Source: Rugalucina vietnamica
Taxonomy: Eukaryota; Mollusca; Bivalvia; Lucinida; Lucinidae
Length of the DNA: 64,000 nt
Assembly (NCBI GenBank): GCA_964017185.1
Contig: OZ024880.1
Location: forward strand, 46,203,071-46,267,070
Reading direction: 5' to 3'
Shown piece by piece: positions 1 to 64,000 of the stretch (the stretch's first letter is position 1; each line of letters begins with the position of its first letter). The notes under the pieces were generated by a model. It ran no database searches, was not told where the DNA came from, and was given only the letters and a program-made list of their open reading frames with translations. A program made the translations under genes and the position numbers.

Positions 1-230
1 GTTAGCTTAAAGGTGTCGTTAAGACCATAACTTGTTAAGTAAATGCCGACTATATAAGCAAATACACAGTTATTTTTTGTTGAAAAAAATGTGAGAATCC
101 TTTGCATGACAAAGGATTCTCACATTTTATCAACAAAAAATAACTGTATATTTGTAATTCTAATGTTTGAAATTTTAACGAATCGTTAACTAACGACATC
201 GTTAATTTTGAACAACTGGCCCCAGTTTTC
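1..230. mobile_element. MITE A, cut by the window start
   Basis: A hairpin element whose centre (AAAATGTGAGAATCCTTTGC and its complement) lies at about 88-127. It ends at 230 with TTTTGAACAACTGGCCCC. The second copy at 25400-25627 shows that the other terminus carries the same sequence inverted. Confidence 0.7.
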
Positions 231-877
231 AACCTGTCATTTTGTCGTTGTCCTCATCAGACCACATTCAAAGTGTACAAAGTATGAGGTAAGAGAAAAG
301 GAAAGGTCATGGTAGCCAAATATTCGCCCTAAAACGAATTGGTGAGGTCAGTTTCACACGGACGTTTTTCTGTGATAAATGATAACCATATCTTGGCGTC
401 ACATTAAATTGTGCTTAAATGTATTTTGATATAATATTTTTGTTCATGAATCATAACGTTACTATTCATAATTTGAATTTTATTTATCTTTTAATGCCCT
501 CGTCAACAGGGTTTGGCGCACAGTGCTTCATTTTGTTTACTCTGGTTTTAAAATGACCACATAACAAATAATTAATGTTGGTTTCGTTTACAGAGGAATA
601 TATGGGTTTATATGCGACCGATAGTAAACAATATTCTATCAATTATTATAATGAACACTATTACCCTACTGATATTGTTTGAGACACAGTTTTGCGTCAA
701 ATTACTTTTTGTTTTGTAAGATATTAAAATGAGATGATCCTACAATAATAGTCATGAATATGTAGAACTTGACACTCCAGTTTGAAAATTACAAAGGTGA
801 ACTTAAGACATCGTTTAACCTACATTTTACATAGAGCTTTTCTTTTAAGCATAAAATGATGCTATACGTAAACCGAG
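231..877. other. No gene seen
   Basis: AT-rich sequence between MITE A and the 60-bp repeat. No recognisable element. Confidence 0.5.
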
Positions 878-937
878 ATGGCTTTGTGCCTCCGACCTCC
901 TGTTGCTGACGCCATGTTTGCCAGATAGCTTCGTATA

Positions 938-1219
938 CATCAGGAAAACAAGTCCGTGCAATGAATACCCCCTTATACCCCACTTTTACATGTATATAGA
1001 AAAACTGGGGTTTGCAGGAGTACATATTTTCTTATTTTTGCTCCAAAACATAGATTGTGGGTACTCGTTAGAACCGCCTCGCCGAGGCGGTTCTAACGTG
1101 TAACCACAATCTTTGTTTTGTGCAAAAATAAGAAAAATATCAAAATTTTTCAGCTGAAAATTTTCAATTTTTAAAGCTCAAAAAATCTCTGTATATTGCA
1201 TGGACAAGTTTTCGTAATG
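938..1219 (+). mobile_element. MITE B, flanked by 60-bp direct repeats
   Basis: Termini are CATCAGGAAAACAAGTCCGT and, inverted, CATTACGAAAACTTGTCCAT. The central hairpin is AGAACCGCCTCGCCGAGGCG within GGGTACTCGTTAGAACCGCC arms. Sequence 878-937 is repeated at 1221-1280 around it. Confidence 0.8.
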
Positions 1220-1394
1220 GATGGCTTTGTGACTCCGACCTCCTGTTGTTGACGCCATGTTTGCCAGATAGCTTCGTATATTTCATTATTGATGTCCACA
1301 CTCAACTGGTTGTGTATTGTCCTGCAGGATCTGCTGTATATTTTTCAGGGTATTGTTCAATGGCTTTTATTTTTCTGCCTCACCACGTTTCATG

Positions 1395-1465
<71 letters not shown>
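1395..1465 (+). repeat. C run followed by (CT)n
   Basis: Ten C, then about 31 CT units. Open frames crossing it are chance translations. Confidence 0.95.
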
Positions 1466-1469
<4 letters not shown>

Positions 1470-1582
1470 TGCATATTTTACTCGAGGCACAAATGTTCCT
1501 TGCGAAAACACCTATTCTCGTCGGGTAGGGCTAATCTAACACCCCGGTGAACGCTCTATGGCTTGTTGGTACACCTAATAAC

Positions 1583-1693
1583 ATGCTTAGAGCCGAGTGT
1601 CTTGTGGTCGGTGCACTCATCAAACATTTACATATATATATATATTAATTCCATTCCAACATACTTATGCTTAGAGCCGAGTGTCTTGTGGTC
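1583..1693 (+). repeat. Short direct repeat pair
   Basis: ATGCTTAGAGCCGAGTGTCT plus seven more bases occur at 1583 and 1667, separated by an AT-rich stretch. Confidence 0.7.
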
Positions 1694-1786
1694 TGCAAGT
1701 TGTACACATCTAAGTACATTTTAATCGTTTAATTCTATATAATGAATGCGTTTCACTTCGTTTTAACAGGAGTTTATTTAAGAATT

Positions 1787-2007
1787 GAAAGTTAATTTTT
1801 TGCGTTTCACTGAGGTATGAAATGTCGGGAAAATTACATCTAATTTGCATGAAAACCGAAGAAAGTTAATTTTTTGCTTCTCACTGAGGTATGAAATGTC
1901 GGGAAAATTACATCTAATTTGCATGAAAACCTAAGGTTTTCATGCTAAAATTAGATGTAATTTTACCGACATTTCATACCTCAGTGAAACGCAAAAAAAT
2001 AACTTTC
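1787..2007. repeat. 75-bp unit, two direct copies and one inverted
   Basis: GAAAGTTAATTTTTTGC starts at 1787 and 1861; the third copy is inverted and ends at 2007. The second and third form a near-perfect hairpin around AACCTAAGGTT. Confidence 0.75.
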
Positions 2008-2228
2008 CATTCTTATAATTACAACTTGATGTTGAAATTATTTTATCAAAACTGTCCCTTTAATTAAATTGAGATTTTAAAGATACAAGATACAAGATAC
2101 AATACTTTATTTGACCAAGTTTGGGCCCAACAATGGGCATACAAAGATGTTGTACAGAGAATAAGAGAGGAAATCCAAATCAGAGATGAGAAAACACAAA
2201 CTAAAACAATCTAATATAAAACAATGTA

Positions 2229-5200
2229 TTAATCCAAGTGTTCATGCAGATACTGACCAAGTTTGTGAAGTATATAAGAGTTTTCATTAGTCAGAATCCA
2301 GAAAAACTTCTGAAAACTATCCAGCTCCATAAAATTTCTATTGGAGTCATTAATAATTTGAAAAAAGCTGTTTCTGAACGCATTAAACTTTGAGTATTCC
2401 ATCAAAAAGTGCTGCTCATCTTCAATTGCACATGTAGAACATTTGAACCACAGCCTTTCTGAACTATCCAGCTTGATATACCTCCCAGTCTCAATTTTAA
2501 GTCTGTGAGCAGAAATTCTAAACCTTGTAATACTCCTGCGGTAGTTGAAAATTTCTTATCTCATTAATATACTTTTCGCAACCAAAGTGAGTTTTAAGTT
2601 TACAGTATGTATCCATTTTTCCAGAGCAATAATCTTGTCTAGTAGTGTACCACACATTTAGATATAGTTTATTAATTGTTTTCTTAAGGATATTTTTAAA
2701 CTTAAATTTTGACTGAATGCTAGATTCAAGCTTGATATCTAATATACTACACAACTGCTTTATGCTACTGTACTAAGAGCATGTCTTTTTATCTACATCC
2801 TTTGAACACTTTAGGGCATTGTATAACAAGGTGTCCGAAGGCATATTCTCAACCCTGTGCCAAAAAAGCAATACATTTTTCACAATATCTAAGTAAAAGG
2901 GATGTCTTCCCAGTTCTGCAAATACAGCAAAATTGGAGCTTTTTCTGTTTACCCCCAGTACAAGTTTACAAAATTTTGTATTCAGTTTATCTGGTTCAAT
3001 ATCTTTATATATTTTATCCATTGATACATTATTTCTCAGTCTATGGCTACTAGGATTTAATGCTCCCCAAATTTCAGAGCCATACAGCAGAATAGGCTTC
3101 ACCGTGTGATCAAATACATGGATACTGGTTTTGACTTATGGCTGAAAAGACAAAATATCTTTAACCAATTTAAAGTAAGCCTTCAGAGCCTTGTTATACA
3201 AATTTTTTCTTGCCAAGGAAAAGGAGCCAGAGGCAGAAAACTGAAGTTCCAGATATTTGTAGTCATGTACATTTTCAAGTTTAGTGTTTTCAAAGAAAAA
3301 TTTATCTTTGGAAGTTGTGCCACTTTTATTAAACACAATAACTTTTGATTTATTAATGTTTACTTGAAGGCACCAATCCGAACAAAATTTTTCCAACTTT
3401 TTCAGTTTTTCTTGAAGCCCTGTCTTGGAAGTTGACAGAATTACCACATCATCAGCATACATAAGACAATTGAGAGTTAAATCTCCTATATTTACTGGAT
3501 CAATTGTTTCCTCAAGATACTTGTGCAAGTCATTTATAAAAATTTTAAACAAGTTTGGACTGAGGTTGTCCCCTTGCCTCACCCCTAAATTTAAATCAAT
3601 ATAATTTGTCAGACCTGTCTTACCTTTAATACAAGATCTACTCTTAGAATACATGTTTTTGATAATATTATAAAATTTAGACCCAACACCTATTTTTAAA
3701 AATTTGTATTTAATACCTTCATGGATAACAGAGTCGAATGCCTTTTGAAAGTCTTTAAAGCAGGTGTACAGGTTACCCCTTGATGCTTATATATTTATCT
3801 ATCAAGCACTTAAGAATGAACATGTGATCAGAGGTTCTGCTATGCTTTGTAAATCCGATCTGTGTTTTATCAATCAGGGAATAATTTTGAAGGTAATTAT
3901 CAAGGCGTACATTCAAAACTGAGTTAAACAATTTGCCAATGGCACCTGTAATAGTTATACCTCTGTAATTTGAAGGGTCCCCTAAATCCCCTCCCTTATG
4001 TAGGGGTAGGATATATCCATCTGTCCAACAATCAGGGTATGAGCCTGTCAACAAACATGCATTAAAAAGTTTCAGAAGGCAAGGCCCCAGTATGCTTTGA
4101 CTGGACTTGATCATTTTCATTGCAAATAAGATCAATGCCTGGTGTTTTGTTATTTTTCAGGTTTGAGACTGCTCTGTGAATTTCTGACAATGTTATTGAT
4201 TTGTCTAGTTCACTCTGAAGTGAACCAGTATTGCTCTCGAGATCACTGAGTTGTGCCTGAATAGTTTTAACTCTCTCTAAAAATTTGTCTTTAGTTTTAT
4301 TCAAAGCTTGAAAATGTTCCAACCATAATTTAGGTTCCACCTGATCATCTGAGAGTGACATTTTGTCCTCTCTTAGGTCAGACAGCAAACTCCAATATGC
4401 CTTAGGGTCATTTGTATGAAAGTTGTCAATTTGATCAAGAATTTTTGTTTTAAACTGCCTAGACTTCAGCTTTCTGCTTCTTGCATACTCCTTGTGCAAT
4501 TTGAAATAATGGCCTCTTACAACCGGATCATTTGGATAATAAGAATAAACTTTTCCATATGACATAAGCCTTTGTCTGAGTTTTCGTAAGTCTGTATCAA
4601 ACCACTTCTTTCGCTTACGTATACCTTTCTTTACTGGAGGTTTACCTCTTTTTAATAAAATATCAGCTGCTTGTAAATATATATCATTTAATGCTCTAGC
4701 AGCTAAATTAATATCTGCAACTTCAGAATTAACAAATACATGGATCTTATTTTTGATTTCTGCTTCAGCCAAAGAACGTTGAAACAGACTAGACGAATTC
4801 TCATCCCAGATATATTTAGTAGGCATTGGATAAGTATCAACCTTTGTGTGGCGTTCAATTGTAAAATTAGCCAACATATTCCATGACAATTTACAGTGAC
4901 AGTCACTCAAGGTGGCTTTAAAGGGTGACACATTGAAAAAGAGAAACTGGTCTAATAATGATTGTGAGGCCAAAACATAATCTACCACACTGTTCACATT
5001 GTATGTATGACATGTAAATTTCCCAGTTGTATCTCCAAAACATCTACCATTCAAAAATCTTAACTGGCTACTAATACATAAATCAATTAGTTCTCTGCCC
5101 CTATTATCAATAACAACATCCCTGCTATACCTTGTTAGTATAGGTCTATCTGGTGAGTAATCATCAGCTAATGGAAGATGCTCAGTGACATCACTTGCAA

Positions 5201-5746
5201 TAAAATCGGATAAGACCCCTGTTCTTGCATTAAAATCCCCACAAAGGAGTATTTCTCCCTTGGCCTGATAATTCACTATATCCTTTTCAAGAAGTTGAAA
5301 AATATCCATGGATAGATTATGCATATACACTGACTGGGCCCGGATGGTGGGTAATATACCACACATACAAATAAATCATGGTTGAGACCAAAGAAGTTTT
5401 TGTCAAATTTCATCCACTGATAATCTTTATGGGTATTTGGCAGTATTGATACAAACTGCTTGATATCTTTTCTTGTAAGAATTGCTAACCCACCAAAGTG
5501 CCTATTGTTTCTAGACTTGGGTCTACAAACAGTGAAAGAGCGATATCCTTCAACTGAGATATTTTGATCATTACCAATATGTGTCTCTGCAAGAAAAATA
5601 ACATCATGCTGTTTAATTTCAGCTAGAAACAGGTCATCTTCCAATTTATTCATATTTTTGTTGCCGAGACCACCAATATTCCAAAAGCACATTTTCAAGT
5701 CTGAAAAATGAAGTGGCTTCATGAGCTTATTGCTGCTCTGTGCCAT
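2229..5746 (-). pseudogene. LINE ORF2: AP-endonuclease and reverse transcriptase
   Basis: ORF2 starts at ATG 5746 (MAQSSNKLMK). The endonuclease shows FWNIGGLG, ETHIGN, GGLAILTR, GDFNARTG, VVDYVLAS and a final SDCH. The RT then shows TPGID, DFQKAFDSV (motif A), GVRQGDNLSP (motif B) and LMYADDVVILS (catalytic YADD). The C-terminal part has PILLYGSEIWG and a HRLKIETGRY/EDEQHFL region ending at 2229. The protein is spread over several frames, with changes near 5300, 4100, 3772, 3110 and 2760, so it is a pseudogene. It would nick target DNA and prime reverse transcription there. Confidence 0.88.
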
Positions 5747-7435
5747 ATTTATATACAGAACTGCTAACCTATCTTAAAGCTGTCTTGTATCCAACTAATA
5801 ATACTGAAAATACGAAAAAAATGCCAAAAATGTATATACACTTAATCAACTAAAATGTAGTAACTGTGCTTAAAACTCCACTAACTCTAACAATCCAATA
5901 CAATATGCAAATTATTTAATCTTACAATACAAGAATACTTAACAAACTAACTTGTAAGGTAATATCAGAAGAAGCAAATGTTCTATGATATTCAGTAACT
6001 TAGTTCCCAATCTTTTAGTATCTCTATGACATCAGACAAAAATGTTTTTGACTAGCTATTGCTATAAGTAAAAGACAATTATATTTCCTGTGTTTAACAC
6101 TATGTCATGTCACATGTAAGTAAATGTATAAAGGAGTAATTTTAAAGAAGACGGGCACTTACTTTGAATCATTTTGGTTTATCAGAACATGTAAATACAC
6201 CTTAACAAAAAGGGCAAGTAAATCTATACATAAATCCAGAGATGTTGGTGCACACTGGATTTTTATACAACAGCGAGGCCAATCTGTCCAGCCAAAAACA
6301 TCAGTTCTTCAGTTATTGATTTATGGACATCCCCTCTGTCATACCCCTGCCAGAGACAGTAGTGCCCTTTTTGTGATATATAGATTATACATAATGATAC
6401 AAGCATTGTCATGATCTGGCTTATAACTGTATATGAAAGAAAAAAAGAAAAAAAAATGGCCAAAATAGCAACTATTCAGCTGATCAGCACCCGTTCTCTC
6501 CTCACATACAGAATTTCAAATTAAGCCACATGTAGTGACAAAACATGGTCTGTATTGGATCGGGTTAATAGTCCCTAAAAAGGTTTTCTGTCATTGTGAC
6601 TCATTTGTCAATGCATGTTATACACCTATGTGTGCCTTTCTATCATATATGACAAACAACAGTCATTTTATCTATGGACTAAATGATCAACATCCAAACA
6701 ATTAAAAGAACTCGGAATACTTGTGCAACCATAAAAAAGTAACATATATACAGGGTCAAAATCTTTAAACACTCAAATATCTAAATGCCTTATCTTAAGA
6801 ATCAGCCGAATGTGAATACTGACCAAATGCATATATATGTTCATGCTACTAGGTCTCATATCATTTGGTTTGCTGTAACTACCAATGCTCAAGAACAAAT
6901 TAAGTACTGTCAGTTAACAGACAAAGCTCTAAAGTAATTCCAACACATAACATCCTATAAGTGCCTCATGAATGTAACTCTAATGAGCATCCACAAAATG
7001 TAACAATATCAGCAAATTGGCAAAAAAGCGAAACCACGCATTTAAGTAATTCTTAATATCAACATAAAAAAAAATAAACTATAACCTGAACAGTGTTGGT
7101 AAGTCATATTAGTAATTGAGAGTAGGCATTACTCAGTTAGTCTATTCTACATATGCCATGCTTTTAAATGTGATATGTTTTGCAACCTAAGCATCAGATT
7201 GTTGCAATCACACAAGAAATCAGAACCTAGTCATACTTTCTTAACTCTGAATGAATGTGATACTCTAGAAAACAAATCACAAAAAATGACAGTGATACAC
7301 CTGTGTATGAAATCTTATACTTATATATAGTATCTTCTCACATGCCTTAGTATTAAAACAAAACAATATGCATATGAGTAACTCTAAACTTAGACAATTT
7401 TGGGAAATTTAGCCAAATCTCACTCATTATCAGTA
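5747..7435 (-). other. 1.7-kb inter-ORF spacer of the LINE
   Basis: No coding signal on either strand and no recognised repeat from the rest of the window. LINE ORFs usually overlap or lie close together, so this length is odd. It may be a foreign insertion, a long native spacer, or a joint between two elements. Confidence 0.5.
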
Positions 7436-9244
7436 TCACTGAAACCGAGCACGACCTCTGCCCTGTCTGTACGGCGGCTGATATGGGCGTTGACTCCGCT
7501 GCAATGATTTTTCTGCATCATTCACACTAATAGAAAGGACTTCATGGATTGAATTCTTAATATTGGCTGCTAGCTTGGATACCCCCTGGTCAGACAGGTG
7601 GTACCGATCGGTTTTATCAAGAAACTGCTCATTTGGTTGGCCATTTAACAGCATATTGTCATTGTCAGATATAGTTATTTTGGAATTATCCATGTACTCT
7701 TTCTTCAAGAGGGCATAAACAACCTGAGTGTTAATTTGTAACAGATTACTATCATTCCGCGGTGTCGCGAGGGATATAATTATTTTCGAATCTGGCCACT
7801 TTTCTTCCACTTGGTCCGTTAAATCTTTCATAAGACTCACACACTCATCTGTTGCCTTAGTTTTTATGTCATTGGTTAATGGATGAAATACAACCACGTC
7901 TGGAGAATCTTCATACTCATTTATAATATCTTTTGTATCATCTATGGTATATTTCACTAGTTTGGAAACTTTAGCAGCATTTGTTATCTTAGTTTCATTT
8001 ATTTTAGCAATGTTTGATGTTCCAACCAGAAGAACGGATGGCTTTTCATTTTCAACTGCTGATGGTGCAACAGTTGCTGGTAATGAATCTGGCACAACTT
8101 GGTTATCTCCCTTCTTATTTGTATCTGCCAAAAGGGGAACAAACTGTTTCTGCAAATTTCCATGAATCTGTTTTTCCTGGGCTAACAATCTAGCAAACTG
8201 CTCTTGCAGATTGACCCGCATAGTTTTCTCTTGGTCAAGGAGGGCCTTGATGTTTCTTTTTTCTTGCTCGAAGTTTGAGTCTTTCCGGGAGTCTTTCTGA
8301 CTTAGTAATGTTTTCATATGTGATAATTCACTTGCATTTTGTTGCTTTTAGAAATGTAACTCTTGGTTTAACAGGCGTTTATCCTCTTCAAGGGCACGAA
8401 TTTTCTCTTTCAAGGACTCAACATTCCTTTCATCTTTGTCCTTATCAGATCTGGCTAATTTTGACAAGCTTGCCCCTAGTTTTTCCTCAACCTCCTTGAC
8501 AGAGCTTTTGATTATATCACTCTGGGATTGTGATAGTGACTTCACAGCTTGAACAAATGTATCTTCCAATTTAGAAATAACAGTTGAAAAGTCAGCTTCA
8601 GCTCTGTTGCTTTTGTTGCTGTTATCTAGCTCATAAATGGGAGATTTGTTCATGAGTACCTGTGGATCATCCAAAACAATTTCTTTTGGAATAGTTTCTT
8701 CTGATGCACTAGTAGTGCATCCATCAGCAGTATCAAGTACACGGCTGAGAATGTTTTTCAGGACTTTAAAATGATATTTTGAGAAAAGATCCTTTTCATT
8801 GCCCTGCTCTTGGAGTGTTCCTGTAGTAACAAAGAATTTAACTTTGTACAATAGTGAGTTCTGTTTATCACTGGCCTTGCTCAAGAGTTCAATCACCACA
8901 CATTTAGATGTACTGGTATCAGATTGTACCCATTCAGGTGGCTCATCATACCAAGTTACATTATACTTATCACTTTCACCCAGAAATTCATAAAAAATGT
9001 CAAGAGTTTTAATCCACGGCAATATTCTTTCAAGCTTTGTGTGGAAAGCTATCATCCGTGCCTCTGGTTCATATAGATTTTCATCAATCTCCTCGAATAA
9101 ACTATTTTTGGCCTTGCCTCCACGAGGTTTCAGTTTCTTGGGTAGAAAAGTATCTGGGTCATATTCTGACCTAATGGAGGATAACTCATAATTCACAACC
9201 ACACTGTCATAGGGAAAGTAACTTTCTACATCTGATTCAGCCAT
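7436..9244 (-). pseudogene. LINE ORF1: coiled-coil plus SGNH/GDSL esterase
   Basis: The frame opens at ATG 9244 (MAESDVESYF) and runs about 298 codons to one TAA near 8348, then continues in the same frame to 7436, about 603 codons in total. Residues 1-150 are not recognised. About 225-390 are rich in E, K, Q and L and look like coiled coil, supporting trimerisation. About 400-580 form an SGNH hydrolase: VLLVGTSNIAKI (nucleophile Ser), HPLTNDIK (Asn block) and DRYHLSDQG (catalytic Asp/His). The C-terminus is basic and glycine-rich (YRQGRGRARF), suited to RNA binding. The single stop could be inactivating, polymorphic or a sequencing error. Confidence 0.82.
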
Positions 9245-9250
9245 TATGAA

Positions 9251-9773
9251 TGTTTGTCAAACGTGGAACAAGTCTATAGGGCCAAAATTCTAATATCAGG
9301 ATGTCGCGAAAACTGATGACAATGTCCTTGTGATTTTTTCCAACCGGTGTCAACGTAAAAATCACCCACTCGCCACAAAATATTTTCGTCTTATTAAGCA
9401 CTAATACGCATTTCTGTGAGAAGTCACTGAATCACCCAGTTTCATAATATCATAAAGTTCATAACTGTCACAAACTATTTGCCTGTCATAGGCCTTGAAT
9501 ATTTATTTTCACTGATATTTCGCCCACAACAAGACGTCATCTTCGTTTCTCTCATCGCGCGGATGAATACATCTCCAATACACAGACCTAAGATGGTGGG
9601 TGCATGTCACGAAAGAAACTGTAAGACTGGATTAATGTAAGTTAAACGGTAAGTGATTTATTTTCAAAATAGATCATTTACATACTTGAAACCATTTAAG
9701 TCAATGTGTCAAATTGTCGGCTGACATTGCTGGTTAGAAATTTGTTGACACCGATTTGAGCTGTAAACCACAT
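9251..9773. other. Probable LINE 5' UTR and flank
   Basis: Directly upstream of LINE ORF1. It is somewhat richer in CpG than its surroundings and has no open frame of note. It may hold the internal promoter of the LINE; the boundary with host DNA is not visible. Confidence 0.35.
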
Positions 9774-11552
9774 GCATTTTCGGCTATGTATAAAACCTGT
9801 AACTTAACCAAACCGAACCGAACCTACGGAAATTACCGAACATATCCGGCCGAACCTACGGAAATTATCGAACATCCGGACCGGACCTATAGCAATTATG
9901 ATCTTTCGATACCGGGAATTAACTGCATTACCTGTTAAAATGACCAAAATTTTGAAGTTCAAGCACTTATTTCACTATAATTTACAAAGGATTTTATGTA
10001 ATGTTACCGCTAAGTTAAGCTTAATGAAGGATCATAAAGGTCTGTTGTTTGTTTATTTATTTGTTTGTTTTATAAAAATTGAAACTGAGATCCTTTAAGT
10101 ATCTATTTTATAATGGCGTTATAGTATTTCTTTTCCTTTCCTATTGTAATCGTGCGGTTGTATTTTTAAAATACTTCAAAGATTACTTAGAGCAAAATCT
10201 TTCTATACACAGTGAACCCCTGCTGTGATGCATGACCACCTTCACTGAATAGCTGATGGTATCCAATTACTGTTAATAAACGCAAGTGTCACTTTCATAA
10301 TCATGTCTTTCACGCCCTCGTCAAACATAGCTAATTATCGGATTGATATCGCGCTTATTATTCTTTTAATTGATACTAGATGTCAATTAACTTTAACAAA
10401 CAATCCAAATAATAAAATCATACAAATTTTGAAAAAAAAAGAAAGAAAGAAAAGAAAAGAAAAAAAAAGATGTTTATGGAACACTATGCCCCAACAGATA
10501 CGTCACTTTCAAGATGTAACCGAAAAACGAAAAATTCAAATTCATATAACCTGTTTTTTAACCGAACTGGGTCCGAACTTGTTATCCGAACTGTGTCCGA
10601 AAATGTAAACCGAATTGAGGCCGAACATGTTTACCTAACTGGGGCCGAACCTGTCAGCCGAACTGTGACCGAACCTTTCAACCGAACCTGTTAGCCGAAC
10701 TGGGTCCGAACATATAAACCGAACTGGGGCCGAACATGTTAACCGAACTGGGGCCGAACCTGTCAGCCGCATTGTGACCGAACCTGTTAACCGAACCTGT
10801 TAACCGAACTCGTGCCGAACCAGTCAACCGAACTGCACTTGCACAAGACACTATACACACGAAACACACATATACACATTTCGGTTAGCAGGTTCGGCCA
10901 CAGTTCGGTTAGCAGGTTCGGCCACAGCTCGGTTGACAGGTTCGGTCACAGTTCGGTTAGCCGGTTCGGCCACAGTTCGGTTAACATGTTCGGTCCCAGT
11001 TCGGCTAACAGGTTCGGCCTCAGTTCGGTTAACATGTTCGCACTCAGTTCGGTTTACATGTTCGGTTAACAGGTTCGGTCACAGTTCGGTTTATATGTTC
11101 GGACCCATTTATTTATTTATTTATTTATTGCCGTATTTAGCCGTATACAGTTTGAATTCCCGAGCTTTCCACGTTTTTCAAATGAGAATATTACAAATAA
11201 GAAACTAGCTGCATGAAAATTTGTCTAATGACCCGGAATCAACTCAATTATGGTCCGTTATTCAGTTAATGAACATATTATGTATGTTGATTTTCTTACT
11301 TTGTGTTGATCGGTCTCGTATCAAGTACTCCTTGCGTTTATATACAAGAATCGCTCTTCCATACATCTATCTTTTATTTTTCCAACAACCGGTATTGATG
11401 TTAAATTCCAGTATCGATATATCGGCATTTTCCGTAGGTTCGGTCCGGAACGTTCGGTAATTCCCGTAGGTTCGGTCGGGTAAGTTCGGTAATTTCCGTA
11501 GGTTCGGTTTGGTCTGGTTCGGTTACAGGTTTTATACATAACCTGCATTTTC
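9774..11552. mobile_element. Foldback-like element with CCGAAC minisatellite arms
   Basis: The outer arms 9774-9918 and 11400-11551 are inverted copies (ATGTATAAAACCTGTAAC, CCGAACCTACGGAAATTACC). Inside, 24-bp units of the form CGAACATGTTAACCGAACTG run forward at 10560-10832 and inverted at 10879-11106 around a short spacer. The middle has A-rich and TTTA tracts. This resembles foldback elements, whose inverted ends consist of tandem repeats. No transposase frame is seen. Confidence 0.62.
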
Positions 11553-11982
11553 TCCCTGAGACTGAGAGTGCCGACGAGCATCAAAACAGGAAAACTGTAG
11601 ATGTAAGGCTAAACTTACACTTGTAAATCCCATCAAAATTTATTTTTCTGTTCCCTTCTCACCACCAATTCTAGCATCTTCTCCTATTATTATGTTTATG
11701 TGTGCACCCCAGCCCCCCACCCCCGACCCCCCGTGATCAAATTCAGACACACGAGTCAGTTCATGAGTTAAAAACATTGAAACAGTCCAACTCTTAAAAA
11801 GAGCCCTGTCGTGAGAAAACGATGATAATGTTGTGAACCAGGTCTGACACAAACCGAGATGTAACGCTACAGCAAAGGAGATTTGAAATTTTGGTTTTGA
11901 CAGAGAAGATTCAAGGATTTGTAGCAAAGTCAGCTGCGCAATAATTGAACAGCTGTGAGAGGGGTGCGAACCTTTGTTTCTT

Positions 11983-12030
<48 letters not shown>

Positions 12031-12493
12031 TTTTTTTCACACAAGCCTTAAATTTGTTTTGATCAGTTAAACTTAACCCAGCATTAATTTCGGTTTTTCA
12101 TTGTAAAACTACCCGAGATGATCAGAAATTGATCGAGATAGAAGTTGCAGTTGGTGAAGGTACATGGTGCAGGATTCTTCAATCCTCCATGCAACTGAAA
12201 CAATTATTAGAAGGTGTGGCATAAGAAATCTTACTTTTTGTATTGAAAGGAAATATCGGAATTTTTGTTTAAAATGTGTTTGTTTTTACAGCCATGAAAA
12301 GCATATTGAACTGTGACTTTTATACGAATTATGGAGGAAGGCATTAAATTATGGATCACGCAACAGCAGATAGAATATTCAACACTTGCGGCAGTTCGGA
12401 TGTAGTAAAATGCTTTGTTAGGTTACCAGATTCAAAGCGCCTAACAAGTATTTTGCATGTCATGAATTGCTGGAACTCTACAACAATCAAGAC
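11553..12493. other. No gene seen
   Basis: Between the foldback-like element and the truncated LINE. It contains the A tract and a C-rich patch at 11705-11735. The 12351 ATG frame is short and unrecognised. Confidence 0.45.
11986..12026 (+). repeat. A tract of 41
   Basis: Uninterrupted A run, perhaps a retroposon tail, though no element could be placed beside it. Confidence 0.9.
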
Positions 12494-13650
12494 TAATAAT
12501 AATAATAATAATGACTTTATTTATAGAGGAAACTCAGTTGGAGTGATCCAATCTTCCCTGAGGTCCTCTCTTCAACATAGTACATATGTACATAAAGATA
12601 CAAAACAGCAAAAGAACAAAATATACAAGATCATATAACTACAAAACATTTTGTGTGAAAAACCATTCTAAATACCTTTGCTTGAAGTGTGCAACTGATT
12701 CAGAATGCTTAATATGTTCTGGAATGGAATTCCAAATCTTTGAGCCAGAATAGGAAAGAGTGTTTCTGAACTGCTCTATGTTTGGCTTAGGTATATGCAG
12801 GAGATTATCAGAAGTTGATCTTAATGCTCTTTGGTGTATATCAGCTGTGTGTTGGAATAGTCCTTGTAAGTATTCAGGAGCCAGATTGTTAAAGATTTTG
12901 TACATCATAATTGCTTTCTGATACTGAACTCGCTGTGGGAATTGCATCCATCTTAATTCAGCAAACATTTGTTCTGAAGATGTGTCAATATCTTTGTCAA
13001 GAATGCATCTTGCTGCACGTTTTTGAAATTTTACAATGGACTCCATTTGTTCTACATTCGCATTACCCCATATTGTGCAACAGTAATCTAGGTGGGGCAA
13101 GATGTAGGCATTGTAGAACAATTTTCGAACAGATATAGATAGGTAACATTTTATTCGACTAAGAAGATACAACAGTGTGTTGCATTTTTTAATTGTATTT
13201 TCAATTTGAGTGATCCAAGAAAGAGTGCTGTCGATATTTATGCCCAAAAGTTTTTCATTGTCTGATATTTCAATTGTCTCATTCCCTATTTTCAGTGTAG
13301 GTGGATTTGCCATGATCTGATTTATTTTGTACTTTGTAGACATGAACATTGCTTTGGTTTTGGGAATGTTAACTACCATACCATTACTTTCACACCAGAT
13401 CTTAAAGTTTTCCAAATCAATATTTAAGCTGTTTGTTAGGTTTAAAATGGATGAATCAGTGGATGATAAAGTTGCATCATCAGCAAACAGATCTAAAATA
13501 CAGAACTGTAATGTCAAAGGCAAGTCATTGACATATAGGAGGAACAGTAAGGGACCTAGGACTGAACCTTGTGGAACACCTGCCTTTAGTTCTTTTTCAG
13601 AGCAGAGAGATGATGACACGACATGACAGGCACTGTTGAAAATAGTAGCA
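12494..13650 (-). mobile_element. 5'-truncated LINE (RT C-terminal half, ATT tail)
   Basis: The minus-strand frame 13650-12639 begins within RT motif B (GVPQGSVLGPLLFLLYVNDL), has motif C FADDATL, then LLGINIDSTLSW, ILPHLDYCCTIWG and the C-terminal SYSGSKIWNSIPEHIK, typical of CR1/L2/Jockey-group LINEs. The 3' end at 12494-12512 is an (ATT)n tail. Sequence before about 13640 does not look like RT, so the insertion is 5'-truncated there. The frame is open from the truncation to the stop at 12639, which suggests a fairly recent insertion. It is a different family from the LINE at 2077-9250. Confidence 0.82.
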
Positions 13651-13869
13651 TATATGAAATAAAATGCTTTGTTATGCAGTGGATTTGAATTGACTAACAA
13701 GCACTTTACTTTTCATAAATTGCAAAATGTCATCTAATAGAGAAACAGGCATCCAGGATTATCAATATTGTTGAGGTAAGTTTTTTGCTTAATTATGTGA
13801 CATGAACTTTTTCTGCCTACGGCAAAGATGTTTGAAGTTGTTGATGCAAAGTAATAATAATAATAATAA

Positions 13870-13945
13870 AAATCAAGGAGTGTATTTGCTCAGTGGTTGA
13901 GCCACTGAGTCTGGATTGACAGGTCCTTGGTTCGAGCAAGACAAT
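13870..13945 (+). other. tRNA-like relic
   Basis: TTGCTCAGTGGTTGAGCCAC and CCTTGGTTCGAGCAAGAC have the order and spacing of box A and box B. Stems are incomplete; likely a SINE head rather than a gene. Confidence 0.35.
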
Positions 13946-15041
13946 TAAAGCTCTCTAATGAAGCACTGCTTCGGCATATTCATGGCGAATGAGAAATTAC
14001 CGGAACATTCAAGCAGAAAATCTTTTATTCGAAAGAGTTGCAAAAGGATGGCATGGTCATACTTTTCTTGTGGCTTTTCAGAAAAGACTTCAAAAGTGAG
14101 ATTTTGAAAATTGAAGTTTCTGAAAGTTGGTGTACGATGAGTCAGGCATGTGCAGTTCAAACTTCCCAAAAATGTTCCCGAATAATTCAAGATCGGATTG
14201 AACTGACGCCGACATCAATTTTAAATCTAGTTTACTGGTGATACGCCAAATGCCATTATGTCACCAGGGATTCTCCCAGCGCGTCGGCCATTGTTGTGGA
14301 CTTGACGCACTCGTGAACGCAAGAAACTACGCTAAACTTGATAAATTTGTATAATGGAGAGAAAACAAGACAAGCACTGCGGTTCTGAATTCAGTTTTTA
14401 TTGTTTTATTAAAAAATTAATCACAAAATTCCGTTGACGCGATCAATCGATCGTTTGTTTACATTTTGAGACAAAAAGTAGTCCCAATGACCTCATGAAT
14501 ATCCATTGTGTTCATTGAAAAATGAATGACACGTTGAGGAGGTCATATGATCGTAATTGGCCAATCAAAACGCTTGAAATGGATAATTGTTATGACAGTT
14601 GTAATTATTCAATTTTAATACAACAATTTATATGCGTGTCAGAAGCGACCTAGGTAGGAAAAGCCCAATCAGACAGTTTTCTAACACGCACCTTCAGTAT
14701 AATTTATAAATATTTTCATCATGGTTTCATTTTTAGAACAATTTATTAATTTAAAAAGCTTTTAAAAGCCATTTTTGAAGCATAACGTTTAATGCATATA
14801 TGGATCTTTCTATCAGTTTCCGGTTAACTCACAAAAAATATTTAACTTTTAAAGCTGAATATGCATTTTTCAATGTCAGAGATTTTACTCATATCCTGTT
14901 TCTAAGAATTATTTTAGATGTGTGTATATATTGTGCAAATTGTTAATAATTGTGTTCTATTGTTCTGTTTTAAGTTGCAGAGGATCATATGTTAGATAAG
15001 TAATTTTATTTGCTTAATAAATCATCCTCTTAAAATAAAGA

Positions 15042-15074
<33 letters not shown>

Positions 15075-15215
15075 CATTATTATTATTATTATTATTATAG
15101 CTAACTTGCTGGGAAAGGCCTTGTCAATTTGCCCTTCATGCATATTGTTAAAATCTATATTGTGTTTTGTATTGTTATTTCTATCACTCCTGGCGCCTGG
15201 GCTCGGATTTTAGAT
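13946..15215. other. No gene seen
   Basis: AT-rich, with the (ATT)n tract. I looked here for later peroxidase exons and found none. Confidence 0.45.
15042..15100 (+). repeat. (ATT)n microsatellite
   Basis: ATT units with one ATC variant. May be the tail of a lost LINE copy. Confidence 0.9.
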
Positions 15216-15620
15216 TAAAAAGGTACAAGTAGGCAAAGATCAGGAAAAGGCGCAATCAGAAAAAGATTCCCACTCCAAAAACCGAGGTGGGAAAAAACCA
15301 AACCAACAATCAGGTACTTATACCATGAAACATATCGTAAGCCGAATGAGCAGCTATTTTCCCAATAGGTGGCCACTCAGTTACCTTAACTTAACTAAAA
15401 ATATGAAAACATACATAAGGCGCCAACAGCACAAAAAATTTTCAAACACCAAGCGATAAAACGAAAAGAACCACCACAGAAGTATCGACTTGGAACGATC
15501 AGTAACACAAAGTTACTGGCGGGCTTAAACCGGTTTTACATGGCCATAACCTCACCCTCAGCTTCTGCAGTGGTTCATAACATTTAGTTAGTTATTCGGT
15601 CCTCGTGGTGAACACATTTG
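15216..15620 (-). repeat. Penelope-like 3' UTR copy
   Basis: Minus-strand copy beginning AAAGGTACAAGTAGGC (the element 3' end) and running to GGTCCTCGTGGTGAA. No RT sequence is attached. Confidence 0.68.
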
Positions 15621-15802
15621 GGGGGTTTCTATTCTTTCTTTGAAGTATCACTTAGGTAGAAATGAGCAAAAAAAGGATCTATTGCATGCGATTGTTAGCA
15701 ATGCTTTATTGGTTATAATAAGCATTTTAGGTTGTTGCTGTTGTTGTTGTTGTTGTAAGCTAGGTTACAAGTAGATAACTATACTACCATGACTACGGTA
15801 GT

Positions 15803-16081
15803 CATCAGGAAAACATGTCCGTGAAATAAGTACCCCCTTAAACCCCACTTTTATAAAGAAAAACTGGGGTTTGCAGGGGTATTCCTATTTTTCTTATTTT
15901 TGCTTCAAAACATAGATTGTGGGTACTCGTTAGAACCGCCTTGTCGAGGCGGTTCTAACCAGTACCCACAATCTATGTTTTGAGCAAAAATAAGAAAAAT
16001 ATCAAAAATTTTCAGCTGAAAATTTTCAATTTTTAAAGCTAAAGAAATCTCTGCTTATTGCATGGGCAAGTTTTCGTAATG
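15803..16081 (+). mobile_element. MITE B
   Basis: Complete copy with both termini and the GCCTTGTCGAGGC central hairpin. It lies just beyond exon 6 of the peroxidase gene. Confidence 0.78.
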
Positions 16082-16147
16082 ATCTTATAAAATTCGGTGT
16101 AACTGTTACTTTAACAGGGGCGTTTTAGCATAAATTAACTATTTTAC

Positions 16148-16311
16148 CTGAAGTGAGGCTATGACCCAGTGCCTCGTTTTGGCGAATGTATGATCCACCC
16201 CCTCACTGCCCTCCTGCATAAACTTGTCAGCAAGGAAGTTATGCCATCTAAAGAACAGCACACTGAACGACAGTATACCTGGGTGCTCCTGGGAGTGTTT
16301 GTCACCAAGTT
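16148..16311 (-). CDS. Peroxidase exon 6 (FFRWHN block)
   Basis: 164 bases, phase 1 in and 0 out, acceptor ATTTCAG and donor GTAAAA. It encodes KLGDKHSQEHPGILSFSVLF, then FRWHNFLADKFM and ending RHWVIASLQ. DUOX has LGNxRxNExPxLLxFGVxWFRWHNxLA followed by ARxWVIASxQ. The exon lies beyond MITE C at 16377-16610. No longer open frame covers it; it is recognised from homology and splice phase. Confidence 0.85.
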
Positions 16312-19300
16312 CTGAAATTCAATAGAAGGAATGGCTTCAGTCTAGAGTCTGGTATATTGTTGCTTAAAGCATTAATGAGCCACCTCGTGGGAAAACCAAC
16401 AATGTGGTTTCCGAACAGGTTCGACACAAACCGACCTGTACAGCTACACAAGCAAGCTAGAAGCTTGAAATTTTGGAGTTAAGTCGAGGAGGAATTGTAC
16501 TATCCGAGTAGCGAAAACAAAGGCGCTGATCAGCTTCGCGGTTACCGCGAAGCTGATCTGCGCCTTTGTTTTCGCCTATGCAGATTGTTGGTTTTCCCAT
16601 GGGGCGGCTCAAATAGCTAATTGAAATGATACTGAATAAGCACCGATACAAAACAATGACTAGACTATGTCGGCTCCCAAATGTTTCCCCGTACATCATC
16701 CATATGGCGGATTATACTTTCCTTTTGGTCCTTTCAGATCAGCGAGGATATTCTGAGAAATCAGAAAATTATCATCGGTTTAGACTCATTTTCTAACCAG
16801 TATTAAATATGTTTTGAATAATACTAGTCTTTTTATCGACTAATCCGTTGAAAGTTGCAATATAAAAGTAATTCACTCAAGGATGCCAAATCTAAACTTT
16901 AGTAACCTTAAGCCGCGGTATGACCCACCCTTTTTCTCATTATATGCTGACTGCTCTTCAAAAATCTAAGTTTTAATTATTATGTGAGAGTTTTATTTTA
17001 TTAAAATTAGACATGGCATACAATTTTAAAATGGGCTGTTTAAGTTTGACAAAACACTGCATATGCAGCCTATGAAAAATATTTCACTGTGTTTCCTAAA
17101 GATACTGCGATACAAATTCAAATAAACTAATCTCTTACTCCAAAATCCATTATGGTTATGAAATCGGTGTTCATATGGGTCAGGGTTGTCACTGAATGCG
17201 AGACCAATCTTGTTGTATTCTGGATACTTAGACCAAGCGTCCCCTGTCGCTAGTCGAGGTGAGTTAGGCGCTTGGAGATAAAGGGCTCGCATGAGGCTGT
17301 TACCATACACAAAACTACCATCGATATAACTTGTTGCTTTGTTAACCTATTCAAAGAAAAACACAAAACATAAATTATAACCTCGGACTAAGTTACAATT
17401 GTTCCGGCTTCTCAGTGAACAGATCAGCTACCCCACCAGCCTTTTCAGAGGCAGGTTTCCGGTGTTTAGCTTACTGTTCCTTAAAACAGGCTGCTAGCTT
17501 TTCAGTGATTCCAGAAAGGAATATTCCCTGACTCTTCATGCAAAGCATATAACATATACTTACTAGTTCGGGGTATAAGTGTACATGAAACTGTAGGAAA
17601 TTGAAAAACAACAGACCTGTCGTCTTGGCATGTTTGGGGATTGTCCACTGTTTTTGTCATAAGCAATTCTTTCATAAGGCAAGTGTTGTTTCCCTGTACA
17701 TGCTGTATCGAAGTCGGGATCACACTTCGGGACCGGTATCTTCACCAACTCCACCGGGCATGTGACATCATCTGTATCTATGAGCTCCAACGCCACGGCT
17801 TGACCTAATATTAAATGTAACAGGTGGGTATATCAATCAATGTATACATTTTTGCTTCGAAGTTGACATTTTCAATATGCCCGTGTTCATACAGTAATGA
17901 GATTAAATCAGTACTATCAACTTGCATATACACACGTAAATTATTTGACTTCGGCAACTATCAGAGGTCGCTATGTCTCCAGCACACACTGTCTATGCGC
18001 TCTGCGCTTCAGATATTCGTGTTGTTTATTTTACATTAATACCCTATCATGTATTTAGCTGCGCGGCAGTCTTGAAAATCAAACATCAATCTGAGATGCC
18101 TACTGGGCTACAATAGAGCCGCCTCATTGGAAAACCAACAATCTGCCTAGGCGAAAACAAAGGCGCAGATCAGCTTCGCAGTAACTGCGAAGCTGATCAG
18201 CGCCTTTGTTTTTCGCTACTGGGATAGTACAGTTCCTCTTCTACTTAAATCCGAAATTTCAAGATTCTATCTCTTTTCTGTGACTGTACAGGTCGGTTTA
18301 GGTCGGACCTGGTCGGAAACCACATTGTTGGTTTTCCCACGAGGCGGCTCAATTATAAGTTGCTGACGGTGTGGTCTACAAGGAAAACTTACCAAAGAAA
18401 GCAAACATTGCCGTCAGATTGTTGTAGGATGGCGGTAGGGTTTCATTGTCCGGAGTGGCGAACAGCACCACACTGATTGTCCTGGGACTGGGGCGTGCCC
18501 TGCCCGCCAATTTGTAGGTGAAGTCTGAGTAATCAGTCGTGACATTTTGCATCAACGCTTTTCCTGAAAAACGAAAAACAAATGTTTATTTTCTTTTTTT
18601 TCTTTAGACTTACGAGTATACAATGTTTTTTTTTTTGTTTGTTGTTGTTGTTGTTGTTTTTAATTGTATTGCAACATACTGCTATACTTGGAAGACTCAG
18701 CTACATTTCAGTCGAAACACTTTAATATTGGTGCTATAATAAATGTGTATCGGAAAGTTTAACAAACAGGAACTTGATAGTTTCGGACTGAACCTTGTCT
18801 GAGGTACATATTTATCGAACTTCGAAGACTATATAATACATGTATAGTCAATACAGATCTTGTCCACTTGTCAATTTTCACCTCAAGAAACGAGCCGCCT
18901 CGAAAACAATGTGGTTTCCGAACAGGTCCGACACAAACCGGGCTGTACAAGCACAGAATATGGCTAGAGACTGGACATTTTGGATTTAGAAAGTAGAGGA
19001 AATGTACTATCCGTGTAGCGAAAACAAAGGCGCTGATCAGCTTCGCGGTTACCGCGAAGCTCATCTGCGCCTTTGTTTTCGCATATGCAGATTGTTGGTT
19101 TTCTCATGAGGCGGCTCAAACAATATTTTGGACAGACTTGATCGTTGACAGTTGACAAGTGCGAACACAGGTAATGTCGAACACAGATAATGTCTAATAT
19201 ACTAACAACAAAGCAGTCAAATTCAGAATATAATAGAAACAAAACTATGTACGTTGCATACCATGCTCTAAGTTATTACATGTAACTTACCTGCGCTACC

Positions 19301-21128
19301 GAGGTTGGGTGCTACAAGGTTGTTATAGTAACCATCGAATCTCTGGTCAGTGTACCCGGCAACTGAAAACATATTATTATATACTTGGGCTGCATTTTGT
19401 AGTAAGAATCGAAGGTTCAAAAACTGATGCAATAAACCCAGACACCAGGCTGGAAATACAGGACAACACAAGATGTATTTTTATATGACTACTAAGGTGC
19501 ATAATGTATGTAAGGGTCTTTTCTTATTTTTACAGTGGGTATTTGGGTATTCAATTCTTTTGTTGCTAAAGTGAATGCGCATAAGCTCCTTGCCGTACAT
19601 CTATTTCTCGAAAACAAAAGGAATGGAGGCCTTAAACATACAGTGAGCGCACATTTTTTCAATCTCTGTCATTTATGGTCGTATATCATTACCATTATCA
19701 TTAAATGCGTAAAAGTAAATGGCAGCAGCCACCAGAAATGTTTTGCCAAACCAGAAATTGGCAAAACGACCTTGTAATTTTATTTTGAATCACTTTTTAA
19801 AATATGATTAACTGGACCCTGATGCTTACTTATTGTGTTGTTTAATCAGAAATAGAGACGGACTTTTGCACAATTCTTGGTCAAAGGGGAAATATCCTAT
19901 TTTCAAACTCCCACGGGACTTTGTTTCTCCCATGATTCTCCCATGGGACTTTGTTACAACTCCCATGGGAGAAAATCCCTGAAGTAAAAATGTTTAGGAA
20001 GTTTTCTCCAGTCGGAGTAAAGTGGAACACTGGTATTCATCTACAAAATAGCTGCTTTAAAATATGAATATTTTAGATTAATTAATATTCATAAATAAAT
20101 GCATTCATACATGTGATTCATTGTATATTGTAAAGTGTTTAACTGGTGACTTGTTAATAGCATTTGAACAATGTGTGTCATAACGACAGGCAAGCGAACG
20201 CATGCCCGTGTAAAGCGATACTGTTGCTCAAATTTTCAATGGACAACCGTCATTTGCAATGCAAAAGAGACACCGTCCCATGGTTTATTAAACATTGTTG
20301 ATATCATAGTTTGAGGTCGAGTTTAGTATGCGAGTACCCGTAAGAATCTCATTAACCGAGAACTCGTATTTCTATAGCAGAATAAAAAGGTATATCCATG
20401 CACAAACCAATAACTGTATACAGTCCCATTGGCAATTTTTATATCAACGATAACGAAACAAAAACGATACGAAAGAAAAACAAATCGAAAACCAAACGAA
20501 TACCAAAGCCTACACTAATGTTTTGTACGCGTATTGCATTACGAAAACTTGCCCATGTAATATACAGAGATTCTTTGAGCTTTAAAAATTGAACATTTTC
20601 ATCTGAAAAATTTTGATAATTCTCTTATTTTTGCTCAAAACATAGATTGTGGGTACACGTTAGAACCGCCTCGGCGAGGCGGTTCTAACGAGTACCCACA
20701 ATCTATGTTTTAGAGCAAAAATAAGAAAAAAGGTATACCCCTGCATACCCCAGTTTTTCTATACAAAAGTGGGGTTTAAGGGGGTATTCATTGCACGGAC
20801 ATGTTTTCCTGATGGTTACATATCCTTTGCACCAGCCTTTTCAACAGCGGTCGTTTATTAGTGGGACTTCAGTGGATCTTATAATGATTCCATAGCGCCT
20901 ATGGTTAACTGAAGACACAAAGTACCATTCACATGTCTCAACCCACTTCATCTTTATCGAGCTAGTTATACGATTAGATAAAACAGAAGTCTGCTTGCAG
21001 GAAACACACCTTAATCGCCGCATGTTACCGATCGGTGGCAAGATGTCTCAAAAATTAAAATTTACAATATAATGTATCTTACCTGTGATAAAGCTGAAAA
21101 CAACACACAGCAACACAAGTCGAATCAT
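16148..21128 (-). CDS. Dual-oxidase-type animal haem peroxidase, N-terminal part, six exons
   Basis: Six exons join in phase on the minus strand: 21083-21128, 19291-19362, 18393-18563, 17617-17804, 17139-17346 and 16148-16311, each with GT donor and AG acceptor. Together they read about 283 residues. The product starts with a short hydrophobic signal peptide (MIRLVLLCVVFSF) and then follows the order of DUOX peroxidase-homology domains: RFDGYYNNL with GSAG, CPVELVKIPVP with CDPDFD and GQSPNMPRRQ, then YIDGSFVYG, then FFRWHNFLA and RHWVIASLQ. In the DUOX family this extracellular domain works with an NADPH-oxidase module in making or using H2O2. Spacing matches the family, but the segment after YIDGSFVYG is short and diverged. 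I found no later peroxidase exons, EF hands or NADPH-oxidase part to the left of 16148; they may lie outside the window or be lost. A stand-alone DUOX-like peroxidase is the main alternative. Confidence 0.8.
16377..16610 (-). mobile_element. MITE C in peroxidase intron 5
   Basis: 234-bp element ending GAGCC...GGCTC with a strong central hairpin (CAGCTTCGCGGTTACCGCGA). It lies between exons 5 and 6. Confidence 0.78.
16650..16960 (+). repeat. 365-bp repeat family, single unit
   Basis: Shares CCCCGTACATCATCCATA and TTCCTTTTGGTCCTTT with the tandem units; lies in peroxidase intron 5 next to MITE C. Confidence 0.6.
17139..17346 (-). CDS. Peroxidase exon 5 (YIDGSFVYG block)
   Basis: 208 bases, phase 0 in and 1 out. 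It encodes VNKATSYIDGSFVYGNSLMR, equivalent to the DUOX block INQVTxWLDGSxIYG, then RLATGDAWSKYPEYNKIG and a region ending HNHNGFW that I cannot align well to the family. Donor is A|GTAAGA. Confidence 0.85.
17617..17804 (-). CDS. Peroxidase exon 4 (CPxE / CDPDFD block)
   Basis: 188 bases, phase 1 in and 0 out. It encodes CPVELVKIPVPKCDPDFD, then TGKQHLPYERIAYD and GQSPNMPRRQ. This is the clearest match to DUOX, whose equivalent is CPxEYxNIxIPxxDPxFD, then GTG, LPFxRSRWDP, TGxSPNNPREQ. Splice sites are ATTAG at the acceptor and CAG|GTCTGT at the donor. Confidence 0.87.
18116..18350 (+). mobile_element. MITE C in peroxidase intron 3
   Basis: Same family in the other orientation, between exons 3 and 4. 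Its centre is CTTCGCAGTAACTGCGAAG. Confidence 0.78.
18393..18563 (-). CDS. Peroxidase exon 3
   Basis: 171 bases, phase 1/1, acceptor TTTTTCAG and donor GTAAGT. It encodes YSDFTYKLAGRARPSPRTIS, then VVLFATPD, LPPSYNNLT and AMFAFFG. The order matches the DUOX stretch with YxDGVY, NPRxLSN and the VFFG block. Confidence 0.82.
18892..19117 (-). mobile_element. MITE C in peroxidase intron 2
   Basis: Lies between exons 2 and 3 and is flanked by AAAC on both sides. Complete apart from a small loss at the left end. Confidence 0.77.
19291..19362 (-). CDS. Peroxidase exon 2 (RFDGYYNNL motif)
   Basis: 72 bases, phase 1 in and phase 1 out, bounded by TTTTCAG and GTAAGT. It encodes AGYTDQRFDGYYNNLVAPN followed by LGSAG, the opening block of DUOX peroxidase-homology domains (family form RxDGWYNNLAHPxWGSAG). 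Confidence 0.85.
20537..20814 (-). mobile_element. MITE B in peroxidase intron 1
   Basis: Complete copy in reverse orientation, with GAACCGCCTCGGCGAGGCGG at the centre. It lies between exons 1 and 2 of the DUOX-like gene. Confidence 0.78.
21083..21128 (-). CDS. Peroxidase exon 1 (start codon and signal peptide)
   Basis: ATG at 21128, then IRLVLLCVVFSFIT, a typical short secretion signal. The donor at 21082 reads G|GTAAGA and the exon ends in phase 1. The start is chosen because the hydrophobic segment begins directly at this Met and the phase joins exon 2 cleanly. An AG at about 21190 upstream could end a 5' UTR intron, but that is a guess. Confidence 0.75.
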
Positions 21129-21684
21129 TTTCCAAGTTTATTTTGTATTCGCTAACTTTCTCACATCCTTGTCACTGTACAACTATACATCTGTAAAACA
21201 ATATAATGTTAATTAGTATCAAAAATTAGAGACAAGTCGCAGCAAAATACACCTAGGCACATGATGCATCTTAAATTTAGATCCGGTAACCAGAATCCAT
21301 TGCCCATAAACCAAACATTCATCGTAAGATAACACCTGGCCGTACACCTTAAAGCATATACGTACATTTTGACAATGGGATGAACCAAGTCTTCGTTGGA
21401 AGCACGTGTCATGATGTTCGTTTTTGGCATGTACACGTTTTGTTAGAATTAACGTCAAACTTGTACGTTGTATTGCTTGTGTAATAAGCTGCGTCATGAT
21501 AAAACATACTCTCTGGGTTCCGACGAGGTAACATTCAAACCAGGTTGCACATCCAAAGCTAAACATTTCAGATTTAGGAAACTGATAGTATTTTATGAAA
21601 AGAGCATTAAGTTGTTGATCATACTTTTGATGACTCTTTGTCGCGTTTTAAAGAAAGAATAATCGGCCACTTCTTATCGCAAAT

Positions 21685-21685
21685 T

Positions 21686-21716
<31 letters not shown>

Positions 21717-21718
21717 TT
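21685..21718 (+). repeat. (TTTA)n microsatellite
   Basis: About eight TTTA units; a similar tract is at 11107-11129. Confidence 0.9.
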
Positions 21719-22554
21719 GCCCGATTGCTAAGTGCAATTTTGTTTTATCCCGTCGAAGATACGTTTATTTCTGATTAAATTCAGCCTTTCCCTTCTTGTA
21801 TTTTATGGGCTGTTTCTTCTTATTGCTATAATTGCGACCTCTTGGTGGGGTAGCCCCTTTTTGCTTCAACGGTTGCGACACGTATCACTTAATTCGATTT
21901 CATGACTTGTGTATGAATTATGTGCATTTGGGGTTTCCATAATCCTTCACGGTCGAACACAACGAAGGACGTGAGTTAAAGCATGCATTGTATTGTTTAT
22001 TAAAACAAATAGTTATGATTTGTTTCTTTTCTCGCTACAATTGTGTTTGTGTGATCGATCATCGTGCATATCCTATAAAGTAACAAATAGAAATAAAAGA
22101 AATAATATACTGTTCATGGAAGTAAAACAGGGCATTCCCAAAATCAAAATGCTTGTTGGTGAATCATTTTGCAATTCACTAAGTAACGAAAATCTGTGGT
22201 TTCTATGACACAGCGGTATGTAGGGAAATTATCATATATAGAGATCCTTTTTATTCCAAGAGACAAAGAAAATACAATGGAAATCGGACTATTCGACACC
22301 ACAACGAATTCGGACCTAAACAAACCGGCCCTTAGTTAAGTCGACACCAGTGTCAAATCGGCACCACTTTAGAAAACAAAAACATAGTCATTTCGGCCTC
22401 TAGATACTTCGGCACCTATTTGTTTCAGCATTGTTAATTTCAAACATCAGTTTCGTCGAGATTTAGTGTCAGTAAATTGTGCTTCATGTTGGCATACATT
22501 GTCAATTTAACGCATTTCGGTCATTGTAGAAACGGCTAAAAATATGCATTTTTA

Positions 22555-23116
22555 CTGCAGCTGGTGGAGTGCCGTGTGGTGGCCCTAAACGTCTCCCTGT
22601 ACATTATCCATAGTGCAGATTATATTTTCCTTTTGGTCCTTTGAGATCGGCGAGGGTATCATGAGATATCAGAAGTTCATTATCGGTTTAGATTCATTTT
22701 CTAACCAACGTTTTTGACTCTGTTTGGATAAAACTAGTCTTTGTATCGACTATCATGTTGACAGTTGCAAAGTTACAGTATTTCTCTGTGGCTCCATTTT
22801 GCAAAATCTAAAGGGTCACTGAAGAGGCTTAAGTAGCCGAAACCGCGGTATGGCCCATCACCTTCCTCATTAATATGTTCACTGCTTTTAAAAGCCCTCT
22901 GTCACTTTTATTTGCTTTTACTGCAGCTGGTGTTGTGCCGTGTGGCGGCCGTACAAAGTCTCCCCGTACATCATTTAGAGTGCAGATTATATTTTCCTTT
23001 TGGTCCTTTGAGATCAGCGAGGGTATTCTGAGATATAAGAAATTCATTATCGGTTTAGATTCATTTTCTAACCAACGTTATATATATTTGACTCTGTTTG
23101 GATAATACTAGTCTTT
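22555..23116 (+). repeat. 365-bp tandem repeat family, two units
   Basis: Units start TTTTACTGCAGCTGGTG at 22552 and 22917, about 365 bases apart. They share TTTTCCTTTTGGTCCTTTGA and GGTTTAGATTCATTTTCTAA. Relatives occur at 16650-16960, 26275-26400 (minus) and 28848-29250. Confidence 0.65.
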
Positions 23117-23256
23117 TAAGGCGGTTCTAACGAGAACCCTAAATCTATGTTTTGGAACAAAAATAAGAAAAATAGGTATACCCCTGCATACCCCAGTTTT
23201 GATGTATAAAATTGCAGTTCAAGGGGTATACATTACACGGACATGTTTTCGTGATG
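23117..23256 (-). mobile_element. MITE B, half copy
   Basis: Only the half after the central hairpin remains, from AAGGCGGTTCTAACGAG to the CATGTTTTCGTGATG terminus. It abuts a tandem repeat unit at its left. Confidence 0.68.
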
Positions 23257-23980
23257 TTAAGCGGTTGTGGGTGTATCACCAACTTCCGATTTCATGACTT
23301 GCTTGTTTAGTAGAATGATGTGCAATAGGGGTTTCCATAACCCTTCACGGTCGAATACAACACGGGACGTGAGTTTAGGCATGGACCATATTGTTTGTTG
23401 TGATTTGTTTCTTTATCCTACATTTTTTGCATGATCAATCATAAAAGAGCAGTCACAATCAAAAATAAAACATGATAAATTGTTTTTGGAAGTAAAACAG
23501 GTTATTCCGACAAATGATGAAAAATAAAATGATCTGTTGATTTTTTTTTTTTCTTTTTTCTTTTTTTTTTTTTTTTGCAATTCACAAAGTAACAAAAATC
23601 CGGGCTTCCCTTGACAGACATGACTCAGCGGTATGAAGGGGAATTATAATATAGAGATCCTTTTTATTCCACGATAGAAAGAAAATACAGTGACTGATAC
23701 ATATTGTTTGTCCTCCTGAACGGAAACGGACAGTATAACCTGTGAGCTCACATGCGGTATACCGACGGCTTAGCTTATTCCATAAGATCATTTCAATCCA
23801 TATGTGTTGTATGTACGTTTTAACATCAATCGTTTGCGCTTATAGTTTTAAATACGTCTAATTCTTTTGGAGTGTTTGAAACTAGTTGATCGGCACGTAG
23901 ACGTTTGGGTTTAACCCTCATGTCGCAACATGTATTTGTAACCCGGATTCGCATTTGATTAATGACAGGTCCCATATGCT

Positions 23981-24360
23981 TTTAGTTAAATACACAAAAT
24001 ACACATGTTTTATGTTCGATATCCTGCATTTGGTTTTGTTCTTCCTCAAACATCAATAAACAATTAATAATGACAACACCAATAGTGATTTGCAAGGAAA
24101 CGGTTTGTTGAGAATGGGGCGTTTTTTATTGCATACTTTAAATTTTGTTTTATTTTTGTTCTAACTCTGAGGTCTTTGGTTAGGCGGCATTATTTCATTG
24201 AGACACTTCCCGGATCTTTCATTTGTCAGCCAGTTTGATATATTGATTGGCCGTCTCTCCTAGCCTATGCCCCACCGTACAGTTTTGTATTTAATAACAA
24301 AGTTTATAAGCGACATTTCCCAACGAGAAGTAGCTTGTTGGACAGCTCCTAAACATACGC
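23981..24360. other. No gene seen
   Basis: Unremarkable AT-rich sequence with no repeat match in the window. Confidence 0.5.
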
Positions 24361-24597
24361 CATCAGGAAAACATGTCCGTGAAATGTTTACCCCCTTAAA
24401 CCCCATTTTTATATAGTGAAACTGGGGTATGCAGGGGCATACCTATTTTTCTTATTTTTGCTCCAAAACATAGATTGTTGGTACTCGTTAAAACCGCCTC
24501 GGCAAAAATATAAAAAAAAAAACAATTCTACTGAAAATGTTCATTTTTTACAATTTTGAAAATCACTGTATGTTGCACGGGCAAGTTTTCGTAAAGG
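24361..24597 (+). mobile_element. MITE B with collapsed hairpin
   Basis: Both termini are present but most of the second hairpin arm after ACCGCCTCGG is missing. Confidence 0.72.
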
Positions 24598-24758
24598 TAT
24601 GATGCATTTAAAGTTTTCTGGGGCAAAGCATGATGGCCAGACTTGAGGTGCAATTCTCTTTCATAACCCACCGGTTTATGCCCATAACTTCGGCGTTGAT
24701 CAGCGTTGATCAACATATCCGCTTGCCTATAATTTGTCTGTAGTGTTTAGAAAGATAT

Positions 24759-24951
24759 TTTTTTTGATTCAGTTTTACGTCCCTTTCAAGCTTTTTCACT
24801 CATATCGAGACGAATCAATCGGTAGGTGGGGCGAAAACCGGAGTACCCGGGGAAAAACCACCTGACACACCCGCAAGCAGAACATGGCTTGTCTCACATA
24901 TGAATACGTGCCCCGTGCGAGGCGCGAACTCACATCGGTGAGATGATCGAG
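24759..24951 (-). mobile_element. tRNA-headed SINE with clear target duplication
   Basis: Minus-strand copy with T tract and tail, but the head is shortened. TTTAGAAAGATAT occurs at 24746-24758 and again at 24952-24964, a 13-bp target duplication typical of LINE-driven insertion. Confidence 0.75.
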
Positions 24952-25399
24952 TTTAGAAAGATATGCAATGCATCCTTGACACTGTAAATTGTTTAAAAAT
25001 AAGGGCGGTGCTTGTCATAAGTATCTTGTTTTCGCAGTTTAAGTCGTTGAGATGTTGTAAATCTTGTAAAAGATGTGACTCGTTTACGTTTTGTTCTGCA
25101 CTAAATTTGTTTTAATCAATTATTTATAAGTGTTTCAATAGGTGAAGAGTAAAAGTTCTTTTTAAAGTGGTGTATTATCTAATATGTTCACCTAGTGCAC
25201 CTTCGAGAAAGAATGAGGATGTCAATTAGTCATAAAAACATAAATACATTAAAATGTAAAACGAACCGCGTTATGAGAAATCCTGTCCTGAGTCGAAATT
25301 TTGTGCTGTTTGAACCATAGTTTAGTTCGAGTGGCTGAGTGGCCGCCTATTGGGGAATAGCAGTTCACTCGGCTCGCGCTGTATTTTCAGGGTATAAGT

Positions 25400-25627
25400 A
25401 ATTTAACGACATCGTTAGTTAATGATTTGTTAAATTTCAAACATGAATATTACAAATACACTGTTATTTTTTGTTAAGAAAATGTGAGAATTCTTTGCAA
25501 TGCAAAGGATTCTCACATTTTATCAACAAAAAATAACAGTGTATTTGCTTATGTAGTCGGCATTTACTTAACGAGTTGAGGTCTTAACGATGACATTAAG
25601 CCAATGAAGTTTTGAACAACTGGCCCC
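25400..25627. mobile_element. MITE A inserted in a Penelope-like 3' UTR
   Basis: Opposite orientation to the copy at 1-230 and about 85-90% similar by eye. It splits a 3' UTR relic (25270-25399 and 25628-25720). Its left terminus lacks the GGGGCCAGTTG end. Confidence 0.68.
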
Positions 25628-25720
25628 TGGTTGTCAGTTTAGTGTTTTCCACCTCTGTTCTTTGAGTGGGATTTTCTCTCTGATTGCGCCATTGCCTACT
25701 TGTACCTTTCCAAACAGATT

Positions 25721-26274
25721 TGATAACAACCGGGCTTTGCAATCCGCAAGATTTCTAGAGACTAATTACCGGTATTTAGGATTCAGAAAAATAAATGGCC
25801 GTGCAAAAGCAGATTTCTCAAGGTGGAACGCAAATAGTCGCGTTTGTAAAATGTGCACGAGTCAGATTTACTCTTGAAATGTTTAAATCCGTACTGTTAT
25901 TGAATTATTTTTCATAATCTATTAATATCTTCCGTACTAAAATGATAGATCAGAATTATATTTTTCAATGTTCCTTTGCGGTCCCAACGAAATACCACAA
26001 CCACCCCAAACCACCCCATACCGCAGCTATGAAAACCTTTAGAAAGTCCGCAGTTGTAATCTACGTACAAACCTTCAATCGCTTTTAGGAAGTCGATGTG
26101 AAGCAAATAATATTATGATTCAAGTTTTAAGTTTATTCTACAATGCAACGCCAGCACTAGCACGAGGACAAAGATAACATTATAAAGATTAATTGGTGAA
26201 AAAATGTTTAATCCATAAAAATAAAAACAAAACAGATCCTTCAAGAGAGTGAGGATATAGATGAGAAAAGAGAT
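25721..26274. other. No gene seen
   Basis: AT-rich; a CCACCCCAAACCACCCC patch at 26002-26020 is the only notable part. Confidence 0.5.
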
Positions 26275-26400
26275 GTGCCATACCACGGTTTCGGCTACTT
26301 AAGCCTTAAATTTGGCAAAATGGAGCCAAAGAGAAATACTGTAATTTTGCAACTTTACTTTCAAAAGGATAGTCGACACAAAGACTAGTATAAGTTCGTA
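26275..26400 (-). repeat. 365-bp repeat family, fragment
   Basis: Minus-strand part with ATACCACGGTTTCGGCTAC and GTCGACACAAAGACTAGTA. Confidence 0.5.
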
Positions 26401-26543
26401 TTGCAGAAAAAATTATTACGAAACAAATTACACCGACGCATCCTTCACAAAACTAACTAAAGCATGCTAGATGTATATTTTCCGACCACTGACATATATA
26501 AGAGTATAAACATTATAAATGAAAGACAAAACAGTATCAAAAC

Positions 26544-26545
26544 AA

Positions 26546-26588
<43 letters not shown>

Positions 26589-26590
26589 AA
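26544..26590 (+). repeat. (AAAT)n microsatellite
   Basis: About eleven AAAT/AATA units. Confidence 0.9.
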
Positions 26591-27794
26591 TTACCCACTC
26601 CTATATCCTAATTAAGTCTCATATGGTGAGCGATTTTATCCGTTGTTTTGTTATCAGTGAGATTTTATGTAAAATAAACCGCGTAATCAAATTTTCTTAA
26701 ATCTGCCTTTAATGCCGCTTGTCATTCGAAATATGCAAATAAATAAATGTTTACAAAGCGCTGAGATACCCGTTTAATAACAATTAGCGCATGTATGTAA
26801 GTACGTATTGCGCATGCGCGATGTAAATCCAATCAGATAGTCATAAAAGCTCTTGTCTGAAAATACGTATGATTTTTCATTAATTAATGGTGCGAAAAAA
26901 GTTGGAATATAAAAACAATATTGCTGTTCATCACTGACTCATTATTGAATCGTATCAGGAACTTAAAACATTTTATCATCAAAGTGAGTTATTTCTTATT
27001 GCTATAGCTAAATGACCGACAGAATTCCGATGGTCACTTTGTATGTTTAAACTAAAAGAAATTGACGGAAAGGTAATTAGTTAGAAAGATATTCTATATT
27101 AGTATAGTTCAAATTTATTTCTATAATGTTGTTTTCAGATCTCTGAAAATAAATGCTTTCAAATTTAAATCACAATCGATTAAGGTTGTTTCCCGGATTG
27201 TTTCCTTAGGTACCATACGCTTCTGCTTTTAGCGCCTGGTAAATATTTTGCTACATGTAAAGTTCCGTTTAAACCAACTCAAGTTTTCAGTGTGTTTAAA
27301 TTTGCGTATGCCCTCACTGTTTTATATTGTATGTATGTTTTGTAGGCTATAAGCTTTGTTCATGTGCTTACTGCTTTACAAAATTGAGTTATGTAATGTT
27401 ATTTGCCTGAGATCATAACTCAATCTTGTTTTATCAAGAAAGGGAAGCAGTTTTGCTCGAAATCTTGATTGACATATTTCACACATTTTATTGATACATC
27501 ACTTGAAATATTGTGCCTATTGTACACATCACTGAGTAGTTGTAATGCTTAAGTATACTACCCGGAAAATCTATTCAAATGCAAAGCGTTTCACATTCGC
27601 ACCTGTTTAAAAGCTTTCTGGCCGTTCCTATGTGATGGTCAAGTTTCGGTCTGTATTTGATAGAAGGTGATTTTTCGTTGATACCATTTTAGGGTAAGTA
27701 AATGGATATAAAATATATAACATAATAATTGTAGCTTAAGCTCTATATCTGATACTCCATTAATTTCTACAATGCAAATAAAATATCAGATGCT
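26591..27794. other. No gene seen
   Basis: Apart from the weak promoter candidate at 26900-27000, AT-rich sequence with no exon I can support. Confidence 0.45.
26900..27000 (+). promoter_or_regulatory. Possible promoter and first exon edge
   Basis: AATATAAAAACAATATTGCT could be a TATA box, followed about 30 bases later by TCATCACTGACTCA (initiator-like) and a donor-like CAAA|GTGAGTT at 26994. I found no coding exon downstream that it could serve, so this is weak. Confidence 0.22.
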
Positions 27795-28103
27795 CTATAG
27801 TTGGTTGGGGCCGGTGCTTCTTGTCTGTTGCTTGGCCTACCGGGGTTCAACTGGTGTTTTTTCCCCCTTTTACTCCGGATTTTGGTGATCTTGTATGGCG
27901 CCTACGGATCTCCATCGTCGGGCAGCTTATCGCAACAACATTGTAACTGACATTTTGAACAAAATCACTTTTTTTGCATAAATGGATGCCTACTATCAAG
28001 ATACATTACCTGGAGAAGTATAACAACTGGATTCAATACAAATCTGAAGTTATTTCAATTTTTGGAAAAATCCCCATGTATTTTTTTTTTTGTTTTTGAA
28101 ATT

Positions 28104-28149
28104 TTAGCGCAAAAACCTTGTAAGTGCACTTACAAGGTTTTTGCGCTAA
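28104..28149. repeat. 46-bp perfect palindrome
   Basis: TTAGCGCAAAAACCTTGTAA continues to GTG and then its exact complement, with no spacer. It looks like two ends of the neighbouring MITE family joined head to head. Confidence 0.85.
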
Positions 28150-28316
28150 GAAAATGCTTCAGCGCTTAACTGTTGTAACTGCATCTTTTGGAAATAAATC
28201 ATCAAAAATCACTGTTTTAGGTATTTTTTTATAAAGTCAACATGTAAAATACTCTTAAAAGAATATAATTAAGGCAAAAAGGATGATAAAATAGTTTTGA
28301 TAAAAATTCTCAAAAA

Positions 28317-28643
28317 CTTTAGCGCAAAAACAGTGTAAGTGCACTTACAAGTTTTTGCGCAAACTTTTTCAGTGCTAAAATGTTGTATCTGAAAACAAAA
28401 ATGCTGTAAAAATCTGTCAGTGACTATTCTTTAACAAACTAATTTTACACATAGATAAGAACAATAGGTAAGATGTTTTCAAGCTGCTTTTTGATATGAT
28501 TGTATGTGAAATGCTCAAATTATAAAGTTTTTATATATCTTCTGATACTGAGTCGATCAATTTCTGATCATCACCTCAGGTCTTTTTTTGTCTCTCATGA
28601 AAAGTTTATAGCATTTGGCAGTTACACTGTTTTTGCGCTAAAG
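28317..28643. mobile_element. MITE with TTTAGCGCAAAAACAGTG ends
   Basis: CTTTAGCGCAAAAACAGTGT at the left is matched inverted at the right end (28619-28643). A further end-like palindrome lies at 28104-28149. The whole 27960-28650 block interrupts a Penelope-like 3' UTR. Confidence 0.58.
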
Positions 28644-28847
28644 TGACGATATGAATTCTCATTTTTTATTCATCATGGTGTTTATTATGATTCATTTGTT
28701 TCGGTCCTTCGTGATTCATTGATTAACTTCACCACGAGGATCGAACAACTAACTGTTAACCACTGCAGAAGCTGAAGGTAAGGTTATAGCCGGTTATAGC
28801 CATGTAAAATTGATTTCGATGCCAGTTTGGAAATAGCTACTCACTAC

Positions 28848-29250
28848 TCGCTGCTCTTAAAGGACCTCAGTTTTTATTTTTATTTGCTATTACTGCAGCT
28901 GGTGTTGTGCCATGAGGTGGCCCTAAAAAGTCTTCCCGTACATCATCCATAGTGCAGATTATATTTTCCTATTGGTCCTTTGAGATCAACTAGGATATTT
29001 CTGAGTTATTGGAAATTTAAAAGCGGTTTTCCTACATTTATAGAATTTGGACCCATTTGGACAATATTATTCCTGGTATGGACGATCCTGTTGAAACTTG
29101 CAAATTTACAATAATTCATTTTGGCTCCATGTTGCTTAATCTTAAGGGTCACTGACGAGGCTTCAGCTGCCGAAACCATGGTATGGCATATCTCTCTTCT
29201 CGTTAATATGCTCGCTGCTCTTAAAGGATCTCAGCTTTTATTTTTATTCA
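28848..29250 (+). repeat. 365-bp repeat family, one unit plus start of the next
   Basis: CTGCTCTTAAAGGACCTCAG at 28851 recurs at 29214, giving the same period. Inserted in the Penelope-like 3' UTR relic. Confidence 0.6.
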
Positions 29251-29351
29251 CTCGGCTCACGATATGTTCCCTTAGTAGAAAATGAAAATTAAAACTGAGA
29301 TCCTTTATCAGAAGTATCTTATTGTCAAATTAATTGTTTTACCACCTCGTT

Positions 29352-29627
29352 CATCAGGAAAACATGTCCGTGAAAAGTATACCCCCTTGAACCACACTTT
29401 TATATAGTAAAACTGGGGTTTGCAGAGGTATACCTATTTTTCTTATTTTTGCTCCAAAACATAGATTGTGGGTACTCGTTAGAACCGCCTCGGCGAGGCG
29501 GTTCTAACGTGTACCCACAATCTATGTTTTGAGCAAAAATAAGAAAAATATTTTTAAAAATCCAATGAAATTTTCAATTTTTACAGGTGAAAAAAATCTC
29601 TGTATATTGCATGGGCAAGTTTTCATA
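29352..29627 (+). mobile_element. MITE B inserted in a Penelope-like 3' UTR
   Basis: Complete copy with GAACCGCCTCGGCGAGGCGG centre. It splits the 3' UTR relic between CCACCTCGTT and GAAGTGGGAATTCC. Confidence 0.78.
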
Positions 29628-29639
29628 TCGTTTTGAAGT

Positions 29640-31940
29640 GGGAATTCCTTTCTAATTGCACAATTTCCTGATCACTGCATAATTTTACCTAATTATGGAA
29701 CGTGTGTATTTTATTATGTTTTTGGAGTGCGTATATCTTCGATATTATTATAATATGAGATACACCCAACTACTTCTTATGGATCAACAGAAAGTCAAAT
29801 ATCCACATGAAAGCTATGAGAAGATAAAAGAAAAAACATTTGAATCAAACAAAAGGAATAAAAAGTCACCACTGATCTCAATTTATGGACTTTAAGCTTA
29901 CACTACGTTTTCATCGCGTACATTATACATAACCATGTTTTTTTCTCTTTGAATCGTTTGAAATTGTGACTTGATTTGAGTATCTCCTGGCCTGACAATC
30001 TTAAAGTACACGTAGATGTGTGTATTACGGCGATCGGTTTTAGCGATAAAGGAGACTTAACATGGGGTGGTTCTGTTTGATGAGTCTTTATCTGACACTT
30101 TATACCTTCTATTGAGATTTAAATACCCATATACTCTCTTTTGTTTACATTGTTTGAATTTTATTTCAATTTATCATTTTTCTAATTAAAGCAGTATAAA
30201 ACAAGGATCAATATACATTTACTCATGACAATATTGTAATCATATTCTATGCCGCTGCTTGGTAAAATATGTTTGTCCTACGTTACATAGACAACAATAG
30301 CTCGTTTTAAATGTTTTGGTATTCTACAACTTTGCTTTCATGAGGTAGTATGCAAGATCAAATCAAGTAGATTAACGTGAATATAATGGTAAATAATTTG
30401 TATGCATGTAAAACACCCCTCATTACTGGTAAAATTCAATTGCTTTTTCAATTCAAGCTGCACAAAAAATATGTGATACAAGGCATTTTCTGTATATTCT
30501 CACTTGCACTTATCTAGAAACTTTAAATGTAAAACATATATTAGTCAGAATACCAAGCACAGTGCCGAGCATAGCCAGAAAAATAGTATGTTTTTATCTT
30601 TTAGATTTATTTCATATTCCTAAGAATTTATTACATTTCTATGATGATTTTAGGGTGAACATACACTCGAAAGACGAATTTAAGATATTTTCTCAAGGCC
30701 TTTGATAACGTCTTGACCAATGAAAGTTTCTGTTAACCGTACCGTACAGAAAAAGGATGTAGCTTGAAACAAATGCATGTTTGCTATGCATCTTAACAAA
30801 TATTTGCACTATGAAATAACATATCAAGATTCCAATTAATTTAAAAAAAACTATTGACATCAAAGTCTTTTTAAATTTATGTATACTGCAATCATTTTTA
30901 GAACAGGAAGACCTTTCAGGAAGGTCAACAAGTCAACAGTTTTGTTTCTTGACTGTGCTGTGAAGTAGTGGTCGTATATCTCCGGGGATTCATGTCTGAA
31001 TGCAGTAGATGAACATTGTTTCTTCAATGCCACACTGTACTCAGTACTTTGATGAAATGTTGCTGTACCGCTATTCGGAAAAGTAAATAAGACTGCGAGT
31101 ACACTGTATCTTTTTTTTTCTTTTTTTTTTTTAATTGATGATTAACATTCCAGTCAACAGCTAAGGTCATGTCGGGACGTTGCGTCTATTCTTGCCCAAA
31201 ATTAGGATGCCATGACAACCAAAAAGTGTTTCAAATATATCCCAACTAAGCCATGAAGGCTTATATGTGACAATAAAATATAATGCATACACATATAAGT
31301 AAGTATGGTTTTATTTTCTACAATGATCACTGACCAAGTGTACCATACTGATCTTATGGTAAGCGTAGTATGAGTGGATTTGACAAAACAAGGCCAAATG
31401 ATGTCATTCGAAAAGGTATGACATGCAAACGTGACATGCAAAGGTATGACATACGTACAAACTTATGGTGTTCAATAATATAAAAAGGAAACGCTAGTTT
31501 CTCAGAAAAATGATCACACGTGACGGCCAATCATTCAATGATAAGGTTTTAAAAAACTATTGTGTAATCACGTGACCTAGAATTATTAACCTATCAAATC
31601 CGGTATCAAATGCAAGGTGATTTTCTATCATCCTTGTCTCGATAAAAGATTAGCAAATCACGGTACAATGGTTAGACGGGATGGTAGAGTTGTCGCCAAT
31701 TACGTAGAAAAATATGGGGATGTTTGCATTTTGGGTGCATGTTAAATAAATTTTGATACGATACCACGTTGAAATTTCAGACCAGTGACACCTGGCTATT
31801 TTTATGCATCTATAAATTACCGAATGATGCGCGCACTTTTCGAACGCGGAAGCGAATGACACATAGTGACTGTTTGCTTTACTTTCATGAAGAATATTTG
31901 CACTATCACGTAGTTTTGTATTATATATTTTAAATTATAT
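29640..31940. repeat. Segmental duplication, first copy, block A
   Basis: Shares long stretches in the same order with about 37130-40005, for example GGGTGAAC..ACACTCGAAAGACGAAT, ATGAACATTGTTTCTTCAAT and ACCAAGTGTACCATACTGAT. Short frames here are not shared intact between copies, so I call no gene. Confidence 0.65.
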
Positions 31941-31942
31941 AT

Positions 31943-32873
31943 ACACATGGAAATAAGTTAGGGAACACCTGTAATAATGTGACTACCAACATTAGACAGT
32001 GAATATCCTTCTTTGTAAAAGTTATGAAAAATGCTTTGAAAACTTGTCAGAATCTGTAGTATCCAGAAGTGCTTCTATGTGAAAATGGTTAGCATCAAAC
32101 AAAAACTGCGGCGGAGAGCGGCCATCTTTCAGAAAACGTTTGCTAAATTTAAGAAACGCAATACTAGTCTTTGCGATAACTTCATTATTTGAACTCACAT
32201 TGTCGTAATTTTTCGTAAGCATAAAGCTGATACATTGCTTGTTGAACTTTAATCATAAATTCTTTATTTTCTGTCTGACTGTCGGCGGTAGGTCCATACT
32301 TTTCCGGGGGTTGGTTTCATGATCACGTTTTGTTCTTTGGGTATACATTTTGCAGCTTGTAAATGCTAGGCCAGATATTCGATATGACCGTTTAGGAATC
32401 TAAACATGCACGTTCTGGTTAAAGTGTCCAAGCGGAATTATTCTTTTACGGATTTATTTGCAAAATTTCCAAGAATTTCGCTTTCCATAGAAATCAATAC
32501 AAACTGTAGATTTTGTATAATTTGTTGGTTTTGAGATTACGCATGATGTTTTAGGTCCGAAGCCGTTTATTCATTCAGAACGATCAGATTCAACATTTTA
32601 TTCATGTTTTGCTTTCAAAAATTGAGTTTTGTGGAGTGCAGAAGCAAAAAGGCAAACTTGTATTCAGTAAAAGTGGAGTTTTTCACAGATGGCATATTAA
32701 ATCCTCCGTAGCACAAAGACAAAATGTTGTGAATTTCCATAAATTGGTCTGTAGCTATGCCACAGTATGAAATATATGTGATAAAAATTTCAGTATCACC
32801 AGAAAAAAGGAAAATGGATTTTTTCAAACTTTCCACAAGGGCTAAAAGTGTTCCCTAACTTATTCCTATGTGT
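31943..32873. mobile_element. DNA transposon or MITE with 26-bp inverted ends
   Basis: The left end carries AATAAGTTAGGGAACAC and the right end its complement, 26 bases with two mismatches. The interior (about 880 bp) has only short frames with no transposase motif I can name. No clear target duplication. Probably non-autonomous. Confidence 0.65.
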
Positions 32874-33246
32874 CTATTTTAAAACATACATGTAATAATG
32901 ACACAAGTTTAAAAATTAATAAGTCGTCTATAAAAGCGAAAAGAACAAAACACGATACATCATACTTTAGTAATGGCGCCGTTGCAACCCTTACATGTTA
33001 TAGGGTGTGCATCACGGAAGAGTAACGTCACTAAATGTGTTATAGGTAGATGGTTGAATGTCTTGGTTTGTCAATGACAATTTTAAATTCAAATCGAAGA
33101 CCTGTAGTTTTAAAATAGTAAGAGTGTTATGTATTCAGTGAGGTGTCTGTTTATTTTGAACATAACATGGAAATCATTTTTCAAATGTGGCTGGTCGACA
33201 ATGGGGGCTGCAGAATTTATTTATGTCAATACGTGCACATAGATAT

Positions 33247-33480
33247 GAGCCACTTCGTGGGAAAACCAACAATCTGCATATGCGAAAACAAAGACGCAAA
33301 TCAGCTTCGCGGTAACCGCGAAGCTGATCAGCGCCTTTGTTTTCGCTACTCGGTTAGTACAATTCCTCTTCTACTTGAATCCAAAATTTCAAGCTTCTAG
33401 CCTGCTTCTGTAACTGTACAGGCCGGTTTGTGTCAGACCTGTTCGGAAACCACATTGTTGGTTTTCCCACGAGGTGGCTC
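33247..33480 (+). mobile_element. MITE C
   Basis: Complete copy with AGATAT on both flanks. Confidence 0.78.
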
Positions 33481-33543
33481 AGATATGAAGACAGCCTGCA
33501 TTTAGGAAATCCTAATACCCTTCTGAATTTTTGAAACCGCACT

Positions 33544-34156
33544 AGTTGGCTGGGGCCGGAGTTTCTTCTTCTTGTCTGTTGCTTGGCCCATCGGGGTTCA
33601 ACTGGTGTTTTTCTTTCGCTCTGGATCTCAGTAATTTTGCCCAGGGATTCCCATCGTCTGATAACTTACTGAATCTGTGAGTCCTCGTTTTTAATTCATC
33701 AATTTATCATGGTGATCATCATGATTTATTTGTTTGTCCTTGATGATTCATTGACTAGTTAGAGATTCACCACGAGGACAGAACAACTAACTAAATGTTG
33801 TGAACCACTACAGATGAAGGTGGGGTTAGGTCCCTGTAAAATCGATTTAAATCCCCTCCCCCCAGTAAGTTTATATTACTGATCGTTCCAAGGCGATACT
33901 TCTCTTGTGGTTCTAATTGTTTTATGTTTTGGAGTCAAAATCTTATGCTGTTTGAACCTTATGTACGTTTAAGTTCTGGTAACTTAATGGCCGCCTATTG
34001 GGAAATAACTGCCCACTCGGCTTACGATATGTTTCCAAAGTATAAGTACCTAATTGTCATCATGTTTTACCTTTTTCCCACCTCGGTTCTTAGAGTGGGG
34101 ATTTCTTTCTGATTGCGCCTATTGCTGATCATTGCCTACTTGTACTTTTTGCCTAT
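33544..34156 (+). repeat. Penelope-like 3' UTR copy
   Basis: Nearly full 3' UTR from GTTGGCTGGGGCCGGAG to CCTACTTGTACTTTTT, with no RT part. Confidence 0.7.
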
Positions 34157-35180
34157 CGCATAAAGACATGGTGAATTCGAAATTCGTGAAATAATGCTGC
34201 AATGGTTTGCACCACGATGAAAACTTTAAAATCACGCCAATGCCCTTACAAAATTTCGAGGAATTCGAGTTAATGCGTGTTTAACATACATTTCTAGTAT
34301 CTAAGTGAACGAAATTTAAAACAAAATTTAGAATGCATGTCAACAAATAGGCCAAAGATTTGTTTTTGTTATCTTCCAAAAAGTATAAAATGTAAACCGA
34401 CTATTCACATAGGATGCTCATTTCCGCATTGTTCAAACCTGTACTTATGAAACTCGTCATCTAAAGGCGTCTAGTACTGATCCCTGAACTAGACATAGTA
34501 AACATCAAATAAATTTTAGGGTTGTGAAATATGTTTCGGAAGCGAATCGTACGTACTTGCGGACGTTCATCAGGTATTGGCAAATTATATCAACTGATAC
34601 AGCATTTTCCGTTGCGTACAGAAAATATGTTTTATCAAAAAATGTGTTTGCATTTTGCACGAACTCATGAAAGCCTGTGGCAGTTAAGATAAAATAAATG
34701 CTCAGATGATCGGACAGGACCTATTTGAGCCTGTGCATGAGAAAACAAACAATTTGGGTTTCAGACCAGGTCCGACACAAACCAGGCTGTACAGTCACAG
34801 AAGCAGGCTAGAAGCTTGAAATTTCGGATTTAAGAAGAAGAGAGATTGTACTATCCGTGTAGCGAAAACAAAGGCGCTGATCAGCTTCGCGGTCACCGCG
34901 AAGCTGATCTGCGTCTTTGTTTTCGCATAGGCAGATTGTTGGTTTTCTCACGCACAGGCTCATTTAGTATACGTTTTGCTTAGTCATAACATTGTCGAAT
35001 AATCTCGATTAAGCAAGCCATGTAGACCAGTTGTATGGATGTAAACTGGTAATAAAGGTTATCAGCAGACAACACTGACAGAAAATGTGTTAAAAGCATC
35101 TACCACATTAAAGGAAAGATAGTTACGTGGCCGAGAAAATTTGAACGCCGTCACCTCAACCGCTTTCATAACCCATTTAG
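34157..35180. repeat. Segmental duplication, first copy, block B
   Basis: Matches 49990-50485 plus 51901-52258 (AAGACATGGTGAATTCGAAA, TGTTAAAAGCATCTACCACA). It lacks the Penelope-like insert and carries MITE C instead. Confidence 0.68.
34727..34961 (-). mobile_element. MITE C with an empty counterpart site
   Basis: Flanked by ATTT. The related sequence at about 52005 reads CCTATTTACACG without the element, so this insertion is younger than the segmental duplication. Confidence 0.8.
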
Positions 35181-36609
35181 TGAACTCTCATAAATCATAA
35201 ATTAAATAATTCGATACATATATATAACTGCACTGGTTCCAAATTGAAACCATTGCAAAAAGGTAGAACTCATATCAGAACCAACCACACTTTAATGAAC
35301 TTTCCAAATTTGGTATTTGAAAAACAAAAGTAACAATATTAATAAAGTAGATAGATGAGCAAAGGCATGTTAAAATAATAGCATAATGGCAAAATAAGAA
35401 CGAAAGATACGATACATGTATATTGTACTCGGATGAGACGAACGAACTTGAAAAATGTAGGTTCAGTATAGGGCCATTAGCATGCGTTGGTATTTAGGAT
35501 TTTACGAAGACCTTGCAAAAGGTAGGGTGTTCGAAATAAACTTGACAAAAACTTGTAAAAGATTTTGGCATTGGTTACAGCAACAAGCGTAGGTAAGTAA
35601 AAACATAAACAGTAAAAGAAGAAGTCACAAAAATGTCGATAGCACGCATGCAGCATTTAAATCGACATGTATGTACCTGGGATTTAGATATGCAAGGCAG
35701 GTGAATTTAGTAAAGAGCTGAACTATCAATTATGGTGCTCTTGAAAATTAAAAGATAAAGACAATGGTGACTTTTAAAAGACAGGCAAACAATGTGGTTA
35801 AGCGCTTTGAAATTTGAAAAAGTGAAAGGGCTTACAAAGATGATGTTGAAGAAATAAACAGTGTATCGGAAAAAGAGAAAGTAAATTCTCATTCCCATTT
35901 ATAAATGTGATTAAACAATATAGAGAATCCATAGGGACATGGCGGTGTCTTAGCTTATAAATAATGATGAAAAGTCAAAGGCTTTACATGTAACTATTAA
36001 ATGATTAATATTCTCGGCAAACTCTTTAAAAATTATTGTCGTCGCTAAGAACTCGATGTCACAGGTTCTAAATGGATGCCAACTCACGGCAGTTAATAAA
36101 ACTGATTCGTGATCTGATTTAAACGTTAATGTTCTCATTTTGCCTCAAAGTACTTTACTACTTTTAAAAATGATATGTAGAGGATGTCAGTGTGTTAGTG
36201 CGTGTAATGAAAATGATAATTAGTATTTGTGTTTATATGACTGTCAACAAATAAAGGATTAAAACAGAAATGTAGTAAGTTTTAATGAACGGAAATTAAG
36301 TTTCCTGATCGAAATGGGATATGAGCTTGAAGTTAATCGTAAGTTAAGCTACTGCATTGTTTTGCCTTATGACCATATCTGCTGTCACATAACAACGCGG
36401 AGTTTGCCTACATGAGATCAGCTGTAGTACTGTAAGTTTTGTGAGTACCGTATACCTAAAGCCCCGGTCCCACTGCTCTAACGATCGCTTAGATCGCCTC
36501 AAGACCAGTTTACGATTACATTTTACGGTAATCACTTGAAATATTCAGCTCTAGGGACAATTATAAGGACACACGGACATTTCAAAATATCTGATACTAC
36601 GATTTCAGA
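35181..36609. other. No gene seen
   Basis: Unique AT-rich sequence between the two duplication copies. The only patch of note is CCCCGGTCCCACTGCTCTAA at 36462. Confidence 0.5.
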
Positions 36610-37190
36610 TGTGAAGATGCACTGGTGTTTTTCTTTTGCTCCAGATTTTCAGTGATGGCGTTTGGCGCCCAGGGATCTCCATCACCGGGCAGCATCATTG
36701 TATCTGCGAGTCCTCGTTTTTGATTCATCATGGTGGTTATCATAATTCATTTGTTTTTCCTTGATAGTCCACTGACTAGCTAGAGGTTCACCATTACATT
36801 GACATTCCACATAATCGTTACTGCACGTTTGCACATTTTTTCTAATTTTTCAACCTTATAGAAAAACAAAGTGTTAAGGCGGAATATTTGTACCGAACCA
36901 GGATCGGATTTGGACAGGACAAGGTCCTAGGTTATGTAGCAGTCAAAGTTGGATCTTTCCAAAATTTTGGACCGAACGAAATATGTTCGTCTAAACTGTT
37001 GGACCGAATCAGTACCGGATCTGGTTAGGAACAAATGCGTCAAGTAAACAGCATATGTGAGGCCGCCTATAAGGAAATAGCTTCTCACTCGGCTTACGAT
37101 ATGTTTTCTTAGTATAGTACTTGATTGTTAATTTAGTTTTTCCCATCTCGGTTTTTGGAGTGGGAATTTCTGCGCCATTTCCTGATCACA
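36610..37190 (+). repeat. Penelope-like 3' UTR copy, rearranged
   Basis: Matches the 3' UTR at both ends, but the middle (about 36800-37050) is unrelated sequence. Confidence 0.55.
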
Positions 37191-38029
37191 GAAAACTTTT
37201 AGCTTTGAATGTTTTCCCTGCTTCCAAAGGATCTAAATTTCACATTTTATTTGAAGAACGTCATTTTGCTATCAAATGTGACGCAGTCATAATGCGTCAA
37301 ATATCCAGATTTTAGCAGTGACAATATAAACATTTTGATTAAAGAATGAAAACGTTATCAATAATTAGTCACCACTGATCTGATTCTAATGAACTTTAGT
37401 AAATACTATGTTGTTTACTGCGTACATAATACATGTATATAATCTTGTTTTCTCTTTGAATTGTTTCAAATTGCGATCAGATTGATATAAGTTTTACCTA
37501 TTCGGACAATCTTTAGGTAGATGATTTACTATGGTGCTCGTTTTAGATATAAACTGACTTAACACGGGGTGGTTCTGTTTAATGAGCCTTTATCTGAAAA
37601 CATTATACCCTATATTGAGTTTTGAAAACCAATAGATTCTCTTTTGTTAGCATACTCGAATTTTATTTCAATTATCTTTTTTCTAATTAAAGCTGCATAA
37701 AACAAGGCTCATTATATATTTACTCGTGACAATATTGTTATCAAACTCAGCAAGAAAACTATTTTTCTTTGTCTTTTGTATTTAGAATTGTTTAAGCTAT
37801 GCTAAGAATTCCTAACATTTCTGTAATGACTTAAGGGTGAACTTACACTCGAAAGACGAATTAAGATATTGTTTTATAGACATCGAGAACGTTTTATTCC
37901 ATTTGTTACTGCCCTATTGCACCACTCATTCATTCGAGATTATCTTCCGTGATTGGAAGGTCGGGTTGGCAGATCACATGATGCGTGCCTTCTATAAATA
38001 GCACTGCTATCATATATGTACAATCTCTG

Positions 38030-38120
38030 ACAAACTGCGTCAGGGACTCGACTCTTTGGTTCAGTTGTAAGATCAATGGATTTCTACCCGGGCGATCGAG
38101 GTTCAAATCGCATCAGGGAC
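38030..38120 (+). other. tRNA-like sequence in the second duplication copy
   Basis: TTTGGTTCAGTTGTAAGATC and CGAGGTTCAAATCGCATC resemble boxes A and B. It lies in about 270 bases (37890-38165) that are absent from the paired copy near 30700, so it may be a SINE insertion. No clean acceptor stem. Confidence 0.4.
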
Positions 38121-38799
38121 AGGGGATTGTTTTTTCAAACTATGCATCATTTCTTAGTTTCGTAAGACATTACTTTGACCAATGAAAGTTACGGTTAACC
38201 GCACTGTACTGAAAAAGGATGTACTTGCACGAAAAAGCACAAATGCATGCTTGCTATTATCTTAAACAAATATTTTCACTATGAAATATCATATCAAGAT
38301 TCAAGATAGTTAAAGAAACGATTGACATCAAAGGCTTTTTTAATTTATGTTTACCGCAAAGAAGACCTTTCAGGAAGATCAACAAATCAACAGTTCCTTT
38401 TATTGTGTTATTAAGTAGGCGTCGTATATCTAAAACCTATCGCCCTAATGAAGCATGAAAGTTGTGCGGATCGCAAACCAAACTCGCCAACTCTTTCTCA
38501 CCAAACTTTGCAATATACAGGACGAAAGGGACAGATAAAGGCGTCGGGATCCATGTCTGAATGCAGTAGATGAACATTGTTTCTTCAATGCCACACTGTA
38601 CTCAGTACTTTGATGAAATGTTGCTGTACCGCTAACTGTACACGTAAATAAGATTGCGAGTTCACTGTATCTTTTGTGTGTTTGTTTGAATTGATGCTTA
38701 ACGTCCCAGTCAACAGCTAAGATAATGTCGGGACGTTGCTTCCATTTTATGTAACTTTTACCTAAAATTAGAATGCCATGACACACAAAAATTGATTCG

Positions 38800-39442
38800 A
38801 ATGTAACCTCGACTTAAAGCTATTCATTTTAGTTGGTTGGGGCCGGAGCTTCTTGTCTGTTGCTTGGCCCACCGGGGTCCAACTGATGTTTTTCTTTAGC
38901 TCCGGAGTTAGTAAGTTATTTGGCGCCCAGGGATCTCCATCGTCGGGCAGCTTACTGAATCTGTGAGTCCTGGTTTTTGATTCATCAGGATGTTTATCAT
39001 GATTTATTTGTTTGTTCTTGATGATTCATTTACTAGTTAGAGATTCACCACGAGGACCGAAGAACTAACTAAATGTTATGAACCACTGCAGAAGCTGAGG
39101 GTTAAGTTACGGCCGTGTAAAATCGATTTAAACCCGCCAGTAACTTTGTGTTACTGATCGTTCCAAGTCGATACTTCTGTAGTGGTTCTTTTTGTTTTAT
39201 GTCTTGGTGTTTAAAATATTTTTGTGCTGTTGGCGCCTTATGTATGTTTGCATATTTTAGTTAAGTTAAGGTAACTGAGTGGCCACCTATTGGGAAAATA
39301 GCTGCTCATTCGGCTTACGAAATGTTTTCATGGTATAAGTACCTGATTGTTAGTTTGGTTTTTTCCCACCTTGGTTTTTGGAGTGGGAGTTTTTCTGATT
39401 GCGCCTTTTCCTGATCTTTGCCTACTTGTACTTTTTCCCATT
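38800..39442 (+). repeat. Penelope-like 3' UTR copy with an empty counterpart
   Basis: Starts at the CTCGACTTAAAGC end of the RT frame and ends GCCTACTTGTACTTTTT. The paired duplication copy near 31250 lacks it. Confidence 0.7.
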
Positions 39443-40034
39443 TAAACGACAAAGGCTTATATGTAACAATACAATAATATGCATACACAAATATGTAAGT
39501 ATGGAGTTATCATCACTGACCAAGTGTACCATACTGATCTTATGGTAAGCATAGCAAGAGTGAATGTTGACAAAACAAGAGCCAAATGACGTCATTCGAA
39601 AAGGCGTGACATGGTAAACTTATGGTATGCAACAATATAAAAAGGAAGCGATAGTTTCTAAGAAAACTGATCACAAGTGACGGCCAATCATTCAATGATA
39701 AGGTTTATAAAACAACTTGTGTTATCACGTGACCTAGAAGTCTTAACCAATCAAATCCGTTATCAAATCAAATACAAAGTGTTTTTCTATCGTCCTTGTC
39801 TGGTTAAATGATTAGCAAATCTCGGAACAACATTAAGACGGGATGGAAGACCTGTCGCCTAGTATCTTGAGGAATATGAGGATGTTTGCAGTTTGGGTGT
39901 CTGAAATATTAAATTTCGAGTCAGTACACGCTGAGCTATATTTACTGCATCTGTAGATTACCAAATGATGATCTCGCCATTAGAACGCGGAACACCGTGA
40001 CACATAATGAATATTTTCTTGAAAAATATGTGAA

Positions 40035-40160
40035 AAAAGGTACAAGTAGGCAACGATCAGGAAAAGGCACAATTGGAAAAAGATTCCCACTCCAAAAACC
40101 GAAGTGGAAAATAAATAAATTAATAAATGAAAACACATCGTAAGCCAAATGGACAGCTAT
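40035..40160 (-). repeat. Penelope-like 3' UTR, short 3' end
   Basis: About 125 bases beginning AAAGGTACAAGTAGGCAACG; a strongly truncated copy. Confidence 0.6.
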
Positions 40161-40418
40161 TATCATGTAAAACATCATATATATTTCATTATCTTTTAAT
40201 TTATGAATATAAATAAACAAGTTCAGAAATACAAGTAGCCTGTTAAAGTGTCTGCCATTCGTCTGTTAATATACGTCTGCGATCTGTTATTAAAATATCC
40301 CTGCAATATTCAGAAATAAATAGACAACTTTTCTTGTTTTTAAACAACCGTCACTGGCAAGAAATTGACAACTGGATGTATTTGTTCATATATATTGTTA
40401 AGGATTATTAATACTTGT

Positions 40419-40465
40419 GTATACATTTCACAACTTATTAGGTTTGCTAGTCTACAGTCATATTA
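40419..40465 (+). pseudogene. Left remnant of the split Penelope-like RT copy
   Basis: About 47 bases (TATACATTTCACAACTTATT and following) match 50828-50875 in the uninterrupted RT copy. Similarity stops at 40419, so this copy was 5'-truncated there. It ends with TATTA, the flank shared with the right side of the long-TIR element. Confidence 0.65.
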
Positions 40466-40574
40466 GACATTTTTCACTTTTGAACGTAAATGTTGCTGGC
40501 GCGTGCGGTTACGATTTTCGGTGTGATGGGGGACGACCCGTGAGGGCATATTTGAGACGATGACGAGGGGTGAT

Positions 40575-41130
40575 ATATAGAGGATATTTGCTTTTTTGAG
40601 GTGAATACCAAATATATTTCATCGAGTGAGTTGAAAACATCAGAATTTTCACGAGTGCGCAGCACGAGTGAAAATTTTTATGTTTTCAACTCACGAGATG
40701 AAATATATTTGGTATTCACCGAAAAAAAGCAAATTTTCTTTTTATTTTATACAATACATGGACATTTTCCAATTCACAAGGCAGGCGGTGAAAATGCAAA
40801 AACCAAAAATTTTTGAAAACACAAATAATTTTGGTACCACATTGTTCCTTATGTTCTAATTAAGAAAATGAATACCCACACTTACTGTTTTCGTTCATAA
40901 ATAACGGAGTTATAGGCGTTTGAATTTCTGAAGTGAGACACATTTAATGACGTCAAGTAAATGGAAACGTCAGAAGTAATCCAAAATCTACAGTGAAGAT
41001 ATAGGCTGATATCAGTCACTAGTGACTTTTGATATCAGTGAGATTTGATATCAGTGAAATTTCATATCAATGAAAATACCAATTTTATCAAGTTTTGATA
41101 TACATTGGTTTTCACTGTAAGGTATAAAAT
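40575..41130. mobile_element. Hairpin-forming insert in arm of element 1
   Basis: About 550 bases absent from the same position in the other four arms. It contains a near-palindrome of about 150 bases (40590-40745, both sides carrying GAAATATATTTGGTATTCAC or its complement) and later GATATCAGTGA repeats near 41028-41065. Both parts abut TATTTTATAC-like sequence. Probably a MITE. Confidence 0.5.
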
Positions 41131-41209
41131 AAGAATAATTACTTGGTAAAAACTACCTATAGCCTAACGGAGACCAATTAAACAAGACAGGCAAAAAAGA
41201 AATAGGCTA

Positions 41210-41288
41210 CGACGTCTTACTCTGTAGCTCAGTAGGTAGCATGTATGGAATAAAACCAAAAGGTCCTGGGTTCGAGTCCGGCTAGGAC
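41210..41288 (+). other. tRNA-like module in left arm of element 1
   Basis: TGTAGCTCAGTAGGTAGCAT (box A) and GGTTCGAGTCC (box B) are spaced as in a tRNA, but the acceptor stem does not pair correctly next to the D arm. It is better read as a tRNA-derived pol III promoter relic than a tRNA gene. Confidence 0.6.
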
Positions 41289-41626
41289 AAAAATTCTTTT
41301 TCTATTCTTAATTGCTTCCTTTTTTTTTCGCATCTGTGACAATATAGCTTAGAAAATGAAAAAGAAATGAAAAGAATAAAAATGCAAAACTCACAAAATG
41401 CACTACTGCATTTAATACTAAAATCGTTAATAGTGTGTAGTGAGAAGGCAGTCCGCACGTATAGGTTTTTCACTAAGTCTTGTTGTCTTTTCACCGATTT
41501 AAGCCGGTAGCTTGATCGTAATCGGCAGAAGAGCGGACCCGCGACCAATCCTCACGTCAACATTTATTTTCTGAAGGCTGGTACAGATAATGCGGCTAGG
41601 ATAAGTTGACCGCCTCTAATGACTTA

Positions 41627-41853
41627 GCGGCCCCCGTGGCCGAGCGGTTGAGAGCGCTGTTTCTTAATCAATCGTTCATCTCACCGCTGTGTCTTGTGTG
41701 TGTTCGAGCCCACACTGGCCACATATGATACAAGCCAAGTTCAACTTGCGGGAGTGCCAGGTGGTTTTTCTATGGGGGTGCTCACGTTTTCACCCCACCT
41801 ACTGATTGGTGAGCTGAAATAATCTTGAAAGGGACGTAAAACTGAACTAAAAT
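41627..41853 (+). mobile_element. tRNA-headed SINE, copy in element 1
   Basis: GCGGCCCCCGTGGCCGAGCG starts a Leu/Ser-like tRNA head; the body and GGGACGTAAAACTGAA tail follow. It sits in the left arm at almost the same place as the SINE in element 2, so the insertion probably predates their split. Confidence 0.75.
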
Positions 41854-43262
41854 GCGCAAGACAATAAATCAAATAGTATAGTGTACATGTTCAGATACAT
41901 GTATATCTGTGTTTATTAGATGTAAAACTACACTTTCACGTGCTGTCTCGTGAGCGAACATAATTCATTCTGTTTATATTTCAAACAGACTATCAGCTTG
42001 ATGTCGAAGTTTCGCTCATTCGACAGTCATCTGCATGCCATACGAAGTGCGATGGAGGCAACATCCTACATGTAGCTATTTTTCGCCAAGCCACACAACT
42101 AATTTTGTTTATTGTAGACCTTCAACAGTAATTCAGCCATATCCAGTGTGCTGGTTACGATGTAGTAAATTAATTTGGCAAGACATGTTTTCTTTTTGGT
42201 CCATATTTTTTCTGTGTGATATTGTACGCGTGTTGTTTACCTGGTTGAATTCAAATAAATATGATTACAATAAAACTAAAACAATATTATTTTTATGAGT
42301 TGCTAAAGTGTTTCCATAAAGCACTCCATGTCGTAGTGGTTCAGTCAGTCGCCTCGTAAAACGGGCCGCGCGTTCAATCCAACGCGTAACTCCGTCTTTC
42401 GGTCGAGACCAGGGTCCAGTATGTAAATAGTTGTTATTTGCACGTGAGACACCGAATATTCCTCGTTATATGGTTTACATTAAACATGCGTGCATGATGG
42501 AATGTAAATGCATTTTTTTTCTTATAGGCGCGAGTAACATCGGAGAAGTTTTGCTATCTGTTAAAATCTAATCAGGGCCCAGAATTACACTACGCCCACC
42601 TTAGTGAGGATGTGAGATTCCAGGTCATTCTATTAATTACAGATAAGAGTCTGATTGTGCTCATTTCAGATCATAATTTCGTTTTTATACAATTTTCGCC
42701 CCGTTCAAGATTATTTTAGTCATATGAGACGGATAAATCAGTAACAAGGTGGGGGGGGGGAGAACCCTGAGAAAACGACTTGGCACACCCACAAGCAGAA
42801 TTTGGTTTGTGTCACCTGTGATTGTAAGACTGATCAATTGGGCAGCAACCTACGACGAAGTGTTCATTGTCTTGGTGATGGTTGTTGCCAAAGCGATATT
42901 GCTTTTTTTCAATTACTCCATTTTATCACATGTTGTGTGATGTTGCATCAATCTTTGCTGTAAGGACTTTTGTTGTATCGCAGGCATTTACAATGTTGCT
43001 TATACTGATAGACAATTCCTGAATATACATATTCATGCACAGTATATCACGCAGACATTTTACGTGCTCAATTTACCGGCTTTTTATATGTAAACAAACG
43101 AAACGACATTCGTGAACCTAATATTGTGCTGTGTTTGGCTGTTGAAATTTTGTCCCACGGCCCCTCGAAAAAAAACAAACAAACAAAAAACAAAAAAACA
43201 AAAAAAATAAAAAAATTATCAAGCAGGATCAGTTATCAAACCACATTGCTGCTTGACAAGCC

Positions 43263-43440
43263 GAAAACAGTTAGTGTTAACGGCATGTGTTCGTCCTTTT
43301 AAATCAGGGACCGCGGGTTTGATCCCGGGATCCTTAACTGTCGGATGATACTATAAACTGATGTCTCGTTTCCATATGACCTTTGCTGTTGGATTAACGT
43401 TAAACCTCAAATCAACAAACCAATTAAATTTATTATTTAC
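43263..43440 (+). mobile_element. Third tRNA-like SINE (element 1)
   Basis: Diverged counterpart of 55120-55295 with GCGGGTTTGATCCCGGG as box B and the same CTCGTTTCCATATGACC body. The head is poorly kept. Confidence 0.5.
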
Positions 43441-43785
43441 ATGTATGTAAATTCTGATTAAGAAGCTTATGTGCATTTATGCTCGCCCGATTCCGGACGC
43501 AAAAAATGCCCATATGAGTAAGATTAAGAATGATCAAGGTGTTGTACATGTAGCTCTGTTGTCAGCATGTGTAATACATGTGCACTAAAATGGTGCCGTG
43601 TATCTTGACGCTAGCATAACAAAACCTTAACAAGCAATATACAGTGTTTTTAAAGTTGTAAAAAATGAAAATTTTCAGTTCAACATTTTTATCTTTTTAT
43701 TTTGCTCAAAACATAGATTGTTGGTACACGCTAAAACTGCCTCGCAGAGGCAGTTCTAACGAGTTCTCACAATCTGTGTTTTTAG

Positions 43786-44563
43786 ATGCATGCGCATCCT
43801 AAGTTGACCTTGCCGTAAAATAGGTCAATATCATCCCTGGGTCATGATTTAGGCCATGTATAAACTTTGTAGATGCTTAATGCCAGGTTTCAAAATCATA
43901 GGCCTACTGGTTCTGAAGAACATTTTAAAGGTTTTTGCAGTTTATAGCCATGGCGGCCATTTATACAATCTTTCGTTCCCTTTCCATGAAGTGTGGCTTT
44001 GATCGGCCATGCGGTTGCAGAGATGTTTGAATATTTTGGTCATATGCATGTATATAGCCCCCGGGCAGGAGCAGACACACCCCTGGGGACTAAATGTTTT
44101 CATGGACATAAATCTTCAGTACCTTTGCATGCTCATCGCGAACAAATTACATTTAACTTATTTTCCCCATTTAAATGCATGGGCGACCTAAGTTGACCCT
44201 GCCATAAAATAGGTCAAGGTCATCCCAGCATTATGATGTATACCACCTTTGTAGAACTCTATTGCCTGATGCTTCAAACTTAGTTTCAAAATCACAGGAC
44301 TTCTGCTTCTGGGAAGAAATTGTTTTACAGGTTTTTGCTATTTATAGCTATGGCGGCCATCTTAGTCATGTGACCTAGGTCATTTATGCAAACTTTCGTT
44401 CCCCCTTCCTAAGAATGCTCCGCAAGCAGTTTAACTTGGGTTTGCCATTTGGTTTCAGAAGAGAATATCATGGAAATTGTTGACGGACGACGTCGGACGG
44501 ACGACGGGGGCATGGTCATCCTATAAGCTCGCATTTTGAGCCGAAGGGCTCATGTGAGCTTAA
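43786..44563 (+). repeat. GGCCGCCAT-type repeat nested in MITE B (element 1)
   Basis: Starts CCTAAGTTGACCTTGCCGTA and ends GAGCCGAAGGGCTCATGTGA. It contains TGGCGGCCAT and GTCATGTGACC motifs and interrupts a MITE B copy, whose halves lie at about 43600-43785 and 44564-44645. The same family forms 45786-47210, 55624-56366 and 59892-61945. Confidence 0.65.
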
Positions 44564-45450
44564 AATAGGTATACCCATGCATACCAAAGTTTTGCTGTAT
44601 AAAAGTGTGGTTCATGGGGTATTCAGGGACACGTTATCCTGATATGGATAACCGACCATGCTCGAGATGACTTGAAATATGTCAAAACGTTGTAAGGCGT
44701 AGAATAAAAAACTGCACATAAAATTAAAGATCAACTTATGTTTCAAATCGTAAATCATGCCATGTATACATGTATAAAGTTTTCTGTGCGTCCACGAAAA
44801 CACGTGAAAATGTAGCTTAGCAGAACCAATGTACGTATATACATAAGCCAGTATGTAAAATGTCACATGGCGATAACAAATAGTTGATATTGGTTTTTCC
44901 CACCAACAGTTATGGCCATATGGAGCCGGGACCTCGGTTTATCGAACGAGCGACGCCTAGTTATACACACGAGTGTCTAAAATAATCGAATTCTGCATTG
45001 GAAGCTGTTAAAATGGAGGCATTTTCTTCGCGCCAAGCATTTGTAAATCCGACTCGTATTGAACGAGTAACGCATCTTTAATGGCAAACATGATAAGTGA
45101 TATATATATGATGCGATTTTAGCAAATATTTCGTGTCAAAGGTCACTTCTTGTTCCTTGTTCCATCAGAATTAGACAGTTTAACGGAAAGACAACAATTT
45201 TCATTTGTAGGCGTTTCGTTCTCTCGCTCAACCTGCGAAACGAGTCAAATGTCCTTATTAAAATCATTTTGTACCTGTCTTATATCAACTACGTATTTAT
45301 TTTTGCCATGTGCTGATGTGATTTTAAGAGGCGACTGACTGAGCCACTGCGAGACAAAGTCCTCTGCGGAACGTGTTTGCGTGAGTGTGTGTTTATGAGT
45401 TAGAGTGTGTATGCGCGCTTAAAAGTCAGAATATTGTTGTCCTGTTTTAG

Positions 45451-45667
45451 GGTTAAGCAAGGTTCGCAGCACGTTTGATCAGCTGGCTAACCTGCACACC
45501 GATACACTTCGTGACCGCGCTCCTTTTCTGTGTATGGAGAGGTCTAACAGAATACCGATGGAAATATTCCGTCTAGCAACACGTAATGAAAACCAGAGGA
45601 CCAATGGTCCTGTAAACGCTCTACGGGGGTCCGGACCCCCCCCCCCGGAATCTGAAAAGTTTACCTA
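45451..45667 (+). other. Exon-like open segment inside element 1
   Basis: A TGTTTTAG acceptor-like site is followed by an open frame of about 70 codons (LSKVRSTFDQLANLHTDTLR, then FLCMERSNRIPMEIF, ending in a G/C-run insert). The segment recurs in inverted element 3 (61970-62135) with the frame open but several amino-acid changes. I do not recognise the protein. It may be a captured host exon, a relic of the element's own gene, or chance. Confidence 0.35.
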
Positions 45668-45785
45668 AACAGGGTAATTTTGGGATTTTTGGGGGGTTGG
45701 ACCCCCCCCCCCCCTCGTCTGCGACAATATTTTACCATTTTGGTTGGACCCCCTCTCGTAAAAATGTCTGGATCCGCAAATTAAG
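45620..45785. mobile_element. Relative of the G-run insert
   Basis: Contains GGGGGTCCGGACCCC, then CGTCTGCGACAATATTTTAC, ending GTCTGGATCCGC. It is the reverse of the insert at 61290-61466, with less clear ends. Confidence 0.45.
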
Positions 45786-47210
45786 GTCTTCCAAGGGTCA
45801 TCATTTTATCAAATTATGTTGGGCTGGAGTCATCGATGCTACATACCGATTTTCGTGAAAATCGGCCTGCCGGCTCTGGTGAAGAAGATTTTTGAGTGGT
45901 TTTAGCCATATATGGGCGTGGCGGCCATCTTGGTAATGTAACCCAGATTTCACAAACAAACTTTCGTCCCCCCTACCCATAGATGCTCCACATAAAATTT
46001 CAATTTGATTGGCCAAGCGGTTTCAGAGGTGAAGATTTATTTTTATATTCAGTTTAACGTCTCTTTCAAGATAATTTCAGCTCATATGAAACGGGCCAAT
46101 CAGTAGGTGGGGCGAAAACGGCAGAACCCCGAGAAAAACCACCTGGCACACCCGCAAGCAGAACTTGGCTTGTCTCACATGTGGCCAGTGCGGGGCGCGA
46201 TCCTACACCAGAGATAGCGGTGAGATGATCGAGTGATTAAGAAACAGCGTTCTCAACCGCTCGACCACGGGGGCCGCCATGAAGATGTTTTAAAAGTGTG
46301 TATGAACAACAGACTGGTCAAGGTCAAGAGATGACCTTGAACTAAATTAATTACATACTTACATCTACTCCATTAGTTGTCTGCATCTGCCTTTTTTCAG
46401 GTCTCGAATCGTTTTCGAAAAATCCATAGTTTTCACTTTTTCCCATGTAACAGCCTGTTTCCAAAATTAAGCTTGCCGTAAAACAGGTCAAGGTCATCCC
46501 AGGGCCATCATTTTATCAAACTATAATGGGCTGGAGTCACTGATGGCGGCCATCTTTGTCATGTGACTCGGATTTCATGATCAAACTTTCGTTCCCCCTA
46601 CCCATGGATGCTCCACATAAAATTTCAACTTGATTGGCAAAGCGGTTTCAGAGATGAAGATGTATGAAAAGTGTGTATGGAAAACAGACTGGCCAATTTC
46701 AAGAGATGACCTTGACCTAATTTAATCACATAATTTTATCTACTCCATTAGTTGTCTGCATCTACCTCTTTTCAGGTCTCTGGCTGCAATCGTTTAAAAA
46801 AAAATCAATAGTTTTCACTTTTTCCCATGTAAAAGCGTATGTTTCCAAAATTGACCTTGCCGTAAAATAGGTCATGGTCATCCCAGGGTCATCATTTTGC
46901 CAAACTTTGATGGGCTGGAGTAACTGATGGTAAATACCGAGTTTCGTGGGAATCGGCCCGCCGGTTCTGGAGAAGAAGATTTTTGAGTGGTTTTTACCAT
47001 ATATGGGCGTGGCGGCCATATTGGTCATGTGACATGGATTTCGCGATCAAACTTGAAATGCCGCTACACAAGGAGGCTCCACTTAAAATTTCAACTTGAT
47101 TGGCCAAGTGGTTTCGGAGAAGAAGATTGTGGACGACGACCAAGACGGACGACGGATCATGGCCATCCTATAAGCTCTCCTTGTGAGCCTTCGGCTCAGG
47201 TGAGCTAAAA
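45786..47210 (+). repeat. GGCCGCCAT-type repeat block, tandem units, with SINE insert
   Basis: Three diverged units of about 430 bases share CGGTTTCAGAG, GGCGGCCAT and ACCTTGACC segments, and the block ends in the palindromic GAGCCTTCGGCTC before the right arm of element 1. A SINE splits it at 46040-46278. No protein is suggested. Confidence 0.6.
46040..46278 (-). mobile_element. tRNA-headed SINE
   Basis: Minus-strand copy with full head (GGCCCCCGTGGTCGAGCGGT read in reverse) and tail. TGAAGAT flanks both sides, a likely target duplication. Confidence 0.72.
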
Positions 47211-48089
47211 AAAGACTAGATGTTTCTTAGTTTTATTATCATTTATTTACTTGAAAATAACATTGCGTTAGTTTGAAGATTAATTATATTTATTTGAAGT
47301 CAACCAGACAAACAGCACGCATACTACAAAAGAATAAATGAGGATCATACAGAAAGCCTGTGGCTTGCAAAAATCATCTAAAATTCGTAATTATCGCACT
47401 CGATATGGCTAAAATACTGTTGAAGGCCTACAAAACCTCAAATTATTAGTATGGCTATATGCATAATGTAGTTAGGATATCGCCCTAATGACATGCAGAT
47501 GGGTGTTGTATGGGATCAAAACGAAACATCAACCAAATAAACCCCACCAAGCTTTCGAGTATCTGTTTGAAATACATGTATAAACATGCCAAATGAATTA
47601 TGTTCGCTCACGAGACAGCACGTGAAACTGTAGTTTTTACACCTTATATATATATATACATTTGTCTGTACAGGTACACTATACTATTTGAGTTAGTGCC
47701 TTACGTCCGCGGAAAACATTTAAAGTCATTCAGGGTGGCTAACTTATCCTAGCCACAATATTCCTGTACAAGCCTTCAGAATATGAACATTTTATGTCCC
47801 CAAGAAAGAAATATTGACATGAGGATCGCTCGAAGATCAGCTCTTCTACCAAAACAAATACGATCGAGCTGTCGATTTCAACAGGTTAAAAATCAACAAG
47901 AGAGAAACATTAATGTGAGGTGCCGTCTCGCACTTTAATTCCTTTACGATTTAAGTATTTTATGCACAAGGGCATTTCCTGATTCTTGCATTCGCCAATA
48001 AATATAATCAGCTGATAATACATTTTTTTTTATTTCCTTAGCTTCATAGTCACAGGGGAGACAAATAAAGAAAAGAAAAAAAAAAGCGG

Positions 48090-48168
48090 TCCGACCAGGA
48101 CTCGAACCCAGAACCTTTCGTTTTGAATCCTAGCTTGCTACCTACTGAGCTACAGAGATAGACGTCCT
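48090..48168 (-). other. tRNA-like module in right arm of element 1
   Basis: The inverted counterpart of the left-arm module, with box A CTGTAGCTCAGTAGGTAGC and box B GGTTCGAGTCC. It reads toward the element interior. The acceptor stem is not canonical. Confidence 0.58.
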
Positions 48169-48356
48169 ACACTATAACATTTATTGCATGTCTGATTTAA
48201 TTCGTCTCCGTTGGGCTGTTGGTAGTTTTGACTGTGTAATTCTTCATATTGCCCCTCGTCTTAGTCTCACATATGCCCTCACGAGTCGTCCTCCATCACA
48301 AAGAAAGTCGTAACCGCACGCACCAGCAGCATTTACGTTCAAAAGTGAAAAATGTC

Positions 48357-49175
48357 TATTACGGACTTCAACGCGCGAAATAAATGTTTAACGGCAAAAC
48401 TTTCCCAGCAGGGCTATCGGTATCATAAATCAAGGAAAATTAAATAAAAAATAAATAAATAAAAAAATAAATAAATAAGCACTTTCAAAATTTTATCGTA
48501 GACACTATGAATTGATTTCTAAATTTAATGTTGGTTTGAAGGCGCTTTTACGTGATCGGATTTCGTAACCAGAATTTTATGGTGACTTGGTTTACAAATT
48601 CGAAAAACTTATAGGCAGGAATGATTTTTCTTTTCAGTTCAGAAAACTAATTTTACGTTACAAACGTATAGGATATAACTTAAATGTTATGCGACAGTCT
48701 GCATGCTTAGTTTTTAAACCAATCATGGTTGATAACTATGATGCCTTCTTTAATTACACGCAGGTGGGTCGGGCGTCAGACTCTATGGTGACCCCGACTT
48801 AAAGCTATTCATTTTAGTTGGTTATGGCCGGAGCTTCTTGTCTGTTGCCTGGCCCACCCGGGTTCAACTGGTGTTTTTCTTTTGTTCCGGATTTTCAATA
48901 AGTTATTTGGCGCCCAGGGATCTCAATCGTCCGGCAGCTTACTCAGTCTGTGAGTCCTCATTGACTCATCATGGTGGTTATCATGATTTATTTGTTTGTC
49001 CTTTATAATTCATTGACTAGTTAGAGATTCGCCGCGAGGACCGAACAACAAACTAAATGTTGTGAACCGCTGCAGAAACTGGTGGTGAGCTTCTGGTCAT
49101 GTTAAATCGGTTTAAGCCCTCACAGTTATTTATAATCGACCGTTCTAAGGCGGTACTACTGTTGTGGTTTAAATA
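48357..49175 (+). pseudogene. Second Penelope-like RT copy, 3' part and 3' UTR start
   Basis: From 48362 the sequence resumes the RT text (DFNARNK, then the YELISK, GDLVYKF and VMRQSACLVF blocks) and continues into the same 3' UTR. It is the right half of a copy whose left edge is at about 40419-40465, split by the long-TIR element 40466-48356. It is broken at a few places and carries an AAAT-rich expansion near 48445-48478. Confidence 0.72.
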
Positions 49176-49179
49176 TATC

Positions 49180-49375
49180 CAATTTATTTCTTGTATTATG
49201 TAGGCAAACAGCACAAAAAATTCGACTCCAAAACATAAAACAAATAGAACCACAACAGACGTATCGCATTGGAACGATCATTCATCTAAAATTACTGGGG
49301 GAGGGGGTTAAACAGGTTTTACAGGACCCAAACCTCGCCCTCAGGTCCTACAGTGGTCCTTTTTTATAAACAAGA
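49180..49375 (-). repeat. Penelope-like 3' UTR fragment, inverted next to another
   Basis: Reads as the complement of the 3' UTR middle and lies head to head with the end of the 48802-49175 fragment, giving a local inverted repeat. Confidence 0.5.
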
Positions 49376-49989
49376 AGGAAAGAAAATCGTGTAAATAAAA
49401 TATCATACATTGGTACCAACTTGTACATGTATAAGTGAAAGCAGAGTGAGTAGCTATTCAAGGTAAGGTGGTCACAGTGCTAGCTTGGACAGAACAAGTA
49501 AATGCAGCGGGCTAAGTGAATAACCAACTTGAATTCGGGTGGTCGGGTGCGATGAATGGCTTTACTCAGACCCTTCAATTTGAGGGTGTTCATAATATAC
49601 TTGAAATAATTTTGGAATAATACCCAGGATGAATTTTGATAATAAAGACGGTCGTTTCCCAATAATTACCAGCGCCAATACGGAAACCACGGTCAATGAA
49701 AGACGTCGTCGAAGATAATATCAAACAAATGTCTCTTAAACCGACAGACCTTTGATGTGACGGACCCTGCAAGGCAGTCGAAGATAGTTCAGAGCCAAGA
49801 CGCATTAATGAGACGTCAGTTTTCGTGTTCTTCGAAACAAACATCCATGCTTCCTCACTACAGACGATGTGACTTTTTATTGGACACTCTCGGTTACTTG
49901 CTTTCTATCTAAAGCTGAAGATAAAATGGAAAATACAACAAAGCAAAGATCCATCTAAAAACGGAAATTGGCGAGGTTACACATGAGGC
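49376..49989. other. No gene seen
   Basis: Unique sequence before duplication block B. Short frames on the minus strand are not recognised. Confidence 0.45.
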
Positions 49990-50434
49990 TTTTTCTCTCG
50001 CATAAAGACATGGTGAATTCGAAATTCGTGAAATGTGGCAAGGGTTTGTTTGTACCACGATGAAATCTTTAAAATCACGCCAATTCCATATTAGGGAATT
50101 TCGAGGAATTTGATTCAATGCGTGTTTAACATACTTTTTCTAGTACTTAAGTCGGACGTTTGCACTGAACGAACTTTAAAACAAGATATAAAATGCATGT
50201 CAACAAATAGGCCAAAGATTTGTTTTCGTTATCTTCCAAAAGGTATAAAATATAGACCTGCTATTTACATAAGATGCTCATTTCCGCATTGTTCAAACTT
50301 GCACTTATGAAACTCGTCATCTAAAGGCGTCTAGTACTGACCCCTGAACTTGACATAGTAAACATCAAATAAATTCTAGGGTTGTGTAATATGTTTCGGA
50401 AAAGAATATTACGCACTGGGAAGTTCATCAGGTA

Positions 50435-51277
50435 TTGGCAAATTATAAACTGATACAGCATTTCCGTTGCGTACAGAAAATATGTTTATTTTTATACTGC
50501 TACGAAAGAGATTTCATGGATTCTCTTAACCATGATAATCAAGCTGATGTTATCGAGGCTTTTAATTCCACATCTAGGTACCTCGATGACCTTTTGAACA
50601 TTGACAACCCTTATTTTGAAGGTATGGTCAATCAAATTTATCCACCTGAACTTCAGTTGAACAAAGCCAATATCTCAGATACTGAAGCCCCCTTTTTAGA
50701 TCTACATCTTTCTGTTGCAAATGGATTCGTTTCTTTTAAAATTTATGATAAGCGCGATGACTTTGATTTTGATATAGTAAATTTTCCTTTTTTGGATGGT
50801 GACGTTCCTCGTCGTGCTTCTTATGGTGTATACATTTCGCAACTTATTAGGTTTGCTAGAGTCTGCAATCATGTTACAGACTTCAACGCTCGAAATAAAT
50901 GTTTAACGGCAAAACTTCTCCAACAGGGCTATCGGTATCATAAACTTCGAAAAACATTTTCTAAATTTTATCGTAGACACTATGAATTGATTTCCAAATA
51001 TAATGTTGGGTTAAAGACGCTTTTAAGTGAGGGCCTTTCGGAACCTGAATTTTATGGTGACTTGGTTTACAAATTTAAGAAACTTAAAGGAATTAATGAT
51101 TTTTCTTTTCAGTTCAGAAAAATCATAACACGTTACAGACATATAGGTTATAACTTAAATGTTATGCGACAGTCTGCATGCTTAGTTTTTAACCCAATCA
51201 TGGTTGATAACTATGCTGCCTTCTTTAATTGCACGCCGGTGGGTCGGGCGTCAGACTCTATGATGGCCCCGACATAA
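50435..51277 (+). CDS. Reverse transcriptase C-terminal fragment (Penelope-like)
   Basis: An open frame of 280 codons; the first about 17 come from flanking DNA, so the annotated Met is accidental. The element part shows LFLYCYERDFM, SRYLDDLLNI (catalytic YxDD), EAPFLDLHL, KIYDKRDDFDF, YGVYISQLIR and KLLQQGYRYHKLRK, and ends SDSMMAPT. The order YxDD, then PFLDL, then a Y-K pair, then a YISQLIR helix follows Penelope-like RTs. I recognise the family from similar proteins common in invertebrate genomes; the subgroup is uncertain. No GIY-YIG domain is seen downstream. Confidence 0.75.
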   Translation: MANYKLIQHFRCVQKICLFLYCYERDFMDSLNHDNQADVIEAFNSTSRYLDDLLNIDNPYFEGMVNQIYPPELQLNKANISDTEAPFLDLHLSVANGFVSFKIYDKRDDFDFDIVNFPFLDGDVPRRASYGVYISQLIRFARVCNHVTDFNARNKCLTAKLLQQGYRYHKLRKTFSKFYRRHYELISKYNVGLKTLLSEGLSEPEFYGDLVYKFKKLKGINDFSFQFRKIITRYRHIGYNLNVMRQSACLVFNPIMVDNYAAFFNCTPVGRASDSMMAPT

Positions 51278-51900
51278 AGCTATTCATTTTAGTTGGTTGG
51301 GGCCGGAGCTTCTTGTCTGTTGCTTGGCCCACCGGGGTCCAACTGATGTTTTTCTTTTGCTCCGGAGTTAGTACGTTATTCGGCGCCCAGGGATCTCCAT
51401 CGTCGGGCAGCTTACTCAGTCTGTGAGTCCTGGTTTTTTATCCATCAGGATGTTTATCATGATTTATTTGTTTGTTCTTGATGATTCATTGACTAGTTAG
51501 AGATTCACCACGAGGACCGAATAACTAACTAAATGTTATGAACCACTGCAGAAGCTGAGGGTGAGGTTATGGCCATGTAAAACCGGTTTAAGCCCGCCAG
51601 TAACTTTGTGTTACTGATCGTTCCAAGTCGATACTTCTGTGGTGGCTTTTTTGTTTTATGTCTTGGTGTTTAAAAAAAAAAATTTGTGCTGTTGGCGCCT
51701 TATGTATGTTTTCATATTTTTAGTTAAGTTAAGGTAACTGAGTGGCCACCTATTGGTAAAATAGCTGCTCATTCGGCTTACGATATGTTTCATGGTATAA
51801 GTACCTGATTGTTAGTTTGGTTTTTTCCCACCTCGGTTTTTGGAGTGGGAATCTTTTTCTGATTGCGCCTTTTCCTGATCTTTGCCTACTTGTACCTTTT
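50486..51900 (+). mobile_element. Penelope-like retroelement, 5'-truncated, with intact 3' UTR
   Basis: Both ends are fixed by comparison with the related sequence at 34600-34650: there ATATGTTTTATC is continuous, here it is split by this insert. The insert has the last about 264 RT codons (stop at 51277) and a 620-base 3' UTR ending CCTACTTGTACCTTTT. Copies of the same 3' UTR are scattered through the window. The 5' truncation falls inside the RT, as happens in target-primed insertions. Confidence 0.72.
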
Positions 51901-52454
51901 TATCAAAAAATGTGTTTGCATTTTGCACGAACTCAGGAAAGCCTGTGGCCGATAAGATAAAATAAATGGTCAAATGATCGGACAGGAAACCTATTTACAC
52001 GTTTTGCTTACTCATAACAGTGTCGAATAATTTGTTCCTAAGTATCTCGATTAAAGCAAGCCTGTAGACCAGCGGTATGGATCTAAACTGGTAATAAAGG
52101 TCATCGTCTGTATATACACCTGCAAAAGGTTATCAGCAGACACCACTGGCAGGAAATTTGTTAAAAGCATCTACCACATTACAGGAAAAGATAGTAGTGT
52201 GGCCAAGAAAATATGTACGCTGTCACCTAACTTGCTTCCATAACCCATTTAGTGAACTGGTATTAGACATTTTTCACTTTTGAACGTAAAGTTTGCTGGC
52301 GCTTGCGGTTACGACTTTGTGTGTGATGGGCGACGACTCGTGAGGGCATATTTGGGACGAAGGCGTGGGGCGATATGAAGAATTACTTAGTCAAAACTAC
52401 CAACAGCCCACCGGAGGTGTATAAAATGAGACACGCTAAAAACGAATTGTCCAG

Positions 52455-52535
52455 GACGCCTAGCTGAATAGTTCAGTAGGTAGAGTTTAAGACATTGAAT
52501 CGAAAGGTCCTGTGTTCGAGTCCGGGTAGGACAAA
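52455..52535 (+). other. tRNA-like module in left arm of element 2
   Basis: Box A TAGTTCAGTAGGTAGAG and box B GTGTTCGAGTCCGG are kept. It lies at the same distance from the element end as in element 1 once the 550-bp insert there is removed. Confidence 0.55.
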
Positions 52536-52922
52536 AAAATATTTTTCCTTTTCTTTGTTTCTTCCTTTTTTCGCACCTGTGACGATAAAGCTTAGAAAAT
52601 TAAAAAGAAATGAAAAAAAGGAAAAAAAGAAAATGATATTTTATCTATTGGCAAATGCAAGAATCACAAAATTCACTGCTGCATTTAATACTAAATCGTA
52701 AGTTTCTGGACTAAACTGTCTAGTGAGAAGGCAGACCGCATGTATAGGTTTTTTATAGGTCTTGATTTTTCACCCATTGAAGCCGAGAACTCGATCGTCA
52801 TTTTCGACAGAAGAACGGATCAGCGACCGATCCTAACGTCAACATTTATTTCCTGACTGGCTGGTACAGATAATGTGGATAGGATAAGCTGACCGCCTCT
52901 AATGACTAAAAAAATTACGCAA

Positions 52923-53156
52923 GCGTCCCCCGTGGCCGAGCAGTTAAGAGCGCTGTTTCATAATCACTTAATCATCTCACCGTTGTGTCTGGTGTGAGTT
53001 CGAGACCCACAATGGCCACATGTGAGACAGGCCAAGTTCTGCTTGCGGGTGTGCCAGGCGGTTTTTCTCGGGGTACTCCCGTTTTCGCCCCACCTACTGT
53101 TTGGTGCTTTTCATATGAGCTGAAATAATCTTGAAAGGGATGTAAAACTGAATTTT
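52923..53156 (+). mobile_element. tRNA-headed SINE, copy in element 2
   Basis: Head TGGCCGAGCAGTTAAGAG (box A) and GTGTGAGTTCGAGACC (box B region), then a conserved body with CAGGCGGTTTTTCTCGGGG and GCCCCACCTACTG and the tail CTTGAAAGGGATGTAAAACT. This is the common SINE family of the window. Confidence 0.75.
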
Positions 53157-53812
53157 AACAAATACACAAGACACCAAATCAAACAGTATAGTGTACATGT
53201 TCATATACTCGTATATGTGTATAGATGTAAAACTACAGTTTCACGTGCTATCTCGTGAGCGAACAATGTTTATTTTTTCGATGTGTCGTTTTGAGTCCAT
53301 TCGACAGTAGGAAGAGCGATGGGGGCAATACCCTACATGTAGCTACAATATGCCTAGCCACACAACTGTTTTTGTCTATTGTAGACTTTCAACAGTATTT
53401 CTGCCATATCGAGTGCGATGGTTACGATGTAGAAAATTAATTTGGCAAGACATAAGCTTTCGTTCTGATCCTCATTTATTCTGTGTGATAGTATGCGTGC
53501 TGTTTCACCTAGTTGAATTCAAATAAATAAATTAAAATCAAACTAACACAATTATATTATTTTTATGAGTTTCTTAAGTGTTTCCGAAGAGGACGCATAG
53601 TGTTTCAGTCGCCCCGTAAAGCGGGTCGCGCGTCACTTCGCCGCAGTTTACTTTTGATGTTCGCCATTTTCACATACACGTAGAAGCAATTTTGGACACT
53701 ACATATTCTGTCAAAGTGCACAAATTATTCATTTGTTTCACAAATAATGGTGTATACTGTCTTCACATTGACACATGTGTTTTCCTAAGAATATTGCCTC
53801 GTGTATTGTCCT

Positions 53813-53858
<46 letters not shown>

Positions 53859-53862
<4 letters not shown>

Positions 53863-53996
53863 CAGTTTTACGTCCCTTTCAAGCCTTTTCACTCATATCG
53901 AGACGAATCAAACAGAAAGTGGGGCGAAAACCGGAGTACCCGGGGAAAAAACCACCTGACACACCCGCAAGCAGAACTTGGCTCGTCCCACATGTG

Positions 53997-54031
<35 letters not shown>

Positions 54032-54257
54032 ATTCAGTTTTACGTCCCTTTCAAGCTTTTTCACTCATATCGAGACGAATCAATCGGTAGGTGGGGCGAA
54101 AACCGGAGTATCCGGGGAAAAACCACCTGACACACCCGCAAGCAGAACTTGGCTCGTCCCACATGTGAATTCTGTCCCGTGCGAGGCGCGAACCAACAGC
54201 GGTGAGATGATCAAATGATCAAGAGCACTGAAGTCAGCGACCTTAACGGGGGCCGCC
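53859..54257 (-). mobile_element. Two SINE copies in tandem separated by a T tract
   Basis: 53859-53999 is a headless copy and 54031-54257 a nearly complete one, both minus. Each begins after a long T run (53815-53858 and 54000-54030). One SINE probably inserted in the tail of the other, or the region was duplicated. Confidence 0.65.
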
Positions 54258-55119
54258 TATTGTCCCTTTTAACAGACTAGACGCTGGTCTTGTTTGAAAA
54301 GAGCTAGTAATTTTGTTTTTTATGCGTGTTGTTAAATTGCTTGTGATGTGTGGGACCGCCATGTCTCTCCCGCCTGTTGTCTATGTTAGGATGGGAAATT
54401 TAATTGTATAGATTCTTGGTCATTCTATTGTTACTTGATTACAGATAAGGGTCTGATTGTGCTCATTTCTGATCATAATGATGCGGGTTTTTTAAGATTA
54501 TTTTAGTTCATATGAGACGGGTAAATCAGTAACAGGGGGGAAAGGGGAGAACCCTGAGAAAACGAACTTGCACACCCACAAGCAGAACTTGGTTTGTGTC
54601 ACCCGTGATTGTAAGACTGATCAATTGGGCAGCAAGGCTACGGCGAAGAATTCATTGTCTTGGTGTTGGTAGTTGCCAAAGCGATATTGCTGCGCTGAAG
54701 GTTGTTTTAATCCATTTTATCACATGTTGTGTGATGTTGCATCAATCTTTGTTGTAAGGACTTTGATTGTATCGCAAGCATACACGATGGTGCTGACACT
54801 GATAGACAATACCCGAATACACATATTCATATACATGTACAGTATACTACGCAGACATTTCACGTGTCCATTTACCGACCTTTTATATGTAAACAAACGA
54901 ACCGCCATTCATGATTCTAATATATATACATGTAACAGGGCAACATTTTGTCCTAGGGCCCATCGACAAAACAAAGATCATATCAAGCCGGATCCGTTAT
55001 CAAACCACATTGCTGCTTGGCAAGCCGAACGCAGTTGATGTTAAGGGCATGCGTTCTTTTGTCCTTTTTTAACATTTAAAAGTACGATTTCTATCATGAT
55101 AAAGTTTATACTGAACCTA

Positions 55120-55295
55120 TTAAGCAAGCCTCCATGGTGCAGTGGTTATTTCACGTGCCTTATAAACCAGAGATCGCAGGTTTGATCCGGGTCTTCTTGC
55201 GTCTGTCGGATGAGACTATAAACTGAGGTCTCGTTTCCATATGACCTTTGCTGTTGGATTAACGCCCAAATCAACAATCCGATTCAATTTATTAT
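55120..55295 (+). mobile_element. Third tRNA-like SINE (element 2)
   Basis: TGGTGCAGTGGTTATTTCAC (box A) and GCAGGTTTGATCCGGG (box B), followed by CTCGTTTCCATATGACC and an AATTTATTATTT end. A diverged counterpart sits at 43263-43440 in element 1. Confidence 0.55.
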
Positions 55296-55623
55296 TTATT
55301 TAAATTCAGATTGAGTAAGAAGCTTATGTGCTTATATATGCTTGCCCGATTCCGGACGCAAAGATGGGCCCTAATGAGTAAGGTTAAGAATGATCAAATG
55401 TTGTAGATCTGTCGTCAACATGTGTAATACATGTGCACTAAAACGGTACCCTGTATCATGACGATATCATTACAAAACCTTAACAAGCAAAACACACTGT
55501 GTTTTTTAAGTTGAAAAAAAAAATGAAACTTTTCAGTTCAACAGTTTTGATATTTTCTTATTTGTTCAAAACATAGATTGTGGACACATGATAGAACGAA
55601 TACTCACAATCTATGTTTTCAGA

Positions 55624-56366
55624 AGCATAGGCAACCTAAGTTGACCTTGTCCTATAATAGGTTAATGTCATCCCTGGGTCATATATAGACTATGTAGATG
55701 CTTCATGCCAAGTTTCAAAATCATAGGCCTACTGGTTCTGAAAAAGAACACTTAAAGGTTTTTCAATTCATAGCCATGGCGGCCATTTTGGTCAAGTTAC
55801 CTTGACCATTAATACAAACTTTCGTTCCCCTTCCACGAAGTTTGGCTTTGATCGGCCATGCGGTTGCAGAGAAGATGTTTAAATATTATAGTCATATACA
55901 TGTATATATCCCCCAGGCAGGAGCAGACAACCACCTGGGTCTTAATGTTTTCACAAAAATAAATCTGTCCATTTGTATTATCATAGCAAGTTTTCACCCA
56001 TTTAATTACATTTAACTTATTTCCCCATTTAAATGCATGGGTGACATACATGTAAGTTGATCTTACCGATCTTTGTAGTGCGTTTAATATTGTTTGATGC
56101 TTCATGCCAAGTTACAAAATCATAGGCCTTCTGGTTCTGGAGAAGAAAAATTTTAACGGTTTTTGCTATTTATAGCCAAGGCGGCCATCTTGGTCATGTG
56201 ACCTGGTCCATTTATGCAAATTTCGTTTCCCCTTCCTAAGAATGCTCCGCAAACAGTTTTAACTTTGATTGGCCAAGCTGTTTCAGAGAAGAAGATCATG
56301 GAAATTGTTGACAGGGGCATTGCCATCCTATAAGCTCACCTTTTGAGCCGAAGGGCTCATGTGAGC
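55624..56366 (+). repeat. GGCCGCCAT-type repeat nested in MITE B (element 2)
   Basis: Same repeat, same insertion point in MITE B as at 43786-44563, so the nesting predates the split of elements 1 and 2. MITE B pieces lie at about 55480-55623 and 56367-56455. Confidence 0.62.
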
Positions 56367-57224
56367 TAAAACTAGGTATACCCTGCATACTCAAGTTTTG
56401 CTTTATAAAAGCGTTGTTCAATGGGGTAAACATGTCACGGACATGTTATCCTGATGAGGATAACAGACCATGCTCGATATTACTTGAAATGTGTCAAAAC
56501 GTTGTAAGGCGTAGAATAAAAAGAACTACACATAAAATTAAAGATCAACTAAATGTTTCAAATCGTAAATCTTGCCATGTTTACATGTAAAAAAAGTTTC
56601 TGTGTGTTCACGAAAAACACGTGAAATGTAGCTTAACAGAACCAATGTACGTATATACATGCACCAGTATGTTAAAAGTCACATGGAGATAACAAATAGT
56701 TGATAGTTGTTTTCCCACCAACAGTTATCGTCATTTGCAGACGGGATCTCGGTTTATAGTGTAACCATAAAGCCATGGGCAGCTCAGAATTGAACTAGCA
56801 ATCCCTAGTTATACACACGAGTGTCTAAAAAAATAATATTCTGCACTGGAAGCTGTTTTATTCGCGCCAAGCATTTATAAGACCGACTCGCATTGAACGC
56901 GTAATGTATCTTGAATGGCAAACATGACGGTTGATGGTGCGATTTTGTAAACATGTCGTGTCAAAGGCCACTTCTGGTTCATTGTTCCATTAAATCAGAC
57001 AGTTAAACGGGAAGACAACAATAATCATTGTTACCATTGCATATGATAACATTGTTTACGATTTATATGTTTAATTGGATTTCTTTATTTTTGCATTTTA
57101 CCAATGCATTTTGGTTTTAAGTTTGTTTTTTTTTCTGCGAAAAAAAAAATCCAATAAAAATAGGCGTTTCCTACTCGCGCTTAACCTCCTGAGCTAACGA
57201 GTCAGATGCTCTTATCAAAATCAT

Positions 57225-57418
57225 TTTTATTAAGGCTTTATGTCCCAGTCAACATTTTTTTCAGTCATGACGGGACGGAGCCAACGCTTCCTGGGTTTAA
57301 CCAGTTAGTAAGGCGTGAATATGTCTTGCTCAAGGACACAACACGGTGGCGCCTATGGAGATCGAAGGACCTCTCGATTCGGAGTCAGACGCCCTAACAC
57401 TACGCCACCGTGCTCCCT
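57225..57418 (-). mobile_element. Second SINE family in element 2
   Basis: On the minus strand it starts GGGAGCACGGTGGCGTAGTG with a tRNA-like head, then TGTCCTTGAGCAAGACATAT. The flanks are AAAATCATTTT and AAAATAATTTT. Element 1 has the uninterrupted site at about 45265-45285. Confidence 0.68.
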
Positions 57419-57547
57419 AAAATAATTTTGTACCAGTCTTATATCAACTACATGTACGTATTTATTCTCGACATGTGATTTTACGAAGCGACTGGCTGAA
57501 CCACTGCGATATGAAGTAATCTCGGAACGTGCGTGCGTGCGTGCGTG

Positions 57548-57548
57548 A

Positions 57549-57592
<44 letters not shown>
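57548..57592 (+). repeat. (GT)n microsatellite
   Basis: Follows GCGT units at 57530-57545; about 21 GT units, inside element 2. Confidence 0.9.
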
Positions 57593-57593
<1 letters not shown>

Positions 57594-58504
57594 CATGTAA
57601 AGAATATTGTCATCCTGTTTTAGGGTTAAGCAAGGTACGCGGCACGTTATGAAAAAACGAACTGTATGTTTCTTAGTCTATAAGCATTCATTTTCTTGAA
57701 AATGATATTGTTTTAGTTTGAAGTTTAATTATAAATATTTATTTGAATTCAACCAGATAAACATCACGCATAATTCAAGAGAATAAATGAGGATCAGAAA
57801 GAAAGCCGTTGACTTGGAAAAAAAAAAACATCCAAAAATCGTAATTATCGCATTCAAAATGCTGAAATACTGTGGAAGGTCTACAAAACCTCAACTTATT
57901 TGTATGGCTATGCAAATTGTAGCTAGGATATCGCACTTATCGTCTAATGGACTCAAAACGAAACATCAACCAAATAAATAACATCAAGATATCGAGTATT
58001 TGTTTGAAATACATGTATAAACATGCCAAAATAAATTATGTCCTCTCACGAGACAGAACGTGGAACTGTAGGTCTTACACCTAATAAATATACATACATC
58101 TTTACATTTACACTATACAGTGTACTATCTATACAGTGTACTATTTGAGTTAGTGCCTACGTCCGCGGAAAACATTCAGTTTAAGTCGTTCAGGGTGGCT
58201 AACTTATCCTAGCCACATTATGCCTGTACAAGCCTTCAGTATATTCATATTTTCATGTCACCCAGAAAGAAATATTGACGATCAGATAGATCAGCTCTTA
58301 TACCAAAAATACGGTCAAGCTCCCAATACAAGAGAAAACATACATGTAGGCTGCCGTCTCAAACTTCAATTCCTTTACGATTTAAGAATTTAATGTAGTA
58401 GGGCATTTCATGATTCTTGTATTTGCCAAAAAATATAATCAGCTGATAATATATGTTTTATTTGCAAAGCTTTTTTGTCACAAGAGACTAATAAAGAAAA
58501 GAAA

Positions 58505-58590
58505 AAAAGTGATCGGTCCGGGACTCGAACCCAGGACCCTTCGCTTTCAACTCCAAGAACGCTACCTACTGAGCTACACAGCTACACGTC
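58505..58590 (-). other. tRNA-like module in right arm of element 2
   Basis: Reads inward on the minus strand with TGTAGCTCAGTAGGTAGC and GGTTCGAGTCC. Same degenerate stems as its relatives. Confidence 0.55.
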
Positions 58591-58974
58591 CTGACTATTT
58601 CACTTTTTTGACTCTCTTATTTAATTCGTCTTCGTCGGGCTATTGGTAGTTTTGACTAAGTAATTCTTCATATCGTCCCTCGTCTTCGTCTCAAATATGC
58701 CTTCACGAGTCGTCCCCCATCACACGGAAAGTCATAACCGCAAGCGCCAGCAGCATTTACGTTCAAAAGTGAAAAATGTCTATTAGACATTTTTCACTTT
58801 TGAACGTAAATGCTGCTGGTGCGTGCGGTTACGACTTTCTGTATGATGGGGGACGACTCGTGAGGGCATATGTGAGACTAAGACGAGGGGCAATATGAAG
58901 AATTACACAGTCAAAACTACCAACAGCCCAACGAAGACGAATTAAATACGACATGCAATAAATGTTATAGTGTA

Positions 58975-59058
58975 GGACGTCTAGCTCTGTAGCTCAGTAG
59001 CTAGCGTGCTGGGATTCAAAACGAAATGTTCTAGGTTCGAGTCCTGGTCGAAACGCTT
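58975..59058 (+). other. tRNA-like module in arm of element 3
   Basis: CTGTAGCTCAGTAGCTAGCG and GGTTCGAGTCCTGG are present, with a T-arm stem that pairs (CTAGG with CCTGG). The acceptor ends do not pair, so it is not a functional tRNA gene. Confidence 0.55.
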
Positions 59059-60790
59059 TTTTTCTTTTCTTTATTTGTCTCCCCTATGACAATAAAGCTA
59101 AGGAAATAAAAAAAAATGTATTATCAGCTGATTATATTTATTGGCGTATGCAAGAATCAGAAAATGCCATTGTGCATAAAATACTTAAATCGTAAAGGAA
59201 TTGACTGAGTGCGAGACGGCACCTCAAAATGTTTCTCTCTTGTTGACTTTTAAACCTATTGAAATCGACAGCTCGATCGTATTTTTTTGGTAGAAAAGCT
59301 GATCTTCGAGCGATCCTCACGTCAATATTTCTTTCTTGGGGACATAAAAATGTTCATATTCTGAAGGCTTGTACAGGAATAATGCGGCTAGGATAAGAAT
59401 GACTTTAAATGTTTTCCGCGATAGTATAGTGTACCTGTACAGACATATGTATATTTATAAGGTGTAAAAACTACAGTTTCACGTGCTGTCTCGTGAGCGA
59501 ACATAATTCATTTGGCATGTTTAGACATTTATTTCAAACAGATACTCGAAAGCTTGGTGGGGTTTATTTGGTTGATGTTTTGTTTTGATCCCATTCAACA
59601 GCCATCTGCATGTCATAAGTGCGATATCCTAACTACATTATGCATAGCCATACTATTAATTCGAGGTTTTGTAGACCTTCAACAGTATCTCAGCCATATC
59701 GAGTGCGATAATTACGAATTTTAGATGATTTTTACAAGCCACAGGCTTGTATGATCCTCATTTATTCTCTTGTAGTATGCGTGCTGTTTGTCTGGTTGAC
59801 CTCAAATAAATATAATTAATCTTCAAACTAACACAATGTTATTTTCAAGGAAATAAATGATTATAAATCTGAGAAACATCTAGTCTTTTTTTAACTCACC
59901 TGAGCCGAAGGCTCACAAGGAGAGCTTATAGGATGGCCATGATCCGTCGTCCGTTGTCCGTCTTCGTCGTCGTCCACAATTTCAAAGATCTTCTTCTCTG
60001 AAACCACTTGGCCAATCCTGTTGAAATTTTATGTGGAGCCTCCTTGTGTAGCGGCATTTCAAGTTTGATCGCGAAATCTATGTCACATGACCAAGATGGC
60101 CGCCACGCCCATATATGGTGAAAACCACTCAAAAATCTTCTTCTCCAGAACCGGCAGCCGATTTCCAAGAAACTTGGTATTTACCATCAGAGACTCTAGT
60201 CCATCAAAGTTTGACAACATGATGACCCTGGGATGACCTTGACCTATTTTACGGCAAGGTCAATTTTGGAAACATAGGCTTTTACATGGTAAAAAGTGAA
60301 AACTTTGGATTTTTTGAAAACGATTGCGGCCAGAGACCTGAAAAGATGTAGATGCAGACAACTAATGGAGTAGATGAAGGCATGTGATTAAATTAGGTCA
60401 AGGTCATCTCTTGACTTTGGCCAGTCTGTTTTCCATACACACTTTTCAAACATCTTCATCTCTGAAACCGCTTGGCTAATCAAGTTGAAATTTTATGTGG
60501 AGCATTAAGTTTGATCATGAAATCCGAGTCACATGACAAAGATGGCCGCCATGCCCAACTATGGTAAAAACCACTCAAAAAATGTTCTTCTCCAGAACCG
60601 GCAGGCCGATTTCCACGAAACTTGGTATGTAAGCATTAGTGCCTCCAGCCCATTATAGTTTGATAAAATGATGACCCTTGGGTGACCTTGACCTATTTTA
60701 CGGCAATGTCAAATTTGGAAAAAGCCTGTTACATGGGTAAAAGTGAAAACTATGGATTTTTCGAAAACGATTGCAGCCTGATATCTTCAT

Positions 60791-61030
60791 GGCGGCCCCC
60801 GTGGTCGAGCGGTTGAGAGCGCTGTTTCTTAATCACTCGATCATCTCACCGATGTGTCTGGTGTAGGATCGCGCCCCGCACTGGCCACATGTGAGACAAG
60901 CCAAGTTCTGGTTGCGGGTGTGCCAGGTGGTTTTTCTCGGGGTTCTCCCGTTTTCGCCCCACTTACTGATTGTCCCGTTTCATATGAGCTGAAATAATCT
61001 TGAACGGGACGTTAAACTGAATATAAAAAA
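60791..61030 (+). mobile_element. tRNA-headed SINE
   Basis: Full-length copy starting GGCGGCCCCCGTGGTCGAGC. It is flanked by ATCTTCAT on both sides and inserted in the GGCCGCCAT-type repeat of element 3. Confidence 0.75.
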
Positions 61031-61289
61031 AATCTTCATCTCTGAAACCGCTTGGCCAATCAAAGTGAAATTTTATGTGGAGCATCTATGTGTAGGGGGA
61101 ACGAAAGTTTGTTTGTAAAATCTGGGAAACATGACCAAGATGGCCGCCACGCCCATGTATGGCTAAAACAACTCAAAAATCTTCTTCTCCAGAACCGGCA
61201 GGCCGATCTTCACGAAGATCGGTATGTAGCATCGATGACTCCAGTCCATCATAATTTGATAAAATAATGACTCTTGGATGACCTTCATG

Positions 61290-61466
61290 CGCGGATCCAG
61301 ACATTTTTACGAGAGGGGGTCCAACCAAAATGGTAAAATATTGTCGCAGACGAGGGTGCTCCAACCCCCCATAAAATCCCACAATTACCTTTTTAGGTAA
61401 AATTTTCAGATTCCGGGGGGGGGGGGGTCCGGACCCCCGGTCCGCTCCTCTGGATCTGCGCATGAC
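61290..61466. mobile_element. Small insert with inverted ends and a long G run
   Basis: The ends CATGCGCGGATCCAGA and TCTGGATCTGCGCATG are near-perfect inverted copies. The flanks repeat ACCTT, or ATGACCTT if the ends are trimmed, as a target duplication. A G run of about 14 is followed by TCCGGACCCCC. A related inverted copy lies at about 45620-45785. Confidence 0.55.
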
Positions 61467-61969
61467 CTTGACCCATTTTACGGCAAGGTCAATTTTGGAA
61501 GCAGAGGCTTTTACATGGGGAAAAAGTGAAAACTATGAATTTTTTTAAAAATGATTGCAGCCTGAGACCTAAAAAGTGGTAGATGCAGATAACTAATGGA
61601 GTGGATGAAGGAATGTGATTAATTTAGGTCAAGGTCATCTCTTGACCTTGGCCAGTCTGTTGTCCATAGCATCTTCATCTCTGAAACCGCTGGGCCAATC
61701 ACAGAGAAATTACATGTGGAGCATCCATGGGTAGGGGGAACGAAAATTCCGTATATGGTAAAAACCACTCAAATATCTTCTTCTCCAGAACCGGCAGGCT
61801 GATTTTCACGAAACTTGGTATGTAGCATCGATGACTTCAGCCCATCTTAGGTTGATAAAATGATGACCCTGGGATGACCTTGACCTATTTAGCGGCAAGG
61901 TCAATTTTGGAAACTTAGGCTTTTACATGGGGAAAAAGTGACAACTAGGTCTCCGGCGAGCGTTTACAA

Positions 61970-62135
61970 GACCATTGGTCCTCCGGTTTTCATTACGTGC
62001 TGCTAGACGGAATATTTCCATCGGTATTCTGTTAGACCTCTCCATACACAGAAAAGGAGCGAGGTCACGAAGTGTATCGGGGTGCAGGTTAGCCAGCTGA
62101 TCAAACGTGCTGCGAACCTTGCTTAACCCTAAAAC
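61970..62135 (-). other. Exon-like open segment inside element 3
   Basis: Counterpart of 45451-45667 on the minus strand, preceded by the same TTTTAGG acceptor-like site and still open over about 55 codons. Most differences from element 1 change the amino acid, which argues against strong recent protein constraint. Confidence 0.35.
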
Positions 62136-62559
62136 AGGACAACAATATTCTGAATTTTAAGCACGCATACACACTCTAACTCACAAACACACACTCACGC
62201 AAACACGTTCCGTAGAGGACTTTGTCTCGCAGTGGCTCAGTCAGTCGCCTCTTAAAATCAGATGGCGAGAATAAATACGTATAGGTTGATATAAGACAGG
62301 TTCAAAATGAGTTTAATAAGATTATTTGACTCGTTTCGCAGGTTGAGCGCGAGAACGAAACGCCTAAAAATGAAAATTGTTGTCTTTCCGTTAAACTGTC
62401 TAATTCTGATGGAACAAGGAACCAGAAGTGACCTTTGACACGAAATATTTTCAAAAATCGCATCATATATATATCACTTATCATGTTTGCCATTAAAGAT
62501 GCGTTACTCGTTCAATGCGAGTCGGTTTTACAAATGCTTAAAAATTTCCTAAGTATTAC

Positions 62560-64000
62560 TCCCATTTAAATGAAACTATAAATTATATTATGCTATTATA
62601 TATCACAGGCAACTGTGCAGTGCCTTAGCAATACATGTAATTGGATGCCATTTGAAGCCTTACAGGTCAATTAGCAGCCAATTTACAGGTAATTTTGTGA
62701 GTCAATGTCCTATTTGTCTGCATTTTGCTCTTATTTCTTAAAAATATTGAAAGATAAAGTCGCACAATTTATATATCTGAATATGGAACAATAGAGCATT
62801 GTCTTAGCAATCTTATGATGCCATCTACATCTCTATAGGGCCATAAAAAGCCAAGACGCAGTAACTTTTGTAAGTATACCCCTTCAATTTTTCCTCATTT
62901 TTTTCTCTAATTATTTAAGTTTTCATAAATATTTTTGAAAATTGAAATCACATAATTTATTTATTTGAACATATACAAAAAGACAGTTGTCTTGGATATC
63001 ATTTTGCACCATTTTCAGCTCTTTATGGCCATTTGAGGCCATGATAGAAGGACTTTTGTATGTACACCCCATTATTGTTTCCGCATTTTTTCGCAATAAG
63101 TTTTACGCATGCATAAAATTATAAAAAAACATTTAATCGTATGGTTAAAATATCTGAATACCAGCTAATGAGCCTTGGTCAAAGCAATCATTCAACACCA
63201 TTTTCAGTTATTTGGGGCCACCAGAGGCCGAGATACAAGAACTTATGTTAGTACACCCCTTCATTTTTTTCTCAATTTTTGTTTAAGTATTTATATTTTC
63301 AATAATAGTTTTGAAACTTGAAACCATATGAATAATTTATATTATTACATTCAAATAGATAATTGTCTAAACAATCATTTGATGCCATTTTCAGCTCTTT
63401 ATAATCATTGGTTGACTAGAAACAAGAACTTATGTAAGAATACCCCTTTATTTTTACCGCATTTTTCCTCCATCTTCTATGCCTTCACAAAAATTATTAG
63501 CACTCAGAGTCACTTTGATTTATATATATGAATACAAACTTATAGAACAAAGTTAAAGCAATCTTTTGACACCACTTTCAGCTATTCATGCCCATCAGAG
63601 GCCAAGATATAAGATTTTTTGTAGGTATACCCCATTTTATTTCCCTCACTTTTTCTTTAATTATCTATGTTTTCAATAATATTTTTAAACTTGAAATCAT
63701 TTTATTAATTCATCCAAAAGATAATTGTCATAGCAATTATTTAACACCGTTTTCAGCTTTTTATGGTCATCTGATGCCATGATACAAGGACTTTTGTATG
63801 TATACTCTGCCATCGTTTCCACATTTTTCTTCTATATTTTTACGTATTCATAAAAATCATTAATACATTTAATTATATGGTTTATATATCTGAATACCAA
63901 CCAATGTCCCTTGGTCAAAGCAATCATTTAACACAATTTTCAGTCTTTTTGTGCCACCAGAGGCCGAGATGCAAGAACTTAAGTAAGTATACCCCTTTAT
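62560..64000. repeat. Satellite, about 187-bp monomers with four-monomer period
   Basis: Anchors of the form GTAAGTATACCCC fall at 62870, 63058, 63247, 63434, 63621, 63796 and 63983, spaced about 187 (one 175). Monomers four apart resemble each other most (63058 with 63796, 63247 with 63983). The array runs past the window end. No real coding. Confidence 0.8.

Follow-up and report, generated by a model that had tools for sequence, protein, structure and literature searches.

Large non-coding DNA transposons with 25-bp inverted ends and TANTA target duplications in Rugalucina vietnamica

Results

Two complete elements and a partial copy

The window, by which we mean the whole stretch of DNA that was analyzed (64 kb, C12:46203071-46267070), was examined together with the assembly to which it belongs (1.09 Gb in 47 contigs). 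It contains two complete transposons, designated E1 and E2, and a partial copy, E3. E1 (40466..48356, plus strand, 7891 bp) was defined by its ends, by its relation to E2 and E3 and by the full-length relatives L040 and L041; its length includes an unrelated high-copy repeat within the left arm (~40574..41127, limits approximate), and it is flanked by TATTA on the left (40461..40465) and on the right (48357..48361). E2 (52266..58780, plus strand, 6515 bp) is preceded by TATTA at 52261..52265 and was recognized by its ends and by ~97% identity to a young copy, L097. A single TATTA (58781..58785) is common to E2 and E3, which meet here in an end-to-end junction. The initial annotation described E1, E2 and E3 (58786..62539, minus strand) as three elements with common outer ends, arms and internal order. 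This description held for E1 and E2, but E3 was rejected as a complete element, as it has one end only and matches the inverted right half of E1 (45035-48361).

The element ends are composed of TANTA followed by GACATTTTTCACTTTTGAACGTAAA. Identical copies of this 25-mer were found at 40466 (+), 48356 (-), 52266 (+), 58780 (-) and 58786 (+), each adjoining TATTA, compared to no match in any of 100 shuffled windows. Between E1 and E2, both the arms and the interior matched in the same order; the main BLAST blocks were ~75% identical, and identity was 80.5% over 5598 alignment columns. The arms, thought initially to be inverted over ~1.1 kb, are identical in the outer 25 bp and conserved in the outer ~135 bp, but their left and right versions share only about 66-72% identity.

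A tRNA-like module had also been proposed for each arm, and one was indeed present ~205-260 bp from the outer end. Motifs resembling the A and B boxes of tRNA promoters were located at 41225..41279 (plus strand, B ~44 bp from A) and 48098..48152 (minus strand) in the left and right arms of E1, and at 58521..58576 (minus strand) in the right arm of E2. The left arm of E2 has an A-box-like motif and a B-box-like motif with one mismatch (52469..52523, plus strand).

Copy number, target site and mobility

Exact TANTA plus 25-mer ends occurred 1203 times (600 + 603) in the genome, whereas the reversed-pattern control gave 0. The genome search with the arms, which the initial annotation had recommended, revealed that they recur genome-wide: 1834 and 1663 first-look candidates were obtained, 40 of each were scored, and the main hits had 95-100% identity. 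We read 50 ends, all best-scoring hits to the E1-right or E2-left queries, whose uniformity is therefore partly selected; the exact 25-mer was present in 48 and a TANTA flank in 44 (TATTA 24, TAATA 16, TACTA 3, TAGTA 1). TATTA, reported initially as the flank, was found at all five window ends, but among the ends read the rule is TANTA.

Element lengths and flanks were tabulated for plus/minus pairs less than 20 kb apart among the first 100 of the 1203 ends, all of which were on C1. The 31 pairs obtained spanned 4726-13924 bp (median 7421 bp). Their 5-bp flanks were equal in 23 cases, compared to 11.6 expected by chance, a result seen in 0 of 100000 permutations. The unequal flanks of the other 8 pairs count against the interpretation as transposons with a 5-bp target duplication, as does copy L041, whose left flank is CAATA versus TAATA. 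Both ends were present in the complete copies L040, L041, L070 and L097, so that the 25-bp identical inverted ends represent terminal inverted repeats (TIRs).

A counterpart of the E1 insertion site, a related retroelement copy without the insertion, was found at 50826..51230 (plus strand), in which TGTTA is present once. The joined flanks of E1 aligned to this sequence gap-free at the join, with a 2-bp gap nearby; E1 therefore lies in a copy of a reverse-transcriptase-like sequence, of which 5 bp were duplicated. The target duplication is of fixed length (5 bp, equal in 23 of 31 pairs), and one empty-site counterpart is available for it. With the median length of the C1 pairs, ~600 copies of ~7.4 kb would occupy an estimated ~4.5 Mb, or 0.4% of the genome.

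Conservation of arms and tRNA-type boxes

Four arm types were compared, each represented by a single arm. The outer 25 bp were identical in all, followed by 83 identical columns out of 110 at positions 26-135; the four-way background to position 640 was 194/374 columns (52%). Identity rose to 14/15 in the A-box-like and 18/21 in the B-box-like stretch (binomial 0.0008 and 0.0013, values that carry no correction for the choice of these stretches by a generally known consensus). Where both boxes were strict, they were 44-45 bp apart, faced inward and were followed by a T-run, and the three strict A+B pairs of the 64-kb window were all within E1 or E2 arms. Such conservation suggests that RNA polymerase III may transcribe inward from the arms. 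Counting against a promoter role, both strict boxes were present in 24 of the 50 ends read (A in 28, B in 44). No tRNA was detected by ARAGORN in the window or by Rfam in the right arm of E2. The inner part of each arm is probably what remains, after decay, of a long inverted repeat of older date.

End-to-end arrays

A query spanning the E2/E3 junction yielded 1645 candidates, and each of the 40 places scored extended across an end-to-end junction; this is a right-right junction, and the sample leans toward right ends. The spacer was a single TANTA in 26 of 27 junctions read and 12 bp in the remaining one, compared to ~0.13 junctions expected by chance (one TANTA per 201 bp, ~600 copies). Seven junctions were typed by arm, of which four were lineage-mixed and three were E2-type/E2-type (L066 by re-reading). 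Flanks were unequal in 3/3 elements within single-TANTA arrays versus 7/30 other pairs (p 0.02), with a single element between junctions assumed from the spacing for two of the three; if a pair with a 16-bp spacer is counted as an array, this becomes 4/4 (p 0.005). Unequal flanks in arrays are not predicted by simple insertion into a neighbor's duplication. Re-mobilized joined pairs may explain these three cases.

Age, lineages and coding capacity

Two lineages, E1-type and E2-type, were distinguished, which are ~20-25% diverged internally but identical at their ends. Among 20 E2-left arms (first 1100 bp), the median pairwise identity was 98.4%, and cross-contig pairs reached 99.9%; the corresponding values for 30 E1-right arms (first 1100 bp) were 95.2% and, for the best pair, 99.5%. 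The young complete copy L097 is 6339 bp long, has TAATA on both sides and follows E2 at ~97% identity except for one copy of the 172-bp tandem duplication of E2.

The longest open reading frames in L097, L041 and L040 were 103, 132 and 152 aa, none of them beyond those of shuffled E2 (mean 107, maximum 221 aa), and no long frames were found within L039-L042 or L097. No Pfam match above cut-off was obtained for 10 of the 16 stop-free frames of at least 70 aa of L041, and a Pfam scan of 8 window frames gave a single real match, RVT_1, located outside the elements. Mismatch (codon) periodicity, for which the control was weak, gave no coding signal. The mobile unit is non-coding, at least in the copies read, in agreement with the proposal that these elements are non-autonomous.

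Several copies were considered as additional lineages or autonomous members and rejected. L066 did not represent a third lineage, as a longer stretch, L070, proved to be an E2-type copy with nested insertions. A GTAAC-ended variant, L096, has an arm of the E2-right type; the other 3.5 kb read were unlike E1 and E2 and had no long frame. The three longest C1 copies (13.3-13.9 kb) were E1- or E2-type in the 9 kb read of each. Their extra DNA included a frame of Gypsy-like appearance, 7.7 kb in which no long frame was present and ~2.4 kb without assignment.

Search for the partner transposase

No autonomous copy or transposase with the same ends was found among the copies read, which are a part of the ~600. 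A search for looser relatives, with the outer 12-mer and a divergent continuation, gave one chance-like match, and families with only the outer 12 bp in common were rejected. The 25-mer ends with another continuation at positions 29-32 numbered two, both of which were one-base shifts. Neither of the two patterns therefore revealed a looser relative sharing the extreme ends.

Discussion

These observations are best explained by large non-autonomous TIR DNA transposons (mostly 5-9 kb) that form a high-copy family, were active recently, target TANTA and are mobilized by a transposase acting in trans, an explanation to which we assign a probability of about 0.9. A transposase encoded elsewhere would recognize the near-invariant outer 25 bp and probably also the conserved outer ~135 bp. 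Insertion would occur at TANTA via a 5-bp staggered cut, leaving the same TANTA on both flanks. The enzyme is presumably of the DDE type and the route cut-and-paste, and the same transposase would serve both lineages. Young copies without genes imply a transposase that is active or was so very recently; its absence among the copies read counts against this explanation. It also appears that copies often adjoin older copies end to end.

Elements of this kind are already known; what is unusual is their size, target and arrays. The family was not recognized in the literature searched, and it may already be catalogued in a repeat database. It is conceivable, if doubtful, that it represents an undescribed superfamily characterized by palindromic 5-bp TANTA targeting, ~7-kb non-coding mobile units, a conserved tRNA-type (Pol III) promoter in each arm and arrays that arise by self-end targeting or by movement of joined pairs.

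Assignment to the Mutator-like elements (MULEs), as a non-autonomous group with long inverted repeats, G-starting ends and many partner-less copies, is rather unlikely. Mu ends have GA at the start and TC at the finish, as do the GA...TC ends observed here, but MULE duplications are usually 8-11 bp long, compared to 5 bp in this family. Duplications of 4-10 bp are given for MuDR/IS256 in PMC10045372, a range that includes the present value. The genome has 59 matches to MULE transposase genes with long open frames; however, 0 of the 6 matches on C1 (4 of them within the listed range) fell between paired ends, a comparison of low power.

We consider it still less likely that the family belongs to hAT as a non-autonomous member of a group with 5-bp duplications. 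Some hAT groups give duplications of 5-6 bp, and hAT genes are present in the genome (116 matches, with 150 of 199 candidates scored). On the other hand, the ends do not resemble hAT ends, and between the 31 paired ends 0 of 6 C1 matches were located, again with low power.

The initial annotation suggested non-autonomous relatives of a big-element class. A decayed Polinton/Maverick-like self-synthesizing element that lost its polymerase and integrase would fit the large size and the ~1.1-kb arms, and Polintons have a target duplication of 6 bp, which is near the 5 bp observed. This origin is nevertheless very improbable: the duplication is 5 bp rather than 6 bp, the TANTA site is sequence-specific, the ends are GAC...GTC, no polymerase or integrase was recognized in the copies read, the longest C1 copies are, in the 9 kb read of each, E1- or E2-type sequence plus other DNA, and the one long frame in a C1 copy looks, by eye, like a nested Gypsy-type insertion.

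Finally, local inverted duplication of host DNA without a mobile element would agree with the position of E3, inverted and partial beside E2 and near E1, but has a negligible probability. It is excluded, as is a restriction of the arms to this locus, by the 1203 dispersed exact ends, the concordant 5-bp duplications and the empty-site counterpart.

For the favored reading, a non-autonomous TIR family mobilized in trans, the exact 25-bp ends and TANTA targets offer a sharp handle for finding the transposase: TANTA plus GACATTTTTCAC on a coding element of this genome would identify the partner. The tRNA-type boxes and the arrays raise the questions of what keeps non-coding DNA transposons mobile and why such elements cluster.

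Comparison with known systems

Mariner/Tc1, Harbinger, piggyBac and Kolobok elements have TA, 3-bp TWA or TTAA duplications and were rejected, since the duplication observed here is a 5-bp TANTA whose variable middle base is the same on both flanks. Two further groups were considered as described in PMC10045372. IS3EU has 6-bp duplications and TA..TA termini there, whereas in the present family the 5-bp duplication itself contains both TA pairs; IS481EU, with duplications of ~4, 15 or 25 bp, was likewise rejected. In Ginger2/TDD, the termini are TGTNR and the animal Ginger2 duplication is 4 bp, according to PMC2836005, in contrast to the GACAT termini found here.

Members of the present family have arms that are ~70% alike, in which no tandem-repeat structure was identified, and differ in this from the foldback transposon Tetris (PMC4079207). 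Elements of the foldback class have long arms in inverted orientation and lack an obvious gene for mobility, features that the present family shares.

In the present family, TANTA duplications of 5 bp are distinguished from those of Mutator, which are ~9 bp, and the arm boxes are tRNA-promoter-like. The long arms of Mutator-like elements are reported to contain transposase sites and promoters (PMC3310237), and non-autonomous copies are common; long arms and an abundance of non-autonomous copies are thus shared by both groups.

The family differs from MITEs in its far larger size (median 7.4 kb on C1), in inner arms that are ~70% alike while the ends are identical, and in that its partner was not found. 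Nevertheless, it resembles MITEs and their larger internal derivatives in its exact inverted ends, fixed-length duplication, non-coding nature, high copy number and young copies.

Additional repeats and sequence features

Several repeats were nested in the elements. The left arm of E1, a complete copy of the large non-coding transposon family, contained a high-copy repeat (40574-41127), the first 228 bp of which showed 98-100% identity at the 40 places scored among 3400 candidate places. A SINE-like repeat headed by a tRNA occurred within the elements at 41627-41852, 46041-46277, 52923-53158, 53834-54257 and 60792-61031, and in E1 and in E2, the second complete copy, the left arm carried one at an equivalent position. 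In L073, a 9-kb piece of another contig of this genome (G000:C1:12053900-12062899), a 7.7-kb stretch without long frames (positions 323-8046) was nested in a copy of the E2 lineage and possibly represents a further large non-coding mobile family.

The palindromic junction of E2 and the partial copy E3 (58734-58822) resembled a microRNA hairpin, with 41.1 bits for mir-335, below the gathering score of 64; this resemblance results from the inverted ends. A tandem repeat with a unit of ~188 bp (62526-64000) began where E3 breaks off and continued past the window edge.

An open frame of 295 aa was present at 50390-51277 (+), and a Pfam scan of it gave no match. Its end was overlapped by a SECIS_1 (Rfam) match at 51252-51319 (+), which scored 37.4 bits, above the gathering score of 35. 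The frame presumably resembles a Penelope-like reverse transcriptase.
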